From assembly GCF_000522985.1 (NCBI RefSeq), contig NZ_CP007128.1:2154220-2218219 (forward strand): a DNA stretch of 64,000 bases. Reading direction: 5' to 3'. The notes below the pieces were generated by a model. The model did not search any database. It had not been told where the DNA came from and saw only the letters and a list, made by a program, of their open reading frames with translations. Source of the stretch: Gemmatirosa kalamazoonensis (GTDB lineage: Bacteria > Gemmatimonadota > Gemmatimonadetes > Gemmatimonadales > Gemmatimonadaceae). Each line of letters begins with the position of its first letter. Positions within the stretch are counted from its first letter, which is position 1. Made by a program: the position numbers and the translations under genes. Shown here piece after piece: positions 1 to 64,000 of this stretch.

Positions 1-92
1 CACAGAGGAGAACCCTTCAAGAGAAGAAGTTGGTTTCCTCCGTGCCCTCTGTGCCCTCTGTGGTTCAATTCAAAGAGGCAGTCCTCTGCGTG
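1..92. repeat. Truncated copy of an intergenic tandem-armed inverted repeat
   Basis: This is the right half of a long inverted repeat cut by the window edge. The first 14 bases (cacagaggagaacc) pair with the start of the right arm near 32-45. The right arm then runs on as 9-10 nt units of the type CCTCTGTG up to about 68 and ends in a TGGTTCAA block. A tail reading CAGTCCTCTGCG (about 79-90) matches the tail of the copy near 11701. The missing left partner must lie outside the window. No gene is visible here. Confidence 0.75.
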
Positions 93-184
93 AGACGAAC
101 GGGAACCATCCGGCAGGGCGTGCACTTACAGCCGGCCACGAACGACGCACTCCGCGTCGCGCTCTCTCAGCGCCGAGGCCGGCC

Positions 185-1810
185 ATGCCGCACGACACCC
201 ACTACGACGTCATCATCATCGGCAGCGGCGCGGGCGGCGGCACGCTCGCGCGCCGGCTCGCGCCCTCCGGCAAGCGGATCCTGATCCTCGAGCGCGGCGA
301 CTACGTGCCGCGCGAGCCGGACAACTGGAGCACGCTCGCCGTCAACAAGAAGGGGAAGTACCAGACGCGCGAGGTGTGGCGCGACGCGGCGGGTGGGGAG
401 CTGCACCCGCACACGAACTACTGCGTCGGCGGCAACACGAAGTTCTACGGCGCGGCGCTGTTCCGGCTGCGGCGCGAGGACTTCGGCGAGATCGCGCACC
501 ACGGCGGCGTGTCGCCCGCGTGGCCGATCTCGTACGACGAGCTGGAGCCGTACTACACCGAGGCGGAGCGCATCTACGAGGTGCGCGGCGAGCGCGGCGT
601 CGACCCGACCGATCCGCCGGCGAGCGCGCCGTACGCCCACGCGCCGGTGAGCCACGAGCCGCGCATCCAGCAGCTGCATGACGACTGGGCCGCGCTCGGC
701 CACAAGCCGTTCCACGTGCCGTTAGGCGTGCGGCTGAACGAGGCGAATCGTCGCACCAGCCTCTGCGTGCGCTGCGCGACGTGCGACGGCCACCCGTGTC
801 TCGTGAACGCGAAGTCGGACGCGCAGGTGCTCGGCGTCGACGTGGCGCTCGAGCAGCCGAACGTCTCGCTGCTCACGAACGCGCTCGTGCGCCGGCTCGA
901 GACGAGCGCGTCGGGGCGCGAGGTCACGGGCGTGATCGTGGAACGCGACGGCGCGACGGAGCGCTACTCGGCCGACGTGGTCGTCGTCGCGTGCGGCGCG
1001 ATCAACTCCGCGGCGCTGCTGCTGCGGTCGGCGAGCGAGCGCCATCCGCACGGGCTCGCGAACGCCTCGGGCGTCGTGGGGCGGCATTACATGGGGCACA
1101 TCAACTCGGTGCAGATGGCGGTGTCGCGCTGCCCCAATCCCACGGTCTTCCAGAAGACGCTCGCGCTGAACGACTTCTACTTCGGCACGCCGGAATGGGC
1201 GTACCCGATGGGGCACATCTCGTTCGTCGGGAAGCTCGACGCGGTGACGCTCTCCGCGGGCGCGCCGGCGATCGCGCCGGGGTTCACGCTGGAGCTCATG
1301 GCGTCGCACTCGCTCGACTTCTGGCTCACGTCGGAGGATCTGCCCCATCCGGACAACCGCGTCACGCTCGACCGCGACGGCAACGTCGTGCTGGCGTACC
1401 GGCCGAACAACGAGGAGGGGCACAAGCGGCTGATCCGCGAGCTGCACCGCCTCATGAACGGCCAGCGCGCGTGCCCCATCCACGGCAAGGACTGTCACGT
1501 GGGGCTGTTCGCGCGCAGCCTGTTCGTCGGCCAGCGCATCCCGCTCGCGGGCGTGGCGCACCAGAACGGCACGATCCGGTTCGGTACCGACCCGCGCACG
1601 TCCGCGCTCGACGTGCACTGCCGCGCGCACGACGTCGACAACCTGTACGTCGTCGACGCGAGCTTCTTCCCGTCGAGCGGCGCGGTGAATCCCGCGCTCA
1701 CCGTGATGGCGAACGCGCTGCGCGTCGGCGACCACCTGCTGGACCGCATGGGCGCCGCGGCGGCCGTGAGCGCGTCGACGGCGCGCTACGCCGGCGCGGT
1801 GGGGGCGTGA
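185..1810 (+). CDS. GMC family FAD-dependent oxidoreductase
   Basis: This 541-residue flavoprotein belongs to the glucose-methanol-choline oxidoreductase family, which oxidises alcohol groups of sugars, polyols or sterols with FAD. The dinucleotide-binding motif GSGAGG is at residues 13-18. A family signature with ACGAINSAALLL is near 269. The C-terminal substrate/FAD lobe carries HQNGT near 458 and NPALTVMANAL near 502, regions that hold the catalytic His and the second active-site residue in this family. A Cys-rich stretch (CVRCATCDGHPC, near 193-204) resembles gluconate/sorbosone-type dehydrogenases that work with a cytochrome partner, but no cytochrome or small subunit lies next to it. 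There is no clear signal peptide. The VOC gene follows after 2 nt. The substrate cannot be told from sequence. Confidence 0.9.
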   Translation: MPHDTHYDVIIIGSGAGGGTLARRLAPSGKRILILERGDYVPREPDNWSTLAVNKKGKYQTREVWRDAAGGELHPHTNYCVGGNTKFYGAALFRLRREDFGEIAHHGGVSPAWPISYDELEPYYTEAERIYEVRGERGVDPTDPPASAPYAHAPVSHEPRIQQLHDDWAALGHKPFHVPLGVRLNEANRRTSLCVRCATCDGHPCLVNAKSDAQVLGVDVALEQPNVSLLTNALVRRLETSASGREVTGVIVERDGATERYSADVVVVACGAINSAALLLRSASERHPHGLANASGVVGRHYMGHINSVQMAVSRCPNPTVFQKTLALNDFYFGTPEWAYPMGHISFVGKLDAVTLSAGAPAIAPGFTLELMASHSLDFWLTSEDLPHPDNRVTLDRDGNVVLAYRPNNEEGHKRLIRELHRLMNGQRACPIHGKDCHVGLFARSLFVGQRIPLAGVAHQNGTIRFGTDPRTSALDVHCRAHDVDNLYVVDASFFPSSGAVNPALTVMANALRVGDHLLDRMGAAAAVSASTARYAGAVGA

Positions 1811-1812
1811 CG

Positions 1813-2813
1813 ATGCGCCGCCTGCTCCTCGTCCTGCTCCTCGCGTCGGGCCCCGCGTCCGCGGCGTCGGCGCAGCCGCTCGCGGTGCCGGTCGTCGGGA
1901 TGACGGTCTCCGACATGGAGCGCGCCGTCGCGTTCTACACGCGCGTGCTCTCGTTCCGGACGATCTCCGACGTGGAGGTCGCGGGCAGCGCCTACGAGCA
2001 CCTGCAGGGGGTGTTCCCGGCGCGCGCGCGCGCGTGGTGCGGCTCCGGCTCGGCGACGAGGAGCTCGAGCTCACGGAGTACCTGACGCCGCGCGGGCAGC
2101 CCGTGCCGGCCGACTCGCGCAGCGAGGACCGCTGGTTCCAGCACGTCGCCGTGATCGTGCGCGACATGGACAGCGCGTACGCGGTGCTGCGCCGCTTCCA
2201 CGTGGAGCACGCGTCGTCCGAGCCGCAGCGGCTGCCGGACTGGAACCCGAACGCGGGCGGCATCCGCGCGTTCTACTTCAAGGATCCCGACCGCCACACG
2301 CTGGAGATCCTCTGGTTCCCGCCGGGGAAGGGCGCCGCGAAGTGGCACCGCGCCGATGGCCCGCTGTTTCTCGGCATCGACCACACGGCGATCGTCTCCG
2401 GCGACACCGAGGCGAGCCTCGCGTTCTACCGCGACGTGCTGGGCCTGCGCGTCGCCGGCGAGAGCGAGAACTACGGTCCGGAGCAGGAGCGGCTGAACGC
2501 GGTGTTCGGCGCACACCTGCGCATCACGGCGCTGCGCGCGCCGCAGGGGCCGGGGATCGAGCTGCTGGAGTACCTCGCGCCGCGCGACGGCCGCCCGTAT
2601 CCGCCCGACGCGCGCGCGAACGACCTGCTGCACTGGGAGACGACGATCGCGGCGCCCGACGCCGGGGCAGCCGAGCGCGCGCTGCGTGCCGCGCACGCGC
2701 CACTCGTGTCGTCGGGCGTGATCGCGCTCGACTCGCTGCCGCTCGGCTTCGCGCGCGCGCTGCTCGTGCGCGACCCCGACGGGCACGTCGTGCGGATCGC
2801 GCAGCCGCGCTGA
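1813..2813 (+). pseudogene. Exported VOC (glyoxalase/bleomycin-resistance fold) protein, frameshifted in a GC-dinucleotide run
   Basis: Two ORF pieces in different frames form one protein. The first starts at 1813 with a signal peptide (MRRLLLVLLLASG) and the first VOC half. The second takes over near 2034 and completes two VOC modules, with the last module from about 2360 to the stop at 2813. The join falls in an alternating GC run at about 2020-2033 followed by TGG. The frame change equals one extra GC dinucleotide (or one lost base), so this is a sequencing slip, a true mutation or a slippage switch. VOC proteins are metal-dependent lyases, dioxygenases or binding proteins; the role here is unknown. 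It follows the GMC gene by 2 nt and is probably cotranscribed. Confidence 0.8.
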
Positions 2814-2819
2814 CCGGCG

Positions 2820-2988
2820 AAAGACGACGTCCTCACGCGGAGCCGCGCGGAGAACGGCATTGAACCGCAGAGGACGCAGAGGACGCAGAGGACAACCAAG
2901 TCTTGATGGTTTCCTCCGTGTCCTCCGTGTCCTCCGTGGTCGAGACCTGTTGAAGTCCTCTGCGGCCCTCCGCGTCCTCTGCGGTTCA
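2820..2988. repeat. Intergenic tandem-armed inverted repeat
   Basis: The left arm at about 2861-2893 is TGAACCGCAGAGG followed by repeats of the 9-nt unit ACGCAGAGG. After a loop of about 12-15 nt the right arm at 2910-2938 carries repeats of the 9-nt unit TCCTCCGTG. A second right-hand block at 2951-2988 ends CGTCCTCTGCGGTTCA and is an exact reverse complement of the outer left arm, so two alternative hairpins are possible. It fills the gap between the VOC gene and the GlcG-cupin gene and belongs to the same family as the copies at 1 and 11603. Confidence 0.85.
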
Positions 2989-3023
2989 TTCACACAGCCA
3001 AGGCAGTTTCCCGAGACACTTCC

Positions 3024-3887
3024 ATGCGAACCACACGACTACTACCGATTGCCGCGCTGCTCGCCGCTCCGTTAGGCGCGCAGCCCACGAGCTCCAAACC
3101 CTCGCTCACGCTCGACGGTGCGCGCCGCGTGATCGCGGCGGCCGAGCAGTACGCGCGACAGAACCACACCACCGGCGTGATCGCCGTGGTGGACGACGGC
3201 GGCAACCTGATGGCGGTCGAGCGGCTGGACGGCACGTTCGCCGCCGGCGCGAAGATCTCGATCGGCAAGGCGCGCACGGCGGTCCTGTTCAGGAAGCCGA
3301 CGAAGTTCTTCGAGGACGTGGTGAAGAACGGCCGCACCGCGATGGTCGCGCTCGACGACTTCACGCCGCTCCAGGGCGGCGTGCCGATCGTCGTCGATGG
3401 ACAGATCGTGGGCGGCGTGGGCGTGAGCGGCGCGGCGAGCGCGCAGCAGGACGAGGAGCTGGCGACCGCCGGCGCCGCCGCGTTGGGCCCGGCCGCCGCG
3501 GAGGGCGCCGCCACGGGCCCGGTCTCGTACTGGTCCAACGACCAGGTGACCGCGTCGTTCGCGAAGGGCGCCGTGCTGTTCGACGGTGCGGGCGGGCGCA
3601 GCTACATGGTGCACACGAGCCGACGCGAGGGACCCGGACAGGTCGAGGTGCACACGCAGGACACCGACATCATCTACGTCACCGGCGGCTCCGCGACGTT
3701 CGTCACCGGCGGCGCCGTCGTGGATGGCAAGAGCACCGTGCCCGGCGAGATCCGCGGCACCGGCGTCACCGGGGGCGAGACGCGCCGTCTCGCGGTGGGC
3801 GACGTCGTCATCGTGCCCAACGGCACGCCGCACTGGTTCCGCGAGGTGAACGCGCCGCTCACGTACTACGTCGTGAAGGTGCGCTAG
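3024..3887 (+). CDS. Exported GlcG/HbpS-like protein fused to a C-terminal cupin
   Basis: This 287-residue protein starts with a signal peptide ending near LGAQP (about residue 20). Residues about 27-150 form a GlcG/HbpS (DUF336) domain, including VVDDGGNLMAVERLDG and GGVGVSGA, a fold linked to glycolate use genes and to haem binding. Residues about 170-287 form a cupin barrel with a GDVVIVPNGTPHWF segment typical of its second conserved motif. It lies immediately before a gluconolactonase-like gene and a glucose dehydrogenase gene, with a 2-nt gap to the next start, so it is probably part of a periplasmic sugar-acid module. The fusion order is clear; the ligand is not. Confidence 0.85.
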   Translation: MRTTRLLPIAALLAAPLGAQPTSSKPSLTLDGARRVIAAAEQYARQNHTTGVIAVVDDGGNLMAVERLDGTFAAGAKISIGKARTAVLFRKPTKFFEDVVKNGRTAMVALDDFTPLQGGVPIVVDGQIVGGVGVSGAASAQQDEELATAGAAALGPAAAEGAATGPVSYWSNDQVTASFAKGAVLFDGAGGRSYMVHTSRREGPGQVEVHTQDTDIIYVTGGSATFVTGGAVVDGKSTVPGEIRGTGVTGGETRRLAVGDVVIVPNGTPHWFREVNAPLTYYVVKVR

Positions 3888-3889
3888 CC

Positions 3890-5506
3890 ATGCGACCGAT
3901 CATCGGCGCGCTGCTGGCACTCGTCGCGCTTCGAGGTGCCGGCGCGCAGGAAACCGGGAGCGTGCCCGCGGGCCGCCCCGCCGCGATCGTGGATCTCGCG
4001 ACGCCGGACGGCGCGCGGCTCGTGAGCGGCACGTGGCGCTACCACGACGCGGCGATCGTGCCGGTCGACCGCACGCACGACGTCGCGCCGCAGGCCGGGG
4101 CCGCCGACTTCGACGACGCGGCGTGGGAGACGATCGCGCCCGACGCGCTCGACGCGCGACGCGGCGGCGGCCGGCTGTCGTTCAGCTGGTACCGGCTGCG
4201 CTTCACGATCCCCGAGCGCGTCGGCTCGCTGGACCCCACCGGCGCGACCGTGGTGTTCGAGGTCGTCGTCGACGACTACTCCGAGGTGTGGGTCGACGGC
4301 CGGCTGCCGCAGGTGCTCGGCGCGAGCGGCGCCGGGCTCGCGCGCGGGTGGAACGCGCCGAACCGCGTGATCGTCGCCCGCGACGTGCGCCCCGGGCAGA
4401 CGTTCCAGCTCGCGGTGTTCGGCGCGAACGCCCCGCTCTCGCAGCCGCCGGCGAACTTCGTCTGGATCCGCTCGGCCACGCTGGAGTTCCACTCCGACGC
4501 GTCGTTAGGCGTGCGCCGCGTGACGGGCGGCGAGGTGAAGCGGCTGCGTCCCGAGGTGGACGCGATCGTGCCGCGCGACGCGACGATCGAGCGCATCGCG
4601 ACGGGCTTCCAGTTCACCGAGGGGCCGGTGTGGCACCCCGACGGCTACCTGCTGTTCAGTGACCCGAACGCGAACACCATCTACCGCTGGTCGCCCGACG
4701 GCCAGGTGTCGGTGTTCCGTCCGAAGAGCGGTTACGCGGGCGTCGACGTCGGCGAGTACGGTCAGCCCGGCTCGAACGGCCTCACGCTCGACGCCGAGGG
4801 ACGGCTGACGATCGACGAGCACGGGCGGCGGCGTGTCGTGCGGCTCGAGCGCAGAGGACAGATCACGGTGCTCGCGGATCGCCACGACGGCCGGCGCCTG
4901 AACAGCCCGAACGATCTCGTCTACAAGTCGGACGGCGCGCTGTACTTCACCGATCCGCCGTTCGGCCTCCCGAAGTTCTTCGACGACCCACGCAAGGAGC
5001 TGCCGTACTCCGGCGTGTACCGCGTCGCGAACGGCGAGGTGCGGCTCGTGGCGCGCGACCTCACGGGGCCTAACGGCCTCGCGTTCTCGCCCGACGAGCG
5101 GTTCGTGTACGTCGACGACTGGGACGTCGCGCGGAAGGTCATCATGCGCTATCCGGTGCTCGCCGACGGCTCGCTCGGCGCCGGCGCGGTGTTCGCCGAC
5201 GTCACGCGCAGCGATCCCGGTGAGCAGGCGTGGGACGGCCTCAAGGTCGACCGCGAGGGGCACGTGTACGCGGCGGGCCCCGGCGGGATCTGGATCTTCG
5301 CGCCCGACGGCACGCACCTCGGCACCATCAGCCCACCGGAGACGCCCGCGAACTTCGCGTGGGGCGACGCCGACGGCCGCACGCTCTACATCACCGCGCG
5401 CACGAGCCTCTATCGCATCCGCCTCAGCGTGCCCGGCGTCCGGCCATGGCCGGCGCCGAGTACGCAGACCGCCCTGACCGCCCAGACCACCAGGAGCAGG
5501 CCATGA
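3890..5506 (+). CDS. Exported SMP-30/gluconolactonase-like protein with N-terminal beta-sandwich domain
   Basis: This 538-residue protein has a signal peptide (cleavage near RGAGAQ). Residues about 45-210 look like a galactose-binding-type beta sandwich (SWYRLRFTIP, VDDYSEVWVDG). Residues about 235-520 are the six-bladed SMP-30/gluconolaconase/LRE propeller, with the hallmark FTEGPVWHPDGYLLFSD, a substrate/metal region around LNSPNDLVY and TGPNGLAFSPDE. The family hydrolyses aldonolactones such as glucono-1,5-lactone. The stop overlaps the ATG of the glucose dehydrogenase gene (ATGA), so product of one enzyme is the likely substrate of the other. The extra N-terminal domain is not present in the smallest family members. 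Confidence 0.88.
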   Translation: MRPIIGALLALVALRGAGAQETGSVPAGRPAAIVDLATPDGARLVSGTWRYHDAAIVPVDRTHDVAPQAGAADFDDAAWETIAPDALDARRGGGRLSFSWYRLRFTIPERVGSLDPTGATVVFEVVVDDYSEVWVDGRLPQVLGASGAGLARGWNAPNRVIVARDVRPGQTFQLAVFGANAPLSQPPANFVWIRSATLEFHSDASLGVRRVTGGEVKRLRPEVDAIVPRDATIERIATGFQFTEGPVWHPDGYLLFSDPNANTIYRWSPDGQVSVFRPKSGYAGVDVGEYGQPGSNGLTLDAEGRLTIDEHGRRRVVRLERRGQITVLADRHDGRRLNSPNDLVYKSDGALYFTDPPFGLPKFFDDPRKELPYSGVYRVANGEVRLVARDLTGPNGLAFSPDERFVYVDDWDVARKVIMRYPVLADGSLGAGAVFADVTRSDPGEQAWDGLKVDREGHVYAAGPGGIWIFAPDGTHLGTISPPETPANFAWGDADGRTLYITARTSLYRIRLSVPGVRPWPAPSTQTALTAQTTRSRP

Positions 5507-6663
5507 CCACGATCTCTCCCGGCACGACCGCCTACACGCCTCCAGTGCCCGGCGCGACGATGAAGGCGGTCGCCGTCGTGCCGGGAACGCCGGACAGCAT
5601 CCACCTGCGCGACGTGCGCGTACCATCGCATCTCGACCTGCCGGACGGGGTGCTCGTGCGCGTGCTGCGCGTCGGCGTCGACGGCACGGACAAGGAGATC
5701 AACGCCGCGGAGTACGGCGCCGCGCCGCCCGGCGACGACCATCTCATCCTCGGCCACGAGAGCTTCGGCATCGTGACGGCGGTCGCGCCCGACGTGACCG
5801 GCATCCGCGTCGGCGACCACGTCGTCGCGTCCGTGCGGCGGCCGGGGTCGAGCGTGTACGACCAGGTCGGGCTGCAGGACATGACGACCGACGACACGTA
5901 CTTCGAGCGCGGCATCAACCTGCGTCACGGCTTTCTCGCGGAGTACTTCGCCGAGAGCGCGCGGTATCTCGTGACGGTGCCGCGCGAGCTGCGCGAGGTG
6001 GGCGTGCTGCTGGAGCCGACGAGCGTGGCGGAGAAGGCGATCGCGCAGGCGTACGAGATCCAGCGTCGCCTGCGCGTGTGGCAGCCGCGGCGCGCGCTCG
6101 TCCTCGGCTCGGGCACGCTCGGCCTGCTCGCGTCGATGTTCCTGCGGCTGCGCGGGCTCGAGGTGGTGACGATGGGACGCACGGAGCGCCCGTACGTGAA
6201 CGCGGATCTGCTCGACGCGATCGGCGCGACCTACCTGTCCACGGCGGCGACGAGCGTGCGCGAGGCGTCGCGGCTGCACGGGCCGTTCGATCTCATCATC
6301 GAGGGGACCGGCTACTCGCCGCTCGTGTTCGAGGCGATGGAGGCGCTCGGCAAGAACGGCGTGCTCGTGATGGTGAGCGTGACCGGCGGCGACCGCACGG
6401 TGACCGTGCCCGCGGACCGCATCAACCAGGGCTTCGTGCTCGGCAACAAGGTGGCCGTCGGCAGCGTGAACGCGAGCCGCGCGGACTTCGAGCGCGGCGT
6501 GCAGGATCTCGCCCTCGCGGAGGCGACGCATCCCGGCTGGCTCGCGCGGCTGCTCACGCATCCCGTGAAGGGGCTCGAGAGCTACCGGGCGCTGCTCGAC
6601 ACGCTCACGATGGGGAAGGACGCGATCAAGGTGTACTGCGAGGTCGCGCCGCTCGAGGGATAG
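5503..6663 (+). CDS. Glucose 1-dehydrogenase, zinc-type MDR family
   Basis: This 386-residue medium-chain dehydrogenase resembles the archaeal-type glucose dehydrogenase that oxidises glucose to gluconolactone with NAD(P). The start at 5503 overlaps the upstream stop. The diagnostic GVDGTDKEI is near residue 57, the GHESFGIV zinc/catalytic region near 84, and the Rossmann motif LGSGTLGLL near 202. Glucose specificity is inferred from the GTDKEI signature and from the lactonase gene directly upstream. It is the last gene of the 3024-6663 operon and is followed by a long inverted repeat. Confidence 0.85.
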   Translation: MTTISPGTTAYTPPVPGATMKAVAVVPGTPDSIHLRDVRVPSHLDLPDGVLVRVLRVGVDGTDKEINAAEYGAAPPGDDHLILGHESFGIVTAVAPDVTGIRVGDHVVASVRRPGSSVYDQVGLQDMTTDDTYFERGINLRHGFLAEYFAESARYLVTVPRELREVGVLLEPTSVAEKAIAQAYEIQRRLRVWQPRRALVLGSGTLGLLASMFLRLRGLEVVTMGRTERPYVNADLLDAIGATYLSTAATSVREASRLHGPFDLIIEGTGYSPLVFEAMEALGKNGVLVMVSVTGGDRTVTVPADRINQGFVLGNKVAVGSVNASRADFERGVQDLALAEATHPGWLARLLTHPVKGLESYRALLDTLTMGKDAIKVYCEVAPLEG

Positions 6664-6685
6664 ATCGGCGTGGCTCGTCCGGGCG

Positions 6686-6817
6686 CCACGTACGTGTGTG
6701 CGTTGGACTGAAGGTGGACTGAAGAAGGACTGAAGAAGGAGAACACCAACAGAGTCGTTGGTCCTTCTTCAGTCCTCCTTCAGTCCTTCTTCAGTCCTAC
6801 AGAAACACGTACGTGGA
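6686..6817. repeat. Tandem-armed hairpin, 11-nt unit version
   Basis: The left arm (6705-6737) is three copies of an 11-nt unit, GGACTGAAGAA with one variant. The right arm (6763-6797) is three copies of the complement, CCTTCTTCAGT. The loop is about 22 nt. An outer stem is formed by CCACGTACGTGT near 6687 and ACACGTACGTGG near 6806. It lies just after the glucose dehydrogenase gene. The architecture is that of the other hairpins in this window although the sequence is unrelated. There is no T tract, so it is not a standard intrinsic terminator. Confidence 0.85.
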
Positions 6818-6901
6818 GCCCTGCCAGGGCGCGAAGGCAGAAGGAACTCTTCCCGCCGACCCGGCATTCCCGCCAAGCGTCACCCACACGGGAATGCCGC
6901 C

Positions 6902-7093
6902 ATGCCTAACGAAGAGCCCACCGCGCCGCGTCCGCGTGCGCGCCTCACCGAAGCCGACGTGCACGTCGCCCTCGCCGCGCTCGGCCTCCTGCCGTACCTC
7001 GCGTGGGCCCGCCCCGATCTCATGCCGCCGCGCGAGGACCTCACGTCGCCGGAGCGGCTGTACGCGCTGCCGGGCATGGCGGTGGTCGCGTGA
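6902..7093 (+). CDS. Small hypothetical protein ahead of NDH-2
   Basis: This 63-residue reading frame starts MPNEEPTAPRP and contains an amphipathic middle part (VHVALAALGLLPYLAWARP). Its stop overlaps the GTG start of the NADH dehydrogenase gene (GTGA), which argues for translational coupling and against chance. The start codon sits in the GCCTAAC word. I recognise no family; a small partner or regulator of the dehydrogenase is possible but unproven. Confidence 0.5.
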   Translation: MPNEEPTAPRPRARLTEADVHVALAALGLLPYLAWARPDLMPPREDLTSPERLYALPGMAVVA

Positions 7094-8469
7094 GCGCGAA
7101 GGCGACGCCGACGCGGATCGTCATCCTCGGCGCGGGGTTCGCGGGGCTCACCGCGGCGCGCGAGCTGGAGCGGCTGCTGCCGGACGACGCGCCGGTGCGG
7201 CTCACGATCGTGAACCGGGACAACTACTTCCTGTTCACGCCGATGCTCCATGAGGTCGCGGCGAGCGATCTCGACGTGACGACCATCGTGAGCCCGCTGC
7301 GCAAGCTGCTGCGCCGCACGAGCATCTTCTGCGGCACCGTGGAGGGGATCGACACCGAGGCGCGCACGGTCACCGTGTCGCACGCCGAGGGCGCGCACGC
7401 GCACACGCTGCCGTACGACCACCTCGTCGTCGCGCTCGGCGCGGTCACGAACTTCTTCGGCATCCCGGGTCTCGCCGACCGGGCCGTCACCATGAAGTCG
7501 CTCGGCGACGCGATCCATCTGCGCAACCGGCTCATCCAGCACCTCGAGGAGGCCGACTTCGAGTGCAACGCGTCGATCCGGCGGCCGCTGCTCACGTGCG
7601 TGGTGGCGGGCGGCGGCTTCGCCGGCGTCGAGACGGTCGCGGCCGCGAACGACTTCCTGCGCGAGGCGCTGCGCTTCTACCGCAACCTCGGGCCCGCCGA
7701 CCTGCGCGTGCTGGTGGTGCATCCGGGCCCGTACCTGCTGCCGGAGCTCGGCGAGGCGCTTGTCCGGTACACGCAGGCGCGGCTCGCCGAGCGCGGCGTC
7801 GAGGTGGTGCTGAACGCGCGCGTGAAAGGACTCGACGGCGACGCGGTCGTGCTCAGCGACGGCCAGCGCGTCGACGCGCGCACGGTGGTGTGGACCGCCG
7901 GCAACGCCGCCAATCCCGCGCTCGCCGACGTGCCGTGCGCGATGGAGCGCGGGCGCATCGTCGTCGATCCGTTCCTGCGCGTGCCGCAACTCCCCGGCGT
8001 GTGGGCCCTCGGCGACTGCGCGCACATCGCCGACCCCGCGACGGGCAGCGCGTTCCCGCCCACCGCGCAGCACGCGCTGCGCGAGGGACGGTGCGTGGCG
8101 CGCAACATCGTCGCCGAGCTGCGTGGCGGGCGCATGACGCCGTTCACGTTCTCCACGATCGGGCTGCTCGCGACGATCGGACGGCGCACCGGCGTCGCGA
8201 ACATCCTCGGCGTGAACTTCTCCGGCTTCGTGGCGTGGTGGCTGTGGCGCACGATCTACCTCGCCAAGCTGCCGCGGCTCGAGAAGAAGGTGCGCGTCGC
8301 GATCGACTGGACGCTCGACGTGCTGTTCTCGAAGGACCTCGTCCAGTTCAGCACGCGCACGTCGCCCTTCGCTCGGCACGAGCAGGTGCCTCGCTTTGCT
8401 CGGAACCATTTCGCGGCGGCGACACATCTAGCCGACACGAGTGACGCACTGCAATCCGCCCACACCTGA
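7090..8469 (+). CDS. ndh: Type II NADH dehydrogenase (NDH-2)
   Basis: This 459-residue flavoprotein transfers electrons from NADH to quinone at the cytoplasmic face of the membrane without pumping protons. The FAD motif GAGFAG is at residues 14-19, the NADH motif VVAGGGFAGVE near 170, and the second FAD contact WALGDCAHI near 305. An amphipathic C-terminal stretch (about 380-430, FVAWWLWRTIYLAKLP) is the usual membrane anchor of this family. The chosen GTG start overlaps the preceding small gene and leaves the FAD motif at the normal distance from the N terminus. The last 35 residues beyond the membrane helix look unstructured. Confidence 0.9.
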   Translation: MSAKATPTRIVILGAGFAGLTAARELERLLPDDAPVRLTIVNRDNYFLFTPMLHEVAASDLDVTTIVSPLRKLLRRTSIFCGTVEGIDTEARTVTVSHAEGAHAHTLPYDHLVVALGAVTNFFGIPGLADRAVTMKSLGDAIHLRNRLIQHLEEADFECNASIRRPLLTCVVAGGGFAGVETVAAANDFLREALRFYRNLGPADLRVLVVHPGPYLLPELGEALVRYTQARLAERGVEVVLNARVKGLDGDAVVLSDGQRVDARTVVWTAGNAANPALADVPCAMERGRIVVDPFLRVPQLPGVWALGDCAHIADPATGSAFPPTAQHALREGRCVARNIVAELRGGRMTPFTFSTIGLLATIGRRTGVANILGVNFSGFVAWWLWRTIYLAKLPRLEKKVRVAIDWTLDVLFSKDLVQFSTRTSPFARHEQVPRFARNHFAAATHLADTSDALQSAHT

Positions 8470-8481
8470 GGAGCCCGACCG

Positions 8482-8961
8482 ATGCAACGTCGCACCGCAC
8501 TGATCGCCGTGGCCGCCATCATCGCCGGCGGCGCCTGGTACGCGTTCCGCCCCGAGCGCCTGTTCGTGAACCAGACCGTGAACGAGACGCTCGCCGCCGC
8601 GGCGCCGAGCACCACGCCCGTGGCGCTGGAGACCGGCGCGTTCCACGGGGTGCACCACGAGACGAAGGGGCAGGCCACGGTGTACCGGCTGCCTAACGGC
8701 AAGCGCATCGTGCGCTTCACCGGCTTCGAGACGTCGAACGGCCCCGACGTGCAGATCTACCTCGTCGCTGCGCCGGACGCGTCGGACAACGCGACCGTGA
8801 CGAAGGCCGGGTTCATCAGCCTCGGCGCGATGAAGGGCAACCGTGGCGATCAGAACTACGACGTGCCGGACTCCGTCGACCTCGCGAAGTACCGCGCGGT
8901 CACCGTCTGGTGCCGCCGCTTCAGCGTCAACTTCGCGACCGCGCCGCTCGCCGCGAGCTGA
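8482..8961 (+). CDS. Exported DM13 domain protein
   Basis: This 159-residue protein has an N-terminal signal or anchor helix (LIAVAAIIAGGAWYAF). Residues about 50-155 form a DM13 domain: FHGVHHETKGQATVYRL, VRFTGFETSNGPDV, FISLGAMKGNRGDQNYDVP and a single conserved Cys near the end (VWCRRFSVNF). DM13 is proposed to act in extracytoplasmic electron transfer, with that Cys as the possible redox site. It follows NDH-2 by 12 nt and precedes a spondin gene by 38 nt, as part of a cluster that ends with an ECF sigma factor. Confidence 0.88.
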   Translation: MQRRTALIAVAAIIAGGAWYAFRPERLFVNQTVNETLAAAAPSTTPVALETGAFHGVHHETKGQATVYRLPNGKRIVRFTGFETSNGPDVQIYLVAAPDASDNATVTKAGFISLGAMKGNRGDQNYDVPDSVDLAKYRAVTVWCRRFSVNFATAPLAAS

Positions 8962-8999
8962 GCGCGTCCCAACACCACACACACGACCGACACACTCCG

Positions 9000-9743
9000 A
9001 TGACTCGCTCCCGCTCCGCGGCGCTGCTCGCCGTCGCCGCGCTCACGCTTCCCGCCTCGCTCCGCGCGCAGTACGCGGCCGGCCGCGAGGTGCAGTTCAC
9101 GATCCGCGTGGAGAACGTGTCCACGCCCGCCACGCTCAAGCTGTCGAACGGCAAGACCGCGCCAGCGCCCACCGCGCCGCTGCTGTGGACGATCACCGAC
9201 GAGGGGAACCCGCTGTTCACGCCCGGTGCGGTGGACCGCGGCCAGGGGCTCGAGCGGCTCGCCGAGGACGGCAACCCCGGCGTGCTCGCGGACTACGTCA
9301 CGGCGAACCTGAAGAGCGTGCTGCGCAACGGCGTGGCCGGCACGCCGGTCGGCGACGCGCACGCGGGTCCGATCACGCCGGGCAAGGCGTACGAGTTCAC
9401 CGTCGCGGCGTCGCCCGGCCAGCGCCTGACGCTCGCGTTCATGTTCGGCCAGTCGAACGACCTGTTCTACGCGCCGGGCCCGAAGGCGATCGCGCTGTTC
9501 GACGCGAAGGGACAGCCGCGCGTCGCGGACGTCACGAGCGAGCTGCGGCTGTGGGACGCCGGCACGGAGGTGAACGAGGAGCCCGGGCTCGGCGCGAGCC
9601 AGGCGCCGCGCCAGCCCGCGCCGAACACGGGCGCCGCGGAGCGCAGGCCGGTGCAGCTCGTGCACGACCGCTTCACGTACCCCGCCACGCGCGACGTGGT
9701 GAAGGTCACCATCCGTCCGTCCACCGCGACGGCGGCGCGCTGA
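9000..9743 (+). CDS. Exported spondin domain protein
   Basis: This 247-residue protein has a signal peptide ending near SLRAQ. Most of the rest is a bacterial spondin-type beta-sandwich domain: FTIRVENVSTPATL, LFTPGAVDRGQGLERLAEDGNP, FMFGQSNDLFYAP and GTEVNEEPGLGASQAPRQP are all family hallmarks, including the acidic metal-site residues near the end. Bacterial spondins are exported and of unknown function. The gene is often found with other small exported domains under ECF control, and here an ECF sigma gene follows 0.9 kb downstream. Confidence 0.88.
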   Translation: MTRSRSAALLAVAALTLPASLRAQYAAGREVQFTIRVENVSTPATLKLSNGKTAPAPTAPLLWTITDEGNPLFTPGAVDRGQGLERLAEDGNPGVLADYVTANLKSVLRNGVAGTPVGDAHAGPITPGKAYEFTVAASPGQRLTLAFMFGQSNDLFYAPGPKAIALFDAKGQPRVADVTSELRLWDAGTEVNEEPGLGASQAPRQPAPNTGAAERRPVQLVHDRFTYPATRDVVKVTIRPSTATAAR

Positions 9744-9749
9744 GCGCAG

Positions 9750-10631
9750 ATGCGGACCGCGCCGGCGGGATCCGACGAGGCATCGCGGACCGGGAGCCCC
9801 CACTGGGGCCCGGCCCGCGTCGCCGAGGTGATGGACGCGCTGCGCCACCGGCAGCGCGAGGTGCCGGCGTGGGTGCTCGCCGAGGCCCGCGCCGACGGCG
9901 ACGAGATCGTTAGGCACGCGTGCGCGGCGGTGGAGCGCGCGCTGATCACGAACCATCTGCCGGAGCTGCTGCGCGCCGACGTGCGTGTCGCCGTGCTCGT
10001 GGCGCCGGATGCGGCGAGCGCCGCCGAGCCGCTGCTCGACGCGCTCGGCGAGCTGGGGACCACGGTGCACGCCGTCGCCGGCGATCCCACGCTCGACCTC
10101 GGGCTGCCGTCGCTGCCGCATCCACGGCTGCACGTCTGCACGGGAAATGCGTTGGGCCGCTTTGGAACCGTGGGCGCGGTGCGGCTCCTGCGCGTGGTGC
10201 GCGCGACGATGACCGCCGCCGACCGCCTGCTGCTCGGTCTCGACCTGCGGCGCGACCGTGCGGTGCTGGAGGACGAGGGGCACGACGCCGCCGGTGCCCG
10301 CGCCGCGACGCACCTCGGCGTGCTGCGACTGCTGAACCGCGAGCTCGGCGCCGACTTCGACGCGCGGCAGTTCGCGTACACCGTGCGCTACGACGCCGAT
10401 CTGCGGCGCGTCGACACGTCGCTCGTCGCGCGCCGCGCGCTGTTCGTGGAGACGGCGCGGCACGGCTCGATCGTGCTGCGGCAGGGCGAGTCGATCCGCA
10501 CGGCGGTGGACTGCAAGTTCGATCGGGGCCGTGTCGACGCGATGTTGAGCGGGGTGGGCCTCCGCGCGACGTCGTGGTGGACCGACGCCGCGGAACGCTT
10601 CGCCCTGGTCGTCGCGGCGCCCGCCGCGTGA
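9750..10631 (+). CDS. EgtD-like histidine-methyltransferase family protein, divergent N terminus
   Basis: The C-terminal two thirds of this 293-residue protein matches the SAM-dependent histidine N-alpha-methyltransferase fold (EgtD, ergothioneine pathway): GNALGRFG near 131, LLLGLDLRRD near 157, LLNRELGADFD near 190, and the final RQGESIRTAVDCKFD. The N-terminal lobe does not show the usual YDERGSxLFE SAM/substrate region, and the first glycine-rich loop is not recognisable. It may therefore be an altered or inactive methyltransferase. Start is 6 nt after the spondin stop, so it is translationally linked to that gene. No egtB partner is present. Confidence 0.65.
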   Translation: MRTAPAGSDEASRTGSPHWGPARVAEVMDALRHRQREVPAWVLAEARADGDEIVRHACAAVERALITNHLPELLRADVRVAVLVAPDAASAAEPLLDALGELGTTVHAVAGDPTLDLGLPSLPHPRLHVCTGNALGRFGTVGAVRLLRVVRATMTAADRLLLGLDLRRDRAVLEDEGHDAAGARAATHLGVLRLLNRELGADFDARQFAYTVRYDADLRRVDTSLVARRALFVETARHGSIVLRQGESIRTAVDCKFDRGRVDAMLSGVGLRATSWWTDAAERFALVVAAPAA

Positions 10632-10670
10632 TGGGCACGTACCATTGACAGCGCACGAGATCGCGTCATC

Positions 10671-11324
10671 GTGAGCCTCATGACCGAGTCGACCCACACA
10701 TCGACCGCATCGCCCGTCGCGCCCGCCGAGGTGGGTGGGCTCGCGCCGGGCGGGTTCGAGCCGCTGCTGCTCGCGGTGCTCTCGCCCGCGTTCGGCTACG
10801 CACTGCGTCTCGCGCGCAACCGCGCCGACGCCGAGGACCTCGTGCAGGACGCGTCGCTGCTCGCGTTCCGCGCGGCGCACACGTTCGAGCCGGGAACCAA
10901 CTTCAAGGCGTGGTTCTTCCAGATACTGACGCGCTGCTTCTACGCGCGACATCGACGGCAGCAGCGCCGCCCTACGACGGTGGACCTGGAGGACACGCCC
11001 GACCTGTATCTGTACTCGCGATCGGCAGCGGCCGGGCTGCCATGGGAGGGGGAGGATCCGGCCAGCCTGCTCATCGACCGACTCGGCTCCGAGCGCGTCG
11101 AGGCGGCGATCGAGCAGCTTCCCGAGGAGTACGGCACCGTGTGCGCGCTCTACTTCACCGAAGACTTCGCGTACCACGAGATCGCCGCCGTGCTCGGGAT
11201 CCCGGTCGGCACCGTGCGGTCGAGACTACACCGAGGGCGGAAGATGCTCCAGAAAGTGCTCTGGCACGTTGCCGAGGAAGCGGGGATCGTGCGCGATCTC
11301 GCGCACCGGGAGGAGCGGCCATGA
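10671..11324 (+). CDS. ECF-type RNA polymerase sigma factor
   Basis: This 217-residue protein has sigma region 2 at about residues 35-90 (LARNRADAEDLVQDASLLAFRAAHTF) and region 4 at about 150-200 (LPEEYGTVCALYFTEDFAYHEIAAVLGIPVG, RSRLHRGRKML). Region 3 is absent, as in the extracytoplasmic-function group. GTG at 10671 and ATG at 10680 are both possible starts. The next gene, overlapping its stop by ATGA, encodes a zinc-binding anti-sigma factor, so its activity is presumably held by that protein. It may control the exported DM13/spondin genes just upstream, which is inference from position. A perfect TTGACA stands at 10645-10650 but I see no matching -10. Confidence 0.92.
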   Translation: MSLMTESTHTSTASPVAPAEVGGLAPGGFEPLLLAVLSPAFGYALRLARNRADAEDLVQDASLLAFRAAHTFEPGTNFKAWFFQILTRCFYARHRRQQRRPTTVDLEDTPDLYLYSRSAAAGLPWEGEDPASLLIDRLGSERVEAAIEQLPEEYGTVCALYFTEDFAYHEIAAVLGIPVGTVRSRLHRGRKMLQKVLWHVAEEAGIVRDLAHREERP

Positions 11325-11578
11325 GCCACCTCACCCGCCTTACCTGCGAGGAGGCGTTCCGTCGCCTCGACGACTTCCTCGACCGCGAGCTGAGCGCCGC
11401 GGAGACGGAGCTGGTGCACGAGCATCTCGAGATCTGCGCCGGCTGCGCGCGCGAATTCCGCTTCGAGGCGAGCGTGCTGCGCGGCGTGCGCGCGAAGCTG
11501 CGCCAGATCGAGGTCACGCTACCAGCGGGGCTACGGGACCGGGTGCTGCGCGCGCTCGCGGCGGAGGGAGCGCGTTAG
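11321..11578 (+). CDS. Zinc-finger anti-sigma factor
   Basis: This 85-residue protein has the zf-HC2 anti-sigma signature: HEHLEICAGC gives the HxxxCxxC zinc site near residues 34-43, followed by a helix (FEASVLRGVRAKLRQIEV). There is no transmembrane segment, so it is a soluble, probably redox- or metal-sensitive partner of the ECF sigma factor whose gene it overlaps by 4 nt. The stop codon TAG is part of a CGTTAGGC word. Confidence 0.88.
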   Translation: MSHLTRLTCEEAFRRLDDFLDRELSAAETELVHEHLEICAGCAREFRFEASVLRGVRAKLRQIEVTLPAGLRDRVLRALAAEGAR

Positions 11579-11602
11579 GCGGCGGGCCACGGTGCCTTTG
11601 AT

Positions 11603-11730
11603 TTGAACCACAGAGGACACGGAGGACACGGAGGAGAACCCCTCAAGAAAGGTGGTTTCCTCTGTGTCCTCCGTGTCCTCTGTGGTTCAACTCGACAGGG
11701 CAGTCCTCTGCGGCCCTCTGCGGTTCAATC
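11603..11730. repeat. Intergenic tandem-armed inverted repeat between convergent genes
   Basis: The left arm (11603-11640) reads TTGAACCACAGAGG followed by 9-nt ACACGGAGG units. The right arm (11654-11690) is its near-perfect complement ending TGTGGTTCAA. A tail CAGTCCTCTGCGGCCCTCTGCGGTTCAA follows at 11701-11728. The TTGAACC block of the tail supplies the stop codon of the minus-strand pentapeptide gene. The arms could form a stem of more than 30 bp with a 13-nt loop. Confidence 0.87.
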
Positions 11731-12513
11731 CGCACCGTAGCCGAGGTGCGCCAGCAGCTCCGCCGGCAGCGTCGCGCCGTGCACGCTCGACGGATCCGCG
11801 CCGGACGGGTCGCCGTAGCGCAGCGTGTCGAGCCCGCGCGCGGCGCCGAAGCCGGTGCATCGCGACAGCGCGGTGCGCGACCAGAGCGTGTCGGTGAAGT
11901 CCGCGCCGGCGACGCGTGCGCCGTTCAGCGCGGCGAGCGAGAGGTCGGCGTGCGCGAGGTCGGCGTTCTCCAGCACGGCGCCCGTGAGGTTCGCGCCGAC
12001 GAGCGACGCGTAGCGCAGCGTGGCGCCCGCCAGGTTCGCGAACGCGAGCGTCGCGTACGACAGGTCGGCGCCCGTGAGGTCGGCGCCGCTGAGATCGCAG
12101 CGCGTGAGGTCCGCGCGGAACATCGTCGCGTCGTCGAAGCGGCACGCCGAGAGGTTCGAGTTCTTCAGCGTCGCGCGCGTGAGGTCCGCGGCGGCGAACG
12201 ACGTGCGCTTCGGGCCCGGGCGCTTGCGGTTCACCGCCTGCAGCCGCGCGTCGCCGAGCAGCGTGCGCGAGAAGTCGGCTGCCTCGAGGTCGGCGAGCGT
12301 GATGTCCGCGCCGGTGAGCGCCGCGCCGGCGAGCACCGCGTCGCGCAGGTCGGAGAGACAGAGATCGCTGCCGCGGAGATCCGCGTCGCGCAGATCCGCC
12401 GCGCGCAGGTCGGCGTACGACAGCACCGCGCGCGGGAGCTCCGCGGCGGCGAGCGTGTCGCACGGCAGCTCGAGGATCGTGACGCCGGTGTCCCAGCGGT
12501 GAACGGAGAGCAT
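11725..12513 (-). CDS. Pentapeptide-repeat protein
   Basis: This 262-residue protein is almost entirely tandem pentapeptide repeats of the A(D/N)Lxx type (YADLRAADLRDADLRGSDL near 40; ADLTGADLSYATLAFANL near 150). They fold as a right-handed quadrilateral beta helix. A 15-residue insertion (LQAVNRKRPGPKRTSF, near 93) breaks the coil. Known relatives include DNA-mimic gyrase protectors and proteins of unknown role; nothing here decides which. It starts 54 nt after the stop of the flavoprotein gene on the same strand. Its stop lies inside the intergenic repeat. Confidence 0.88.
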   Translation of the reverse strand: MLSVHRWDTGVTILELPCDTLAAAELPRAVLSYADLRAADLRDADLRGSDLCLSDLRDAVLAGAALTGADITLADLEAADFSRTLLGDARLQAVNRKRPGPKRTSFAAADLTRATLKNSNLSACRFDDATMFRADLTRCDLSGADLTGADLSYATLAFANLAGATLRYASLVGANLTGAVLENADLAHADLSLAALNGARVAGADFTDTLWSRTALSRCTGFGAARGLDTLRYGDPSGADPSSVHGATLPAELLAHLGYGAD

Positions 12514-12566
12514 GGCGTGCGAATCGAGCCACCGCGCGGCGTATGTCAATGCCGCGCGGCATCGAC

Positions 12567-13778
12567 TCAGAACGCGACCATCCCGAACTCCGGCTCGACG
12601 CCGAGGTAGACCTGTCCCACCGTCTCGAGCCGCGCCTCGCCCACGAACCCGTGGTGGCGCACCGTCTGCGCGTCGCGGAAGTGCCGCTCGAGCGGGCTGC
12701 GCGCGTAGATCCCCCCGGTACCGCCGGCGCGGTGCATGAGGTCCGTCACCCGTGCCGCCGTGCGCACGGCGTGCGCGCTCGCGAGCATCAGGTCGGCGCG
12801 GTGCTCGAGCGTGTTCGCCTCTCCCGCGACCGTGCGCCGCCACGTCGCGCCGAGCGTGTCGTAGAACAGCAGGCGCGCCGCGCGGAGCCGCGCCTCGCCT
12901 TCCGCCACCGCGCTCTGCACCGCCGCGCGGTGGCGCAGCGTCTTCGTCGCGCCGAGCGGCGTCTTGCGCTCGGCGAGCTCGCGCAGCGCCGTGATCGCGC
13001 CGCGCCCGATCGACAGCGCCACGGGCGCGATCACCACGTCGACCGACGCGAGCGCCGGCATGCGGTACAGCGGACCGGCGAACGGCCCTGCGGGCTCGAA
13101 CGTCGGAGCGATCAACGTGCTCCGCGCTGCGGGGACGAACACGCCGTCCGCCGCGACGTCGTTGCTGTCGGTGCCGCGCATGCCGAGCGAATGCCACGTG
13201 TCCACGATCTCGACCTCGCTCGTGCGCGCCACGAGCGCCACGATCGCGGGACCGAACGGCGTCATGCGCGGCTCGTCGCCGTCGAACACGATCCCCGTCA
13301 TCATCACCCACGGCGCCTCGTGAATCGTGCTGGCGAGCGGCCCGCGTCCGGTGAGCCGGTAGCCGCCGGGCACGGCCTCCGCGCGGTGCGGCGGGCTGAA
13401 CGACGCCGCCATGACGAGGTCCGGGCCGTCGGCGAACAGCTCCTGCGCGCCGGCCTCGGGGAAGCGCGACGCCCACCAGGCGCCCGTGTTGCCCGCCTGC
13501 AGCGCCCACCCCGCGGCGCTGTCGAAGCTCGCGATCGTCTCGGCGACGTGCGCGACCGTGACCGGGTCGGTCTCCAGGCCGCCTAACTCGCGCGGCGTGA
13601 ACATCCGGAAGAGGCCCGCCGCCCGCAGGGCGTCGACCACCGGCCGCGCGAGCCGCCGCTCACGCTCGGCGGCGGCGGCGTGCTCACGCACGATCGGTCC
13701 CAGCGCGCGGGCCCGCGCGAGCAGCGTCTCGTCGACCGTGGCGCCGCGGTCGGCGCCGGCCTGCATCGTCGTCGTCAT
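12567..13778 (-). CDS. Acyl-CoA dehydrogenase-fold flavin enzyme (HsaA/DszC-like)
   Basis: This 403-residue protein has the acyl-CoA dehydrogenase fold. The N-terminal helices (about 10-120) include FDSAAGWALQAGNTGAWW, the middle beta domain (125-230) includes TGRGPLAST and TWHSLGMRGTDSND, and the C-terminal helical domain follows. The GMRGTDSND region and the lack of the catalytic Glu context of true acyl-CoA dehydrogenases place it with flavin-dependent monooxygenases and related proteins such as HsaA and DszC, which use reduced flavin from a partner reductase. No reductase gene is adjacent. A GGAGG ribosome site stands just before the ATG at 13778. Confidence 0.82.
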   Translation of the reverse strand: MTTTMQAGADRGATVDETLLARARALGPIVREHAAAAERERRLARPVVDALRAAGLFRMFTPRELGGLETDPVTVAHVAETIASFDSAAGWALQAGNTGAWWASRFPEAGAQELFADGPDLVMAASFSPPHRAEAVPGGYRLTGRGPLASTIHEAPWVMMTGIVFDGDEPRMTPFGPAIVALVARTSEVEIVDTWHSLGMRGTDSNDVAADGVFVPAARSTLIAPTFEPAGPFAGPLYRMPALASVDVVIAPVALSIGRGAITALRELAERKTPLGATKTLRHRAAVQSAVAEGEARLRAARLLFYDTLGATWRRTVAGEANTLEHRADLMLASAHAVRTAARVTDLMHRAGGTGGIYARSPLERHFRDAQTVRHHGFVGEARLETVGQVYLGVEPEFGMVAF

Positions 13779-13843
13779 CTCGCACCTCCGAGGTAGATGC
13801 ACCGCAGAAGGGCGAGCGTTCCGAAAAGGTTCCGATCGCGGCG

Positions 13844-14476
13844 TCAGTCGGCGACGGTCGCGCCGGCGCCCTCGAGCAGCGCGCGATACCACCGCACCGT
13901 GTCGTCGAGCCGCGCCTCGTGCCCCGCGCAGCCCCAGATCACGCTCAGCGTCCGCGTCGACCCGGCGTACGTCTTCGTGCGCTGCGCATCGCGCACCGCG
14001 TTCGCGCACGGCCCCTCGGCGTCGAACAGGCACACGAGTCCCGCGAGGTCGATCTCCTGCCCCGACGCGTTGAACACGTAGCGCGAGTCCTCTGGTGCGA
14101 CGTCGATGCGGAACGGAGGCCACGCGCGGTCGAGGTCCACGACGCTGATCGGGAACCCGCTGTGCAGCGACACCGCGTTGCACGTGTCGACGGCGGCGTT
14201 GATCGAGCCGAGCGCGCCCTCGGACGCGGCGCGCACGAGGTACTCCGAGGCCGGCTTGCCGCGGCCCGTGGGCCTGTAGCCGCCGATGCGCAGCATGTCG
14301 CGCACGTCGGCGCGCACGCGCTCGTCGCGCGCGAGCGGGGCCGCGGCGTTCGCATCGAGCAGCGCGAGCACGTCGGGCGGCGTCGCGAGCTCGCCGAGCG
14401 GCGTGGGGAACGTGGTGACGAACCACGCCGCGCGGAGCAGCGGGTGCGGCGCGACGTCGACGGAGAGCGCGGGCAT
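13844..14476 (-). CDS. B3/B4 tRNA-binding domain protein
   Basis: This 210-residue protein matches the stand-alone B3/B4 domain related to the editing module of phenylalanyl-tRNA synthetase beta. Typical segments are GGYRPTGRGKPASEYLVRAA near 65 and NAVSLHSGFPISVVDLDR near 102, then a metal/ligand-like stretch PEDSRYVFNASGQEI near 127. Stand-alone members may clear or bind aminoacyl-tRNAs, but few are characterised. It is the first gene of the minus-strand group 14476-11725; the next gene starts 65 nt on. Confidence 0.8.
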   Translation of the reverse strand: MPALSVDVAPHPLLRAAWFVTTFPTPLGELATPPDVLALLDANAAAPLARDERVRADVRDMLRIGGYRPTGRGKPASEYLVRAASEGALGSINAAVDTCNAVSLHSGFPISVVDLDRAWPPFRIDVAPEDSRYVFNASGQEIDLAGLVCLFDAEGPCANAVRDAQRTKTYAGSTRTLSVIWGCAGHEARLDDTVRWYRALLEGAGATVAD

Positions 14477-14757
14477 CGGCGAACGATAGCCCGGCGCGCA
14501 CGCCGACGAGAGAGCTCAGTGTGCTCGAATCGGGGCGGGCGCGCACAGCAGCCGCCGCCTCCACCGTCGTCTGCGCGCGCTCCCGCATCGCCGCGTCCAC
14601 CGGCGCTCGGCGGCAGGCGAGATACGCCGCCGTCTCCTCCGTCCGACGAAGTGGCGCGCGGCCGTCCGACCCGCGCGTCCGGACGCTATGATTTCTCTCG
14701 TAAACGCCGCGGCCGCGTAAGAAACGCGCCGGCGCGCGCACACCGAGGCCACCCGCG

Positions 14758-15516
14758 ATGGCGTCCGCGACGCTCACGATGCTCGTCGTCGACGACGAGC
14801 CGCAGATCCGCCGGCTCCTGCGCAACGCGCTCACCGCGGGTCCGGTCGACGCATCCGCCGACGCCGAGCCGGCCGCGGAGGTGCGCGTCATCGAGGCCGG
14901 CACGGGTCAGGAGGGGATCGACCTCGCCGCGGCGGAGTCTCCCGCGCTCGTCGTGCTCGACCTCGGCCTCCCCGACATGCCGGGGATCGACGTGTGCCGC
15001 GAGATCCGCCGCTGGCTCGACGCCCCGATCGTCGTGCTCTCCGCGCGCCACACCGACACCGAGAAGGCGGCGCTGCTCGACGCCGGCGCGGACGACTACA
15101 TCACGAAGCCGTTCAGCACCGTGGAGCTCCTCGCGCGGGTGCGCGTGCAGCTCCGCCGGGCGCGGGCGGGCAGCGCGTCGGCGTCCGCGACGGTGGTGAC
15201 GTTCGGCGACTTCGCCGTCGACCTGCCGCGCCGACGGGTCGAGCGTGCCGGCGCGCCGCTGCATCTCACGCGCACCGAGTGGGCGCTGCTGCGCACGTTC
15301 GTGCTGCACCCGCGGCAGACGCTCACCCACGGGCAGCTCTTCCGCGAGGTGTGGGGCACGTCCGAGGGGGACCCGCAGCAGTACCTGCGCGTGTACGTGG
15401 GACACCTGCGCCGGAAGATCGAGGCGGATCCGGTGCGGCCGCGGTTCATCCAGACGGATCCCGGCGTGGGCTATCGCTTCGAGCCCGACGGCGCCACGCC
15501 GATCCGAGATGCCTAA
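14758..15516 (+). CDS. OmpR/PhoB-family response regulator, KdpE-like
   Basis: This 252-residue regulator has a receiver domain with the acidic pair DDE near residue 12, the phospho-acceptor in VVLDLGLPDMPG near 66, and KPF near 118. A winged-helix DNA-binding domain follows from about 140 (HLTRTEWALLRTFVLHP, LRVYVGHLRRKIE, GVGYRF). It looks most like KdpE, but no kdpD or kdpFABC genes are present, so it is an orphan here. A TATGAT sequence at 14687-14692 could be its -10 element. The TonB-receptor locus 1.8 kb downstream carries 11-nt direct repeats of the kind this family binds. The stop codon TAA is inside a GCCTAAC word. Confidence 0.9.
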   Translation: MASATLTMLVVDDEPQIRRLLRNALTAGPVDASADAEPAAEVRVIEAGTGQEGIDLAAAESPALVVLDLGLPDMPGIDVCREIRRWLDAPIVVLSARHTDTEKAALLDAGADDYITKPFSTVELLARVRVQLRRARAGSASASATVVTFGDFAVDLPRRRVERAGAPLHLTRTEWALLRTFVLHPRQTLTHGQLFREVWGTSEGDPQQYLRVYVGHLRRKIEADPVRPRFIQTDPGVGYRFEPDGATPIRDA

Positions 15517-15558
15517 CGCGCTCCGGTGGGCGCCGTCGATCGACCGCCGACGGGCCGC

Positions 15559-16272
15559 CTAACGGGCCGCGATCACGGCCGGCGCCGTGCAGCGCGTCCC
15601 GATCGGCAGCGCGTACAGCGCGCGCAGCACCGCGCGGTCCTCGTCGCCGATGCGCTCCGCCGTGACGAGCGGCGCCATGACCGAGCCGGCCGACGCGTGG
15701 TGGCCGAGGCCGAGCGCGTGCCCCATCTCGTGCTGCGTCACCGCGCGCACGTCGCGCGGCGCGTAGGGCGCGCCGTCGGGCGTCGCGAGCGCGAGGACGA
15801 CCGTGGCCGCCACGGCGCGCCCGTCGTCGTCGGAGACGAGCGTCGTGCGGCCGGCCGTGAGCGCCCCGAGCGCGCCGGCCGACGGGTCGTCGGGTGCGGT
15901 GCGCAGCGTCGGCGCCCACACCACTCGCACGTCGGCCCGCGTCGAGTCGCGGGCGACGGTCACCCGCAGCCCCGAGACGACGTCGCTCCACGCCGTCGCT
16001 CCAGCGGCGAGCGCCGCGCGCCACTCGCCAGCGTCGTGACCGGTGCTCCCCACGTCGAGCGGGCGGCGCTGCAGCCACACCGAGACCGTCCGCGCGGGCC
16101 ACCGCACGGCGCCGCCGTGCACGAGGAGCGCACGCTCCAGGCTCGCGGCCACGCTTCCTCCGGCGACGCTCGCGGCGAGCCTCCCACACGCGAGCGCCGG
16201 CGTGGAGTCGACGTCCACGGCGGGCTGGGGGCGCTGCACGAGCAGCGCGGCGAGGAGAGGGAAGAACGGCAT
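15559..16272 (-). CDS. Secreted matrixin-like zinc metalloprotease
   Basis: This 237-residue protein starts with a short signal peptide (MPFFPLLAALLVQ). The catalytic signature HEMGHALGLGHH at about residue 190 gives the HExxHxxGxxH zinc site of metzincins, and the Met-turn follows as SVMAPL. Upstream, a substrate-cleft beta region includes ADVRVVWAP. An AGGTG ribosome site precedes the ATG at 16272. It is divergent from the TonB receptor gene and shares its 247-nt intergenic region. Its stop (TAG) lies in a CGTTAGGC word. The target protein is unknown. Confidence 0.85.
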   Translation of the reverse strand: MPFFPLLAALLVQRPQPAVDVDSTPALACGRLAASVAGGSVAASLERALLVHGGAVRWPARTVSVWLQRRPLDVGSTGHDAGEWRAALAAGATAWSDVVSGLRVTVARDSTRADVRVVWAPTLRTAPDDPSAGALGALTAGRTTLVSDDDGRAVAATVVLALATPDGAPYAPRDVRAVTQHEMGHALGLGHHASAGSVMAPLVTAERIGDEDRAVLRALYALPIGTRCTAPAVIAAR

Positions 16273-16295
16273 GGCGCTGCACCTGCGACCCGAGG

Positions 16296-16346
16296 ACGAG
16301 ACCTGTCCGTGACGCAGAAGATACGAAGCCGTGACAAGACGGACAA
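16296..16346. promoter_or_regulatory. 11-nt-period direct repeats (OmpR/PhoB-type operator candidate)
   Basis: Pentamers GAGAC, GTGAC, GATAC and GTGAC start at 16298, 16309, 16320 and 16331, exactly 11 nt apart. That spacing (7-nt half-sites plus 4-nt spacers) is the arrangement bound by PhoB-type winged-helix regulators. The array lies 24-75 nt upstream of the matrixin start and about 175 nt upstream of the TonB receptor start. Confidence 0.55.
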
Positions 16347-16457
16347 TTCGGGCGGCGGCCCTGTTACATGGACGGGTGCTCGGCGCTCGGGAGCCCGGCT
16401 CCTCGAGACGCACTCCCCTCAGAGCTCTGGTGACGGATCAGCGGAAGCGCCGCCCTT

Positions 16458-16477
16458 CCGTTACAAGTCCGTTGCCG
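16458..16477 (+). promoter_or_regulatory. Two-unit 11-nt direct repeat upstream of the TonB receptor
   Basis: CCGTTAC-AAGT-CCGTTGC gives two 7-nt half-sites with a 4-nt spacer, the layout of a single Pho-box-like site. It ends about 45 nt before the receptor ATG, where an activator would contact polymerase. Confidence 0.45.
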
Positions 16478-16519
16478 AACCGCAATCGCCCCGATACCGC
16501 GCCCGGCGAGATATCGGCC

Positions 16520-19297
16520 ATGCGAATCCCCCATCCGCTCGTCCTCGCCGTGGCGCCCGCGTTCGCGCTGGCCGCGCCCGCCGTCTCGCAGCAACCCGCG
16601 CGCACCACCGGCAGGATCGTCGGCCGTGTGGTGGACGCGGCCAGCGGGGCGGGACTCGCCGACGTCGGCATCCAGGTCGTCGGCACCACGTTAGGCACCC
16701 TCACCGGCGTCGACGGCCGGTTCACCGTTCCGGCGGCGCCCGCCGGCAGCGTCACGCTGATGGCGCGCCGCATCGGCTATCAGGCGAAGACGGTCACCGG
16801 CATCGTCGTGCCCGCCGGCGGCTCGGTGGAGCAGAGCATCGCGTTAGGCGCCGCCACCGTGCAGCTCCAGGCCGTCTCCGTCACCGCGTCCGCCGAGCGT
16901 GGCACGGTGAGCGAGGCGCTCGACCGGCAGCGCACCGCGACCGGCATCGTGAACTCGGTCACCGCCGAGCAGATCGCGCGCAGCCCCGACCGCGATGCCG
17001 CGCAGGCCGTGCAGCGCGTGAGCGGCGTGACGGTCACCGACGGCAAGTACGTGCTCGTGCGCGGGCTCGGCGAGCGCTACACCACCGCGTCGCTGAACGG
17101 CGCGCGCATGCCGAGCCCGGAGCCCGAGCGCAAGGTCGTGCCGCTCGACCTGTTCCCGTCGGCGCTGCTCCAGAGCGTGACGACGAGCAAGACGTTCACC
17201 CCCGACCAGCCCGGCGACTTCACCGGCGCCTCGGTCGACATCGCGACGCGCGAGTTCCCGGCGAAGCGGCTCGTCACGCTCACCGCGACGACCGGCTACA
17301 ACTCGATCGCCACGGGCCGCACGGTGCTCGGCGGCGCGCGGCTCGGCACCGAGTGGCTCGGCCTCGGCGGCAGCGGGCGCGCGCTGCCCGCCGGCGGCGA
17401 TCTGGCGGTACGGGCCCTCGATCCGGCGCAGTCGCGCCGCTTCGTCGGGCAATTGCACAACAACTGGACGCCGTTCCAGTCCACCGCGCGGCCGAATGCC
17501 GGCCTCGGCGCGTCGATCGGCGGCCAGGCGCCGTTAGGCTTCCTGGGTGGCCGCTCCATCGGATACGTCGCGTCGCTGTCGTACGCGTACAACCAGGAGG
17601 TCCGGGCCGACGAGCTGCGGCAGCTCGTGGTCGGCGGCGGGCCGGCGCAGGTGCGCGCGTTCAACTCGCTCGCCGGCGAGACCGGACGCGAGAGCGTGCT
17701 GTGGGGCGGCATCGCGAACGTCAGCACGCTGCTCGGCACGCACACGCGCATCGCGCTGAACAACATGTACAACCGGTCGGCGGACAACGAGGCGCACCTC
17801 GACGAGGGCTTCGACGAGTCGCAGAGCGTCGATCCGACGGCGCACGCGAGCACCATCCGCCGCTCGTGGCTCGACTTCGTGCAGCGTACGGTGCGCTCCA
17901 ACCAGCTCCGCGGCGAGCACACGATCGGCGCGCGGCAGAGCCTCGACTGGACGATCACGTCGTCCGGCGTGACGCGCGACCAGCCCGACCGCACCGACGT
18001 GTTCCTGCGCCGCGACACGCCGCGGGACGCCTACGTGCTGCCGCTCGGCGAGCCCCGCGCGGCGCGCCGGCTCTATGCCGCGCTGCGCGAGAACAGCGTG
18101 GCGCCACAGGCGAGCTACCGCGTGCAGCTCGGCAGCGACGTCCGCCCGTGGACGCTGAAGGTCGGCGGCGCCTACCGCGACACGCGGCGCACGGCGTCGA
18201 ACGAGCCGTTCTTCTTCACGTCGCCGAGCGTCACCGAAGCGGAGCTGCGTCAGACGCCGGAGCAGCTCTTCCCCACGCTGACGGCCGAGAACCGCGTGAT
18301 CGTCGACCGCGACCCGGCGTCGGGCGCGTACACCGCGAACGACCGCGTGGCCGCCGGCTACGGCATGGCGGAGATCCCGTTAGGCGACCATCTCCGCCTC
18401 GTCGGCGGCGCGCGCGTCGAGAGCTGGCGGCTCGCGCTGAACACGCGGCAGACCGTCGGCGATCGGTTCGACTCCACGTACACGAGCACCGACGTGCTCC
18501 CATCGCTCGCGCTGAACGTGAAGCTGACCGACGCACAGAACGTCCGGCTGTCGGCGTCGCGCACGCTGTCGCGCCCCGAGTACCGTGAGCTGTCGCCGCT
18601 GCAGGAGCGCGGGCCGATCGGGGACCTCGACTTCGTCGGCAACCCGTCGCTGCAGCGCGCGCTGATCGACAACGTCGACGCGCGGTGGGAGCTGTACCCG
18701 AACCCGGGCGAGATCCTCAGCCTCGCCGTGTTCGCGAAGCGGTTCGACCATCCGATCGAGCGCGTGCAGGTGTCGACGAACGGCGGCAACATCTACTCGT
18801 TCGTGAACGCGGACGCGGCGCACAACTACGGCGTGGAGCTCGAGGCGCGGAAGGGGCTCGGCTTCCTCGGTGCGCCCCTGCGGCCGTTCTCCGGCTTCGC
18901 GAACGTGACGCTGATGAAGAGCACCATCACGCCGGGCAACACCGACATCAGCGCGCTCACGAGCGCCGACCGGCCGATGGTGGGCCAGGCGCCGTACGTC
19001 GTGAACACCGGGCTGTCGTGGGCCACCGCCGGCGGCGGCACGAGCGCGACGCTGCTGTACAACGTCGTCGGCCGCGCGATCGCCGCGACGGGCACGAAGC
19101 CGACGCCCGATACCTACGTGCAGCCGCGCAACATGCTCGACCTCTCGCTCCAGTTCCCGCTCGCCGGCGGCGTCGCCGCGAAGCTGAACGGGCGCAACCT
19201 GCTCGACGCGCCGTACGAGGAGCGCGCCGGCGGCCTCACGCGCGTGCGCTACCGCACGGGACGCGTGCTCTCCATGGCGCTGACCTGGACGCCGTGA
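16520..19297 (+). CDS. TonB-dependent outer-membrane receptor with CarboxypepD_reg-like N-terminal domain
   Basis: This 925-residue receptor has a signal peptide (cleavage near AVSQQ). A CarboxypepD_reg-like beta-sandwich follows (about 35-110, GRVVDAASGAGLADVGIQVVG). The plug domain (about 125-240) contains DAAQAVQRVSGVTVTDGKYVLVRG and LNGARMPSPEPE. The remainder is a 22-strand beta-barrel ending RTGRVLSMALTW, with the usual terminal aromatic residue. Such receptors import bulky or scarce ligands using TonB energy. It is followed by a beta-helix lipoprotein, and the locus is framed by OmpR/PhoB-type regulators and 11-nt direct repeats, which suggests a nutrient-limitation response. The ligand is unknown; phosphate-containing compounds are a guess from the operator type only. 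Confidence 0.9.
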   Translation: MRIPHPLVLAVAPAFALAAPAVSQQPARTTGRIVGRVVDAASGAGLADVGIQVVGTTLGTLTGVDGRFTVPAAPAGSVTLMARRIGYQAKTVTGIVVPAGGSVEQSIALGAATVQLQAVSVTASAERGTVSEALDRQRTATGIVNSVTAEQIARSPDRDAAQAVQRVSGVTVTDGKYVLVRGLGERYTTASLNGARMPSPEPERKVVPLDLFPSALLQSVTTSKTFTPDQPGDFTGASVDIATREFPAKRLVTLTATTGYNSIATGRTVLGGARLGTEWLGLGGSGRALPAGGDLAVRALDPAQSRRFVGQLHNNWTPFQSTARPNAGLGASIGGQAPLGFLGGRSIGYVASLSYAYNQEVRADELRQLVVGGGPAQVRAFNSLAGETGRESVLWGGIANVSTLLGTHTRIALNNMYNRSADNEAHLDEGFDESQSVDPTAHASTIRRSWLDFVQRTVRSNQLRGEHTIGARQSLDWTITSSGVTRDQPDRTDVFLRRDTPRDAYVLPLGEPRAARRLYAALRENSVAPQASYRVQLGSDVRPWTLKVGGAYRDTRRTASNEPFFFTSPSVTEAELRQTPEQLFPTLTAENRVIVDRDPASGAYTANDRVAAGYGMAEIPLGDHLRLVGGARVESWRLALNTRQTVGDRFDSTYTSTDVLPSLALNVKLTDAQNVRLSASRTLSRPEYRELSPLQERGPIGDLDFVGNPSLQRALIDNVDARWELYPNPGEILSLAVFAKRFDHPIERVQVSTNGGNIYSFVNADAAHNYGVELEARKGLGFLGAPLRPFSGFANVTLMKSTITPGNTDISALTSADRPMVGQAPYVVNTGLSWATAGGGTSATLLYNVVGRAIAATGTKPTPDTYVQPRNMLDLSLQFPLAGGVAAKLNGRNLLDAPYEERAGGLTRVRYRTGRVLSMALTWTP

Positions 19298-19331
19298 CGG
19301 AGCTGTGACCTCGTCGTAACGGAACTGTGCG
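19292..19331 (+). promoter_or_regulatory. Four-unit 11-nt-period direct repeat overlapping the receptor stop codon
   Basis: Half-sites CCGTGAC, CTGTGAC, TCGTAAC and CTGTGCG are separated by 4-nt spacers, so GTNAC-type cores start at 19294, 19305, 19316 and 19327. It is the most regular array in the window. It lies 67-106 nt before the lipoprotein ATG and could give that gene its own activated promoter. The TGA stop of the receptor gene is inside the first unit. Confidence 0.6.
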
Positions 19332-19366
19332 ACCCCACGGACATCGTTCGTGGGGTCGTTCTCTTT
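19330..19366 (+). terminator. Intrinsic terminator after the TonB receptor gene
   Basis: CGACCCCAC and GTGGGGTCG form a perfect 9-bp stem around an 11-nt loop, followed by the T-rich stretch TTCTCTTT. It sits 32 nt before the next start codon in the same direction, so it would reduce read-through from the receptor gene into the lipoprotein gene. Confidence 0.75.
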
Positions 19367-19397
19367 GCTTCAACACACCTCGACACACCTCGCCAAC

Positions 19398-21143
19398 ATG
19401 GGTCTTCACCCCCGTCGGCTCCTCACGCTCGCCGTGATCACGGCGCTCGCGGCTTGCAGCAGCAACGACAACGGCGTCGTCGGCACGACGAACCCGCCAG
19501 TGGTCACGAAGCCGGATGCGCCTTCGAACCTCACCGCCGTCGCGCTCTCGCCGACGTCGATCCGCCTCACGTGGAGCGGTCCGACGACCGCGACCGGCTA
19601 CGTCGTGCAGCGCGCCGCGGGCAGCGGCGCGTTCGCGACCATCGCGTCGAACGTCGGTACGACGACGTACACCGACACCGGCCTCACGCCGGCGACCCAG
19701 TACCGCTACCAGGTCGCCACGCTCCGCAACGCCGACACGAGCACGACGTGGGCGGCGGTGGCCATGGGCTCGGCGCAGAAGGCGACGGTGACGCTCGCCG
19801 GCAACCTCACCACGACGCGCACGCTCACGCCGGACACGAACTGGGTGCTGAGCGGCTTCTACAAGGTGCGCGCGGGCGGGCAGCTCGTCGTGAAGCCGGG
19901 CACCGTGATCGTCGGCGACACGCTCGTGCCGGGCTCCTCGCTCTGGATCCTGCAGGGCGGCAAGATCGACGCGCAGGGCACCGCCGCGCAGCCGATCGTG
20001 TTCACGTCGGAGCGGGCCGCCGGCACGCGCGCACCGGGCGACTGGGGCGGCGTCATCATCGTCGGCAAGGCGATCGCGAACCGCGGCTGCCCGAACGCCG
20101 CGAACCCCGCGTGCGTGAACGCGACCCTCACCGAGGGCCCGTCGGGCGGCCTGCAGAACACCGCCGAGAACTACGCCGGCGGTACGGACCCGAACGACAA
20201 CAGCGGCACGCTGCGCTACGTGCGCATCGAGTTCGCCGGCTACGCGGTGGACGTGAATCAGGAGCTGAACGCGCTGTCGAGCTACGCGGTCGGCCGCGGC
20301 ACGACGTACGAGTACCTCGAGGCGCTGTCGGGGCTCGACGACTCGTTCGAGTTCTTCGGCGGCTCGGTCGACGCGCGCTACCTCGTGTCGTACGAGGCGG
20401 GCGACGACCACTTCGACTGGACCGAGGGCTTCAACGGCCGCGTGCAGTTCATCATCGGACTGCAGACGTACAAGCCCACGCCGCGCGCCGGCGCCGGCTT
20501 CGCGTCGAGCGACCCGCGCGGCTTCGAGGGAGACGGCTGCGAGAACGACAAGCCGGGCTGCCCGGACTACAACACGAAGCCGTACTCGATGCCGGTGTTC
20601 GCGAACTTCACGCTCATCGGGTCGGGCCCCGACGTCTTCACCGGCATCTCGGCCGCGAACACGAGCGGCGCGACGATCCGCCGCGGCTCGGGCGGCTCGC
20701 TGTTCAACGGCGTGATCGCGCGCTGGCAGGGGATCGGGCTGAACGTCGTCGACGCGCAGACCGACCAGCGTCGGCAGGAAGACAGCCTGTTCGTGAGCAA
20801 CAACGTGTTCGCGTCGAACGCCGGCGGGAACTTCAACGCCGCGGGCACCGGCTTCGGCCAGCTCACGAGCTTCCCGAACAACGACGACTCGCCGGCCGAT
20901 CCGACGACGTTCTTCACCGCGCTCCCCGCGGCCGGCGCGACGCCGACGCTCGCTGGGCTCGACTGGACGCCGTCGGCGGCGTCGCCCCTGCGCAGCGGCG
21001 GTCTCACGACGCTGCCGCCTCGCGTCGCGGCGCGCGTGACGGGCTTCTTCGGCGGCGCGATGCCGGCCACGTCGTACCGCGGCGCGGCCGACCCGAGCGG
21101 CACGAAGTGGTGGGCCGGCTGGACGAGCTACGCGCGCAACTGA
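19398..21143 (+). CDS. Lipoprotein with fibronectin type III and right-handed beta-helix domains
   Basis: This 581-residue protein has a lipoprotein signal with lipobox ALAAC (Cys near residue 21). A fibronectin type III domain spans about 40-125 (PSNLTAVALSPTSIRLTWSGP ... GLTPATQYRYQVATL). The rest is a parallel beta-helix-like domain of the type paired with TonB receptors in several phyla (LSGFYKVRAGGQLVVKPGTV, GDWGGVIIVGKAIANRGC, YVRIEFAGYAVD, SGLDDSFEFFGGSVDARYLV). It is probably exposed at the outer membrane and helps capture ligand for the receptor encoded just upstream. ATG 19398 is chosen because the lipobox then falls at the normal distance. Confidence 0.85.
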   Translation: MGLHPRRLLTLAVITALAACSSNDNGVVGTTNPPVVTKPDAPSNLTAVALSPTSIRLTWSGPTTATGYVVQRAAGSGAFATIASNVGTTTYTDTGLTPATQYRYQVATLRNADTSTTWAAVAMGSAQKATVTLAGNLTTTRTLTPDTNWVLSGFYKVRAGGQLVVKPGTVIVGDTLVPGSSLWILQGGKIDAQGTAAQPIVFTSERAAGTRAPGDWGGVIIVGKAIANRGCPNAANPACVNATLTEGPSGGLQNTAENYAGGTDPNDNSGTLRYVRIEFAGYAVDVNQELNALSSYAVGRGTTYEYLEALSGLDDSFEFFGGSVDARYLVSYEAGDDHFDWTEGFNGRVQFIIGLQTYKPTPRAGAGFASSDPRGFEGDGCENDKPGCPDYNTKPYSMPVFANFTLIGSGPDVFTGISAANTSGATIRRGSGGSLFNGVIARWQGIGLNVVDAQTDQRRQEDSLFVSNNVFASNAGGNFNAAGTGFGQLTSFPNNDDSPADPTTFFTALPAAGATPTLAGLDWTPSAASPLRSGGLTTLPPRVAARVTGFFGGAMPATSYRGAADPSGTKWWAGWTSYARN

Positions 21144-21160
21144 TCGGATCCCGATCGCCG

Positions 21161-21721
21161 ATGAAGCTCGCGTCTCGTGTCTCGTTCGTTCTCGCGCTGC
21201 TCGGTGCCTGTCGCGGCGCCGAGCGGCCGTCGGCCGCCGACAGTGCATATGCGCCGAGCGTGATGATCGCGCGCTTCCGGCAGCAGGTGCCGGAGCGGCC
21301 GACGCGGTTAGGCGACGGCGCCGCGGAGGGCGCGGACACGCTGCTCGCCCGGTGGGCGCGTGGCGTCGCGGCGCGCGACACGGCGGCGCTGCGGCCGCTC
21401 GCGCTCACCGTGAGCGAGTTCGCGTGGCTCTACTACGCCGACAGCCCGATGGCGCAGCCGCCGTACGAGCTCGATCCCGACGTCATGTGGACGCAGATCT
21501 CGTCGCAGAGCGCGCGCGGGCTCACGCGCGCGCTGCAGCGCTTCGGCGGCCGATCGTTAGGCGCCGTACGCTCGGCGTGCACGGCGCCGCGCGTCTCGCG
21601 TGCGCTGCGGCTCTACGACTGCACCGTCGCCGTGCCCGCGGCTGGCGGCGCGACGCTGCGGTTGTCGGTGGTGGAGCGCGACGGGCGGTTCAAGCTGGTC
21701 GGCTTCGGCACGAACCTCTGA
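21161..21721 (+). CDS. Small hypothetical lipoprotein
   Basis: This 186-residue protein has a lipobox LLGAC near residue 17. The mature part has a helical segment (PSVMIARFRQQVPERP) and then a compact alpha/beta part (DTAALRPLALTVSEFAWLYY, LYDCTVAVPA, RLSVVERDGRFKLVGFGTNL). Two Cys residues in the C-terminal half may form a disulphide. The ending resembles proteins of the cystatin/NTF2-like class, but I cannot assign a family. It starts 18 nt after the beta-helix lipoprotein and 4 nt before the regulator gene, so the three are probably one transcript. Confidence 0.7.
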   Translation: MKLASRVSFVLALLGACRGAERPSAADSAYAPSVMIARFRQQVPERPTRLGDGAAEGADTLLARWARGVAARDTAALRPLALTVSEFAWLYYADSPMAQPPYELDPDVMWTQISSQSARGLTRALQRFGGRSLGAVRSACTAPRVSRALRLYDCTVAVPAAGGATLRLSVVERDGRFKLVGFGTNL

Positions 21722-21725
21722 GTCG

Positions 21726-22394
21726 ATGACGGCCCGCGCGGCGCCGCACGCGCTCGTCGCCGCGCGCGAGACGGAGGTCGTCGCCGACCTCACGTACGGG
21801 CTCGCGCGCGCGGGCTTCACGGTGGCGAGCGCGCCGAGCGTCGCCGAGGCGTGGATCGCGGTGCACGAGCGGCCACCGGAGCTGCTCGTCGCGAGCGAGG
21901 CGCTCGCGCTGTCGCCGCGCGTGGGACTGCTGCCGCGCCTCCGCCGCGATCCCACGGTGCGGCACGTCGGCGTCATCATCGTCACCGATGGCCCGGCGCC
22001 CGCGGCGTGCGATGCCGTCGTCGCGCGCCCGTCGGACGCGCCGGCGATCGCCGCCGCCGCGGGGAGCGTGCTGCGACTCGTGCGCGAGCGTGCCGGCCGC
22101 GCGGGCGGCGACACCGCGTGTCCCATCGCGCTCGACGGGCTGCTGAACGAGGTGCGCGTGCGCGACGCGCGTCTCGCCCTGTCGCCGAGCGAGCTCGCGC
22201 TGCTGCGCCTCCTGCTCGCGCATCCACGCGGCGTCCCCGACGTGCGGCTGCGCCGCGTGCTCTGGGACGACGGGACGCGCGCGCACATCCGCGCCCTCGT
22301 TTCCGTCGCGCACCGCCTGCGGCGCAAGCTGCGCCCATTCGGCGTGACGCTGGGGCGATCGGCGGACGAAGCGGGGTACGCGCTACGCTGGTGA
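21726..22394 (+). CDS. Winged-helix regulator with a degenerate (pseudo-)receiver domain
   Basis: This 222-residue protein has the OmpR/PhoB layout. The C-terminal winged helix (about 130-222: LALSPSELALLRLLLAHP, HIRALVSVAHRLRRKLRPFG, EAGYALRW) is intact. In the N-terminal receiver the position of the phospho-accepting Asp reads ELLVASEAL, and the conserved Lys region reads VVARPSDAP, so both key residues are missing. It is likely a phosphorylation-independent regulator. It ends the receptor-lipoprotein gene set, and an 11-nt-period repeat array begins 13 nt after its stop, so local autoregulation or cross-regulation is a reasonable guess. Confidence 0.82.
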   Translation: MTARAAPHALVAARETEVVADLTYGLARAGFTVASAPSVAEAWIAVHERPPELLVASEALALSPRVGLLPRLRRDPTVRHVGVIIVTDGPAPAACDAVVARPSDAPAIAAAAGSVLRLVRERAGRAGGDTACPIALDGLLNEVRVRDARLALSPSELALLRLLLAHPRGVPDVRLRRVLWDDGTRAHIRALVSVAHRLRRKLRPFGVTLGRSADEAGYALRW

Positions 22395-22406
22395 TGGCGA
22401 GAGGGC

Positions 22407-22437
22407 ACGTTACGCGGCCGTGACGCGCTCGTGACCG
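22407..22437 (+). promoter_or_regulatory. Three-unit 11-nt-period direct repeat
   Basis: Half-sites ACGTTAC, CCGTGAC and TCGTGAC with 4-nt spacers place GTNAC cores at 22409, 22420 and 22431. The array lies between the winged-helix regulator and a small lipoprotein gene (ATG 22479). Same pattern as at 16296 and 19292. Confidence 0.55.
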
Positions 22438-22478
22438 GTTCGCGCGGCGCGGCGGCGATCGGCGCGCCATGATGGGGC

Positions 22479-22913
22479 ATGCGCATGCCGGTGTGGACGA
22501 CGGCGATGCTGGTGTTGGCGGGGATGGGATGCGAGCGCGGTGCGGTGAACCCGTGCGACCGCCCGTTCCCCGACGTCGACCGGCTGATCGACGTATCGAC
22601 GGCGGGGACCGGCGCGGCGTCGCTCGCGCGACTGCGCGTCGTGCAGCGCTACGCGCCGGGCATCGACGATGGGTGCGCGCAGGCGGTCCCGGTGCGCCTC
22701 TCGTTCGTCGGCAGCGGGCCGAGTGCGGTGTCGTTCACCTATCGCGTGACGTGGAGCGCGAGCGGCGGAAGCGGCGGCTGGTTCCGTGGCGGCGTCGTGA
22801 CGCGGCTCGGTGTCGGCGCCGAGTTGGACGCGGGCATCGTGCGCGACGGCGCGCCCATCGGTGAGGGGACGATCGCCGTCGCGGTCACCGACATGCGCGC
22901 GCTCGACCGCTGA
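22479..22913 (+). CDS. Small hypothetical lipoprotein
   Basis: This 144-residue protein starts with a signal peptide and lipobox LAGMGC (Cys near residue 18). The mature part is rich in beta strand (VPVRLSFVGSGPSAVSFTYRVTW, GGWFRGGVVTRLG, GEGTIAVAVTDMRAL) and contains two further Cys residues. I recognise no family. It stands behind a GTNAC repeat array, which makes it a candidate member of the same regulon as the TonB receptor. The 139 nt between its stop and panC hold a possible GATAAC -10 element near 22959 and nothing else I can support. Confidence 0.65.
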   Translation: MRMPVWTTAMLVLAGMGCERGAVNPCDRPFPDVDRLIDVSTAGTGAASLARLRVVQRYAPGIDDGCAQAVPVRLSFVGSGPSAVSFTYRVTWSASGGSGGWFRGGVVTRLGVGAELDAGIVRDGAPIGEGTIAVAVTDMRALDR

Positions 22914-23052
22914 GCGGCGAGCGCCTCGCGACCGCGGACGCACTCCCGCCGTCGCGTCGATAACTTCCCGGCATGTCAGGGATCGCCAGTGAAGCGGCCG
23001 CACGGCGGTCGGGGACGGCGCGCGCGCGTCGGCGCGTCGTCGTGAGGCCGCG

Positions 23053-23907
23053 ATGAGAATCGTGCGCACGGTCGCGGAGCTGCGTGCGCTGCTCGACGAC
23101 GAGCGGCGCGCGGGCCGTACGGTCGGCCTCGTGCCGACGATGGGCTACTTCCACGAGGGCCACGCGTCGCTCATGCGCCGCGCGCGCGACGCGTGCGACG
23201 TCGTCGTGGTGTCGCTGTTCGTGAACCCCACGCAGTTCGACGATCCCGCGGACCTCGTGGCGTACCCGCGCGACGAGGCGCGCGACGCGAGCGTCGCCGC
23301 GGTTGCGGGCGTCGCGTACCTGTTCGCGCCGGAGCCCGCGGAGATCTACCCGCCGGGATTCGCCACGAGCGTCACCGTGGCGCGGGTCACCGAGCCGATG
23401 GAGGGCGCGCAGCGCGGACCGGGCCACTTCCGCGGCGTGGCGACGGTCGTCGCCAAGCTGTTCAACATCGTGCAGCCGCACGCGGCGTTCTTCGGGCAGA
23501 AGGACGCGCAGCAGGCGCTCGTCGTGCGGCGCATGGCGCGCGACCTGGACTTCCGGCTGCGCGTCGAGGTGTGCCCCACGGTGCGCGAGCCCGACGGCCT
23601 CGCGATGTCCAGCCGCAACGTGCGCCTCGACGCCGACGCGCGGCGACGCGCGGTGGCACTCGCGCGCGGGCTGGAGGCCGCGCGCTCACGCGTGCTCGAC
23701 GGCGCCACGAACGCCGTCGATGTCGTCGCCACTGGGCGCGACGCGATGCGCGCGCTCGACGTCGAGCCCGAGTACTTCGAGGTCGTCTCCGCCGACACGC
23801 TCGAGCCGGTGGATCCGCTCGCCGGCGAGCTGCTCGTCGCCGTCGCCGCGCGCGTCGGGGGCGTGCGGCTCATCGACAACGTGCTCGTCGACGCGGGGGC
23901 GCGATGA
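23053..23907 (+). CDS. panC: Pantothenate synthetase
   Basis: This 284-residue enzyme joins pantoate and beta-alanine with ATP, the last step of vitamin B5 synthesis. The HIGH-like motif is seen as PTMGYFHEGHASL near 29 and is slightly unusual (most family members have MGALHEGH). FVNPTQFDDPADLVAYPRD follows near 58. FGQKDAQQ near 151 and MSSRN near 189 are the other ATP-site signatures. Its stop overlaps the panB start (ATGA), so the two are translationally coupled. Confidence 0.96.
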   Translation: MRIVRTVAELRALLDDERRAGRTVGLVPTMGYFHEGHASLMRRARDACDVVVVSLFVNPTQFDDPADLVAYPRDEARDASVAAVAGVAYLFAPEPAEIYPPGFATSVTVARVTEPMEGAQRGPGHFRGVATVVAKLFNIVQPHAAFFGQKDAQQALVVRRMARDLDFRLRVEVCPTVREPDGLAMSSRNVRLDADARRRAVALARGLEAARSRVLDGATNAVDVVATGRDAMRALDVEPEYFEVVSADTLEPVDPLAGELLVAVAARVGGVRLIDNVLVDAGAR

Positions 23908-24761
23908 CGGCGCCGGTGACGACGGGCGATCTCGCGGCGATGAAGCGGCGCGGCGACCCGATCGTGATGGTGACCGCGTACGACCACGTCACGGCGCGCG
24001 TCGCGGAGTCGGCCGGCGTCGACGCAGTGCTGGTTGGCGACTCCGCGGCGATGACGGTCCTCGGCTACCCGTCCACGCGTGAGATCGGCGTCGACGAGCT
24101 GCTCGTGCTCACGCGCGCGGTGCGGCGCGGCCTCGTGCGGCCACTGCTCGTCGGCGATCTGCCGTACGCCAGCTACGAGGCGTCGGACGCGCAGGCGTTG
24201 GGCACCGCGCGGCGCTTCGTCGACGCCGGGTGCGCCGCGGTGAAGATGGAGGGCGCCGGCCCGATCGCCGACCGCGCGCGCGCGCTCGTGCGCGCCGGCA
24301 TTCCCGTGATGGGCCACGTCGGGCTCACGCCGCAGGCGAGCGCGGGTCCCGAGGGCTACCGGGTGCGCGGCGCGACGGCCGACGAGGTGCTCGGCATCCG
24401 CCGCGACGTCGACGCGCTCGTCGACGCGGGGTGCTTCGCGATCGTGTTCGAGGCGATCCCCGCGGCGGTCGCGGCGCTGCTCGTGCCCGCGATCCCGGTC
24501 CCGGTGATCGGGATCGGCGCCGGGCCGGCGACCGACGGGCAGGTGCTCGTGTTCCACGACCTCGTGGGCCTCAGCGAGGGACGCGCGCCGCGGTTCGTGA
24601 AGCGCTACGCGGCGCTCGGCCCGCTCATGGTCGACGCGGTCGCGCGGTATGCGGCCGAGACGCGCGCGCGTGAGTTCCCCGCGCCGGAGCACACCTACCG
24701 CATCCCCGCGGCCGAGCTGGAGGCGGCGCGCGTCGCCATCGACGGCGCGGCGGCGACGTGA
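23904..24761 (+). CDS. panB: 3-methyl-2-oxobutanoate hydroxymethyltransferase
   Basis: This 285-residue TIM-barrel enzyme makes ketopantoate from alpha-ketoisovalerate and methylene-tetrahydrofolate. The metal and substrate loop is present as VLVGDSAAMTVLGY near 42 (most relatives read GDSLGMV). GDLPYASYEAS near 82, KMEGA near 113, GHVGLTPQ near 138 and FEAIP near 180 (catalytic Glu) are all in place. It lies between panC and glpQ with overlapping stop/start codons on both sides. Confidence 0.96.
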   Translation: MTAPVTTGDLAAMKRRGDPIVMVTAYDHVTARVAESAGVDAVLVGDSAAMTVLGYPSTREIGVDELLVLTRAVRRGLVRPLLVGDLPYASYEASDAQALGTARRFVDAGCAAVKMEGAGPIADRARALVRAGIPVMGHVGLTPQASAGPEGYRVRGATADEVLGIRRDVDALVDAGCFAIVFEAIPAAVAALLVPAIPVPVIGIGAGPATDGQVLVFHDLVGLSEGRAPRFVKRYAALGPLMVDAVARYAAETRAREFPAPEHTYRIPAAELEAARVAIDGAAAT

Positions 24762-25795
24762 GCGGGACACGCGCGTTCTCTCGTATCGCGTCGGCGTTGC
24801 TCGTCGTCGCGTGCGCCGCCCCGCCGCGCACCGCGGCGCGCACCGCGCCGCCGTCGTCGACGCCCATCGTCATCGCGCACCGCGGCGCCAGCGGCCATCG
24901 CCCCGAGCACACGCTCGCCGCGTACGACCTCGCGATCGCGATGGGCGCCGACTTCGTGGAGCCCGATCTCGTGCGCACGAAGGACGGCGTGCTCGTCGCG
25001 CGCCACGAGAACGAGATCGGCGGCACCACCGACGTGGCGCGCCGCTTTCCGCAGCGGCGCACCACGAAGACCGTCGACGGCGCGACGGTCACCGGATGGT
25101 TCGCGGAGGACTTCACGCTGGCCGAGCTGAAGACGCTGCGCGCCACCGAGCGGCTGCCGTTCCGCTCGCACGCGTACGACGGCCAGGAGCCGGTGCCGAC
25201 GTTCGACGAGGTGCTCGCGCTCGTCGAGCGCCGCGCGCGCGAGACGGGGCGGCGCATCGGCGTGTACCCCGAGACGAAGCACCCGAGCTACTTCCGCGCG
25301 CTCGGCCTGCCGCTCGAGGAGCCGCTCGTCGCGGCGCTCCGCGCGCACGGGCTCGATCGGCGCGACGCGCCGGTGTTCGTGCAGTCGTTCGAGGCAAGCA
25401 GCCTGCAGCGGCTCCGCGGCCTGACGCGCGTGCCGCTCGTGCAGCTCATGGACGCGACCGCCGCGTACGCCGCGATGACGACGCCGGCGGGGCTCGCCGC
25501 CGTCCGCCGCTACGCGGACGCGATCGGCGTGGAGAAGGGGATGGTGCAGCCGGTCGGCGCCGACGGATCGTTAGGCACGCCGACGTCGCTCGTGTCGGAC
25601 GCGCACGCGGCGGGGCTCGCGGTGCACGTCTGGACGCTGCGCAGCGACTCCGCGTTCCTGCCGCGCGGCTATGCCGGCGACCCCGCGGCCGAGTGGCGCC
25701 GCCTCGCCGCGCTCGGCGTGGACGGCATCTTCGGCGACTATCCCGACGTCGGCGTGCGCGCGCTTCGTGAGAGGAAGCAACGTCCGGACCGTTAG
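24758..25795 (+). CDS. glpQ: Glycerophosphodiester phosphodiesterase, exported
   Basis: This 345-residue enzyme hydrolyses glycerophosphodiesters to glycerol-3-phosphate and an alcohol. It begins with a lipoprotein-like signal (LLVVACAAPP). The catalytic HRGASGHRPEHTLAAY near 43 supplies the first His and the metal Glu; EPDLVRTKDGVLVARHE near 66 supplies the second metal pair and the second His. PETKHPSY near 170 and HVWTLRSD near 290 match GlpQ-type periplasmic enzymes. The GTG start overlaps the panB stop. The coupling of a phosphate-scavenging enzyme to vitamin genes looks incidental. The stop is a TAG within CGTTAGGC. Confidence 0.92.
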   Translation: MSGTRAFSRIASALLVVACAAPPRTAARTAPPSSTPIVIAHRGASGHRPEHTLAAYDLAIAMGADFVEPDLVRTKDGVLVARHENEIGGTTDVARRFPQRRTTKTVDGATVTGWFAEDFTLAELKTLRATERLPFRSHAYDGQEPVPTFDEVLALVERRARETGRRIGVYPETKHPSYFRALGLPLEEPLVAALRAHGLDRRDAPVFVQSFEASSLQRLRGLTRVPLVQLMDATAAYAAMTTPAGLAAVRRYADAIGVEKGMVQPVGADGSLGTPTSLVSDAHAAGLAVHVWTLRSDSAFLPRGYAGDPAAEWRRLAALGVDGIFGDYPDVGVRALRERKQRPDR

Positions 25796-25855
25796 GCACG
25801 GCGAATGCGGCGTTCGATCGGGCAGTCGACGATCGCCGCTACCGGAGGGTCCGTC

Positions 25856-26146
25856 ATGCCGAGAGGAGACAAGAGCGCCTACACCGACAAGCAGAAGCGC
25901 CAGGCGCAGCACATCGAGGAAGGGTACGAGTCCCGCGGCGTCCCCGAGAGCGAGGCCGAGCGCCGCGCCTGGGCGACCGTGAACGCGGAGACGCACGGCG
26001 GCAAGAAGTCCGGCTCCGGCCGCGGCCGGTCGGAGAACCACGAGCCGTCGCGCAAGGGCGGCCGCATCGGCGGCCACAGCCAGTCCCACGAGGAGCGCAG
26101 CCGCGCCGCGAAGAAGGGCTGGGAGACGCGACGGCACGGGCACTGA
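25856..26146 (+). CDS. Small KGG/con-10-like stress protein
   Basis: This 96-residue, highly charged protein has PSRKGGRIGGHSQSHEERSRAAKKG near its end, resembling the KGG (stress-induced acidophilic repeat) motif of con-10/GsiB-type proteins. The N-terminal half (SAYTDKQKRQAQHIEEGYESRG, EAERRAWATVNAETHGG) matches short proteins often labelled plasmid stabilisation, although nothing here supports that label. The ATG at 25856 has a GGAGGG ribosome site 6 nt ahead, which favours it over an upstream frame start. Low complexity suggests an unfolded or desiccation-type protein. Confidence 0.7.
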   Translation: MPRGDKSAYTDKQKRQAQHIEEGYESRGVPESEAERRAWATVNAETHGGKKSGSGRGRSENHEPSRKGGRIGGHSQSHEERSRAAKKGWETRRHGH

Positions 26147-26194
26147 CGGGCTCCGTACGCCGCCGCACCGGGCAACGCGGTGGTGGAGGCTCTC

Positions 26195-26578
26195 ATGCGA
26201 GTCACGAACGAGGCCCCCGTGACGCCGGCGAGCGTCGTGGGGGCCCACGCGCCTCAGGTCTCGCGGCCGGCGCTCGACGCCGACCTGCGGTCGCGCCTGC
26301 TGCTCCGGCTCGACGCCGCCACCGCACGGCCGTCCGCGGACGCGATGGCCGCGCTGCGCAGCGCGGTGACCGACGTCGTCGACCACCTGAAGGCCGACGG
26401 CGCGTCGGCCGAGGAGGTCGTCGCGGTCGTCGACGCGCTGCTGCGCGAGCGCGGCCTCGGCCCGCCGACGCCGGTGCTGCACGTCGAGGCCGGGCCGGCG
26501 CCGCAGGGCGGCGTCGTGCTCTACGTCCGCCTGCTCGAGTGGTGCGTGCGCGCCTACCAGTGCGACGACTGGTGGTAG
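26195..26578 (+). CDS. Small hypothetical protein
   Basis: This 127-residue protein has a GGAGG ribosome site 5 nt before its ATG. The middle is helical (LRSRLLLRLDAATARPSADAM, ALRSAVTDVVDHLKADGASAEEVVAVVDALLRERG) and the end is compact and aromatic (RLLEWCVRAYQCDDWW). I do not recognise a family. It is convergent with the YbjQ-like gene, with a strong hairpin between them. Confidence 0.6.
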   Translation: MRVTNEAPVTPASVVGAHAPQVSRPALDADLRSRLLLRLDAATARPSADAMAALRSAVTDVVDHLKADGASAEEVVAVVDALLRERGLGPPTPVLHVEAGPAPQGGVVLYVRLLEWCVRAYQCDDWW

Positions 26579-26591
26579 CGGTGAGGACGGC

Positions 26592-26622
26592 GGCGCGCCG
26601 GGCCGCTCACTCCCGGCGCGCC
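26592..26622. terminator. Bidirectional terminator-like hairpin between convergent genes
   Basis: GGCGCGCCGGG and CCCGGCGCGCC form a perfect 11-bp stem with a 9-nt loop. The loop contains the stop codon of the minus-strand YbjQ-like gene. There is no T tract on either side, so termination may need Rho. Confidence 0.5.
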
Positions 26623-26981
26623 ACCACGCGCACCGCCGTGCCGTAGCACAGCACCTCCGACACGCCCGACATGATCTCGGTCGCGTCGTAGCGGAGGGCG
26701 AGCAGCGCGTTCGCGCCGAGCATCTGCGCGTGCTCGATCGCGAGCTCGAACGCGAGCCGCCGCGTCTGCTCGCACAGCTCGGTGAGCAGCGACACCTCGC
26801 CGCCGCGCATCTGCTGGAACACCGCGCCGAGCGTGCCGGCGAGGGAGCGCGACCGCACCGTGATGCCGCGCACGACGCCGAACGTCTCCACGACGTCGTA
26901 GCCGTCGAGCGCGTTCCCGGTCGTCGTGTGGAAGTCGGGCGTGCTCAGCGCCGCCCGGATGTGTGGAGGGACGTATGGCAT
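26607..26981 (-). CDS. YbjQ/UPF0145 family protein
   Basis: This 124-residue protein matches the YbjQ (DUF74) family: TTGNALDGYDVVETFGVVRGITVRSRS at the start, then LAFELAIEHAQMLGANALLALRYD and a C-terminal VLCYGTAVRV. The family forms pentamers and has been linked to heavy-metal binding, but its function is unproven. It starts 60 nt from the 3' end of a wrecked kinase gene, across a 7-nt tandem repeat. Confidence 0.85.
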   Translation of the reverse strand: MPYVPPHIRAALSTPDFHTTTGNALDGYDVVETFGVVRGITVRSRSLAGTLGAVFQQMRGGEVSLLTELCEQTRRLAFELAIEHAQMLGANALLALRYDATEIMSGVSEVLCYGTAVRVVARRE

Positions 26982-27010
26982 GGGGAGATTGTACGGCCGG
27001 CGACCGCGGA

Positions 27011-27045
27011 CGTCACGCGTCGCGCGTCACGCGTCACGCGTCACG
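27011..27045. repeat. Tandem repeat of CGTCACG, five copies
   Basis: Five consecutive 7-nt units (the second reads CGTCGCG) lie between the YbjQ start and the 3' end of the kinase pseudogene. No complementary arm is close by, unlike the other tandem-armed elements. Confidence 0.85.
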
Positions 27046-27606
27046 CGCTCGGCAGCGTCAACGTGAACGTGCTCCCCGCGCCCACCGTGCTCGCCACGGT
27101 GAGGTCGCCGCCCATCGCGCGCGCGAGGTCCCGGCTGATCGCCAGGCCGAGGCCCGTGCCCTCCGTCGGCCGGCGCAGGTCGGCGCGCACCTGCACGAAC
27201 GGCTCGATCGCGCCGCCGCCGCGGCCGGTGAACTTCACCGCGTTCGACAGCAGGTTCACGAGCGCCTGGCGCAGCTTCTCCACGTCGGCGCGCGCCGCGA
27301 GCCCCGGCGGACACGCGCCGACGGACGGCGTTAGGCCCTTGCGCGGATCGGCGCGAGCGTGAGGAAGCCATTCGGCGACGCTTCCTGCACCGTGCGGAAC
27401 CGCTCCCGCTCCATCGCGTGCCGGTACTCGCGCTCGAACGTCGTGCCTAACGCGAGCGGGAACTCCTCCCACGCGTGGTCGTTCAGGTACGTGAAGCGCC
27501 ACGCGCGGTCCAGCGCGAAGAACGCGTCGCTGATGCTCGCGAGGATCGCCTCCACGCGTGTCCGCGCGCGTTCGGCGTCCTCCACTTCGGTCCCGGACTC
27601 CCCCAC
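27041..27606 (-). pseudogene. Histidine kinase remnant (PAS and broken ATPase, phospho-acceptor domain lost)
   Basis: Two frames carry pieces of one kinase. From 27606 a PAS-like N terminus is readable ([35 protein letters not shown]) until a stop at 27331, where a CGTTAGGC word sits. From about 27310 a second frame gives [20 protein letters not shown] and ends [19 protein letters not shown] ... FTLTLPSA. The whole HisKA domain with its phospho-accepting His is missing. A second deletion joins GRGGGAI directly to EPFVQV, removing the DTGxGI box of the ATP site. The ending is closely similar to that of the intact kinase gene immediately upstream, so it is probably a decayed paralogue. Confidence 0.85.
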
Positions 27607-27634
27607 TCCCTCCCCCCACCCGTGGTCCGGACCG

Positions 27635-28966
27635 TCAGCCTCTCGGCAGCGTCAGCGTGAACGTGGATCCCTCGCCGGGGGCGCTCATCGCGGTGAGCGA
27701 TCCGCCCATGCCGCGCGCGAGGTCGCGGCTGATCGACAGCCCGAGCCCGACGCCCTGCTGGCTCCGCGGCGTGCGCTCGCGGTCGATCTGCACGAACGGA
27801 TCGAAGATCCGCGCGAGGTGCTCGTCGGCGATCCCCCGGCCGGTGTCGCGCACGGCGATGCGCACGTTCCGCTCGTCGCCGTCGCACTCGACGCGGATCT
27901 CGCCCCCCGGCTCGGTGAACTTCACCGCGTTCGTGACGAGGTTCAGCAGCACCTGCCGCACCTTCTCCGCGTCGCACCGCGCGACGAGGTCGGTCACCGG
28001 GATGGTGTGCGAGTACGTCAGCGGCTTGCTGTCCACCTGCGGCCGCACGAGCTCCTCGAGGCTCTCGATGAGCGGCGCCACCGGCAGCGTGTCGACGTGG
28101 TACTCGACCTTCCCCGCCTCCAGCTTCGCGAAGTTCAGGATGTCGTTGATGAGGCCGAGCAGGTGCTGGCCGCTGCGCTTGATGCGCTCCAGGTCACCGC
28201 GCTGCGTCGGCGTCAGCTCGCCGCGCACGCCGTCGAGCAGCAGGTCGGCGTAGCCGGCGATCGCGTTCAGCGGGGTGCGCAGCTCGTGGCTCATCGCGGC
28301 GAGGAACTCGCTCTTCGCGCGGTTCGCCGCCTCCGCCTCGTCGCGCGCGGCTTCCAGCGCGGTCGCCTGCATCTCCAGCTCGACGGTGTTCTCCTGCAGC
28401 TGCTGGTTCGCGATCTCGAGCTCGGCCTGCTGCTCCTCGAGCAGGTGGTTCGCCTCACCGAGCGCGCGGCGATCGGCCTCGCTCGTCGCGAGCAGCGTCT
28501 CGCGCTCCAGCAGCGCGGCGGCGAGCGCCGCGGCGGTCTGGATGAGCGCGATGTCGCGCACGCCCGGCTGGCGCGGCACGTCGTAGTACATCGCGAACGT
28601 GCCGAGACAGGCGCCCGACGCGGCGAGGATCGGCGTCGACCAGCACGCCCGCAGCCCGTGCCGCAGCGCGAGGTCGCGGAACGGCACCCAGTACGGGTGC
28701 GTGGCGATGTCCGTGACGATGGTCGTCTCACGCGTGAACGCCGCCGTGCCGCACGAGCCGACGCCGGCGCCGATCTGCAGCCCGTCGATGGCCTGGCAGT
28801 ACGGCGTGGGCAGGCTCGGCGCGGCGCCGTGGCGCAGCGTCACTCCGTCCTCGTCGAGCAGGAGGATGGAGCAGCGCATGGCGGGGCTCTGATGCTCGAT
28901 CAGCCGGACGAGCGACTCGAGCATCCCGTTGAACGCGGGATGGATGGGCGGCTGGGTGGTGGACAT
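27635..28966 (-). CDS. GAF-domain sensor histidine kinase
   Basis: This 443-residue soluble kinase has a GAF domain at about 15-165 ([25 protein letters not shown]), a coiled coil at about 170-220 ([23 protein letters not shown]), the H-box in [14 protein letters not shown] near 236, the N-box in [12 protein letters not shown] near 346, and DTGRGI plus [18 protein letters not shown] in the ATP-binding domain. There is no membrane segment, so it senses a cytoplasmic signal. No response regulator is adjacent. It is divergent from the glucarate operon (118 nt apart), and could respond to the sugar acid, but that is only position. Confidence 0.9.
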
Positions 28967-29083
28967 GGGGATCTCGCCTGGTCGGGGGCGCGCTACGGCT
29001 TCGGGCAAGGAGTGCGCCCGGTCGGCACCCCTCCAACTAGCTTACCGGAAACGCCGGCTGCCGCGACCCGGGACCCCGACTGG

Positions 29084-30379
29084 ATGGGAGAGAGGACCAA
29101 CGTTCGCTGGGTCGTCGTCGCGGTGCTGTTCCTCGTCACGGCCATCAACTACGCCGACCGGGCGACCATCTCGCTCGCCGGTCCCGCCATCGCCCGCCAG
29201 CTGCGCCTCGACGCGGTCGCGATGGGCTACGTGTTCTCCGCGTTCGGGTGGGCGTACGTCCTCGCCCAGCTCCCTGGCGGCTGGCTGCTCGACCGCTACG
29301 GCTCCAAGCGCGTGTACGCGGCGAGCCTCACCCTCTGGTCGACGTTCACGCTGCTCACCGCCGGCGTCGGCGCGCTCGCGAGCCTCGGCGCCGTCGTCGC
29401 GCTGTTCGCGCTGCGGTTCCTCGTCGGCGCGGCGGAGGCGCCGTCGTTCCCGGCCAACAGCCGCATCGTCGCGGCGTGGTTCCCGGCGAGCGAGCGCGGC
29501 ACCGCGTCGGCGATCTTCAACTCCGCGCAGTACGCGGCGACGGTCGTGTTCGCCCCGCTCATGGGATGGCTCATCGCGTCGTTCGGGTGGCCGTCGGTGT
29601 TCGTCGTCATGGGCGCGCTCGGTCTGTCGTTCGTCCTCGTCTGGAAGGCGCTGATCCACGACCCGAAAACGCACCCGCTCGCGAACGCCGCCGAGGTCGC
29701 GTACATCGAGGCGGGCGGGGGACTGGTGAGCATGGACCAGGCGCGGCGCGACGACGGCCCGGACCTCCGCTACGTCGGCCGGCTGCTGCGCAGCCGCATG
29801 CTCGTCGGCGTGTACGTCGCGCAGTACTGCATCAACACGCTCACCTACTTCTTCATCACGTGGTTTCCGGTGTACCTCGTGCGCGAGCGGCACATGACGA
29901 TCCTGAAAGCGGGGTTCGTCGCCGCGATCCCCGCCGTGTGCGGCTTCGTCGGCGGCGTGCTGGGTGGCGTGTTCTCCGATGCGCTGCTGAAGCGCGGGCA
30001 CTCGCTCAGCGTCGCGCGCAAGACGCCGATCGTCGCGGGCATGCTCCTCTCCATGACGATGGTGGCCTGCAACTACGTCTCGTCGCAGTCGGCGGTCATC
30101 TTCCTCATGGCGCTCGCGTTCTTCGGCAAGGGCGTCGGCGCGCTCGGCTGGGCGGTGAACGCCGACACCGCGCCGCGCCAGTTCGCGGGACTCAGCGGCG
30201 CGCTGTTCAACACGTGCGGCAACCTGTCGGGCATCACCACACCGATCGCCATCGGCTACATCGTGCAGGGCACCGGCTCGTTCGCGTGGGCGCTCGTCTA
30301 CGTCGGCGCGCATGCGCTCGTCGCGATCGTCTGCTACCTCGGCGTGGTGGGCCGCATCCACCGGGTGACGCTCGCGTGA
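29084..30379 (+). CDS. gudP: Glucarate/galactarate-type MFS transporter
   Basis: This 431-residue protein has 12 predicted membrane segments and belongs to the anion:cation symporter branch of the major facilitator superfamily. Family marks are [14 protein letters not shown] near 20, [17 protein letters not shown] near 65 and [17 protein letters not shown] near 122. The next four genes degrade glucarate and galactarate, so those sugar acids are the likely substrates. The ATG at 29084 gives the normal short N terminus. Its stop overlaps the GTG start of gudD. Confidence 0.92.
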
Positions 30380-31713
30380 GCGCGCGCCACGATGCGCCGG
30401 TCGTCACGGCGATGCGCGTGATCCCCGTCGCGGGGCGCGACAGCATGCTGCTCAACCTCAGCGGCGCGCACGCCCCGTTCTTCACGCGCAACCTCGTCGT
30501 GCTCGAGGACAGCGCGGGGCGCACCGGCGTCGGCGAGGTGCCGGGCGGCGAGACGATCCGCGCCACGCTCGACGAGGCATGCACGCTCGTCGTCGGCCGG
30601 TCGCTCGGCGAGCGCGCCGGCGTGCTCGCGGCGATGCGCGCGCGCTTCGGCGACCGCGATCGCGCGGGACGCGGCGCACAGACGTTCGACCTCCGCACCA
30701 CGATCCACGCCGTCACCGCGGTGGAGTGTGCGCTGCTCGACCTCCTCGGCCAGCACCTCGGCGTCCCCGTGGCCGCGCTGCTCGGCGACGGCGTGCAGCG
30801 CGAGCGCGTCGACGTGCTCGGCTACCTGTTCTTCGTCGGCGACCGCACGCGCACGGGGCTCGGCTACCGGGCGGCGCCTAACGACCGCGATCCCTGGCTC
30901 CGTCTGCGCGACGAGCCGGCGCTGACGCCGGTGGCCGTCGTGCGACTCGCCGAGGCGGCGCGCGAGCGATACGGCTTCCGCGACTTCAAGCTGAAGGGCG
31001 GCGTGCTCGCCGGCGACGCGGAGGCCGAGGCGGTCGTCGCGCTCGCCGAGCGCTTTCCCGACGCGCGGGTCACGCTCGACCCGAACGGCGCGTGGTCGCT
31101 CGACGAGGCGGTGCGTCTGTGCCGCGGACTGCGCGGGGTGCTCGCCTACGCCGAGGATCCGTGCGGCGCGGAGGGCGGCTACTCGGCGCGCGAGATCATG
31201 GCCGAGTTCCGACGCGCCACCGGGGTCCCGACGGCGACGAACATGGTGGCGACCGACTTCCGCCAGCTCGCGCACGCCATCCAGCTCCAGGCGGTGGACA
31301 TCCCGCTCGCCGACGCGCACTTCTGGACGATGGCGGGCGCCGTGCGCGTCGCGCAGCTCTGCGACATGTTCGGCCTCACCTGGGGCTCGCACTCCAACAA
31401 CCACTTCGACGTCTCGCTCGCGATGTACGTCCACGTCGCCGCCGCGGCACCGGGCCGCGTCACCGCGATCGACACGCACTGGATCTGGCAGGACGGCGAG
31501 CGGCTCACACGCGAGCCGCTCCGCATCGAGGGCGGCGCCGTCGCGCTGCCGAAGCGACCGGGCCTCGGCGTGGAGCTGGACATGGCGGCGGTGGAGCGCG
31601 CGCACGCGCTGTACGAGCGTGTGGGCGCCGGCGATCGCGACGACACGATCGCCATGCAGTCGCTGATCCCCGGCTGGACGTTCGACCCGCGCCGCCCGTG
31701 CCTCGTCCGCTGA
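30376..31713 (+). CDS. gudD: Glucarate dehydratase
   Basis: This 445-residue enolase-superfamily enzyme dehydrates D-glucarate to 5-keto-4-deoxyglucarate. It shows the KxK catalytic motif (FRDFKLKGG near 207), metal ligands in LDPNGAW near 236 and EDPCG near 260, ATNMVATDF near 284, and the His/Asp dyad region [10 protein letters not shown] near 338. GTG at 30376 overlaps the transporter stop; an ATG at 30412 ([10 protein letters not shown]) is the alternative and matches the usual family start. It is the entry step of the pathway encoded from 29084 to 35036. Confidence 0.95.
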
Positions 31714-31717
31714 GCCC

Positions 31718-32500
31718 ATGAATCGACCCGCGCCCTACTCGGCGTTCCCGAACGCGTTCAAGCGCGACCTCCGCGCCGGCAAGCGGCTCATCGGCTGCTG
31801 GGTGTCGCTCACGAGTCCCGTGACCGCCGAGATCGTGGGGCTCGCCGGCTTCGACTGGCTGCTGCTCGACGGCGAGCACGCGCCTAACGATCTCGGCACG
31901 CTCGTGCTGCAGCTGATGGCGCTGAAGGACAGCCCGAGCGCGCCGTTCGTGCGACCGCAGTCGAACGACACGGTGCTCATCAAGCGGCTGCTCGACGCGG
32001 GGTTCTCCAACTTCCTGGTGCCGATGGTCGACAGCGCGGAGGAAGCGGCGCGCGCCGTGGCGGCCACGCGCTACCCGCCCGCCGGCGTGCGCGGCGTGTC
32101 GGTGTCCATGCGTGGCAACCGCTACGGCACGGTCGCGGACTACCAGAAGCTCGTGAACGACGAGATCGTCGTCGCGGTACAGATCGAGAGCCCGCACGCG
32201 GTCGACGACGTCGACGAGATCTGCGCGGTGGAGGGCGTGGACGCGGTGTTCATCGGCCCCTCCGACCTCGCCGCGAGCCTCGGCCGCCTCGGCGACGCGT
32301 CGCACCCCGAGGTGCAGGACGCGATGCGCCGCGTCATCGACCGCGCGCGTGCCGCGAACGTCGCCGTCGGCATCCTGGCGCCGGTGGAAGCCGATGCGCG
32401 CCGCTACATGGACATGGGCGTCACGATGGTCGCTGTCGGCAGCGACCAGGGGCTGTTCCGCGCGGCGACGCAGGCGCTGCGCGATAGGTTCAAGGACTAG
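31718..32500 (+). CDS. garL: 2-dehydro-3-deoxyglucarate aldolase (HpcH/HpaI family)
   Basis: This 260-residue class II aldolase splits 5-keto-4-deoxyglucarate into pyruvate and tartronate semialdehyde. Metal and substrate residues are visible in [12 protein letters not shown] near 47, PFVRPQSND near 74, [12 protein letters not shown] near 153 and [12 protein letters not shown] near 178. It starts 4 nt after gudD. Between it and the next gene lies an inverted repeat, so downstream expression may be tuned there. Confidence 0.93.
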
Positions 32501-32506
32501 GGGGTC

Positions 32507-32584
32507 CTCACGCGGAGGCGCGGAGAACACGGAGAAAACCAAAGGAAGAGTAGTTCTCCGCGTTCTCCGCGCCTCCGCGTGAGC
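32507..32584. repeat. Tandem-armed inverted repeat inside the glucarate operon
   Basis: CTCACGCGGAGGCGCGGAGAACACGGAGAA (left) pairs with TTCTCCGCGTTCTCCGCGCCTCCGCGTGAG (right), an approximately 30-bp stem with few mismatches and an 18-20 nt loop. The arms are built of short GCGGAG/CACGGAGAA units. It fills the garL-garR gap. It is related in style, and partly in sequence (CTCACGCGGAG also occurs at 2832), to the repeat after the VOC gene. Confidence 0.85.
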
Positions 32585-32604
32585 CGCTTTCCACAGTGGA
32601 CAGC

Positions 32605-33492
32605 ATGACGAAAATCGGTTTCATCGGCCTCGGCATCATGGGAAAGCCCATGGCGGGTCATCTCATCGCGGCGGGACACGAGGTCCACCTGCACAGCCGC
32701 TCGGGCGTGCCGTCCGAGCTGACCGCGTCGGGCGGCCACGCGTGCGCGTCGACGAAGGAGGTCGCGCAGCGCGCCGACGTCGTCATCACGATGGTGCCCG
32801 ACACGCCCGACGTCGCGAAGGCGCTGTTCGATCCGGACGGCGTCGCCGAGGGGCTCAGCACCGGCAAGGTCGTCGTCGACATGAGCTCCATCTCGCCGGT
32901 GGAGACGAAGCGGTTCGCCGAGCGCATCGCTGCGCTGGGCTGCGACTACGTCGACGCGCCCGTGTCCGGCGGCGAGGTCGGCGCGAAGGCCGCGAGCCTG
33001 ACCATCATGGCCGGCGGCACGCAGGCCGCGTTCGATCGCGTCCGGCCGCTGTTCGAGCTGATGGGCAAGAACGTCACGCTCGTCGGCGACGTCGGCGCCG
33101 GACAGACGTGCAAGGTCGCGAACCAGATCATCGTCGCGCTCAACATCGAGGCCGTCGCCGAGGCGCTGCTGTTCGCGGCGAAGATGGGTGCCGATCCGTC
33201 GAAGGTGCGGCAGGCGCTCATGGGCGGCTTCGCGTCGTCGCGCGTGCTCGAGGTGCACGGCGCGCGCATGATCGCGCGCACGTTCGAGCCGGGCTTCCGC
33301 ATCGCGCTCCACCAGAAGGACCTCGGCCTCGCGCTGTCGAGCGCGCGCGCCGTCGGCGTGTCGCTGCCGAACACCGCAACGGCGCAGGAGCTGTTCAACG
33401 CCTGCGCCGCGCAGGGCGGCGGCGGCTGGGACCACTCGGCCATGGTCCGCGCGCTCGAGCGGCTCGCGGACTTCGAGGTGGCGGCGCCGTGA
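32605..33492 (+). CDS. garR: 2-hydroxy-3-oxopropionate (tartronate semialdehyde) reductase
   Basis: This 295-residue beta-hydroxyacid dehydrogenase reduces tartronate semialdehyde to glycerate with NAD(P)H. The Rossmann motif [14 protein letters not shown] is at the N terminus, the substrate motif [11 protein letters not shown] near 119, and the catalytic Lys in [10 protein letters not shown] near 170. ATG 32605 gives the standard N terminus; a GTG at 32596 is possible. It is fourth in the glucarate operon. Confidence 0.94.
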
Positions 33493-35036
33493 CGCGGCCG
33501 CTCGTCATCATGATGCACCCGGCCGACAACGTCGGTGTGGTGGTGCCCGACGGCGGCCTGCCCGCCGGCACGTCGTTAGGCGACGGGCTGGTGCTGCTGG
33601 ACGACGTGCCGCAGGGGCACAAGGTCGCGCTGCGCGACATCGCCGCGGGCGAGGCGGTGCGCCGCTACGGCGTCGCCATCGGCTACGCGCGCGAGGACGT
33701 CGCCGCGGGACGGTGGGTGCACGAGCGGCTCATGTCGCTCCCCGACGCGCGCCCGCTCGACGACCTGCCGATGGCCACCGCCGCGCCGCCCGTCGGCGAG
33801 CCGCTCGACGGCTACACGTTCCAGGGGTACCGCAATCGCGACGGATCGGTCGGCACCCGCAACATTCTCGCGATCACCACCACCGTGCAGTGCGTGTCCG
33901 GCGTGGTCGACTTCGCGGTGGAGCGCATCAAGGCCGAGCTGCTGCCGCGCTATCCGAACGTCGACGACGTCGTCGCGCTGGAGCACGCGTACGGCTGCGG
34001 CGTCGCGATCGACGCGGCGAACGCCTCCATCCCCATCCGCACGCTGCGCAACATCAGCCTCAACCCGAACTTCGGCGACGAGGTGATGGTCGTGAGCCTC
34101 GGCTGCGAGAAGCTGCAGCCGGCGCGGCTCATGCCACGCGGCTCGCTTCCCGTCGTCGACGACGAGCCGGACACCGTCGTGCTCCAGGACGAGCGGCACG
34201 TCGGCTTCCTGTCGATGATCGATTCGATCGTCGCGACGGCCGAGCGGCATCTCGCACGGCTCGACGCCCGGCGGCGCGAGACGTGTCCCGCGTCCGCGCT
34301 CGTCGTCGGCATGCAGTGCGGCGGCAGCGACGCGTTCTCCGGCATCACCGCGAACCCCGCGCTCGGCCGCGCCGCCGACCTGCTCGTGCGCGCCGGCGCG
34401 ACGGTGATGTTCTCCGAGACCACCGAGGTGCGCGACGGCGTCGCGCAGCTCACCGCGCGCGCCGCCACGCGCGACGTCGCCGACGCGATCGTGCGCGAGA
34501 TGGCGTGGTACGACGACTACCTTCGCGCGGGCGGCGTCGATCGCAGCGCGAACACGACGCCCGGCAACAAGCAGGGCGGCCTGTCGAACATCGTCGAGAA
34601 GGCGATGGGGTCCATCGTGAAGTCCGGCACGTCGCCCATCGTCGGCGTGCTGTCGCCGGGCGAGCGGCTGCGCGATCGCGGCATCGGCCGAGGACTCGTC
34701 TACGCCGCGACGCCGGCGAGCGATTTCGTGTGTGGCACGCTGCAGCTCGCGGCGGGCATGAACGTGCACGTCTTCACCACTGGCCGCGGCACGCCGTACG
34801 GCCTCGCGGAGTGTCCCGTCATCAAGGTCGCGACGCGCTCCGACCTCGCGCGCCGCTGGCACGACCTCATGGACGTGAACGCCGGCCGCATCGCCGACGG
34901 CGACGCCGACATCGAGTCGCTGGGCTGGGAGATCTTCGAGACGATCCTCGAGGTCGCGAGCGGCCGGCGCACGTGGGCCGAGCGATGGGGGCTGCGCAAC
35001 GCGCTCACGCTGTTCAATCCCGCGCCGGTGACTTGA
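33489..35036 (+). CDS. garD: Galactarate dehydratase (altronate/galactarate dehydratase family)
   Basis: This 515-residue enzyme dehydrates galactarate to 5-keto-4-deoxyglucarate, feeding the same aldolase. The N-terminal SAF-like domain (about 1-95) includes [18 protein letters not shown]. The core domain has [12 protein letters not shown] near 115, EHAYGCGVA near 160, [11 protein letters not shown] near 200 and [12 protein letters not shown] near 275, with the Cys residues of the family. Its GTG start overlaps the garR stop. With gudD it gives the operon two entry points; a glycerate kinase gene to finish the pathway is not in the window. Confidence 0.94.
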
Positions 35037-35043
35037 AACGAAT

Positions 35044-35180
35044 CGGGACTCGGGACTCGGGACTCGGGACTCGGGACTCGGGACTCGGGGGGGATGGCAC
35101 TCGCTCCGCTCGTGCCTTCATGAGAGCGAGCGTAGCGAGCACACCGCCCCGAGTCCCGAGTCCCGAGTCCCCAGTCCCGA
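35044..35180. repeat. Tandem-armed hairpin, 7-nt unit version
   Basis: The left arm (35044-35085) is six copies of CGGGACT. The right arm (35149-35180) has four complementary AGTCCCG units, one with a variant base. The loop of about 55 nt contains its own imperfect inverted repeat (CACTCGCTCCGCTCGTG against GAGCGAGCGTAGCGAGCAC). It lies between convergent genes garD and the small protein at 35181, and its right arm abuts that gene's stop codon. Confidence 0.9.
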
Positions 35181-35489
35181 CTAGGTCACCGGCGTCGGGT
35201 TGACGCTCTGGGTCGCGGCCGGGGCGACGCGCGGGCGCTGATGCCAGCGGCCCTGTGCGGGCGCGGCGCGGCGGGCGAGCAGGTCGTCGTAGTACGCCAC
35301 GACGCGCGCCCGCACGCCGGCCGGGGTGTCGCTCGCCTCGGCACGGAACGGGGCGTGGCGCTCGTACTGCTCGGTGGACACTTCGAACCACCACCAGGCA
35401 TCGCCGGCGCGGGTCCTCGAGTTCTCGATGCGGCACCGGAACGTGCGGCCGGCGTCGATGAAGCTGAACTCCTCTCCTCGGACGTCCAT
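35181..35489 (-). CDS. Small conserved-looking hypothetical protein
   Basis: This 102-residue protein starts MDVRGEEFSFIDAGRTFRC and continues with a beta-rich core (CRIENSRTRAGDAWWWFEV), then a helix (PAGVRARVVAYYDDLLARRA) and a disordered tail. The Trp-rich AWWWF block and the even composition suggest a real gene. I do not recognise the family. It is transcribed towards the CGGGACT hairpin and is followed upstream on the same strand by a 55-residue basic protein and a cold-shock gene. Confidence 0.6.
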   Translation of the reverse strand: MDVRGEEFSFIDAGRTFRCRIENSRTRAGDAWWWFEVSTEQYERHAPFRAEASDTPAGVRARVVAYYDDLLARRAAPAQGRWHQRPRVAPAATQSVNPTPVT

Positions 35490-35533
35490 GCGATCTCCCT
35501 CCGTGCGCCGTCGGGCGCGTGTTGATGCGGGCG

Positions 35534-35701
35534 TCAGCTCTCGATCGGTCGCTCGGCGTCGGCGGGCTCCGCCGGCTGCTCCTGCAGCTCGTCGGTGTCG
35601 GCGGTGCGCTCCTGGCGACGGCGGAGCTTCTCCTCCTTGCGCACCTTGCGATCGAGCTCCTTCTGACGCTTCTCGAACTGGTAGTTCGGCTTTCTCGGCA
35701 T
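35534..35701 (-). CDS. 55-residue basic coiled-coil protein next to cspA-type gene
   Basis: Read on the minus strand from the ATG at 35701 this gives MPRKPNYQFEKRQKELDRKV, then an Arg/Lys/Glu helix (RKEEKLRRRQER), then an acidic tail ending ERPIES. Short proteins starting with the same KPNYxFEKRQ motif are common in proteobacteria and have no known function. The stop is TGA at 35534-35536. It was found by direct reading, being too short for an ordinary ORF cut-off. The strongly alternating charge favours a single helix; an RNA- or ribosome-associated role is a guess prompted by the neighbouring cold-shock and bS21 genes. Confidence 0.7.
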   Translation of the reverse strand: MPRKPNYQFEKRQKELDRKVRKEEKLRRRQERTADTDELQEQPAEPADAERPIES

Positions 35702-35755
35702 GGCGGGGGCCTCGTGGCGGTGAGGCGGCAGGCGGGGGTGCCTAACGAACGGGAG

Positions 35756-35785
35756 CGGCCGGTCTGATGGCGATCAGACCGGCCG
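35756..35785 (-). terminator. Terminator hairpin of the minus-strand cold-shock gene
   Basis: CGGCCGGTCTGAT and ATCAGACCGGCCG form a perfect 13-bp stem with a 4-nt loop, 32 nt after the csp stop. On the minus strand it is followed by CTCCCGTTCGTT, a weak T-rich tail that runs into a CGTTAGGC word at 35740-35747. Confidence 0.65.
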
Positions 35786-35817
35786 CGACGGCGACGGCGG
35801 GCGCCGCCGAGAGCTCG

Positions 35818-36024
35818 TCAGAGGCTGACGACGTTCTCCGCGGCCGGGCCCTTCTGGCCCTGCACGATGTCGAACTCGACGCGCTCACCCTCGGCGAGCG
35901 ACTTGTAGCCCTGCTTCTGAATCGCGGAGTGGTGCACGAAGCAATCCTTCGAGCCGTTCTCGGGCGTGATGAAGCCGAAGCCCTTGCTGTCGTTGAACCA
36001 CTTCACGGTTCCAGTCGTGCGCAT
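35818..36024 (-). CDS. Cold-shock protein (CspA family)
   Basis: This 68-residue single OB-fold protein has both RNA-binding motifs: KGFGFITPE (RNP-1) near 14 and FVHHSAI (RNP-2) near 29, and ends [10 protein letters not shown]. CspA-type proteins melt structured RNA. It is preceded on the minus strand by a long leader (36025 to about 36140) containing a GC-rich hairpin followed by TTTT. That leader is duplicated in front of rpsU at 36690. Confidence 0.97.
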
Positions 36025-36086
36025 GTGTACGTACTCCTGCTGGTGTTGTCGCGACGCCGCCATCCGCCCACCCGGGCAGAATGCAA

Positions 36087-36136
36087 AAGGGCCCCCGCGA
36101 GAGCGAGGGCCCCTGTCCATCGGCGGTGTATGCGCG
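36087..36136 (-). promoter_or_regulatory. Duplicated leader element with terminator-like hairpin upstream of csp
   Basis: Read on the minus strand: GCATACACCGCCGATGGACA, then AGGGGCCCTCGC-TCTC-GCGGGGGCCC and TTTTGC. The hairpin has about 12 bp including two G-T pairs, and the T run makes it look like an intrinsic terminator placed inside the csp leader. The same block (CACACCGC, GGACAGGGGCCCTCGCTCT, GGGCCCCT) stands before rpsU at 36690-36736. Attenuation or a cold-sensitive switch is inferred, not shown. Confidence 0.6.
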
Positions 36137-36206
36137 CTGCGCATGTGTCGCTCCCGGAGGCTAATGCATCGACGTGCCCAGCGCAACGTGCGGGGCCGTT
36201 AGGCGG

Positions 36207-36539
36207 TCAGCGCAGGAGGCGCAGGCCGGCGCGATCCAGCGGCGCGGCCCCGCGCGCGACCCCGCGATCGATGCCGTCGAGCGTGCGGAACAGGACCTCG
36301 CGTGTGCGGCGGCTCTCGGGCTCGGCGAGGTAGGCGGCGAGCGCGGCCCGGCGACGCAGCGACGCGCGGCACGGTAGGGGCACGCCGGCGCACGATCCGC
36401 CGACGGGCGGCGGCTGATCGGGATGCCGCGTGGGGCGGTGCAGCGTGAGCCGCGGGCGCGGGACGCGGGGTGTCGCGCTCGGCGTCACCGGGTCCGGTCG
36501 GTGGGAGTCCGCCACGGTCATGGCGTCGTGCCGAGCCAT
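36207..36539 (-). CDS. Uncertain small Arg/Pro-rich hypothetical protein
   Basis: A 110-residue minus-strand frame ends RAGLRLLR and contains a plausible helical stretch (RRRAALAAYLAEPESRRTRE, VLFRTLDGIDRG). The first half is Pro/Arg-rich and may be spurious. I see no family and no clear ribosome site. If it is not a gene, the region 36140-36690 holds only a CGTTAGGC word at 36198 and nothing else I can support. Confidence 0.3.
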   Translation of the reverse strand: MARHDAMTVADSHRPDPVTPSATPRVPRPRLTLHRPTRHPDQPPPVGGSCAGVPLPCRASLRRRAALAAYLAEPESRRTREVLFRTLDGIDRGVARGAAPLDRAGLRLLR

Positions 36540-36689
36540 CGTGCAGCGCGCATGGCGGCCTCCAATCCGGAGCCGACGCGGCCCTGGCTCACGAAAGCTG
36601 GACGGTACCGACAACGGTGTCAACCGCGCGCGTCCTAGACAACACCCGAGGCCAACGTTACCGTGGTGCAGCGACACGTGCGCTAGCGC

Positions 36690-36736
36690 ACACACCGCGG
36701 ACGGACAGGGGCCCTCGCTCTGCGTGGGCCCCTGTC
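36690..36736 (+). promoter_or_regulatory. Leader element with perfect hairpin upstream of rpsU-csp
   Basis: CACACACCGCGGAC is followed by GACAGGGGCCC (36704-36714) and GGGCCCCTGTC (36726-36736), a perfect 11-bp stem with loop TCGCTCTGCGT, then GCGTTTCG. Up to the loop it is nearly the same sequence as the element before the minus-strand csp gene. It ends 43 nt before the rpsU start. Confidence 0.6.
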
Positions 36737-36779
36737 GCGTTTCGACGTCGTACGGACACGCATCCCGCCGCGAGGCATC

Positions 36780-37025
36780 ATGATCGAGATCACGCTGCAG
36801 GAGGGTGACCGGCTCGAATGGGCGCTGAAGAGCTTCAAGCGCAAGGTCATCCAGAGCGGGCTGTTCGCGGAGCTGCGCCGCCGACGCCACTACGTGAAAC
36901 CGAGCGAGGCGCGAGCGCTCAAGGACGAACTCGCGCTGCGCCGCGCCCGCGCCGCCGCGCGTCGCGCGGCGCGTCTGCGTGGCCGTCGCGCCGCGAGTCG
37001 GAGCCCGCGGCACGACGCCCACTGA
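36780..37025 (+). CDS. rpsU: Small ribosomal subunit protein bS21
   Basis: This 81-residue protein matches bS21: [22 protein letters not shown] at residues 8-29 and [17 protein letters not shown] after it. The C-terminal 30 residues are an Arg/Ala-rich extension ([18 protein letters not shown]), as in several high-GC bacteria. bS21 helps the 30S subunit engage mRNA near the anti-Shine-Dalgarno. The csp gene follows after 53 nt, and the shared leader suggests joint control with cold shock. Confidence 0.92.
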
Positions 37026-37078
37026 CACACGGCGCCGTCCGGCGCCAGCACCCCACGCTCCGCACGGAGGCCGGCACG

Positions 37079-37402
37079 ATGCGCACGAAAGGCACAGTGA
37101 AGTGGTTCAACGCCGACAAGGGCTTCGGCTTCATCACGCCCGAAGACGGAAGCAAGGACCTGTTCGTTCATCACTCCGCGATTCAGGGCACCGGCTTCAA
37201 GTCGCTCGACGAAGGCGAGAACGTGGAGTTCGACGTCGTGCAGGGGCAGAAGGGGCCGGCCGCGGAGAACGTGACGCGGCTGGGCGGCGGGCGGCCGAGT
37301 GGTGGGGGCGGCGGCGGAGGCCGCGGTGGCTACGGCGGGGGCGGCGGCGGTGGTGGGGGCTACGGTGGTGGCGGTGGCGGCGGCCGGCGGCGCGACCACT
37401 GA
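37079..37402 (+). CDS. Cold-shock protein with glycine-rich C-terminal tail
   Basis: This 107-residue protein has a full cold-shock domain (residues 1-68; KGFGFITPE and FVHHSAI) very close to the one encoded at 35818. It then has a tail of about 38 residues of glycine with scattered Tyr and Arg ([11 protein letters not shown], ending GRRRDH). Such RGG/YGG tails are known from plant and cyanobacterial RNA-binding proteins and can drive RNA binding or condensation. A CGGAGG ribosome site precedes the ATG. It is cotranscribed with rpsU. Confidence 0.95.
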
Positions 37403-37436
37403 GCCGCCCGACGCGGGCCTAACGACGATTCTCGTG

Positions 37437-37472
37437 CACGGCCGGGCGCCATCGCCCGGCCGTGTTCGTTCG
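37437..37472 (+). terminator. Intrinsic terminator of the rpsU-csp operon
   Basis: CACGGCCGGGCG and CGCCCGGCCGTG form a perfect 12-bp stem with loop CCAT, followed by TTCGTTCG. A GCCTAAC word lies 14 nt ahead of the stem. Confidence 0.7.
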
Positions 37473-37540
37473 TGGTGGGGCTGGACCTTGCCGCCGCCGT
37501 CGTCTACGCTCCCGGGGCTCGCTCATCACTCGAGGATCGC

Positions 37541-38704
37541 GTGACCGACCCCGCCGCACCCGGAGATCCCAACGCGTCGTCGCCGGCCGACCGGTCGTTC
37601 GCGGCCGCGGTCGCGCACTCGCCGACGCTGCTCGCTGGCATCGTGCAGCTCGCCGCCGACGGCATCGTCTCGATCGACGACGAGGAGCGCATCCACCTCT
37701 TCAACGCCGGCGCGGAGGAGATCTTCGGCTACTCGGCCGACGAGGTGATCGGCCAGCGGCTCGAGCTGCTGCTCCCCGAGCGGTTCCGCGCGGTGCACAG
37801 CGCCGAGCACCTGCCGTACTTCACGCGCGCGCACGAGTCGGCGCGACGCATGGGCGCGCGCCGGGAGGTCTACGGCCGGCGCAAGAACGGCGACGAGTTT
37901 CCGGCCGAGGTGGCGATCTCGAAGGTCAGCGTCGACGGCCGCATCATGTACAACGCCGTCGTGCGCGACGTCACCGCGCGCAAGCACTACGAGGCGGAGC
38001 TGCGGGCGCGCGGCGAGGCGCTCGAGCGCTCGAACGCGGAGCTCGAGCAGTTCGCGTACGTCGCGAGCCACGATCTGCAGGAGCCGCTGCGCATGGTGGC
38101 GAGCTACACGCAGCTCCTCGCCAGGCGCTACGAGGGCAAGCTGGACGCGCAGGCCGACAAGTACATCCACTTCGCCGTCGACGGCGCGCAGCGCATGCAG
38201 ACCCTGATCAACGACCTGCTCGCGCTCTCGCGCGTCGGCACCCAGGGGAAGCCGTTCCGGCCGGTGGACGTGAACGAGGTGGTGCGGCGCGCGCTGCGCT
38301 GGCTCGACGCGGCGATGGCCGACAGCGGCGGCACCGTCGACGTGGGTCCGCTCCCCACCGTGCTCGGCGACGCGGGCCAGCTCGAGCAGCTGTTCCAGAA
38401 CCTGCTCGCGAACGCGCTGAAGTTCCGCCGCCCGGGCGTCGCGCCGCGCGCCACCGTCGTCGCCGAGCCCGATGGCGCGAGCTGGCGGTTCGCCGTGCGC
38501 GACAACGGCATCGGCTTCGAGCAGGAGTTCGCGGAGCAGATCTTCGTCGTGTTCCAGCGGCTCCACACGCGCGCGGAGTACGACGGCACGGGCGTGGGCC
38601 TCGCGATCTGCAAGAAGATCGTGGAGCGCCACGGCGGCCGGATCTGGGCCGAGAGCGCGCCGAACGAGGGAACGACCTTCTACTTCACGCTGCCCCGTTC
38701 ATGA
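37541..38704 (+). CDS. PAS-domain sensor histidine kinase
   Basis: This 387-residue soluble kinase has a PAS domain at about 30-145 ([37 protein letters not shown]). A phytochrome-type HisKA domain follows with [19 protein letters not shown] (phospho-acceptor His near 183). The ATP-binding domain has [26 protein letters not shown] and [24 protein letters not shown] 37541 has a GAGGA site ahead; an upstream start at 37472 is possible. Its stop overlaps the ATG of a CheY-like partner, the classic arrangement of bacteriophytochrome-type kinases with Rcp1-like regulators, although the sensor here is PAS, not phytochrome. Confidence 0.92.
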
Positions 38705-39138
38705 TGAGCGACCCGATCGAGATCCTGCTCGTCGAGGACAATCCCGGCGACGTCGAGCTGACGCGCGAGGCGCTTCTCGACAGCAAGATGCACATGAACC
38801 TCAGCGTCGTGAGCGACGGCGTCGAGGCGCTCGCGTTCCTGCGGCGCGAGGGCAGCTACGCCGATGCGCCGCACCCCGACCTCATCCTGCTCGACCTCAA
38901 TCTGCCGAAGAAGGACGGCCGCGCGGTGCTCGGCGAGATCAAGCAGGATCCGGTGCTGCGCCACATCCCGGTCGTCGTGCTCACGAGCTCTCGCGCCGAG
39001 CAGGACATCCTGAAAGCGTACGACCTGCACGCGAACTGCTACGTGACGAAGCCGGTCGACTTCGACCAGTTCATCACGATCGTGCGCTCCATCGAGCAGT
39101 TCTGGTTCACCGTCGTGCGCCTGCCGCGCGATCGATGA
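38701..39138 (+). CDS. Single-domain response regulator (Rcp1/CheY-like)
   Basis: This 145-residue receiver-only protein has the acidic pocket VEDNPGD near 11, the phospho-Asp in [13 protein letters not shown] near 67, and the conserved Thr/Lys in VVLTSS and VTKPVD. The C-terminal extension ([19 protein letters not shown]) is typical of Rcp1-type regulators paired with SHDLQEPLR kinases. It overlaps the kinase gene before it and the REC-kinase gene after it by 4 nt each (ATGA), so the three are a translationally coupled relay. Confidence 0.93.
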
Positions 39139-40268
39139 GCCCGGGCGGGGAGGGAAGGGACGCGCCGCTCACGATCCTCATGGTGGAGGACAACCCGGGC
39201 GACGCCGAGCTGCTGCGGCTCTCGCTCGAGGAGGGCGCCGGATCGAACGACGCGTCGGGCGCGGCGAACGCCGTGGTGCTGCACGCCGAGCGGGTGAGCG
39301 AGGCGCGCACGCTGCTCGCCTCGCATCCGGTGGACGTCGTGCTGCTCGACCTCTCGCTCCCCGACGCGCGCGGCCTCGACACCGTGGCGCGCGTGCGCGA
39401 TGCCGCGCCGCACCTGCCGATCGTGGTGCTCACGGGACTCGACGACGAGGCGCTCGCCGTGCGCGCGGTGCAGGCCGGTGCGCAGGACTATCTCGTGAAG
39501 GGCGCCGTCACCGGGCGCGGGATGTGGCGCGCGGTGCGCCACGCGCGCGAGCGGCAGCGCCTGGTCGAGGCGGCGCGCCGCGCGACGCACGCGCGCGACG
39601 TGGTGCTCGGCGTCGTCGCCCACGACCTGCGCAATCCGTTAGGCGCGGTGAAGATGTGCGCCGCCGCGCTCGCGTCGCAGGAGTCGCCGGACGCGTCGCA
39701 GGTCGGCGAGCTGGCGGGCGTCATCCGCAGCTCCGTGGACCTCATGGAGCGCATCATCCGCGACCTGCTCGACGTCTCCGCGATCGAGGCCGGCCGGCTC
39801 GCCGTCGATCCGGAGCCGACGTCGGTGGCCGCGGTGCTCGCGCTCGCGCACGAGCTGGCCGAGCCGCTCGCCGCCGAGCGCGGGGTGACGCTCGCGCTGC
39901 GCTCGTCGGCCGGCGGGGTGAGCGTGAACGGCGACGGGGCGCGCCTCCAGCAGGCGTTGGGCAACCTGCTCGGCAACGCCGTCAAGTTCACGCCGCGCGG
40001 CGGGCGCGTGACGCTCGGCGCCGCGCGCACCGACGACGGGCGTGCGGTGCGCTTCGAGGTCGCCGACACCGGCCCGGGCATCCCGCCCGAGCACCTGCCG
40101 CACGTCTTCGACCGGTTCTGGCAGGCGCGCGAGACGCGGCGCGGCGGCGCGGGGCTCGGCCTGGCGATCGTGAAGGGGATCGCCGAGGCGCACGGCGGCG
40201 CCGCCGGCGTGGAGAGCGCGTCAGGCGCCGGCGCGCGCTTCTGGCTCACCGTGCCCGTCAGCGACTGA
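39135..40268 (+). CDS. Receiver-histidine kinase hybrid
   Basis: This 377-residue protein has an N-terminal receiver ([18 protein letters not shown]; phospho-Asp in [13 protein letters not shown] near 72; KGAV) followed by a kinase core: H-box [15 protein letters not shown] near 162, N-box [12 protein letters not shown] near 279, [11 protein letters not shown] and [18 protein letters not shown]. With the receiver in front, it probably takes phosphate or a signal from the preceding regulator and then acts as kinase. The last 48 nt overlap the convergent universal stress protein gene. Confidence 0.92.
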
Positions 40269-41114
40269 CGGCAGCGCACCGAGCCGGTGTGTCAGCCGCG
40301 CGGCCGCCGTGGGGCAGGGCGCGGGGCAGGCGAGCACGGAGCAGCCGGGCAGCCGCGCGCTCGTGCCGCGGATCACGTCGGTCGCCACGCTGCCGACGAG
40401 CAGCCGCTCGACGAAGCCGGCGCCGCGCGTCCCCACCGCGACGAGGTCCGCGCCGACGTGCGCGGCGTAGTCGAGCAGCTCCGCCGCGGGGTCGCCGACG
40501 AGCGTCGCGGTGCCGACGCGCACGTCGGGGCGCGCCTCGCCGGCGCCGCACTCCTCGCAGCCCGTGGTGCCGTGCCGCAGCGCCGCGGCGAGCCGCTGGA
40601 GCCGGCCGTGCAGCCCCGGCGTGCCCGACGGCGACTCGACGACACCGGGCTCCCACAGCTCCACGCGCGGCTTCACGTGCACGAGCGACAGGATGCCGCC
40701 GGGCGCGAGCAGCCGCGCCGCGATCGCCGCTGCGCGCAGGCTCGCCGCGCCGAAGTCGAGCGCGACCACCGCGCGCCGGAACACGCCATCGGCCTCGGGG
40801 CCCACCGCGAGCACCGGCCGGTCGCCGCCGCGCAGCACGCGCAGCGACGTCTCGGTGCCGAGCAGCCGCTCGTACAGCCGGTGCCGGCCGATGTCGAGCA
40901 CGACGAGCGACGCGCGCTCCTCGTCCGCCACCGCCGCGATGGCGTCGGCGGACGGCGCGCTCACGATGCGCGTGGGCCACGCCATCGCCCCGTCGCCGAG
41001 CTGGCAGGCGAGCCGCTCGGCGGTCAGCAGGGCCGGCGCGCCGTCGTCGCGGCCGTCGCTCGCCACGATGATGGGACGGGTCCGGAGCTCGGGGATGGTA
41101 AGCGTGGTGGGCAT
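40221..41114 (-). CDS. Universal stress protein with tandem Usp domains
   Basis: This 297-residue protein has a first Usp-like half (IIVASDGRDDGAPALLTAERLA, SLVVLDIGRHRLYERLLGT) and a complete second half (AVVALDFGAASLRAAAIAARLL, LSLVHVKP). The ATP-binding GxxGxnG(S/T) pattern is seen as VGTRGAGFVERLLVGSVATDVI near 240. Usp proteins bind ATP and support survival under stress. A pair of Cys residues (CEEC, near 187) between strands could bind metal. It is convergent with the hybrid kinase and shares 48 nt with it. Confidence 0.85.
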   Translation of the reverse strand: MPTTLTIPELRTRPIIVASDGRDDGAPALLTAERLACQLGDGAMAWPTRIVSAPSADAIAAVADEERASLVVLDIGRHRLYERLLGTETSLRVLRGGDRPVLAVGPEADGVFRRAVVALDFGAASLRAAAIAARLLAPGGILSLVHVKPRVELWEPGVVESPSGTPGLHGRLQRLAAALRHGTTGCEECGAGEARPDVRVGTATLVGDPAAELLDYAAHVGADLVAVGTRGAGFVERLLVGSVATDVIRGTSARLPGCSVLACPAPCPTAAARLTHRLGALPSVADGHGEPEARAGA

Positions 41115-41167
41115 GGCGGCGACCTCGGACAGGGACGCCGTACGATGCCGCGGCGCGGTGGCGCGGG

Positions 41168-41247
41168 GTGTCGGGGGGATGCCCCCGGTGCGGTCGGGAG
41201 AGTGCCGCGCGCGGTCGGTCGGCCGACGGTAGGGGATCCCCCGACAC
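41168..41247. promoter_or_regulatory. Inverted repeat in the divergent usp/multicopper oxidase region
   Basis: GTGTCGGGGGGAT (41168-41180) and ATCCCCCGACAC (41236-41247) are near-perfect complements 55 nt apart, in the 252-nt region between the usp and oxidase starts. The loop contains further GGTCGGTCGGCC self-complementary sequence. It may be an operator pair or a DNA loop site; nothing shows which. Confidence 0.4.
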
Positions 41248-41366
41248 GGCGACCGGCGGTCCCCGCACGAACGTTCCGCGCACTCCCCGACCGATCGCGT
41301 GAACCGGCGCCGGTATCCTGAGTCCGGACGCCAAACCGGCGCCGCTCACCCGCTCCGATCGCGACC

Positions 41367-42485
41367 ATGTCGACCAACGCTCCCTCCGCCCCGACCCCTC
41401 TCTCGTCCCGCCGCGCGTTCCTGAAGAAGGGCGCCCTCGGCGCGCTCGCGGCGAGCGCCCTGAGCGCGTGCAAGGACGAGCCGAAGGTCGCGCAGGCCGC
41501 GCCGCCGACCCCGGCCCCGACGAATCACGACGGCATGGCGGGCATGGCTCCCGCCGCGCCCGCGCCGAACGCCCCGCCGGCCGCGGCGATGCTGAGCCTG
41601 GCCGAGAAGCGCCGCCGCGCGGACGAGATGGACGCCATGCACGAGAAGGGGATCAAGGCGTTCCCCGCGAAGACGCAGGGCAAGGGCAACCAGCTCATGA
41701 AGCCGCGCATGGACGGCGGCGTGAAGGTCTTCGAGCTGACCGCCAGCGTCATGAAGTGGGAGACCGCGCCCGGCCAGTGGGTCGAGGCGTGGGCGTACAA
41801 CGAGCAGGTGCCCGGCCCGCAGATCCGCGTCCGCGAGGGCGACCGGGTCCGCCTCGTGCTGAAGAACGAGCTGCCGCAGTCCACCGCGCTGCACTTCCAC
41901 GGCCTCGAGCTGCCGAACGACGTCGACGGCGTGCCGTTCATCACGCAGCCGCCGATCAAGCCCGGCGAGTCGTACACGTACGAGTTCGTGGTGCCTAACA
42001 GCGGCTCGCACATGTACCACTCGCACCACAACGCCGCCACCCAGGTGGGCAACGGCATGCTCGGCGCGTTCATCGTCGAGCCGAAGAATCCGCTGCCGAT
42101 CGAGCGCGGGGTCGACGTGGACTACGTGATGATCTTGAACGATGGCGCCCACGGCTACACTCTCAACGGCAAGAGCTTCCCCGGTACGGAGCCGATCGTC
42201 GCGAAGCTCGGGCAGAAGCTCCGGCTGCGGTTCATGAACGAGGGGATGATGATCCACCCCATGCACCTGCACGGGATGCACATGACGGTCATCGCGAAGG
42301 ACGGGTGGGAGCAGCCGGCGCCGTGGAAGTGCGACACGCTGAACGTCGCGCCCGGCGAGCGGTGGGACGTGATCGTGAGCTGCAACAACCCCGGCACGTG
42401 GGCGTTCCACTGCCACATCCTGCCGCACGCGGAGAGCGAGCACGGCATGTTCGGCATGGTCACCGCGCTCGTCGTCCAGAAGTGA
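41367..42485 (+). CDS. Tat-exported multicopper oxidase (two-domain type)
   Basis: This 372-residue protein has a Tat signal (SSRRAFLKKGALGALAASALSAC) that also contains a lipobox, then a Met/Ala/Pro-rich linker with DGMAGMAP. Copper ligands are clear: HFHGLE near 172, HMYHSHH near 211, HPMHLHG near 296 and HCHILPH near 350. The size fits two-domain laccases or nitrite-reductase-like oxidases rather than three-domain CueO. It would oxidise phenols, cuprous ion or similar substrates in the periplasm. A LuxR-type regulator gene follows 5 nt after its stop, which is unusual and suggests co-expression. Confidence 0.88.
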   Translation: MSTNAPSAPTPLSSRRAFLKKGALGALAASALSACKDEPKVAQAAPPTPAPTNHDGMAGMAPAAPAPNAPPAAAMLSLAEKRRRADEMDAMHEKGIKAFPAKTQGKGNQLMKPRMDGGVKVFELTASVMKWETAPGQWVEAWAYNEQVPGPQIRVREGDRVRLVLKNELPQSTALHFHGLELPNDVDGVPFITQPPIKPGESYTYEFVVPNSGSHMYHSHHNAATQVGNGMLGAFIVEPKNPLPIERGVDVDYVMILNDGAHGYTLNGKSFPGTEPIVAKLGQKLRLRFMNEGMMIHPMHLHGMHMTVIAKDGWEQPAPWKCDTLNVAPGERWDVIVSCNNPGTWAFHCHILPHAESEHGMFGMVTALVVQK

Positions 42486-42490
42486 CGCCC

Positions 42491-43147
42491 ATGGATGACG
42501 TCATCCGCGTGGTGCTCGCCGACGATCACGCCATCGTGCGCGCCGGGCTGAAGGCCGTGCTCAGCAGCGCGAAGGACATCCAGGTCGTCGGCGAGGCGTC
42601 CAACGGGCGCGAGGCGGTCGCCATGATCGAGCGGCTGAATCCCCACGTCGTCGTGATGGATCTCGACATGCCCGAGATGGGCGGCGCGGAGGCCACGAAG
42701 GAGGTGGCGGCGACGCACCCGTCGACGCGCGTGCTCGTGCTGACGATGCACGACGAGAACGAGTCGCTCGTGCCGCTGCTCGAGGCGGGGGCGAGCGGCT
42801 ATCTCGTGAAGAGCGTCGCCGACCGCGAGCTCGTCGCCGCGGTGCGCGCGGTGGCCCACGGCGACACGTACGTGCAGCCGACCGCCGTGCGCGCGCTCGC
42901 GAAGGGCGTGCGCCGCCGCTCGGAGCACGCCGACGACCGCGAGCGCTTCGCGCAGCTCTCGGAGCGCGAGCGCGACGTGCTGCGGCTCGTCGCCCGCGGC
43001 TACAGCGCGCCGGAGATCGGCGAGCAGCTGTTCATCTCGCCGAAGACCGTGGACACCTACAAGCAGCGCATCGGCGAGAAGATGGGGCTCACGCACCGCT
43101 CCGAGTACGTGCAGCTCGCCCTGAAGCTCGGTCTGCTCACCGACTGA
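42491..43147 (+). CDS. NarL/FixJ-family response regulator
   Basis: This 218-residue regulator has a receiver (VVLADDHAIVRAGL, phospho-Asp in VVVMDLDMPEMGG near 56, KSVAD near 105) and a LuxR-type helix-turn-helix at the C terminus (LSERERDVLRLVARGYSAPEIGEQLFISPKTVDTY). It lies between a multicopper oxidase and a large hybrid kinase, the latter 47 nt downstream and probably its partner. Confidence 0.94.
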   Translation: MDDVIRVVLADDHAIVRAGLKAVLSSAKDIQVVGEASNGREAVAMIERLNPHVVVMDLDMPEMGGAEATKEVAATHPSTRVLVLTMHDENESLVPLLEAGASGYLVKSVADRELVAAVRAVAHGDTYVQPTAVRALAKGVRRRSEHADDRERFAQLSERERDVLRLVARGYSAPEIGEQLFISPKTVDTYKQRIGEKMGLTHRSEYVQLALKLGLLTD

Positions 43148-43194
43148 GGCCGCTCGCCGACGGGACGGCGCGCGCTCTGCGGGGAGGGGGAGGG

Positions 43195-45543
43195 ATGACA
43201 TCCCCCGTCTCCGGGGCTCAGCCCCCTCCCACGGGTGCGGCCGTCCTGCTCGTCGACGACCACCCCGAGAACCTCGTCGCCCTCGAAGCCGTCCTGGCCC
43301 CGCTCGCCGCGGAGACCGGGACCCGGCTGCTGCGGGCCGGCTCGGCCGACGAGGCGCTGCGGCACGTGCTGCACGAGGACGGCGCGATCGCGGTCGTGCT
43401 CCTCGACGTGATGATGCCGGGGACGGACGGCCTGGAGACGGCGCGCCTCATACGCGCCCGGCGGGTGACGGAGCACGTGCCGATCATCTTCGTCACGGCG
43501 CTCGACGCCGATCGACGGCGCGTCACGCTCGGCTACCAGTTCGGCGCCGTCGACTACCTCACGAAGCCGCTCGACCCGGAGGTCCTGCGGGGCAAGGTCC
43601 ACGCGTTCCTGGAGATCCACCGCCGCCGGGGCGAGCAGATCCTCCACGAGCGCCGGCGCTACGCGGACGAGGTGCAGGCCATGCGCGAGGCGGCGCTGCG
43701 CGACGAGGCGTCGATCGTGCGCACCGTGCAGCGCATCGGGACGGCGCTCGCGTCGGAGCTCGACCTCGAGCGCATCGTGCAGCTCCTCACCGACGAGGCG
43801 ACCGCGCTCACGGACGCACAGTTCGGCGCGTTCCTCCACGACGGTGGGGACGCGCCGGCCGTCGGCGACGCCGTCGTCCGTCGCGCCGACGTCACCGGCG
43901 ACCCGCGGTACGCCGACGTGGGGGCGTTCTTCGAGGCGACGGGCGGACGGCCGCGGGTGCGGAGCTACCTCGCCGTGCCGGTCCGCTCGCGCACCGGCGA
44001 GGTGCTCGGCGCGCTGTCGTTCGGGCACGAGCAGCCGGGCGTGTTCACGGAGCGCGACGAACGTCTCGTCGTGGGCATCGCCGGATGGGCGGCCGTGGCC
44101 ATGGACAACGCCCGGCTGTACGCCGCCGAGCGCACGGCGCGCGCGAGCGCCGAGGCGGCCGCGCGCACGAAGTCGGAGTTCCTGGCGACGATGAGCCACG
44201 AGTTCCGCACGCCGCTGAACGCGATACTCGGCTACGCGCAGCTCCTCGAGATGGGCGTCCTCGGCCCGGCGACGCCGGCGCAGCACGCGCACCTCGAGCG
44301 GCTCGAGGCGAGCGCCCGCCACCTCCTCGCGCTCGTCGACGACGTGCTCGACGTCGCGAAGGTGGACGCCGACCGGATGGCGATACGCCGCGACGAGCTG
44401 CTCACCGGTGTGGCCGCGGCGGCGGCCGTCATGCTCGTGCAGCCCCAGGCGACGGCGAAGGGCGTGCGGCTCATGGACCTCGGCGCCGGCGAGGCGGGGG
44501 TGCCGTACCTCGGCGACGAGCACCGCGTGCGGCAGGTGCTCGTGAACCTGATCTCGAACGCGGTGAAGTTCACGCCTCCCGGCGGCGAGGTGACCGTGGC
44601 GTGCGGAACGGCAGCGGAACCCGAGCCGAGCGTGCAGTCTGCGGGGGCGCCGGACGGATCGCGCGGCTGGGTCTACATCCGCGTCACGGACACCGGGTCG
44701 GGGATCGCGCCGGAGCTCCTCGAGCAGCTCTTCGAGCCGTTCGTCCAGGGCGACCCGGCGCTGACACGCGAGCATGGAGGGACCGGGCTCGGGCTCGCGA
44801 TCAGCCGGCGACTCGCCCGGCTGATGGGTGGGGACGTGACCGCGGCCAACCAGCCGGATCGGGGCGCCGCCTTCACGCTCTGGCTTCCGAGCCCGGTGCC
44901 GCACACCGCCGCGGCCGAGGCTACGGTGGGCGCGGAGCGGGCCCACACGGGCTCGTCGTCGCGACAGACCCCGGCGCTCGGCAGAGCCGGCATCACCGAG
45001 GCCGCGCACGCACCGCTCGACGCGCCGGCGTACGCCGTGCTCCACGCGCTCAGTCTCCGCCTCGCCTCGGAGGCGGAGGCCATCGCCGAGCGTTACGTGG
45101 CCGCGCTGCGCTCGGACGGACGCTTCCCCGGCGCGCGTGAGCTGCCGGCGGTCCAGCTCCGCGACCACGCCACGCCGTTCGTCGGACTGATCGCCTCGCA
45201 GCTCATGATCATCGGCGAGACCCACGGCCGGGCGCCCGAGCTGCTGCGCGACGGCGCTCAGCTCCAGCGCATGATGGCCGAGCTGCATGGCACGCAGCGG
45301 TACCGGCTGGGATGGTCCGAGGCCGACCTCGAGCGCGAGACGCCGCTGTTCGTGGCCGAGGTCGAGCGCGCGCTGCACGCGGCGGCGGACACGCGCGGCG
45401 CCGGCGGCGGCACGGCGATCCCGGACGACGCGGTGCGGGGCGCGTTCCAGTACGCTTCCGCGGTGACGCGGCACATGTTCGGCCAGGCCACGTGGACCGC
45501 GCTCCGCGCCCACCGCGTCGCGCGAGCGACGGACGCGACCTGA
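43195..45543 (+). CDS. Receiver-GAF histidine kinase with C-terminal RsbRD-like helical domain
   Basis: This 782-residue protein has a receiver at about 15-140 (LLVDDHPENLVALE, VVLLDVMMPGTDG, LTKPLD), a GAF domain at about 170-310 (GTALASELDLERIVQLLTDEAT, YLAVPVRSRTGEVLGALSFGH), HisKA with TMSHEFRTPLNAILGYAQLLE near 340, an ATP-binding domain with ISNAVKFTPPGG, DTGSGI and [19 protein letters not shown], then a linker and a helical domain at about 615-770 (LASEAEAIAERYVAALRSDGRF, ETHGRAPELLRDGAQLQRMM). The last domain resembles the N-terminal domain of RsbR/RsbRD stress regulators. No STAS domain follows it. It probably signals to the LuxR-type regulator upstream. Confidence 0.85.
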   Translation: MTSPVSGAQPPPTGAAVLLVDDHPENLVALEAVLAPLAAETGTRLLRAGSADEALRHVLHEDGAIAVVLLDVMMPGTDGLETARLIRARRVTEHVPIIFVTALDADRRRVTLGYQFGAVDYLTKPLDPEVLRGKVHAFLEIHRRRGEQILHERRRYADEVQAMREAALRDEASIVRTVQRIGTALASELDLERIVQLLTDEATALTDAQFGAFLHDGGDAPAVGDAVVRRADVTGDPRYADVGAFFEATGGRPRVRSYLAVPVRSRTGEVLGALSFGHEQPGVFTERDERLVVGIAGWAAVAMDNARLYAAERTARASAEAAARTKSEFLATMSHEFRTPLNAILGYAQLLEMGVLGPATPAQHAHLERLEASARHLLALVDDVLDVAKVDADRMAIRRDELLTGVAAAAAVMLVQPQATAKGVRLMDLGAGEAGVPYLGDEHRVRQVLVNLISNAVKFTPPGGEVTVACGTAAEPEPSVQSAGAPDGSRGWVYIRVTDTGSGIAPELLEQLFEPFVQGDPALTREHGGTGLGLAISRRLARLMGGDVTAANQPDRGAAFTLWLPSPVPHTAAAEATVGAERAHTGSSSRQTPALGRAGITEAAHAPLDAPAYAVLHALSLRLASEAEAIAERYVAALRSDGRFPGARELPAVQLRDHATPFVGLIASQLMIIGETHGRAPELLRDGAQLQRMMAELHGTQRYRLGWSEADLERETPLFVAEVERALHAAADTRGAGGGTAIPDDAVRGAFQYASAVTRHMFGQATWTALRAHRVARATDAT

Positions 45544-45686
45544 CGGGAGTCGCGCGCGTCACGAGGCGCGCGCCACCCGAGTCGTGGTGCCGCAGGCGGG
45601 CCCGTTCGCGTACGATACGAGCACGGCGGTCGTGCCGCCGCCGTGATCGAGGGCTCCCGACACACCCGCATCCCGGAGCGGTCACG

Positions 45687-47276
45687 ATGCACACTGTCCT
45701 TCCCGGCGGTCGCCGGTCGTGGCTTCGTCTCGCCGCCGCGGCGACCGTGCTGTCGTCGCACACGTTCGCCGCCGGCGCGCAGACGCGCACCGGTGCGCCG
45801 GTCGTGCGCACGACGGGCGGCGCGGTGCAGGGCCTGGCGCTGTCGAGTGGCGTGCGCGCGTTCCGCGGCATTCCGTTCGCCGCGCCGCCGGTGCGCGAGC
45901 TGCGCTGGAAGCCGCCGCAGCCGGCCGCGACGTGGCAGGGAGTGCGGCTCGCCGATCGGTTCGCCGATCAGTGCATGCAGGCGCGGATCTACAGCGACAT
46001 GATGTTCCGCAACGCCGGCGTGAGCGAGGACTGCCTGTACCTGAACGTGTGGGCGCCCGCCGACGCGCGGCCGAACGCCGCGTTGCCCGTGCTGGTCTAC
46101 TTCTACGGCGGCGGCTTCCAGGCCGGCGACGGGTCGGAGCTCCGCTACGACGGCGAGAGCATGGCGAAGCGTGGCATCGTCGTCGTCACGATGAGCTACC
46201 GGCTCGGCGTGTTCGGGTTCTTCTCGCACCCGGAGCTCACTGCGGAGTCGCCGCAGCACGCGTCGGGCGACTACGGGCTGATGGACCAGACGGCGGCGCT
46301 GAGGTGGGTGCGCGACAATGTCGCACGGTTCGGCGGCGACCCGGCGAAGGTGACGATCGCCGGCGAGTCGGCGGGGTCGATGTCGGTCAGCGCGCAGATG
46401 GCCTCGCCGATGGCGAAAGGCCTCTTCGCGCGCGCCATCGGCGAGAGCGGCGCGGTGTTCTCGTCGTCGGGTCCGATGGCGACGCGGGCGCGGACCGAGG
46501 AGAACGGCGTGCGGTTCGCGCAGGCGGTGGGCGCGCCATCGCTCGCCGCGCTGCGCGCGCTGTCGGCGACCGAGCTGCTGGAGATGGCCGGGCGCCAAGG
46601 CATGCCGCGCTTCGGCGTGAACGTCGACGGGTACTTCTTCCCGCAGCCGCCGGCCGAGATCTACGCCGCCGGGAAGCAGGCCCGCGTGCCGCTGCTCGCG
46701 GGCTGGAACACGGAGGAATCATCGTGGCGCTCGCTGACCGCGCAGTCGCCGACGCCCGACTCGGCGCGCGCGGTGCTCGCGCGCGTGTTCGGCGAGCGTG
46801 CGGGCGATGCCGCGCAGGTCTATCCCGCGGGGAGCGCGGCCGAGGCGACGCAGTCGCTCGTCGACCTCGCGAGCGACCGGTTCATCGCGTACTCGACGTG
46901 GAAGTGGCTCGACACGCACGCGGCGACGAGCGCGCAGCCGGTGTACCGCTACTTGTACGCCCGCCCGCGCCCGGGCGCGCACGGCGCGGTGCACTCGGCC
47001 GAGATCGAGTACGCGTTAGGCAACCTCGCCACGAACCACGCCTACGCGTGGACGCCGGACGACGAGAAGGTCTCGGCGGCGATGCAGGCGTACTTCGCGA
47101 ACTTCATCAAGACCGGCGATCCGAACGGCGCGGGCCTGCCGGCGTGGCCCGTCGGCACGGCCGGCCCGAACGGCGAGGTGCAGCGCCTGCGCATCGACGT
47201 CGAGCCGCACGCCGAAGCCGAGCCGCGCGCGCGCTACCGCTTCCTCGAGCGCGCGTTCACGAGCGCCCAACCGTGA
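45687..47276 (+). CDS. Exported type B carboxylesterase
   Basis: This 529-residue alpha/beta-hydrolase has a signal peptide (cleavage near FAAGAQ). It shows the type B marks RAFRGIPFAAPPV near 46, EDCLYLNVWAP near 110, the oxyanion region VYFYGGGFQAGD near 133, the nucleophile Ser in IAGESAGSMS near 225, and the catalytic His in AVHSAEIEYALGN near 437. The family hydrolyses diverse esters. A TACGAT sequence near 45611 could be its -10. The TIM-barrel lipoprotein gene follows 5 nt later. Confidence 0.92.
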   Translation: MHTVLPGGRRSWLRLAAAATVLSSHTFAAGAQTRTGAPVVRTTGGAVQGLALSSGVRAFRGIPFAAPPVRELRWKPPQPAATWQGVRLADRFADQCMQARIYSDMMFRNAGVSEDCLYLNVWAPADARPNAALPVLVYFYGGGFQAGDGSELRYDGESMAKRGIVVVTMSYRLGVFGFFSHPELTAESPQHASGDYGLMDQTAALRWVRDNVARFGGDPAKVTIAGESAGSMSVSAQMASPMAKGLFARAIGESGAVFSSSGPMATRARTEENGVRFAQAVGAPSLAALRALSATELLEMAGRQGMPRFGVNVDGYFFPQPPAEIYAAGKQARVPLLAGWNTEESSWRSLTAQSPTPDSARAVLARVFGERAGDAAQVYPAGSAAEATQSLVDLASDRFIAYSTWKWLDTHAATSAQPVYRYLYARPRPGAHGAVHSAEIEYALGNLATNHAYAWTPDDEKVSAAMQAYFANFIKTGDPNGAGLPAWPVGTAGPNGEVQRLRIDVEPHAEAEPRARYRFLERAFTSAQP

Positions 47277-47281
47277 GACCG

Positions 47282-48271
47282 ATGCCTTCGACGACCCAGC
47301 CTGCCGCGGTGGACCGCCGCACGTTCCTGAAGGGCCTCACCGCCGTCGGTGGCGGCATCCTCGCCACCGCGTGCGCGGGACACGCCGCCGGCCCGTCGGC
47401 GAGCGGCGCCGCGGCGTCGCGCGCGAGCCTCGCGGCGTGGCGCGACCGGATCGGCCTCCAGCTCTTCACCGTGCGCGACCGGTTCATGACCGACTACCCG
47501 GGAACGCTGCGCGCCGTGGCCGCCGCGGGCTACAGGGAAGTCCAGACGACGCTGTCGTACGGCGGCTACTCGCTCGACCAGATCAAGCAGTTCCTCGACC
47601 AGGCCGGCCTCGTCGCGCCGGCGACGCACGTGAGCCCGCCGAACGGGCCGGAGTTCGAGCGCACGCTGGACGCCTACGCGCGGATCGGCCACCGGTACAC
47701 GACGGTGAACACCGGCTCCGAGCGCGGCCCGCGGGGGGTGCCTAACGCGGCGCCGCAGCGGCAGACGCTCGACGCCGTGAAGCGCACCGCGGCGGCGTTG
47801 AACGAGGCCGGGCGCGTGACGCAGAAGCACGGGCTCAAGGTCATCGTCCACAACCACACCGTGGAGTTCGAGCCGCTCGCCGACGGCTCGCAGCGGCCGT
47901 ACGACGTGCTGATGGCGGAGACCGATCCGAGCCTCGTGGCGCTGGAGCTCGACATCGGGTGGGCGACGGTGGCGGGAGCGAACGCGCTCGAGCTGTTCCG
48001 GCGCGCGCCGGGCCGCTTCGAGGTGTGGCACGTGAAGGACGTCGCCGGGCTCGCGTCGCTCGCCGGCAAGAGCGAGGCGGAGCGGCAGCGCGCCGCGAAG
48101 ATCGTCCCGTTAGGCGAGGGCGAGATCGACTACCGCGCCATCTTCGCGCAGGCGGGGCTCGCGGGCATGAAGCACTTCTTCGTCGAGCAGGACAGCGCCC
48201 CCGACAGCGGCGACTCGCTCGCCGCCGCAGCCGCGAGCTACCGCAACCTGCGCGACCGCGTGCTCGCCTGA
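47282..48271 (+). CDS. Exported xylose-isomerase-like TIM-barrel protein
   Basis: This 329-residue protein starts with a Tat-type signal (DRRTFLKGLTAVGGGILATAC) containing a lipobox. The rest is a sugar phosphate isomerase/epimerase-type TIM barrel: RIGLQLFTVRD near 56, HNHTVEFEPLADG near 196, ALELDIGWATVAG near 220, WHVKDVAG near 248 and EGEIDYRAIF near 277. Exported members are common in Acidobacteria, Gemmatimonadota and Planctomycetes and act on keto-sugars or inositols, with few assigned substrates. A paralogue lies at 56624. The carboxylesterase gene ends 5 nt upstream. Confidence 0.87.
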   Translation: MPSTTQPAAVDRRTFLKGLTAVGGGILATACAGHAAGPSASGAAASRASLAAWRDRIGLQLFTVRDRFMTDYPGTLRAVAAAGYREVQTTLSYGGYSLDQIKQFLDQAGLVAPATHVSPPNGPEFERTLDAYARIGHRYTTVNTGSERGPRGVPNAAPQRQTLDAVKRTAAALNEAGRVTQKHGLKVIVHNHTVEFEPLADGSQRPYDVLMAETDPSLVALELDIGWATVAGANALELFRRAPGRFEVWHVKDVAGLASLAGKSEAERQRAAKIVPLGEGEIDYRAIFAQAGLAGMKHFFVEQDSAPDSGDSLAAAAASYRNLRDRVLA

Positions 48272-48400
48272 CGGCGACGGCGGCGCGCACCTCCTCCTGC
48301 GCCGGGCGCAGCCCCGCGTAGAGCCGCTCGCCCGCCTCGAGCTTGCGCAGCGTCTGGCTCGGCGGCGAAGACGGCCATGGCGTTCAGGCCCTCGGCCATT
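48265..48400 (-). pseudogene. LysR-type regulator scar
   Basis: Reading the minus strand from 48399 gives MAEGLNAMAVFAA, the usual start of LysR regulators. In a different frame it continues directly with SQTLRKLE, the end of the recognition helix region, and then AGERLYAGLRPAQEEVRAA, the linker-helix segment that normally comes some 25 residues later. The helix-turn-helix core, the wing and the whole effector domain are gone. It is divergent from, and 120 nt before, the cupin-dehydrogenase operon, where a LysR gene would be expected to sit. Confidence 0.75.
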
Positions 48401-48401
48401 G

Positions 48402-48416
48402 TGAAGCAACGCTTCA
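48402..48416. promoter_or_regulatory. Palindrome TGAAGC-AAC-GCTTCA
   Basis: A perfect 6-bp inverted repeat with a 3-nt centre lies at the very start of the LysR scar, between it and the divergent cupin operon. It is a candidate for the operator of the lost regulator or of a relative encoded elsewhere. Confidence 0.5.
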
Positions 48417-48522
48417 AGGGGCGTGCACCGCCGTCGAGTAGATCGGCGGAGCCGAGCGGCCTTGATTGCGTCGTGGGTCGACGGCCTTCGCGTCGATCCC
48501 ACCACGAACGAGGAGACCGAAC

Positions 48523-48924
48523 ATGGACATCACGCGCGCGGGCTCGAAGCCCTCCGGCAAGGGGCCGTCCGACTGGTTCACCGGCACGGTGCGCCTCGAC
48601 CCGCTGTTCAGCGCCCCCGCTCCGGCGCGCGCCGCCGGCGCGGCGGTGACGTTCGAGCCGGGCGCCCGCACTGCGTGGCACACCCACCCGCTCGGCCAGA
48701 CGCTGATCGTGCTGTTCGGCCGCGGGCTCGTGCAGCGCGAGGGCGGGCCCGTGGAGGAGATCCGGCCAGGCGACGTCGTATGGTTCGCACCGAACGAGAA
48801 GCACTGGCACGGCGCGGCGCCCGACACGGCCATGCAGCACCTCGCCATCCAGGAAGCGCTCGACGGCAAGGCGGTGGAGTGGCTGGAGCACGTCACCGAC
48901 GCGCAGTACCACGACGAGGAGTAG
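48523..48924 (+). CDS. Cupin of the (R)-hydroxynitrile lyase type
   Basis: This 133-residue single-domain cupin closely resembles the manganese-dependent hydroxynitrile lyase known from Granulicella. [19 protein letters not shown] is at residues 10-28, the metal motif HTHPLGQ near 53, and the second motif [19 protein letters not shown] near 92. Ligand His residues and the Gln are all present. A GGAGA ribosome site supports ATG 48523. These cupins are commonly encoded next to LysR genes and reductases, and their natural role is probably not cyanohydrin cleavage. First gene of an operon with an alcohol dehydrogenase and a RibD-like reductase. Confidence 0.85.
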
Positions 48925-48928
48925 CGAG

Positions 48929-49951
48929 ATGAAAGGAGCAGTCCTGTACGGCCCGGGCGACGTGCGCGTCGAGACGCGCGACGACCCGACGATCATCGAG
49001 CCGACCGATGCGATCCTCCGCCTCTCGGCCACCTGCATCTGCGGATCCGACCTGTGGCCCTACCGCGGCATCGACACGTCCGCGAAGCCGCAGCCGATGG
49101 GCCACGAGTACGTCGGCATCGTCGAGGAGGTCGGCCGCGACGTGCGGCACGTGAAGAAGGGCCAGTTCGTCGTCGGCTCGTTCTTCGCCTCCGACAACAG
49201 CTGCCCCATCTGCCACGCGGGCTACCAGAGCCGGTGCGTGGACGCGCGCCCGATCGGTGCGTTAGGCGCCCAGGCGCCGCTGCTGCGCGTGCCGCTCGCC
49301 GATGGAACGCTGGTGGCGACGCCCGAGCTGCCGTCCGACGCGATGGTGCCGAGCCTCCTCGCCGCGTCCGACGTGTTAGGCACCGGCTGGTTCGCGGCCG
49401 ACGCGGCCGCGGTCGCGCCGGGCAAGACGGTCGCCGTCGTGGGCGACGGCGCGGTCGGATTGTTAGGCGTGCTGTCGGCGAAGCAGATGGGCGCCGAGCG
49501 CATCATCCTCATGAGCCGCCACGCGGACCGGCAGCGGCTCGGCCGCGAGTTCGGCGCGACGGACATCGTGACCGAGCGCGGCGACGAGGGCGTGGCACGC
49601 ATCAAGGACATGACGGGCGGCCTCGGCGCGCACTCGGTGATCGAGGCGGTCGGCACGCAGGAGTCGATGATGCAGGCGATCCGCTCGACGCGCCCGGGTG
49701 GGCACGTCGGCTACGTCGGCGTCTCCCACGACGTCGCGCTCCCCGGGCGCGAGCTGTTCTTCGCGGAGGTCCACCTGATGGGCGGGCCCGCTCCCGTCCG
49801 GCGCTACCTTCCGCAGCTCATCGACCTGATCTGGAACGAGCGGATCGACCCGGGCAAGGTGTTCGATCAGACGCTGCCGCTCGAGCAGGCGGCCGAGGGC
49901 TACCGCGCGATGGACGAGCGTCGCGCGATCAAGACGCTGCTCACGACCTGA
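48929..49951 (+). CDS. Zinc-dependent alcohol dehydrogenase family protein
   Basis: This 340-residue medium-chain dehydrogenase has the catalytic zinc ligands in CICGSDLWPYRG near 36 and GHEYVGIVEEVG near 59, part of a structural zinc Cys lobe (CPICHAGYQSRC near 91), and the NAD(P) motif VGDGAVGLLGVL near 171. It lies 4 nt after the cupin gene and 8 nt before the RibD-like gene. It likely reduces or oxidises small aldehydes or alcohols. Three CGTTAGGC-core words occur in this one gene (49261, 49375, 49462). Confidence 0.92.
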   Translation: MKGAVLYGPGDVRVETRDDPTIIEPTDAILRLSATCICGSDLWPYRGIDTSAKPQPMGHEYVGIVEEVGRDVRHVKKGQFVVGSFFASDNSCPICHAGYQSRCVDARPIGALGAQAPLLRVPLADGTLVATPELPSDAMVPSLLAASDVLGTGWFAADAAAVAPGKTVAVVGDGAVGLLGVLSAKQMGAERIILMSRHADRQRLGREFGATDIVTERGDEGVARIKDMTGGLGAHSVIEAVGTQESMMQAIRSTRPGGHVGYVGVSHDVALPGRELFFAEVHLMGGPAPVRRYLPQLIDLIWNERIDPGKVFDQTLPLEQAAEGYRAMDERRAIKTLLTT

Positions 49952-49959
49952 GGACCGAC

Positions 49960-50673
49960 ATGACGACGCGAACGACCGGCGCGCGCCCGCGGGTGATCTG
50001 CCACATGATGGCGTCGGTGGACGGGCGCATCGTCACCGACGGCTGGCCGCTCTCGGCGGAAGGGCGCCGGCAGTACGAGCAGGTGCACGCGACGTTCGAG
50101 CCGGACGCGTGGATCTGCGGGCGCGTGACGATGGAGCAGCACTTCGCGTCGGGCACGCGCGCCGACGCGGACGTCGCCGACACGTACGACGGTCCGGCGC
50201 GCGAGGACTTCGTGGCGCCGGGCGAGCACGACTCGTACGCCATCGCGGTCGATCCACGCGGAAAGCTCGTGTGGGAGTCGGGCGACATGGACGGGGATCA
50301 CGTCGTCGCCGTGCTCAACGTGCGCGTGTCCGACGACTACCTGGCCACGCTCCGAGCGCGCGGCGTGTCGTACCTGCTCGCCGGCGACGACGACGTCGAT
50401 CTGCCGCTCGCGCTGGAGAAGCTCGCCGCGCGGTTCGGCATCCGTATGCTGATGCTGGAGGGCGGCGGCGGCATCAACGGCAGCCTGCTGCGCGCGGGGC
50501 TCATCGACGAGATCAGCCTGCTCGTCGCGCCGGTCGCCGACGGGCGGGTCGGCACCGCGACGCTGTTCGACGTCGCGGGCGGCGACGATGCGCCGCATCG
50601 CCTCGCGCTCGAGAGCGTGGAGCGACGTCCCGACGACATGCTCTGGCTGCGCTACCGGTTAGGCACGCGGTGA
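49960..50673 (+). CDS. RibD C-terminal/dihydrofolate reductase-like protein
   Basis: This 237-residue protein has the dihydrofolate-reductase-like fold of the RibD C-terminal domain: ICHMMASVDGRIVTDGWP near 14, WICGRVTMEQHF near 51, LMLEGGGGINGSLLRAGLIDEISLLVAP near 165. Family members reduce the ribose of a riboflavin precursor or other substrates with NADPH. There is no deaminase domain, and no other riboflavin gene nearby, so a role in the cupin-dehydrogenase operon is more likely than in riboflavin synthesis. Confidence 0.85.
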   Translation: MTTRTTGARPRVICHMMASVDGRIVTDGWPLSAEGRRQYEQVHATFEPDAWICGRVTMEQHFASGTRADADVADTYDGPAREDFVAPGEHDSYAIAVDPRGKLVWESGDMDGDHVVAVLNVRVSDDYLATLRARGVSYLLAGDDDVDLPLALEKLAARFGIRMLMLEGGGGINGSLLRAGLIDEISLLVAPVADGRVGTATLFDVAGGDDAPHRLALESVERRPDDMLWLRYRLGTR

Positions 50674-50679
50674 TGGGCG

Positions 50680-50700
50680 CGCGCCCCTTACTGGGGCGCG
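50680..50700. terminator. Stem-loop after the RibD-like gene
   Basis: CGCGCCCC and GGGGCGCG form an 8-bp stem with a 5-nt loop just downstream of the stop. No T tract follows, so it is at best a partial terminator. Confidence 0.35.
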
Positions 50701-50757
50701 ACACGGCGGCAGATTGATCTGCGGTCCCCGCCGTCGTCGATCAGCCACACCCCATCC

Positions 50758-51921
50758 ATGCCCTCATCCTCGCCTCCCTGGCGGCGCGCGACGCTCGCCA
50801 CGGTGTGCGTCGGCGTCGTCGGCGCCGTCGCGTGCAAGAAGCCGCCGCCGCCGCCGCCCCCGCCGCCGGAGGTGTCGGTCGTCACGGTGACGCCCGCGCC
50901 CGTGGAGGACGACGTCGTCTTCACGGGCCAGGTGCAGGCGTCGCGCACGGTGCAGGTGCGCGCCCAGGTGTCCGGGGTCATCGTGGCGCGCACGTTCGTC
51001 GAGGGCACCGCGGTGCACGCCGGCGACGCGCTGTATCGCATCGACCCGACCACGTCGCAGGCCGACGTGCGGAGCGCGCGGGCGCGGCTGGCCGAAGCAC
51101 GCGCTCGCCTGCAGAACGCGACCACGACCGCCGAGCGGCTCCGCCCGCTGCTGGAGGGGAACGCGGTCGCGCGCCAGGAGGTCGACAACGCCGAGTCGCA
51201 GGTGGCGCAGGCGCGGGCCGCGGTGGAGGAGGCACAGGGCATCGTCGACGCCGCGCAGAAGGGGCTCGCCGAGACCGTCGTGCGGGCCGAGATCGGCGGG
51301 CGCGTCGGACGCGCGCTGCTCGACGTCGGCACGCGGGTCTCCGGCGTGGGCGACGTGCTGACGTCGATCGACGTGCTCGACCCGATCTACGTGAGCTTCC
51401 GTCCGTCGGCCGAGGAGCAGCTCCGCTGGCGGCGCCATCCGGCGATGTGGCGCGCGCTCGAGCCTAACGGCAGCGCGCGCGTGGAGGTGACGCTCGCCGA
51501 CGGCACGGCGCTGCCGGCCGCGGGCCGCATCGGCTTCATCGACCCGGTCGTCGATCCGGCGACGGGGACGCAGGAGTTCCGCGCGCAGTTCGCGAACCCG
51601 GCGCGGCTGCTGCTCCCCGGGCAGTTCGCGCGCGTGCGCGTGCGCGGCCTCACGCGCGACAGCGCGATCGTGGTGCCGCAGCGCGCCGTGCTGCAGCAGC
51701 TCGGCCGCCAGTCGGTGTACGTCGTGGGCGCGGACGACAAGGTGGCGGCGCGCGACGTGAAGGCCGCGAGCTGGGCGGGGCAGGGATGGATCATCGAGGA
51801 CGGGCTCAAGGCCGGCGAGCGCGTCGTCGTCGACGGCGTGCAGAAGGTGCAGCCGGGCGCGGCGGTGCGGCCCACGCCGCTCGCCGACAGCGCGCGCGTC
51901 GCCACGGGAGGCTCCCGATGA
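50758..51921 (+). CDS. RND efflux periplasmic adaptor
   Basis: This 387-residue membrane-fusion protein links an inner-membrane RND pump to an outer-membrane channel. It has a signal with lipobox VGAVAC (Cys near 26). Nine consecutive prolines follow (residues 29-37), which act as a stiff tether and should need EF-P for translation. The lipoyl halves (VQVRAQVSGVIVARTFVEGTAV near 65) flank a coiled-coil hairpin (about 105-165), and a beta-barrel with GRIGFIDPVVDPATGTQEFRA follows. It overlaps the pump gene start by 4 nt. Confidence 0.93.
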   Translation: MPSSSPPWRRATLATVCVGVVGAVACKKPPPPPPPPPEVSVVTVTPAPVEDDVVFTGQVQASRTVQVRAQVSGVIVARTFVEGTAVHAGDALYRIDPTTSQADVRSARARLAEARARLQNATTTAERLRPLLEGNAVARQEVDNAESQVAQARAAVEEAQGIVDAAQKGLAETVVRAEIGGRVGRALLDVGTRVSGVGDVLTSIDVLDPIYVSFRPSAEEQLRWRRHPAMWRALEPNGSARVEVTLADGTALPAAGRIGFIDPVVDPATGTQEFRAQFANPARLLLPGQFARVRVRGLTRDSAIVVPQRAVLQQLGRQSVYVVGADDKVAARDVKAASWAGQGWIIEDGLKAGERVVVDGVQKVQPGAAVRPTPLADSARVATGGSR

Positions 51922-54900
51922 GCAACGCGGCCGAGCGTCCCGAGCGATCGGAGCACGAGTACCTGTTCGTGCGGCGTCCCGTGCTCGCCGCGGTGATCTC
52001 GATCGTCGTGACGCTGTTAGGCGCGCTCGCGATCGAGGCGCTGCCGGTGAACCGCTACCCGCAGATCACGCCGCCCTCGGTGCAGGTGTCGGCCGTGTAT
52101 CCCGGCGCGAGCGCGACGGACGTCGCGTCCGCGGTCGCCGCGCCGATCGAGCAGCAGCTCGCGGGGCTCGACGGGCTGCTCTACTACAAGTCGTCGAACT
52201 CGAGCGACGGCGTGATGAACCTGCAGGTGTTCTTCGACATCTCGCGGGACCAGGACCTCGCCGCCGTCGACGTGCAGAACGCGATCTCGGTGGCCGCGCC
52301 GCAGCTGCCGGCCGCCGTGAGGCAGCTCGGCGTCACGGTGACGAAGGCGAACGCGGACATCCTGTTCGTCGCCGGGCTCACGTCGGACGATCCGCGCTAC
52401 GACGCGGCGTACCTCACGAACTACGGCCGCCTGTACATCGAGAACGAGCTGAAGCGGCTCCCGGGCGTCGGCAACGTGAACTTCTTCAGCACGCTCGACT
52501 TCTCGATGCTCGTCAGCCTCGACCCCGAGCGGATGGCGCAGCTCGGGATCACCGTGGACGACGTGGCGGCGGCGGTGCAGGAGCAGAACGCGACGAAGCC
52601 CGGCGGACGGCTCGGCCGCCAGCCGGCGCCTAACGGCACGCAGCTCACGCTTCCGGTGACGACGAGCGGCCGCCTGACGACGCCCGCGGAGTTCGGCGCG
52701 ATCATCGTGCGGGCGCGTCCCGACGGCTCGCTCGTGCACCTGCGCGACGTCGCCGACGTGCACCTCGGCGGCCGCGCGTACGACCTCCAGAGCCGCCTGA
52801 ACGGCAAGGAGGCGGCGCTGTTCGCGATCTACGCGCGGCCCGGCGCGAACAACCTCGACGTGAAGCGCGAGGTGGTCGACCGGCTCGGCGAGCTGCAGCG
52901 CGCGTTCCCGGCCGGCGTGCGGTGGACGATCCCGTTCGACACCACGCCGTTCATCACCGAGTCGATCCGCGAGGTGGTGAAGACGCTGCTCGAGGCGATG
53001 GCGCTCGTCACGCTCGTCGTGTTCCTGTTCCTGCAGAGCTGGCGCGCGACGCTCATCCCGGTGCTCGCCGTGCCGGTGTCGATCATCGGCACGTTCCTCG
53101 GCCTGCGGTTCCTCGGCTTCACGATCAACACGCTGACGCTGTTCGGGATGGTGCTCGCCATCGGCATCGTCGTGGACGACGCGATCGTGGTGATCGAGAA
53201 CGTCGAGCGCATCATGGCGCAGGACCACGTGCCGCCGCGCGAGGCCACCAACCGCGCGATGCGCCAGATCTACGGCGCGCTCGTCGCCATCGTGCTCGTG
53301 CTCTGCGCGGTGTTCGTGCCGGTGGCGTTCGTGCCCGGCATCACCGGCGCGATGTACAAGCAGTTCGCCGTGACCATCGCCATCTCGGTCGTGCTCTCCG
53401 GCATCGTCGCGCTCACGCTCACGCCGGCGCTGTGCGCGCTGCTGCTCCAGCACGCGCCGGAGGAGGAGGCGCACGGCCGCTTCTTCACGTGGTTCAACGA
53501 CCGCTTCGCGTGGCTCACGCGCCGCTACACGACCGCCGCGGGGCGCGTCGTGAGCCACCAGCGCGCGTGGCTCGGCGCGTTCGCCGTGATCCTCGCGCTC
53601 ATCGCGGTGCTCTATCGCACCGTGCCGGGCGGCTTCCTCCCGACCGAGGACAAGGGCACGTTCGCGCTCAGCGTGCAGCTCCCGGACGCGGCGTCGCTGC
53701 AGCGCACGGTGGCCACGGTGCGCCGCGTGGAAGGGATGCTGCGCGCGGATCCCGCCGTGGCGAACGTCGTCGCCATCGCCGGCCTCGATCTGCTCACGCG
53801 GTCGAATCAGTCGAACGCGTCGACGATCTTCGTGAGCCTGCGGCCGTGGGACGAGCGCCCGCGCGCGGACCAGAGCGTGGGCGCGGTGCTCGGACGGTTG
53901 AACGGCAAGCTGTTCGCGATGAAGGAGGCGGTCGCGTTCGGCTTCAACCTGCCCGAGATCCCGGGCCTGGGCACGTCGAGCGGCCTGGAGATGAACCTCC
54001 AGCAGCGCGCGGGCGGCGACATCCGCGACTTCGCCTCCGCCGTCCGCAGCTTCGTGCAGGACGCGAACGCCACGGCGGTGCAGGGCGCGAACGGATCCGT
54101 GCGCACCGACGTGCCGCAGGTGTTCGTGCGGGTGAACGAGGACGCGGCGCGCGCGCGCGGCGTGGGCACGGGGCAGATCTTCTCCACGCTGCAGGCGATG
54201 CTCTCCACGCTCTACATCAACGACTTCAACCTGTACGGCCGCCCGTACCGCGTGCAGGCCGAGGCGCAGGCGCCGTTCCGCCAGCGCCCCGACGACATCG
54301 GCCGCTTCTTCGTGCGCAGCGCGCGCGGCGAGATGGTGCCGCTCTCGGCGCTCGTGCAGACGGAGATGCGCGGCGCGCCGAGCGTGCTGACGCGGTTCAA
54401 CGGGTTCCCGTCGGCGACCATCACCGGCACGCCGAAGCCGGGCGAGAGCTCCGGGCAGATGCTCGACGCGGTGGAGCGGCTGGTGAACGAGAAGTACGCC
54501 GCGCAGGGCGTGGGCTACGCGTACAGCGGCGAGTCGTACCAGGAGCGCGCGTCGTCGGGGCAGAGCGGGCTGGTGCTCGTGCTCGGGCTCGTGCTCGTGT
54601 TCCTCGTGCTCGCCGCGCAGTACGAGAGCTGGTCGGTGCCGTTCGCCGTGCTGCTCGGCGTGCCGTTCGGCATGCTCGGCGCGCTCGGCGCCGCGTGGCT
54701 GCACGGCATGCCGAACGACGTGTACTTCCAGGTGGGACTGTTCGCCGTCATCGGCCTCGCCGCGAAGAACGCGATCCTCATCGTGGAGTTCGCGAACTCG
54801 CTGCGCGCGCAGGGCCGCTCGGTGCGCGACGCGGCGGTGGAGGCGGCGCGCGAGCGCTTCCGCCCGATCCTCATGACGTCGTTCGCGTTCATCCTCGGCG

Positions 54901-55106
54901 TCGCCCCGCTCGTCGTCGCGTCGGGCGCCGGCGCGGCGAGCCGCCGATCGTTAGGCACCGGGGTGTTCTTCGGGATGCTCGCCGCCACGCTCGTCGGCGT
55001 GTTCTTCATCCCGCTCTTCTTCGCGGTGATCCGGGGGCTCGTCGAGCGGCGGCGGGCCCGGCCCGCGGAGTCGCTCACGCCGCTCCAGCCGGCCCAGGGG
55101 GACTGA
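51918..55106 (+). CDS. RND multidrug efflux pump, HAE1 (AcrB/MexB) type
   Basis: This 1062-residue inner-membrane pump has the standard RND layout of 12 membrane helices and two large periplasmic loops. Seen are the N-terminal FVRRPVLAAVISIVVTLLGALA, PVNRYPQITPPSVQVSAVYPGA near 50, the proton-relay helix GMVLAIGIVVDDAIVVIENVER near 410 (two adjacent Asp), and the second-half LFAVIGLAAKNAILIVEFA near 950. It exports hydrophobic toxicants and drugs by proton antiport. No regulator is adjacent; the next gene upstream on the same strand ends 85 nt before the adaptor. Confidence 0.95.
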   Translation: MSNAAERPERSEHEYLFVRRPVLAAVISIVVTLLGALAIEALPVNRYPQITPPSVQVSAVYPGASATDVASAVAAPIEQQLAGLDGLLYYKSSNSSDGVMNLQVFFDISRDQDLAAVDVQNAISVAAPQLPAAVRQLGVTVTKANADILFVAGLTSDDPRYDAAYLTNYGRLYIENELKRLPGVGNVNFFSTLDFSMLVSLDPERMAQLGITVDDVAAAVQEQNATKPGGRLGRQPAPNGTQLTLPVTTSGRLTTPAEFGAIIVRARPDGSLVHLRDVADVHLGGRAYDLQSRLNGKEAALFAIYARPGANNLDVKREVVDRLGELQRAFPAGVRWTIPFDTTPFITESIREVVKTLLEAMALVTLVVFLFLQSWRATLIPVLAVPVSIIGTFLGLRFLGFTINTLTLFGMVLAIGIVVDDAIVVIENVERIMAQDHVPPREATNRAMRQIYGALVAIVLVLCAVFVPVAFVPGITGAMYKQFAVTIAISVVLSGIVALTLTPALCALLLQHAPEEEAHGRFFTWFNDRFAWLTRRYTTAAGRVVSHQRAWLGAFAVILALIAVLYRTVPGGFLPTEDKGTFALSVQLPDAASLQRTVATVRRVEGMLRADPAVANVVAIAGLDLLTRSNQSNASTIFVSLRPWDERPRADQSVGAVLGRLNGKLFAMKEAVAFGFNLPEIPGLGTSSGLEMNLQQRAGGDIRDFASAVRSFVQDANATAVQGANGSVRTDVPQVFVRVNEDAARARGVGTGQIFSTLQAMLSTLYINDFNLYGRPYRVQAEAQAPFRQRPDDIGRFFVRSARGEMVPLSALVQTEMRGAPSVLTRFNGFPSATITGTPKPGESSGQMLDAVERLVNEKYAAQGVGYAYSGESYQERASSGQSGLVLVLGLVLVFLVLAAQYESWSVPFAVLLGVPFGMLGALGAAWLHGMPNDVYFQVGLFAVIGLAAKNAILIVEFANSLRAQGRSVRDAAVEAARERFRPILMTSFAFILGVAPLVVASGAGAASRRSLGTGVFFGMLAATLVGVFFIPLFFAVIRGLVERRRARPAESLTPLQPAQGD

Positions 55107-55109
55107 CCG

Positions 55110-56567
55110 ATGCGCGCACTCGCCCGCGGAGCGACCCTCGTCGTCCTCGCCGCCTGCGCCGTCGGGCCCGGGCGCGTCGAGCCGCCGGTGCCGACGGTGG
55201 CGGCGCGCGCCGACGCCGCGACGCCGTCCGCGATGCGGCGCGTGCTCGACTCGCTCGCCCGCGCGCGGGCCGCGGACGCGCCGGCCGGCGCCGACACCAC
55301 GCCGGTGCGCGTGACGCCGGCGACGGCGCCGCCGGCGTGGCTCGACGTGCTGCACGACCCCGCGCTCGTGCGGCTCGTGCGCGACGCGCTGGCCGGCAAC
55401 CGCGACGTGCGCGTGGCCGAGGCCCGCGTGCGCGAGTTCCGCGCGCAGCGTGGCGTCGCGCGGGCCGCGCTCTTCCCGCAGCTCTCCGCGAACGCGGCGA
55501 CGAGCACGAACCAGGCGGCGTTCGGCCCCGCCGTGGTGCCGTACAACGCCGTGCGCGCGACGGCCGACGTGCAGTGGGAGCTCGACTTCTGGGGGCGGCG
55601 GCGACGCGGCGTGCAGGCGGCGGGCTTCGACCTGCTCGGCAGCGAGGAGGGCGCGCGCGCCACCGCGCTCACGCTGGTGAGCGACGTCGCCGCCACCTAC
55701 CTCGCGCTGCGCGCCGCGGACGCCGGCCTCGCGATCGCCGAGCAGACGCTGGAGTCGCGACGCAACACGCTCGCGCTCGCGCGGCGCCGGTTCGAGCAGG
55801 GCGTGATCTCGGAGCTCGACGTGCGGCAGTTCGAGGCCGGCGTCGCGGCGCCCGCCGTGCGCGTGGCCGACTTCGCGCGTCAGCGCGCCGAAGCGGAGCA
55901 CCAGCTCTCGGCGCTGCTCGGTCGCGCACCGGGCCCGATCGAGCGCGGGTGCGAGCTCGACGAGATCGTGCGTGCCGCGGCGGTGCCGGACTCCATCCCC
56001 GGCGCGCTCATCGCCCGCCGCCCCGACGTGCTGCGCGCCCAGCGCGACGTGCAGGCGGCCGCCGCGCGCGCCGGCGCCGCCGCGGCGAGCCGGCTGCCGA
56101 ACGTCGTCATCGGCGGGCAGTACGGCACGCAGCGCCCGTCGCTCGCCGGCGTGTTCGGCCCCAAGGGCGAGGTGTACGGCCTCTCGCTCGGCCTCTCCGT
56201 GCCGCTGCTCGACGCCGGCCGCGCGGCGAACGTGACGAATGCCGCGCGGGCCGAGGCGGAGGCCGCGCAGCGCAGCTACGAGCAGACGGTGCTCGTCGCG
56301 CTGCGCGAGGCGAGCGATGCCGTCGCCGGTCTGCGGCTGCTGCACGATCAGCTCGTCGCGCAGCAGACGCAGGCGCAGGCGCTGCGCGCGGCGCTCGCCA
56401 TCGCGCAGCGCCGCTACGCGAGCGGCATCTCCAGCTACCTCGAGGTGCTCGACGCACAGCGCGGGCTGTTCGACGCGCAGCTCGGGCTCCTGCAGGTGCA
56501 GCGCGACTACCTCACCGCGACCGTCACGCTGTACCGCGCGCTCGGCGGCAGCTGGTCGGCGGAGTGA
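55110..56567 (+). CDS. RND outer-membrane factor (NodT/OprM family lipoprotein)
   Basis: This 485-residue TolC-like channel has a lipobox VLAAC (Cys near 16). The repeated coiled-coil halves are visible as LVRDALAGNRDVRVAEARVREFRAQ near 90 and LAIAQRRYASGISSYLEVLDAQRGLF near 430. WELDFWGRRRRGVQAAGFD near 152 is characteristic of the NodT family. It starts 3 nt after the pump gene and completes the tripartite efflux system. Confidence 0.93.
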   Translation: MRALARGATLVVLAACAVGPGRVEPPVPTVAARADAATPSAMRRVLDSLARARAADAPAGADTTPVRVTPATAPPAWLDVLHDPALVRLVRDALAGNRDVRVAEARVREFRAQRGVARAALFPQLSANAATSTNQAAFGPAVVPYNAVRATADVQWELDFWGRRRRGVQAAGFDLLGSEEGARATALTLVSDVAATYLALRAADAGLAIAEQTLESRRNTLALARRRFEQGVISELDVRQFEAGVAAPAVRVADFARQRAEAEHQLSALLGRAPGPIERGCELDEIVRAAAVPDSIPGALIARRPDVLRAQRDVQAAAARAGAAAASRLPNVVIGGQYGTQRPSLAGVFGPKGEVYGLSLGLSVPLLDAGRAANVTNAARAEAEAAQRSYEQTVLVALREASDAVAGLRLLHDQLVAQQTQAQALRAALAIAQRRYASGISSYLEVLDAQRGLFDAQLGLLQVQRDYLTATVTLYRALGGSWSAE

Positions 56568-56623
56568 GCGCGGAACGAACGTCGCAGGAGCGACGACGGA
56601 CACCCTCGCCCGGAGACATCTCC

Positions 56624-57550
56624 ATGGTCAGCAGACGGAACTTCCTCGCGACCACCGGCGCCGCCGCCGCCGGTCTGGCCCTCGGCTGCCGCTCGGCCGG
56701 CACGGTGACGGCGCCGGTGCGGCGCGACCGCATCGGCGTGCAGCTCTACACGGTGCGCGACCAGATGGAGAAAGACTTCACCGGCACGCTCCAACGAGTG
56801 GCGCAGATCGGCTACAAGGAGGTGGAGTTCGCCGGCTACTTCAACCACTCGCCGGCCGACGTGCGCGCGCTGCTCGACCGGCTCGGCCTCACCGCGCCGA
56901 GCTCGCACATCGGGCTCGACCTGCTGCAGAAGGATCTCGCCGGGCAGATCCAGTCCGCGCGCACGATCGGCCACGAGTTCATCACCATCCCCGCGCTGAT
57001 GGAAGCGTTCATGGGGAGGCCGATCGACGCGGACTTCTGGAAGCGCACCGCCGCGGAGTTCAACCGCATCGCGAAGGCGCTGCAGCCCGAGGGGATCGGC
57101 TTCGCGTACCACAACCACTCGTTCGAGTTCGAGAAGCTCGCCGACGGCCGCACGGGCTACGACGTGCTCCTCGCCGAGACCGATCCCGCGCTCGTGAAGT
57201 TCGAGCTCGACCTGTTCTGGGCGACGTTCGCGGGGCAGGACCCCGTGGCGATGTTCCACAGGAGCCCCGGGCGCTATGCGATGTGGCACGTGAAGGACAT
57301 GCGCGGCGTCGACGAGGCCCGGCGCCAGGCGGCCACCGCGACGGGCAGCGCGATGCAGAAGATGCAGGGCGCGATGCCGCGGCTCGCCGCCGTCGGCACG
57401 GGCGAGATCGACTTCCGTCGCATCTTCGCCGAGGCGTCGACGGCGGGGCTCCGCCACTTCTTCGTCGAGAACGACGCGGCGCCGAACACCGCGTCGTCGC
57501 TCGGCGACATCGAGACGAGCTTCCAGAACCTGAAGCGGCTGCTCTCCTGA
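56624..57550 (+). CDS. Exported xylose-isomerase-like TIM-barrel protein (paralogue)
   Basis: This 308-residue protein has a Tat-type signal (VSRRNFLATTGAAAAGLALGC) with lipobox Cys. The TIM-barrel core matches the paralogue at 47282: RIGVQLYTVRDQMEKD near 36, YHNHSFEFEKLADGRTGYDVL near 165, FELDLFWATFAGQDPV near 192, WHVKDMRG near 221 and GTGEIDFRRIF near 258. A GGAGA ribosome site precedes the ATG. It follows the efflux operon by 56 nt and is convergent with the multicopper oxidase. Substrate unknown; sugar or inositol epimerisation is the family theme. Confidence 0.88.
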   Translation: MVSRRNFLATTGAAAAGLALGCRSAGTVTAPVRRDRIGVQLYTVRDQMEKDFTGTLQRVAQIGYKEVEFAGYFNHSPADVRALLDRLGLTAPSSHIGLDLLQKDLAGQIQSARTIGHEFITIPALMEAFMGRPIDADFWKRTAAEFNRIAKALQPEGIGFAYHNHSFEFEKLADGRTGYDVLLAETDPALVKFELDLFWATFAGQDPVAMFHRSPGRYAMWHVKDMRGVDEARRQAATATGSAMQKMQGAMPRLAAVGTGEIDFRRIFAEASTAGLRHFFVENDAAPNTASSLGDIETSFQNLKRLLS

Positions 57551-57558
57551 TCCGCCGT

Positions 57559-58920
57559 CTACGGCACGACGGCGAAGTGCCCCATCATGCCGTTCGCGTG
57601 GTGCTCGACGATGTGGCAGTGGTACATCCACTCGCCGGGCCGGTCGTCGGGCACCCACGCGATGCGCACGGTGCTCTTCGGCGGCACGTTGACCGTGTCC
57701 TCCCACGACAGGAACGTCGGCGGCTCGCCGTTCACCGAGACCACCTGGAAGAAGAAGCCGTGCAGGTGGAACGGGTGATCCATCAGCGTGTCGTTCACGA
57801 TGTCCCACACCTGCAGCTCGCCGACCCGCACCGGCTGGTCGCGGTGGTGCTGCTCCTGGTTCACGAGGAAGTCGACGCCGTGCCTGAAGCTCATGCGGGC
57901 GCCGAGGTGCACCTCGCGGTTGGGCGTGATGGAGCCCGTCACCAGCGGCTCGATGTCGCGCAGCTTCGATGGGATCTCCGCCACCGACGGCTTCGCCGCT
58001 CCGACGCGCACCGTCGCGAACGGCTCCGCCTTCCGCTGGCTGTTCGTGCTCTTGCGGTCGTACGCGAGCGATTCGATGCGCAGCGTCTCGCCCTCGGCGA
58101 ACGGCCCGACGGCGAGCTCCACGCGGTCGGACGGCGCGAGGAGCACCTCGGTCATCGTGACGGGCGCGGCGAGCAGGCCGCCGTCGCTGCCGATGAGCGC
58201 GAACGGCCGGCCGCCTAACGAGAGCCGGACGTAGCGCGCGCTCGCCGCGTTCACGATGCGCCACCGCTCGATCTGTCCGGCCGCCATCGCGAGCACCGGC
58301 TCCTGCAGGCCGTTCACGAGCCGCGTGCTCCCCTGTCGCCCGTCGTGCTGCTCGATCCACCAGCCGGGCGGCTTGATCTGCCCCTTCCGGTCGAGCGCCA
58401 CGTCGTCGAGCACGAGCACCCGCTCGGCGTCGACGCGCGGCTCGCCGGGGCCGCGGACGACGAGCGCGCCGTAGAGACCGCGCTCCATCTGCACGCGCTC
58501 GTTCGTGTGCGAGTGATACCAGAACGTGCCGGCGTCCGGCAGCATGAAGCGGTACGTGAACGTCTCGCCGGGCGCGACGGGGTGTTGCACCATGTCGGTG
58601 CCGTCCATCGGCGCGGGGAGCCGCAGGCCGTGCCAGTGAATGGTGGTCGGCTCGGCGAGCCGGTTCGTCAGCCGCACCTCGAGCACGTCGCCGACGTTCG
58701 CCTCGAGCACGGGGCCGGGCACCTGACCGTCGTAGCCCCACGCGCGCGCGGGGCGCCCGGCCACGAACTCCCAGTCGAACTCGGAGGCCTCGAGCGCCAC
58801 CATCACCACGCGGCCACCCGGCGCCGGCTGCGCGGCGTCGTGCGCCATGGTGTACGCGCCGAGTGCATCGGCGGCGGGGGCGTGGTGCACGTGATGATGA
58901 TGATGCGAGTGGTCGGACAT
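57559..58920 (-). CDS. Multicopper oxidase with His-rich N terminus
   Basis: This 453-residue protein has all four copper-ligand motifs: HWHGLRLP near 108, WYHSHTNERVQ near 149, HPFHLHGFFF near 387 and MYHCHIVEHHANGMMGH near 434, the last with the type 1 Cys. The three cupredoxin domains are in CueO/CotA order. ATG 58920 is preceded by a clean GGAGGAA site. The mature N terminus is DHSHHHHHVHH, a natural metal-binding stretch. I see no signal peptide, so export is uncertain. It likely oxidises cuprous copper or phenols. A ZIP transporter gene is divergent from it. Confidence 0.9.
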   Translation of the reverse strand: MSDHSHHHHHVHHAPAADALGAYTMAHDAAQPAPGGRVVMVALEASEFDWEFVAGRPARAWGYDGQVPGPVLEANVGDVLEVRLTNRLAEPTTIHWHGLRLPAPMDGTDMVQHPVAPGETFTYRFMLPDAGTFWYHSHTNERVQMERGLYGALVVRGPGEPRVDAERVLVLDDVALDRKGQIKPPGWWIEQHDGRQGSTRLVNGLQEPVLAMAAGQIERWRIVNAASARYVRLSLGGRPFALIGSDGGLLAAPVTMTEVLLAPSDRVELAVGPFAEGETLRIESLAYDRKSTNSQRKAEPFATVRVGAAKPSVAEIPSKLRDIEPLVTGSITPNREVHLGARMSFRHGVDFLVNQEQHHRDQPVRVGELQVWDIVNDTLMDHPFHLHGFFFQVVSVNGEPPTFLSWEDTVNVPPKSTVRIAWVPDDRPGEWMYHCHIVEHHANGMMGHFAVVP

Positions 58921-59053
58921 GAGTTCCTCCGTGGCGGCCGAGTGTCGTGAGCGTACGCCCATGCTACGACCGGCCACGACGCCGATCTTGAACGAAACGG
59001 CTGCTTTGGTACGGTGATGCGATGATTCGCCTTCACTGAGATAGGTTGAGCCG

Positions 59054-59175
59054 ATGCCGCACGAGACCGCGCTCATCGCCACCGTCGTCTGGTCGGCGAG
59101 CGCGCGCTCGCCGTGAGCCTCGCACGCTATGCGCTCCGCGGCGGACGCGTGACGCACTTCGGCACCACGACATGA
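59054..59175 (+). pseudogene. Scar of a probable Kef-type cation:proton antiporter
   Basis: From the ATG at 59054 the frame gives MPHETALIATVV, very like the first residues of YbaL/Kef-type CPA2 antiporters. One base out of frame it is followed at once by LVGERALAVSLARYALRGG and a stop at 59173-59175. That reads like the C-terminal end of such a protein. About 500 residues would be missing in between. The stop overlaps the ATG of the ZIP gene, so the scar still couples to it. Head and tail both being recognisable is the main evidence; the family call for the tail is less sure. A TTGAAC/TACGGT pair at 58988-59015 could be the promoter. Confidence 0.5.
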
Positions 59176-59954
59176 CCCCGCTTCTCCGAACGACGCTGCT
59201 CTACTCGCTCGTGCCGGTCGTCTTCACGGTGATCGGTGCGGCGCTCGGCGCGTACTGGCCGGTGATGGCGCGGCTCCGCGGCTACGTGCTCCATCTCGCG
59301 GCGGGCGTCGTGTTCGCTGTCGTCGCGGTGGAGCTGCTCCCGGAGATCCAGCGCCGCGCGCTCGTCGGCGACGTGGTGATCGGCTTCTCGCTGGGCATCG
59401 TCACGATGCTCGTCGTCGACCGGCTGCTCGATCGCATCCGCGGCGACGACGACGAGGACGACGACGAGGACGACGACGACGAGGACGGCCGTGAGCCCGC
59501 GCCTCCTGGCACGCCGCCGGTCGGCCTCAGTCTGCTCGTCGCGATCGGCATCGACTTCCTGCTCGACGGGCTGCTGCTGGGCGTCGGCTTCGCGGCTGGC
59601 GCCCGCATCGGCGTGCTGCTCGCGCTCGCGGAGGCGGCGGAGCAGCTCAGCGTCGGGCTCGCGCTCGCCGGGGAGCTCACGCGGTCGAACGTGCCGCGCG
59701 TGCGCGTGCTGCCGATCGTGTCCGCGCTCGGGCTGCTCGTCTTCGTCAGCGCGGTGCTCGGCGCCACCGTGCTGCGCGGGCTCACGGGCGGCGCGATGGA
59801 GATCGTGCTCTCGTTCGGCGTCGCGGCGCTGCTCTACCTCGTCACCGAGGAGCTGCTGCGCGAGGCGCACGAGGAGCGCGAGACGCCGCTCGGCACGGCG
59901 ATGTTCTTCGTGGGCTTCCTGGCGTTCCTCGTGATCGGCATGGTGCTCGACTGA
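59172..59954 (+). CDS. ZIP-family metal transporter with Asp-rich cytoplasmic loop
   Basis: This 260-residue membrane protein has about eight helices. The ZIP metal sites fall in AAGVVFAVVAVELLPEIQRR near 44 and LLVAIGIDFLLDGLLLGVGF near 122, and EAAEQLSVGLALAGELTR near 156 matches the family signature helices with some His replaced by Asp/Glu. The loop between helices 3 and 4 holds an acidic run (GDDDEDDDEDDDDEDG, about 91-106) where many ZIPs have His. It probably imports or exchanges divalent metals. Divergent from a multicopper oxidase and convergent with a His-tailed exporter. Confidence 0.82.
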   Translation: MTPLLRTTLLYSLVPVVFTVIGAALGAYWPVMARLRGYVLHLAAGVVFAVVAVELLPEIQRRALVGDVVIGFSLGIVTMLVVDRLLDRIRGDDDEDDDEDDDDEDGREPAPPGTPPVGLSLLVAIGIDFLLDGLLLGVGFAAGARIGVLLALAEAAEQLSVGLALAGELTRSNVPRVRVLPIVSALGLLVFVSAVLGATVLRGLTGGAMEIVLSFGVAALLYLVTEELLREAHEERETPLGTAMFFVGFLAFLVIGMVLD

Positions 59955-59956
59955 GC

Positions 59957-60060
59957 TAGACCCTGCGGGAGCGTGAGCGTGAACCGGCTCCCGTCGCCGG
60001 GCGTGCTCTCCGCGGCGAGGTCGCCGTCCATCCCCGCGGAGATCCCGGCTGATCGCGCAT
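59957..60060 (-). pseudogene. 3'-end remnant of a histidine kinase gene
   Basis: On the minus strand, a short stretch encodes AISRDL, then (one frame over) GMDGDLAAESTPGDGSRFTLTLPQG, the ending of a sensor kinase ATPase domain. No stop follows directly and nothing upstream in the sequence continues the kinase. It resembles the last 35 residues of the intact kinase at 27635 and of the pseudogene at 27041. It fills the gap between the ZIP gene and the EamA gene. Confidence 0.65.
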
Positions 60061-60112
60061 CTCGCTTCAGTCGGCCCTCGGCGTGTCGTGGGAAGGTGCC
60101 TCGCCCGAGCGC

Positions 60113-61198
60113 TCAGTGTCCATGCCGGTGGTGGATGTCCGGGTAGTGCGGATGCGTGTGCGCGAGCGGCGCGTGGTGGTGCGGATGCGTGTGCGGGACG
60201 GGGTCCGTCACCGGCGGGTCGCCCGGCGCGTGCTCATGGCGGTGGTGCTCGTCGTGCACGTGCGCGTGCTCGTGATCCATCGCCTCATGGACGTGCGGGT
60301 GCTCGTGTCGCTCGGTCACGTGCAGCCATACCCCGACCGCCATGCACGCCCCGCCTAACAGCAGCCCGGACGTCACCGGCTCGCGCCAGACGAGCAGCGA
60401 CGCGACCGCACCGACGAACGGCGCCGTCGAGAAGTAGGCGCCCGTGCGCGCCGTGCCGAGCCCGCGCAGCGCGAGGACGAACAGCACGAGGCTCACGCCG
60501 TAGCTCAGAAAGCCCAGCACGAGCGCGCCGCCCACGACGGGCGCGTGGGGCAGCCGGGCGCCCAGCGCGAGCGCGATCACGAGGTTCACCGCGCCGGCGG
60601 TGAGCCCCTTGAGCATCGCGATCTGCACCGGGTCGCCCGCCGAGACCTTCTGCGTGAGGTTGTTGTCCACCGCCCAGCAGGCGCACGCGCCGACGACCGC
60701 GAGCGGCCCCGTTAGGCCGCCCAGCGTCGCGCGGCCCTGCCACGAGATGAGCGCGCCGCCCAGGACGATGGCGAGCATGCCGAGCGCGACCCGTCGGTCG
60801 ACGTTCTCGCGGAACACGAACCAGGCGAGGAGCGCCGTGAGCACCCCCTCGAAGTTGAGCAGCAGCGACGCGCTCGACGCGGGCGTGCGCGCGAGCCCCA
60901 CCATCAGCAGCACCGGCCCGGCGATGCCGCCCGCCGCGATCGCGCCCGCGAGCCAGGGCACGTCTCGGCGGCCGAGCGGCGCCTCCACGCGGCCGCGCCG
61001 CACGAGCCACAGGGCGAGCAGGCCGCTCCCCGAGCCGAGGTAGAGCAGACCCGCGAGCAGCTGCGGCGTCGTCGCGCGCAGCAGCGCCTTCGCCACGGGC
61101 GCGGACAGGCCGAACAGCACGGCCGCGACCAGCGCTCGGCCGATGTCGCGGTCGAGACGTCGTGGTGCACGCTCCGGAGCCGGTGGCGTCGGCGTCAT
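60113..61198 (-). CDS. EamA/DMT-family transporter with His-rich C-terminal tail
   Basis: This 361-residue protein has ten predicted helices in two EamA repeats (ALVAAVLFGLSAPVAKALL near 22; GACACWAVDNNLTQKVSAGDP near 160). The last 70 residues are cytosolic and packed with His (EHPHVHEAMDHEHAHVHDEHH ... HPHYPDIHHRHGH). DMT exporters move metabolites or cations; the tail would bind zinc, nickel or cobalt and hints at a metal link. The gene starts 10 nt after the beta-propeller gene on the same strand. Confidence 0.85.
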   Translation of the reverse strand: MTPTPPAPERAPRRLDRDIGRALVAAVLFGLSAPVAKALLRATTPQLLAGLLYLGSGSGLLALWLVRRGRVEAPLGRRDVPWLAGAIAAGGIAGPVLLMVGLARTPASSASLLLNFEGVLTALLAWFVFRENVDRRVALGMLAIVLGGALISWQGRATLGGLTGPLAVVGACACWAVDNNLTQKVSAGDPVQIAMLKGLTAGAVNLVIALALGARLPHAPVVGGALVLGFLSYGVSLVLFVLALRGLGTARTGAYFSTAPFVGAVASLLVWREPVTSGLLLGGACMAVGVWLHVTERHEHPHVHEAMDHEHAHVHDEHHRHEHAPGDPPVTDPVPHTHPHHHAPLAHTHPHYPDIHHRHGH

Positions 61199-61208
61199 CG
61201 TCGTCTCG

Positions 61209-62246
61209 CTACGGCGCCGGCTCGAGCACGCGCAGCACCGGGCGCCCGCCCACGTTCTCCAGCGGCACGTACACGCGGTGGGTTCGCGGGTCGACGCTCA
61301 CCGTGTGCGCATGCGGCGCGCGCACGTCGCCTGACGGCCGGAGCACGGCGCCGTCGACCGCGAAGGCGCTCAGCACGCCGGACTCCGACGCGACGTAGAG
61401 TCGGCGCCACGCCGCGTCCCACGCGAGCACGTCCGGATCGTCGCCGACGCGGCGCGTCGAGAGCACGCGCATCGTGCGCAGATCCACGACCTGCAGCGCG
61501 CCGTTCCCCTCGCTGGAGACGAACGCCAGGCGCCCCGGCTCGTCGAGCGCGAAGCCGTGCGGATGGTCCGCGCCGGGCAGATCGTAGCGCGCGACCACGC
61601 GCTCCCGAACGGGGTCGATCGCGACGAGCTCGTTCCTCGTCTGCACGGCGACGAGGATGCAGTGCGACACTGAGTCGTAGTGGGTGTTGCCGGCCTCGCC
61701 GCCCAACGGGATCGTCGCGCGCTTCGCGTTCGTCCGCGCGTCGATCACCACGTCGGCCTGGCCCGCCTCGTCGGAGACGAACAGCCTGTGCTCGTCCGCC
61801 GCGTACGCGATGCCGTCCGGAAAGCGGATGCCGCCGATGCGCGCGGTCACCGTGAGCGTGCGGTCGTCGACGGCCGCGACCTCGTGCCGGCCGGCGGCGG
61901 AGACGTAGACGGTGTGATGCGCCGGCACCGCCCACACGCCCGTCGCGCGGTCGACGCCCGACACTTCCCTCAGCACCTTCGACGCGTCGAGGTCGAACAC
62001 GACGAGCCGGCCGGCGTTCATGTGGCTGATGTAGAGGCGCCGCGCCGCGTCGTCGACGCTCTGATAGTCGAACCGGTTGGCCGGACCTGGCAGCGGGATG
62101 TCGGCGACCGCGCGCAGCCCGTGCCTCGGCGCGTCCGGCGGAATCGGCGCGAGCGTCGCGCGCCAGGACGTGGGCGTCAGCGAGGTCGCGGTCGCCGCGC
62201 ACGCGGGCGGCTGGGCGACTGTGAGGAGTGCGAGGAAGAGATGCAT
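61209..62246 (-). CDS. Exported YVTN-type beta-propeller protein
   Basis: This 345-residue protein has a signal peptide (MHLFLALLTVAQPPACA). The rest is a seven-bladed YVTN/NHL-type propeller, each blade with a pattern like RRLYISHMNAGRLVVFDLDASKVL or HRLFVSDEAGQADVVIDARTN. It probably binds a partner or ligand in the periplasm; relatives are found near metal and quinoprotein systems. It starts 8 nt after the DUF5916 gene stop and is followed by the EamA gene 10 nt later, so the three form an operon. Confidence 0.85.
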   Translation of the reverse strand: MHLFLALLTVAQPPACAATATSLTPTSWRATLAPIPPDAPRHGLRAVADIPLPGPANRFDYQSVDDAARRLYISHMNAGRLVVFDLDASKVLREVSGVDRATGVWAVPAHHTVYVSAAGRHEVAAVDDRTLTVTARIGGIRFPDGIAYAADEHRLFVSDEAGQADVVIDARTNAKRATIPLGGEAGNTHYDSVSHCILVAVQTRNELVAIDPVRERVVARYDLPGADHPHGFALDEPGRLAFVSSEGNGALQVVDLRTMRVLSTRRVGDDPDVLAWDAAWRRLYVASESGVLSAFAVDGAVLRPSGDVRAPHAHTVSVDPRTHRVYVPLENVGGRPVLRVLEPAP

Positions 62247-62254
62247 GGACGCCC

Positions 62255-64000
62255 TCAGTAGCGAAACGCGTACTGCGCCTTCACGAGCAGCTGGTTCGAC
62301 GCGAACGCGAGCTCGCGCCGGAGCGTCAGCGGGTCGCGGGTGCGCAGGTTGTGATCGTACACCACGAACAGCTCGCCGAGCGGGCTGTACGTCCACCGGA
62401 GGCGGGTGTTGGTGCCGAACGCGCGCGACTCGGTGTCGTACTGCAGGAAGCTCGTGAGCTGCAGGTCGGGCGAGACGTTGAGCCGCACGCGCGTGCCCGC
62501 CACGTCCTGCGTGAAGCGGCCCTCGCGGAGCCGGCCCACGTCGTGCTCGCCCGTGAGCTCGACGATCACGAGCGGCGACGGCTTCCACGCGCCGGTCAGC
62601 TCGTACTGGTGCAGCGTGCCGTCGTAGAAGCGTCCGAACCACCACGTCGCCTGCGCGTTCAGCCGGCGCTTCGCCGCGAGCCCGCCCTCCAGCCGGAACC
62701 GCGGGAAGTGATACGTGCCCGCGGGGATCGTCACGCCGTCCGCCACGTCGAACGGCTCCGTGAGCCGCTCGCCCCTGGGCACGACGTTGAACTCGAACCG
62801 GTCGCCGCTCTCCAGGCGGCAGTTGATCGGCGCCATGAAGTACTCGTAGCTCTGCCACCCGCCGGTCAGCCCGGAGACGTAACTGAGCTCGTTCTCCCAG
62901 AAGCACTGCCGGATGTGGAGCGGCCCGATGGGGCGCCTCGGACGCGGTTGCCAGTTCGCGGCGAGCGACGCGACGTGCACGCCGGGGCGGGGCACGAACC
63001 CCAGCGACGGATCGAACCCGTCGCCGATTCGCTTGTAGCTCAGCGCCACGTCCCACAGGTCGTTCGGGTAGTCGACCTTGAAGCCCGCCGCGGTGCGATC
63101 GCCGCGCACGAGGTCCGCGCGTCCCGTCGCGAGACCCCACACGCCGACGAGGAAGTTTCGGTCCCCGTGGAAGCGCGACGTCGAGTACGTCAGGTCGGGG
63201 CCGACGAGCCAGCTCCCGCGACGGCCTAACGGATCGCCGACCGTCGCGATGAAGCCGGCGGACGACTCGCCAAGCACGTTCTGCTTCACGCGCACGACGC
63301 CCATCGCCGCCGCCGTCGGCAGCGTGTCGACCTGCCGCGTGCGCACCGCGAGCGCGCCGAAGTTCGTGCCGCCCGCGCGGCCGGTCACCTTCGCGCCGAC
63401 GTCGATCGGCACCTGCTCGCCCGCGAGGAGCCCGATGCGACGGCTGAAGAACGGGATGACGTCTTCCTCCAGCCCCAGCCCGAAGTCGAAGATGTCGGCG
63501 CCCTCGAGGAAGAACGTGCGCTTCTCGGGGAAGAACAGCGGGAAGCGCGTGAGGTTGACCCGCCGCGCGTCGACCTCCGTCTCGGCGAAGTCGGTGTTCA
63601 CCGTGAGCGAGGCGAGCGTGTTCGCCCCGAGGCGCTGCGTGGCGTCGAGGCTCGCGCGGCTGGAGCTGCGGAGCGGCGCGCGCGACGTATCGTGCGCGCC
63701 GCCGCCGGTCACCGAGGGGCGCACGCTGAGACCGACGCCGAGGTCGACGCGCGGCAGGTCGACGAGGCGGCCGGCGCGGCTCGTCTGCGTGACCTTGATG
63801 TCTCGCTCGGGGCTCGCCCAGCGGTCGGTCTCCTGCAGCCGCTGGATCCGCCGCTGCACGTTGAAGCCCCACTCGGTGCGCCCGGGACGGAAGAGGAGGC
63901 TCTTCAGCGGGATCAGGATCTCGGCCGACCACCCCTCCGGCGTGCGCGCGGTGGCGGCCTGCCACACGGCGTCCCAGTTCGCGTTCTCGCCGGCGCCCTG
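62255..64000 (-). CDS. DUF5916 family outer-membrane-type protein (5' end outside window)
   Basis: The visible 581 residues, read from the window edge, start inside a carbohydrate-binding-like (CBM9-type) domain (WSAEILIPLKSLLF) and continue into the DUF5916 barrel-like region: VNTDFAETEVDARRVNLTRFPLFFPEKR near 125, FFLEGADIFDFG, FFSRRIGLL, and a C-terminal set of beta strands ending LLVKAQYAFRY. The aromatic last residue and alternating strands suggest an outer-membrane beta barrel. Function is unknown in the family. The open frame continues unbroken to base 64000, so the N terminus is missing here. Confidence 0.85.
   Translation of the reverse strand, partial: QGAGENANWDAVWQAATARTPEGWSAEILIPLKSLLFRPGRTEWGFNVQRRIQRLQETDRWASPERDIKVTQTSRAGRLVDLPRVDLGVGLSVRPSVTGGGAHDTSRAPLRSSSRASLDATQRLGANTLASLTVNTDFAETEVDARRVNLTRFPLFFPEKRTFFLEGADIFDFGLGLEEDVIPFFSRRIGLLAGEQVPIDVGAKVTGRAGGTNFGALAVRTRQVDTLPTAAAMGVVRVKQNVLGESSAGFIATVGDPLGRRGSWLVGPDLTYSTSRFHGDRNFLVGVWGLATGRADLVRGDRTAAGFKVDYPNDLWDVALSYKRIGDGFDPSLGFVPRPGVHVASLAANWQPRPRRPIGPLHIRQCFWENELSYVSGLTGGWQSYEYFMAPINCRLESGDRFEFNVVPRGERLTEPFDVADGVTIPAGTYHFPRFRLEGGLAAKRRLNAQATWWFGRFYDGTLHQYELTGAWKPSPLVIVELTGEHDVGRLREGRFTQDVAGTRVRLNVSPDLQLTSFLQYDTESRAFGTNTRLRWTYSPLGELFVVYDHNLRTRDPLTLRRELAFASNQLLVKAQYAFRY

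Follow-up and report, generated by a model that had tools for sequence, protein, structure and literature searches.

The 64,000-nucleotide stretch of DNA analysed here (the window) contains six adjacent genes, for a type II NADH dehydrogenase (NDH-2), a DM13 protein, a spondin-domain protein, an EgtD-like protein, an ECF sigma factor and a zinc anti-sigma factor, that make up the tail of a far larger gene cluster present in several bacterial phyla. On balance, we read the six genes as one operon under their own ECF sigma factor, part of an oxidant-triggered regulon that would join sugar oxidation to redox proteins of the envelope.

Gene order and the larger cluster

The six genes run head-to-tail from 7090 to 11578 with gaps of at most 39 bp (Table 1), the DM13 gene starting 12 bp past the end of NDH-2 at 8469. 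This bears out the preliminary description, which had placed a compact cluster of DM13, spondin, EgtD-like and ECF sigma/anti-sigma genes behind NDH-2. The operon probably starts upstream of DM13, since NDH-2 and a 63-aa ORF precede it without a gap and a promoter-like site stands at 6843. The single cysteine reported earlier for DM13 is C144, invariant in 8 of 8 aligned sequences. Pfam Spond_N gave no match in the spondin-domain protein, and the literature surveyed offers no role for bacterial DM13 or spondin domains. Further upstream, the gene caller starts the HbpS/cupin gene at 3129, and an in-frame ATG at 3024 would give the protein a signal-peptide-like beginning; the VOC/glyoxalase-family gene is single and continuous in G008, a genome of another family. 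An Rfam search of window positions 1-16000 returned no match.

Table 1. Features of the left part of the window (window coordinates)
Feature	Position	Strand	Basis
ECF-type promoter-like site before GMC gene	102..133	+	matrix, 15.7 bits, second-best in 64 kb
GMC oxidoreductase	185..1810	+	Pfam; G008 copy 77% identical
VOC/glyoxalase-family gene, two overlapping called frames	1813..2813	+	Pfam for 2034-2813
HbpS-like and cupin protein	3024..3887	+	Pfam for 3129-3887; upstream sequence
SMP-30/gluconolactonase-like protein	3890..5506	+	Pfam SGL, 150.7 bits
Glucose-dehydrogenase-like zinc dehydrogenase	5503..6663	+	Pfam Glu_dehyd_C, 180.6 bits
ECF-type promoter-like site of operon, GGAACT-N16-CATT	6843..6874	+	top matrix match, 64 kb
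Short ORF, 63 aa, without family match	6902..7093	+	Pfam search
NDH-2	7090..8469	+	Pfam Pyr_redox_2 and NDH2_C
Weak second promoter-like site before DM13	8402..8433	+	matrix, 7.5 bits, alone not above chance
DM13 protein, one N-terminal hydrophobic segment, one conserved Cys	8482..8961	+	Pfam PF10517, 87.7 bits (cut-off 25); anchor by sequence reading
Spondin-domain protein, probably exported	9000..9743	+	NF038123, 128.7 bits (cut-off 40); signal-like N-terminus by sequence reading
Degenerate EgtD-like protein, predicted pseudo-methyltransferase	9750..10631	+	PF10017, TIGR03438
ECF sigma factor	10671..11324	+	Pfam (PF04542, PF08281) and NCBIfam
CHCC zinc-binding anti-sigma factor, RsrA-like	11321..11578	+	zf-HC2, TIGR03988
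Pentapeptide-repeat protein, convergent neighbour of ECF pair	11725..12513	-	Pfam

In the larger cluster, DM13 and spondin are accompanied by GMC oxidoreductase, VOC, HbpS/cupin, SMP-30 and glucose-dehydrogenase-like genes, and further by aquaporin, GH63, a debranching enzyme and sometimes NDH-2. In 25 of 80 DM13 loci, from ten lineages as given in record titles, two or more of eight cluster genes stand close to DM13. G008 is syntenic with the window (ten gene products, 50-77% identity, within 19.5 kb), and the gene sets of G323, G341 and G214 overlap the window cluster. Neighbourhood conservation, proposed earlier as a check, holds in part: DM13 and spondin are joined to the ECF pair or to the same cluster in these four genomes, in G125 and at locus L250, but no cluster genes were found near DM13 in 12 of the 19 genomes of the phylum that have it. 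Most of the cluster-bearing loci from other lineages have neither the promoter motif described below nor an ECF pair. We rejected the five-gene envelope module as originally drawn on two grounds: conservation extends over a larger unit, and only 2 of 179 genomes of the family have the full-length EgtD-like type. Neither the cluster nor a DM13/spondin/ECF module is described in the titles and abstracts of the literature surveyed. Pentapeptide-repeat relatives share a contig stretch with the ECF pair at six other loci (L100, L101, L103, L104, L132 and L138).

The ECF pair and its candidate promoter

The sigma factor consists of regions 2 and 4 only, falls in a 20-row clade (SH-aLRT 98) and is one of two close ECF paralogues in its genome, the other being L109. 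Its gene overlaps that of the anti-sigma factor by 4 bp. The latter protein, of 85 aa, has no hydrophobic segment by inspection and was therefore scored as soluble, and its CHCC zinc site (C9, H35, C39, C42) is invariant in 13 of 13 aligned sequences, in agreement with the soluble zinc anti-sigma factor recognised earlier. The best NCBIfam matches of the pair, SigH_actino (TIGR02947) and RsrA (TIGR03988), are both under their curated cut-offs; the anti-sigma factor would work like RsrA but, at 40.7 bits against a cut-off of 62.5, is not classed as RsrA. SigR-RsrA of Streptomyces, and SigH-RshA of other actinobacteria, likewise pair an ECF sigma factor with an adjacent soluble CHCC zinc anti-sigma factor, whereas the predicted target genes differ from those of the window system. 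The -10 element of SigR promoters also differs from that of the window motif. According to the portions of the sources available, RsrA (C11, H37, C41, C44) has the same C-25-H-3-C-2-C spacing as the window protein, its redox sensing is decided by Cys11 (PMC4960319), and the AS12 anti-sigma factors covered by PMC7406223 are all actinobacterial. Of the envelope redox-stress module suggested previously, the redox trigger is supported by the RsrA-type CHCC site, but the unit is a larger cluster of sugar-oxidation and glucan genes and consists mostly of proteins that are not envelope proteins.

An ECF-type promoter, GGAACC-N16-CATT, is common to the upstream regions of DM13, spondin, GH63, GMC, the SMP-30 operon, sigma and anti-sigma. 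It was found by eye and replaced an actinobacterial-style pattern, GGAAY-N15-18-SGTH, which had 3 matches in the same 29 upstream regions. A matrix built from relatives' sites alone, with the window sites left out, was then run on the window. The site at 6843, 59 bp upstream of the operon, scored 22.8 bits, compared to a maximum of 16.6 over 60 random windows; since random windows reach that value, the site before the GMC gene is suggestive only. A site similar to the weak one before DM13 stands 77-80 bp upstream of DM13 at locus L216 (12.2 bits). In the window's own genome, the motif had 11 matches, the 6843 site among them, versus 0 for the reversed pattern, and all six matches of at least 17 bits stand 36-111 bp upstream of a script-called start codon. 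All six genome-wide matches in G214 fall on the cluster contig, and at loci outside the matrix set (L213, L214, L231, L250) sites precede DM13, anti-sigma, GH63 or spondin. Scores upstream of DM13 were higher in sigma- or anti-sigma-linked loci than in the rest (5 vs 71, p=1.2e-4), with the 4 matrix loci left out and the split set after the loci had been seen. The matrix found no site in 12 of the 23 relatives' upstream regions viewed. Across 200 genomes of the phylum the strict motif is mildly enriched (39 matches versus 21 with the pattern reversed; the matches come from 37 genomes, which mostly lack a close relative of the window sigma factor), so that the case for the promoter rests on position, not counts. 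That relatives have the promoter in common implies that an ECF factor is in control. The preliminary description would have been undone by a neighbourhood without conservation and without regulation by the sigma factor; as far as sequence tells, the partial conservation and the common promoter speak otherwise.

A degenerate EgtD-like protein

The EgtD-like protein matches PF10017 and TIGR03438 over residues 104-289 only, and residues 102-289 align with a solved chain of the histidine N-alpha-methyltransferase EgtD (4pim, E 2.5e-25). It had been described as degenerate and as lacking the N-terminal SAM region. The N-terminal ~100 residues are in fact present; SAM motif I can no longer be recognised in them, and the protein lacks a stretch of ~30 residues in the region of motif II. 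Motif I (ELGAGxxxK) and motif II are absent both from the window copy and from a second copy at L216, and present in 10 aligned EgtD sequences; the EgtD of L002 has an EYGSG variant of motif I. The equivalents of the GSTIGNF Asn, Glu282 and Ser284 are changed in both copies and kept in the 10 EgtD, and that of Met252 is likewise changed in the EgtD-like protein, so that SAM- and histidine-binding residues are lost. Columns 252 and 282 were placed by the only two positions at which chains 4pim and 4pip differ; Ala at 282 occurs in 4pip too, which we take to be an engineered EgtD variant. The predicted structure (mean pLDDT 53.9) was left unused.

No EgtD-like gene was found among the neighbours at 29 relatives' loci, taken with 1.5 kb on either side from a total of 76 matching relatives, and a direct scan of genome contigs with the protein gave no match. 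The L216 copy, which came up afterwards, overturned the view of a single-genome orphan: in this second genome, too, a gene of comparable degeneracy occupies the position between DM13 or spondin and sigma. The gene could also be a decaying pseudogene or a functionless passenger, a question separate from control of the cluster. Its rarity and its lost substrate and SAM residues fit such decay; however, both copies are intact full-length frames despite only 33% identity, and they form one clade, on long branches, against 30 EgtD (99/96). We consider decay unlikely, though not markedly so, and from these sequences the protein would be a homologue kept without its catalytic role, perhaps to bind a ligand as a partner of the ECF system.

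Proposed regulon and alternative readings

At rest, the sigma factor would be bound by the soluble anti-sigma factor with its CHCC zinc site. Under thiol oxidation, through disulfide, peroxide or reactive-chlorine stress, a C9-C39 or C9-C42 disulfide would form and expel the zinc, as in RsrA, releasing the sigma factor to read GGAACC-N16-CATT promoters at 6843, before GMC and elsewhere in the genome. As the 6843 promoter would drive the sigma factor's own operon, positive feedback is expected. Glucan breakdown and sugar oxidation (GH63, debranching enzyme, glucose-dehydrogenase-like, SMP-30, GMC, NDH-2) would supply reductant and respiratory electrons, and redox proteins would be placed in the envelope: DM13, spondin and, elsewhere in this genome, an MsrP-like protein with cytochrome b561, joined in relatives by RclA-like or DUF417 proteins. 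The MsrP-like gene (90.7 bits, under the family cut-off of 207) lies behind a motif site, as do an RclA-like flavoprotein in G214 (416.8 against an RclA cut-off of 740, a generic FAD-oxidoreductase model scoring better at 529 bits) and, in G125, DM13 followed by a DUF417 protein. The RclA-like flavoprotein and the DUF417 membrane protein recall the E. coli RclR/RcrR reactive-chlorine regulons, but the regulators are unrelated and RclA-like and DUF417 genes are absent from the window. RclC and the DUF417 protein RcrB are part of HOCl defence in the part of the source available (PMC9600549).

Aquaporin, OsmC-like and glucan enzymes fit osmotic or desiccation stress equally, and the ECF pair might instead control the cluster in response to osmotic stress, desiccation or carbon supply: stored glucan would be mobilised, aquaporin would pass water and polyols, and the CHCC zinc would be structural. 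GH63, the debranching enzyme, aquaporin and the OsmC-like gene make up a large share of the cluster, a sigma paralogue adjoins GH63, and what we take to be a trehalose-phosphate synthase-like sequence lies ~14 kb left of the window. We think this rather unlikely given the flavoprotein, MsrP-like and RclA-like genes behind motif sites and the invariance (13/13) of the N-terminal cysteine, the disulfide-sensor residue of RsrA in the text available. GGAAC is widespread among ECF -35 elements, and the ECF paralogues of the window and L109 could share a promoter. The motif could therefore be generic and serve another ECF factor, with the local pair a mere neighbour without control of the cluster; among the upstream regions viewed, no site stands directly before sigma in the window or at L100, L104, L105, L106, L107, L109 and L138. 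That reading is improbable to us, as sites with the 16-nt spacer and CATT/CGTT precede sigma itself at L101, L103 and L132 and anti-sigma at L213, L214 and L231, and the operon behind the 6843 site ends in the window sigma and anti-sigma genes.

Taken further, the oxidant-triggered regulon could be an undescribed defence under an ECF/CHCC pair in Gemmatimonadota and, from promoter and anti-sigma evidence, in Eisenbacteria and Rokubacteria relatives, with stored glucan and sugar oxidation feeding electrons to the envelope redox proteins DM13 and spondin, and with a dead EgtD recruited in Gemmatimonadaceae as a sensor of a histidine- or ergothioneine-like ligand; this extension is speculative and in our view doubtful. 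An EgtD kept in inactive form would point towards a use of the EgtD fold outside catalysis. The function of DM13 and spondin becomes directly testable with a defined promoter, a candidate regulator whose switch chemistry is known and a set of co-regulated genes, and as the gene set largely recurs in the ten lineages, an answer would annotate a common nameless cluster. The lineages that bear it are mostly uncultured soil and groundwater bacteria.

Operon and cluster in the window's genome

All five genes named in the preliminary description (DM13, spondin, EgtD-like, ECF sigma and anti-sigma) were recovered at their assigned positions. Because the gaps from NDH-2 through DM13, spondin and EgtD-like to sigma are 12, 38, 6 and 39 bp and the sigma and anti-sigma genes overlap by 4 bp, they probably form a single operon with NDH-2. 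The genome comprises 7.48 Mb in 4 contigs, with a chromosome of 5,311,527 bp. Genes for GH63, a debranching enzyme, an OsmC-like protein and an aquaporin lie directly left of the window on this chromosome, and the cluster is therefore unbroken across about 20 kb. A distant ECF-like sigma of 316 aa is encoded between its debranching enzyme and OsmC-like genes. The VOC gene, continuous in genome G008, was called as two overlapping frames, a split that is a frameshift or sequence error. A repeated element, ACCACAGAGGACACGGAGGACACGGAGGA, has 4 matches in the window at ≤3 mismatches (0 expected), at the cluster edge or between cluster genes; two copies form an inverted pair at 11607-11686.

Coordinates of genes, motif sites and repeats (window positions unless a locus or contig is named)
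Feature	Position	Strand
ACCACAGAGGACACGGAGGACACGGAGGA copy	36-64	-
Motif match before GMC	102	
VOC gene, two frames	1813-2813	
ACCACAGAGGACACGGAGGACACGGAGGA copy	2912-2940	-
Top motif match	6843	
ORF after top match	6902	
NDH-2	7090-8469	
Motif match before DM13	8402	
DM13	8482-8961	
Spondin	9000-9743	
EgtD-like	9750-10631	
ECF sigma	10671-11324	
zf-HC2 anti-sigma	11321-11578	
ACCACAGAGGACACGGAGGACACGGAGGA copy	11607-11635	+
ACCACAGAGGACACGGAGGACACGGAGGA copy	11658-11686	-
Distant ECF-like sigma	G000:C2 about 2151628-2152578 (L203:13629-14579)	
Fused sigma/anti-sigma frame (genome G026)	L105:9339-10205	
Anti-sigma genes lacking a close sigma match alongside	L104:738-1004; L142:357-584	

Conservation of the neighbourhood

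Among 200 genomes of the phylum, the window's own counted, matches were found to EgtD-like in 77, spondin in 19 and DM13 in 8 (19 of 395 in a wider DM13 set), and close sigma relatives (E < 1e-40) in 12 by our reading of the match list. The conservation check proposed in the preliminary description was borne out for part of the neighbourhood: DM13, spondin, sigma and anti-sigma co-occur with cluster genes in G008, from another family, where 19.5 kb also hold GMC, VOC, HbpS/cupin, SMP-30, glucose-dehydrogenase-like and pentapeptide genes, adjoined by aquaporin, debranching enzyme and GH63. Partial repeats of the cluster occur in genomes G323, G341 (without sigma on the fetched stretches) and G214. 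Gene order differs in genome G125 and locus L250, where DM13 lies on the strand opposite to that of spondin, anti-sigma and sigma. In these relatives it was not borne out for the EgtD-like gene, absent together with NDH-2 from the fetched stretches of G008, G323, G341, G214 and G125. Of the 76 relatives with an EgtD match, 29 loci were fetched, and the 1.5 kb around EgtD contained neither DM13 or spondin nor either gene of the sigma pair in any of them. For 12 of the wider set's 19 DM13-bearing genomes, no cluster gene was found near DM13, which counts against a fixed unit, although some of the contigs are short.

A scan with a DM13 alignment gave 186 relatives, and at 25 of the best 80 the fetched stretch carried two or more out of eight cluster genes, under bit-score limits of our choosing and with many contigs cut. 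Two of these 25 (L217, L238) duplicate phylum genomes G214 and G341; the records are titled Acidobacteria, Eisenbacteria, Rokubacteria, Ignavibacteria, Dadabacteria, Rhodothermaceae, Deltaproteobacteria, Binatia, Proteobacteria and Gemmatimonadota. A same-strand NDH-2 gene no more than 1.5 kb from DM13 was present at 11 of the best 80 loci, and spondin lay within 200 bp at 8. DM13 often gave two matches in tandem outside Gemmatimonadota (L210, L212, L215, L219 and others).

The EgtD-like protein, sigma and anti-sigma

Aligned with ten ordinary EgtD, the window protein no longer shows ELGAGxxxK, the Asn of GSTIGNF, the motif II region or the equivalents of the EgtD residues Met252, Glu282 and Ser284, in agreement with its earlier description as a degenerate histidine-methyltransferase homologue. 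The catalytic motifs are kept in nine aligned relatives' EgtD (from the 29 fetched) and in the genome's own second EgtD. We considered whether the protein is a mere truncated enzyme or unique to the window, and rejected both, since locus L216 (record titled Gemmatimonadaceae bacterium isolate ES-bin-29, with the same coordinates as in genome G426) has a counterpart beside DM13 and sigma with the same residue losses and a shared GNALG motif. The order there is DM13, EgtD-like, sigma, anti-sigma, without spondin. Identity between the two proteins is 33% across 284 positions, and they form one clade against 30 EgtD (99/96), a grouping made unsure by long branches; taken singly, however, the window protein scores higher against some EgtD (up to 137.7 bits) than against L216 (100 bits). 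Both genomes have another EgtD match elsewhere. The losses and the L216 counterpart point to a retained, probably inactive homologue; that it has some role in this system is a tentative suggestion.

In a quick tree, the window sigma falls within a 20-row clade (SH-aLRT 98) whose inner group has 14 rows (support 80). At least one cluster gene was on the fetched stretch for 11 of these 14, counting the pentapeptide gene, the sole one at L101 and L103; none was found on those of L102, L105 and L106. At L105 the sigma and anti-sigma genes share a single open frame of 288 aa, a fusion that may stem from sequencing error. That the window genes belong to an ECF-controlled cluster is the step of the model that we trust most, and we regard it as highly probable. 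As described earlier, the anti-sigma is of the zinc type, with its CHCC pattern (C9, H35, C39, C42) kept in 13 of 13 aligned proteins and matching that of RsrA. According to PMC4960319, the four RsrA positions bind zinc, the disulfide that acts as trigger is made by Cys11, and H2O2 fails to dissociate the Cys11His variant; one study reported there contests a simple Cys rule, and the redox reading of the window protein is therefore provisional. We somewhat favour a thiol oxidant as the trigger. Besides those tabulated, anti-sigma genes without a close sigma match alongside occur at L213, L214 and L231; all of them lie within the cluster, close to DM13 or to glucan genes.

A shared upstream motif

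Viewing 29 upstream regions, 6 from the window, revealed GGAACC-N16-CATT, at times CGTT, often followed by nTAGCC. A matrix was built from eleven relatives' sites, picked by eye in seven genomes, and zero window sites; five of the eleven precede DM13, and GH63 and sigma are preceded by three each. The remaining 12 relatives' regions yielded no matrix site. Each of the eleven still scored 13.1-34.1 with its own genome left out. The top match in the 64-kb window (22.8 bits) lies 59 bp before an ORF, compared to a maximum of 16.6 and a mean of 10.2 bits in 60 first-order random windows. The second (15.7 bits) is only suggestive of a promoter before GMC, and the site before DM13, at 7.5 bits, is non-significant alone.

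A looser pattern gave 11 matches in the window's own genome versus 0 for the reversed control. Six score at least 17, and each lies 36-111 bp before a script-called start. These starts are those of the window operon, a cytochrome b561 gene accompanied by an MsrP-like one, a gene for a 299-aa protein that diverges from GH63, a DUF1003 gene adjoining a sigma paralogue, and genes for a protein kinase (a label taken from the sequence) and for a 220-aa protein of no assigned family. Of the remaining five, two fall within genes and two precede a gene, by 75 and 359 bp; the last faces no nearby gene. Six relatives' genomes gave 21 matches versus 5 in the control, at least 3 of the 21 being weak or within unrelated genes; all six in G214 fall on the cluster contig. 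Across the 200 phylum genomes the strict pattern gave 39 matches versus 21, so the motif by itself is no marker of the regulon.

Among loci outside the matrix set, sites precede DM13 and anti-sigma in L213 and L231, both Eisenbacteria, with only 9.7 bits for the L231 DM13 site. In L214 (Rokubacteria) they precede DM13, anti-sigma and GH63, the last of these sites falling within the end of the anti-sigma gene, and in the Gemmatimonadota record L250 they precede DM13 and spondin. The best site in L240 (Eisenbacteria) scored just 7.0, and none was found in L211 and L226, whose anti-sigma matches are faint. Another shared site, GCATCYTTTC-N11-RCATCTAA, with the same overall spacing, lies 78-126 bp before the DM13 match in L225 (with CGTTTC), L228, L229, L241, L242 and L248, from Binatia, Deltaproteobacteria and Proteobacteria, where the cluster may be under a different ECF factor.

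Follow-up and report, generated by a model that had tools for sequence, protein, structure and literature searches.

We identified, within a window comprising the whole 64,000 nt stretch of the Gemmatirosa kalamazoonensis genome under analysis, a block of genes encoding a TonB-dependent receptor, a beta-helix lipoprotein, a small lipoprotein and a response regulator-like protein, together with several arrays of short direct repeats (Table 1). The AlphaFold model of the beta-helix lipoprotein 19398 (pLDDT 84) gave an FN3/beta-helix polygalacturonase as its top full-length Foldseek match, while the small lipoprotein 21161 was modelled with a pLDDT of 89 yet matched no solved structure at E ≤ 0.001. 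Searches of Pfam and NCBIfam with lipoprotein 22479 gave no match, and neither did tblastn against the orthologous loci of relatives. The matrixin 15559, which the original prediction placed among the genes ringed by the arrays, had no match in the orthologous loci of relatives and lacks a strong box on the strand that encodes it, and there is no evidence for its membership of the regulon.

Table 1 Features of the receptor/lipoprotein block and a related site elsewhere in the G. kalamazoonensis genome
Feature	Position	Strand	Comment
KdpE-like response regulator	14758..15516	+	NCBIfam KdpE, PDB KdpE match
Divergent matrixin-type metalloprotease	15559..16272	-	Pfam Peptidase_M10
Weaker four-unit 11-nt array, GAGAC/GTGAC/GATAC/GTGAC	16298..16335	+	Between divergent matrixin and receptor genes
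Pho box 1 (predicted), GTTAC-N6-GTTGC	16460..16475	+	Highest-scoring match of the window, 45-60 nt before the start of the receptor gene
TonB-dependent outer-membrane receptor	16520..19297	+	CarboxypepD_reg, plug, beta-barrel (Pfam PF13620, PF07715, PF00593)
Pho box 2 (predicted), GTGAC-N6-GTGAC-N6-GTAAC and degenerate GTGCG	19294..19331	+	Upstream of beta-helix gene
Terminator-like hairpin	19329..19359	+	Between box 2 and beta-helix start; 14-pair stem, T-rich tail
FN3 and right-handed beta-helix lipoprotein	19398..21143	+	Pfam fn3
Small lipoprotein, conserved third gene of block	21161..21721	+	Directly after beta-helix gene in 44 relatives' loci
Decayed PhoB-like pseudo-response regulator	21726..22394	+	Closest to the PhoB proteins encoded in the pho locus
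Pho box 3 (predicted), GTTAC-N6-GTGAC-N6-GTGAC	22409..22435	+	Upstream of small lipoprotein gene 22479
Small predicted lipoprotein	22479..22913	+	Candidate target of box 3
Box upstream of udk(5914)-phoB-phoR	L050: 5820-5844		Own genome

All 13 half-sites of the original prediction were found in place on rechecking and every step between them is 11 nt, although the pattern given for them, GTNAC, fits only nine of the 13 literally, the misfits being GAGAC, GATAC, GTTGC and GTGCG. Using the pattern GTDAC (where D is A, G or T) we found four pairs at a distance of 11 nt in the whole window, all inside these arrays, and none at any other distance from 5 to 20 nt. Genome-wide there are 39 such pairs with an 11-nt period compared with 5 for the control, and the triplet GTDAC-N6-GTDAC-N6-GTDAC occurs three times in the 7.48-Mb genome (0 for the reversed-pattern control), two of the three falling within the arrays (19294 and 22409) and one at C2:1912085. 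This third triplet, beside a SARP/BTAD-type regulator, scored only 8.4 bits and was left out of the Pho boxes; a pattern scan allowing one mismatch is too loose for listing regulon members.

A matrix derived only from other Gemmatimonadota placed six window sites at ranks 1-6 among ~128,000 positions. Pho box 1 (16460) ranked first with 24.8 bits, and first again with a matrix from receptor upstream regions. Relatives carry an equivalent of Pho box 2 at the corresponding place ahead of their beta-helix gene; in the window the first unit of this box overlaps the stop codon of the receptor gene, and the box scored 17.9 bits (rank 3) and 13.4 bits (rank 5). For Pho box 3 the scores were 15.2 bits (rank 4) and 19.4 bits (rank 2). 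Matches of at least 15 bits to the relatives-trained matrix numbered four in the window, each lying within the arrays, whereas a 400-kb portion of the same chromosome had none and 41 kb contained no intergenic match of at least 10 bits; random intergenic sites did not, that is, carry such repeats at equal density. Site strength is uneven, the sites at 16460, 19294 and 22409/22420 being strong and the 16298 array weak (~10-11 bits; 11.0 bits and rank 8 with the relatives-only matrix, rank 6 or 13 in cross-validation), and the latter is possibly an auxiliary box. Among the observations that run against a Pho reading are that box 3 stands before a gene without relatives and that the 16298 array before the receptor is weak. 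Hairpins comparable to the one that follows box 2 were present in 7 of 31 relatives.

Analysis of 52 loci from Gemmatimonadota relatives identified 115 pairs spaced at 11 nt compared with ~11 for each other spacing, and conservation of the box is specific to spacing, position and strand. With a matrix built solely from receptor upstream regions, we found a box upstream of the TonB-dependent receptor in 43 of 48, of the beta-helix lipoprotein in 22 of 49 and of udk-phoB-phoR in 15 of 20 relatives' loci, and upstream of phoR, ppx, ppk and the small lipoprotein in at most 1 of 45, the relatives not being independent and some genomes being common to both comparison sets. The box also precedes Pfam-confirmed PstS, PstC-like permease and Porin_O_P (phosphate-porin-like) genes in relatives. 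The receptor orthologue adjoins the beta-helix gene, in receptor-beta-helix order, in 48 of 52 loci, and the gene order udk-phoB-phoR-receptor-beta-helix-small lipoprotein is conserved in relatives, the phoBR operon thus adjoining the receptor there while lying 2.27 Mb from it in G. kalamazoonensis. The boxes, their conservation, their putative targets and the synteny with phoBR were all demonstrated by sequence comparison. A strict pair was present in only 9 of 30 DUF47 upstreams and some relatives have no box before the beta-helix gene, and the regulon therefore varies. Homologous proteins occur at 33-40% identity in Bacteroidota, where homologues of the beta-helix lipoprotein sit beside a TonB receptor and phoBR (Chryseobacterium loci); use of the same box there was rejected, as 530 kb of Bacteroidota homologue loci gave no 11-nt peak for the Gemmatimonadota box.

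Within the G. kalamazoonensis genome an intact PhoB is encoded at C2:4446575, grouped with phoR, ppx, ppk, pit and boxes of its own. Boxes precede udk-phoBR (15.6 bits), DUF47-Pit (21.0 bits) and a TonB_C gene (18.0 bits). We found no match to PstS over the cut-off in this genome, and the best match to PstB reached 168 against a cut-off of 343, so PstB was not found; PstSCAB under a box was thus absent here, PstS and PstC-like permeases standing under the box in relatives. PstSCAB is typically under PhoB control, yet is missing from some known Pho regulons, for example in plant-associated Flavobacterium.

The arrays, with the consensus CCGTKAC-N4-YCGTKRC as direct repeats of 11-nt period, are very probably Pho boxes for the PhoB at C2:4446575, driving outer-membrane phosphate scavenging. 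In the original prediction the repeats were PhoB-type, local uptake genes lay under them and the response was possibly of a phosphate type. The first two are supported by the conserved 11-nt boxes upstream of phosphate genes and of the receptor and beta-helix genes; the phosphate idea holds because the most plausible reading of the GTDAC-type 11-nt box, which precedes phosphate genes both in relatives and in G. kalamazoonensis, is that it serves the Gemmatimonadota as their Pho box. Under low phosphate PhoR would phosphorylate PhoB, which would bind the boxes head-to-tail, a single winged-helix domain touching each repeat unit, and recruit RNA polymerase; we infer binding by PhoB, activation rather than repression, and the substrate. 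Predicted targets in the window are the receptor, lipoprotein 22479, and the beta-helix lipoprotein together with the two genes behind it, small lipoprotein 21161 and decayed regulator 21726. Elsewhere in the genome PhoB would act on udk-phoB-phoR itself, on DUF47-Pit for phosphate import and probably on a TonB energiser. At the outer membrane, phosphate or organophosphate may be scavenged by the receptor and the surface lipoproteins, with Pit/DUF47 providing inner-membrane passage of phosphate in a genome without detected PstS or PstB.

A self-contained regulon controlled by two neighbouring regulators, as originally proposed, was not supported. Both 14758 and 21726 have OmpR-type DNA-binding sequence and lie <8 kb away, and 21726 is nearest to PhoB and probably cotranscribed with the block. 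However the best NCBIfam match of 14758 is KdpE (217 bits, under the model's cut-off), as is its best solved structure (4kny, 194 bits), and this KdpE-like protein was rejected as regulator of the boxes. In 21726 Ser stands in place of the phospho-acceptor Asp, the acidic pair is gone and the recognition helix has diverged, and this protein was rejected as an intact regulator. Neither is conserved alongside the locus in relatives and boxes of identical type are found at the distant phoBR and Pit genes, making a local regulon bound by either protein highly improbable. The intact PhoB is the likely regulator of the window boxes, its recognition helix being identical in G. kalamazoonensis and most relatives, and because of the other boxes and the intact phoBR 2.27 Mb away the block is part of a Pho regulon spanning the genome. 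It is conceivable, if rather unlikely, that 21726 is expressed from a Pho box as a phosphorylation-independent modulator damping or locking the response, within a Pho regulon that has neither PstS nor PstB and is centred on the receptor/lipoprotein block.

Assignment of the boxes to another OmpR-family regulator (GlnR-, MtrA- or WalR-like), and with it to nitrogen, osmotic or envelope stress, would draw on the Streptomyces venezuelae GlnR box GTnAC-n6-GTnAC, equal to the window boxes in core and spacing (PMC10704036), and on MtrA sites, which consist of two short direct repeats (PMC5650626). We consider this improbable given that the targets in relatives comprise Pst, phosphate porin-like genes, Pit/DUF47, phoBR and the receptor/beta-helix pair, and that the regulator co-occurring with the block is phoB. 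Chance repetition of a common pentamer in a genome of 73% GC, where GTGAC occurs often, with 74 copies on the window's + strand, and several of the 39 GTDAC pairs fall in coding sequence or are copies of repeated elements, is hardly credible and was rejected on the basis of the spacing controls, the own-genome background and Markov shuffles, as well as the specific conservation in relatives.

PhoR-PhoB and pst have been noted earlier in Gemmatimonadota, and no operator for the phosphate response of the phylum is described in searchable papers (PMC10581226). The Pho box reading would give this phylum, widespread in soil and hardly cultured, a consensus for the boxes of its phosphate response, and the matrix is usable on any Gemmatimonadota genome to list candidate phosphate-responsive genes. 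On this reading the Gemmatimonadota would join Flavobacterium and Caulobacter as a third lineage in which an outer-membrane receptor/lipoprotein pair is linked to phosphate.

As in the Pho regulons of E. coli PhoB and Streptomyces PhoP, the putative boxes comprise 11-nt direct repeat units, at least two per promoter, upstream of phosphate-uptake genes and phoBR, with the PhoB orthologue beside its targets in relatives. Read from the gene, the box core is TGACA on the coding strand here compared with TGTCA in E. coli. The unit consensus differs (CCGTKAC/CGTKRC here), as does the genome in being without detected PstS or PstB; the 11-nt direct repeat units of the Streptomyces PhoP PHO box carry GTTCACC (PMC6988585). 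The actinomycete GlnR box shares the pentamer core and spacer matched by the window sites but serves nitrogen genes, whereas the genes here are phosphate genes (PMC10704036). In Flavobacterium johnsoniae the TonB-dependent transporter Fjoh_0545 and the lipoprotein FII, Fjoh_0546, are encoded in the phoBR operon and induced by phosphate depletion, and the same study found pstS in just a single plant-associated strain of Flavobacterium (PMC8115612). The order of receptor then beta-helix lipoprotein beside phoBR is that of the Gemmatimonadota relatives, although in G. kalamazoonensis the block is far from phoBR and the Bacteroidota loci do not share the 11-nt peak. A low-phosphate lipoprotein of Caulobacter is reportedly a homologue of FII (PMC8115612), and Caulobacter ElpS (CC_0170) is an outer-membrane lipoprotein induced by phosphate starvation and encoded next to the TonB receptor CC_0171 (PMC2996285). 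ElpS adjoins type II secretion genes in Caulobacter, a difference from the window; the likeness, drawn from description and gene order, lies in a lipoprotein gene adjoining a TonB-dependent receptor gene. The receptor/lipoprotein pairs of Flavobacterium and Caulobacter appear homologous to the pair in the window and, by analogy, would support its role in the response to phosphate.

The coordinates of all 13 half-sites in the window and the uniform 11-nt step between them were confirmed, with nine of the 13 fitting GTNAC literally. For distances from 5 to 20, the 64-kb window has four GTDAC (D = A, G or T) pairs, all of them at distance 11. Across the own genome (7,479,215 bp in four contigs, the window lying on the 5,311,527-bp contig, C2) there are 39 GTDAC pairs against 5 for the control, and GTDAC-N6-GTDAC-N6-GTDAC occurs three times, at window positions 19294 and 22409 and at C2:1912085; the reversed triplet pattern, used as a control, is absent from the whole genome. 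The third of these, a perfect GTGAC triplet (C2:1912085-1912111, equivalent to L017:7086-7112 in a fetched locus), is flanked by genes for a SARP/BTAD-type regulator and a PEP-CTERM-like protein, has a low Pho-box score (8.4 bits) and is possibly the SARP's own operator.

Features of the window discussed in the text
Feature	Position	Remark
KdpE-like regulator	14758-15516	
Matrixin	15559-16272	
TonB-dependent receptor	16520-19297	
FN3 + beta-helix lipoprotein	19398-21143	
Small lipoprotein	21161-21721	without family match
Weak PhoB-like regulator	21726-22394	
Small lipoprotein	22479-22913	without family match
panC	at 23053	after the 22479-22913 lipoprotein gene
GTTAGGC	16691, 16834, 17525, 18381, 21307, 21556	

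The same period is found in relatives. In 19 homologous loci of the same phylum plus the own pho locus, 40 GTDAC pairs lie at distance 11 versus about 4 at other distances, located upstream of the receptor, the beta-helix gene and DUF47-Pit. A second set, drawn from named genomes by a scan, comprises 52 Gemmatimonadota loci and 28 others, mostly Bacteroidota; it has a few contigs in common with the first and so is not a fully independent replicate. The Gemmatimonadota loci (861 kb) hold 115 pairs at 11 nt versus about 11 per other spacing, with counts also raised at 22 and 33, and the 28 others show no 11-nt peak. With gene starts extrapolated from tblastn and genes called by a simple GC-frame rule, a strict pair in coding-strand orientation was present in the 350 nt before 26/49 beta-helix, 19/48 receptor and 4/11 DUF47 genes, and before none of the udk, phoR, ppx, ppk, pit, small lipoprotein and NT5 genes.

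A 25-column box matrix (consensus CGCCGTGACACGTCCGTGACAG) trained on relatives only, seeded with strict GTDAC pairs from sequences that are related to one another, ranks window sites 16460, 22420, 19294, 22409, 19305 and 16298 as 1, 2, 3, 4, 5 and 8. These six sites take ranks 1-6 with a matrix from receptor upstreams only and ranks 1, 2, 3, 8, 11 and 13 with one from beta-helix upstreams. At 13 bits or more, and with the same gene starts and gene calls, the receptor-upstream matrix finds boxes upstream of 22/49 beta-helix and 15/20 udk genes; reverse-strand matches at NT5 (11/32) fall in the intergenic space common to NT5 and udk. Repeats at equal density in random intergenic DNA were not found: 400 kb of the own chromosome gave no match to the relatives' matrix of at least 15 bits and none of at least 10 bits in its intergenic part, and Markov sequences of the window gave 0.5 matches of at least 15 per 64 kb. 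A terminator-like hairpin (19329-19359), similar to hairpins in 7/31 relatives, stands just behind box 2 (19294) and overlaps the stretch where the beta-helix gene's core promoter would be expected.

The phosphate-type PhoB reading of the boxes is supported by their predicted targets. Boxes above 16 bits in relatives precede PstS (PF12849; loci L148, L151, L168, L172), PstC-like permeases (PF00528; L127, L133) and Porin_O_P genes (PF07396; L151, L162), and in the own genome udk-phoBR is preceded by a 15.6-bit and DUF47-Pit by a 21.0-bit box. Judged from sequence, the genes under the boxes form a predicted phosphate regulon. An 18.0-bit box (L088:1497-1521, C2:4742522) lies about 115 nt upstream of a gene (C2:4742.7 kb) whose TonB_C product is a candidate for energising the phosphate receptor. 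No PstS or PstB exceeded the cut-offs in the own genome although PhoBR is present, and the organism seems to depend on Pit/DUF47 for taking up phosphate.

The usual order in relatives is NT5, udk-phoB-phoR, (box) receptor, (box) beta-helix gene, small lipoprotein, ppx, ppk, pit, DUF47 (box). In the own genome this block is in two parts, with the receptor/beta-helix/small-lipoprotein set in the window and phoBR at 4.45 Mb, where a beta-helix paralogue (C2:4448967) lies directly 3' of PhoB (C2:4446575) and a PhoR-type kinase and is followed by ppx, ppk, pit (assigned from synteny and tblastn matches to the region, without a family match) and DUF47/PhoU_div.

The original prediction of a self-contained regulon run by the regulators at 14758 and 21726 is not supported. 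The PhoB recognition helix IQTRTVDMHVQRLRTKLG is identical in the own genome and most relatives with boxed receptors, the remainder having one or two conservative changes, and the helices of both window regulators differ from it. The best match of 14758 is KdpE. Those of 21726 are PhoBs of the pho locus at 27-30% identity, with coordinates coinciding with the locus PhoB in three genomes, and its only other match in the own genome is the own PhoB; its phospho-acceptor position is Ser and the acidic pair is lost. We read 21726 as a decayed PhoB copy, a pseudo-response regulator, in the same presumed operon.

A different, heptameric repeat, GTTAGGC (mostly CGTTAGGC), occurs in very many copies throughout the own genome. 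G precedes TTAGGC at 301/301 sites in 464 kb, and 120/134 in-frame TTA codons of called genes lie within G-TTA-GGC. The heptamer is rare or absent in those loci of relatives that were checked and appears to be a lineage-specific iterated motif, comparable to HIP1 or uptake sequences.

A phylum survey mentions PhoR-PhoB and pst, and a text search of it found no mention of a Pho box (PMC10581226); no description of a Gemmatimonadota Pho box was found in the open-access literature searched. PHO boxes of Streptomyces consist of 11-nt direct repeat units (PMC6988585), and the window boxes share their core with GTnAC-n6-GTnAC, the box of GlnR (PMC10704036). The likely role of the receptor/lipoprotein block is to scavenge phosphate or organophosphate. 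In its AlphaFold model the window's lipoprotein at 19398-21143 consists of FN3 and a beta-helix, its best full-length Foldseek match being a family 28 polygalacturonase at low TM-score. The same receptor and beta-helix pair adjoins phoBR in Chryseobacterium loci, and in the Flavobacterium johnsoniae phoBR operon phosphate depletion strongly induces a receptor (Fjoh_0545) together with FII (Fjoh_0546), a lipoprotein of beta-helix type, FII reportedly being related to Caulobacter's low-phosphate lipoprotein (PMC8115612). Caulobacter ElpS, whose gene adjoins a TonB receptor gene, is produced in phosphate starvation and on overexpression raises phosphatase activity, although itself no phosphatase (PMC2996285).
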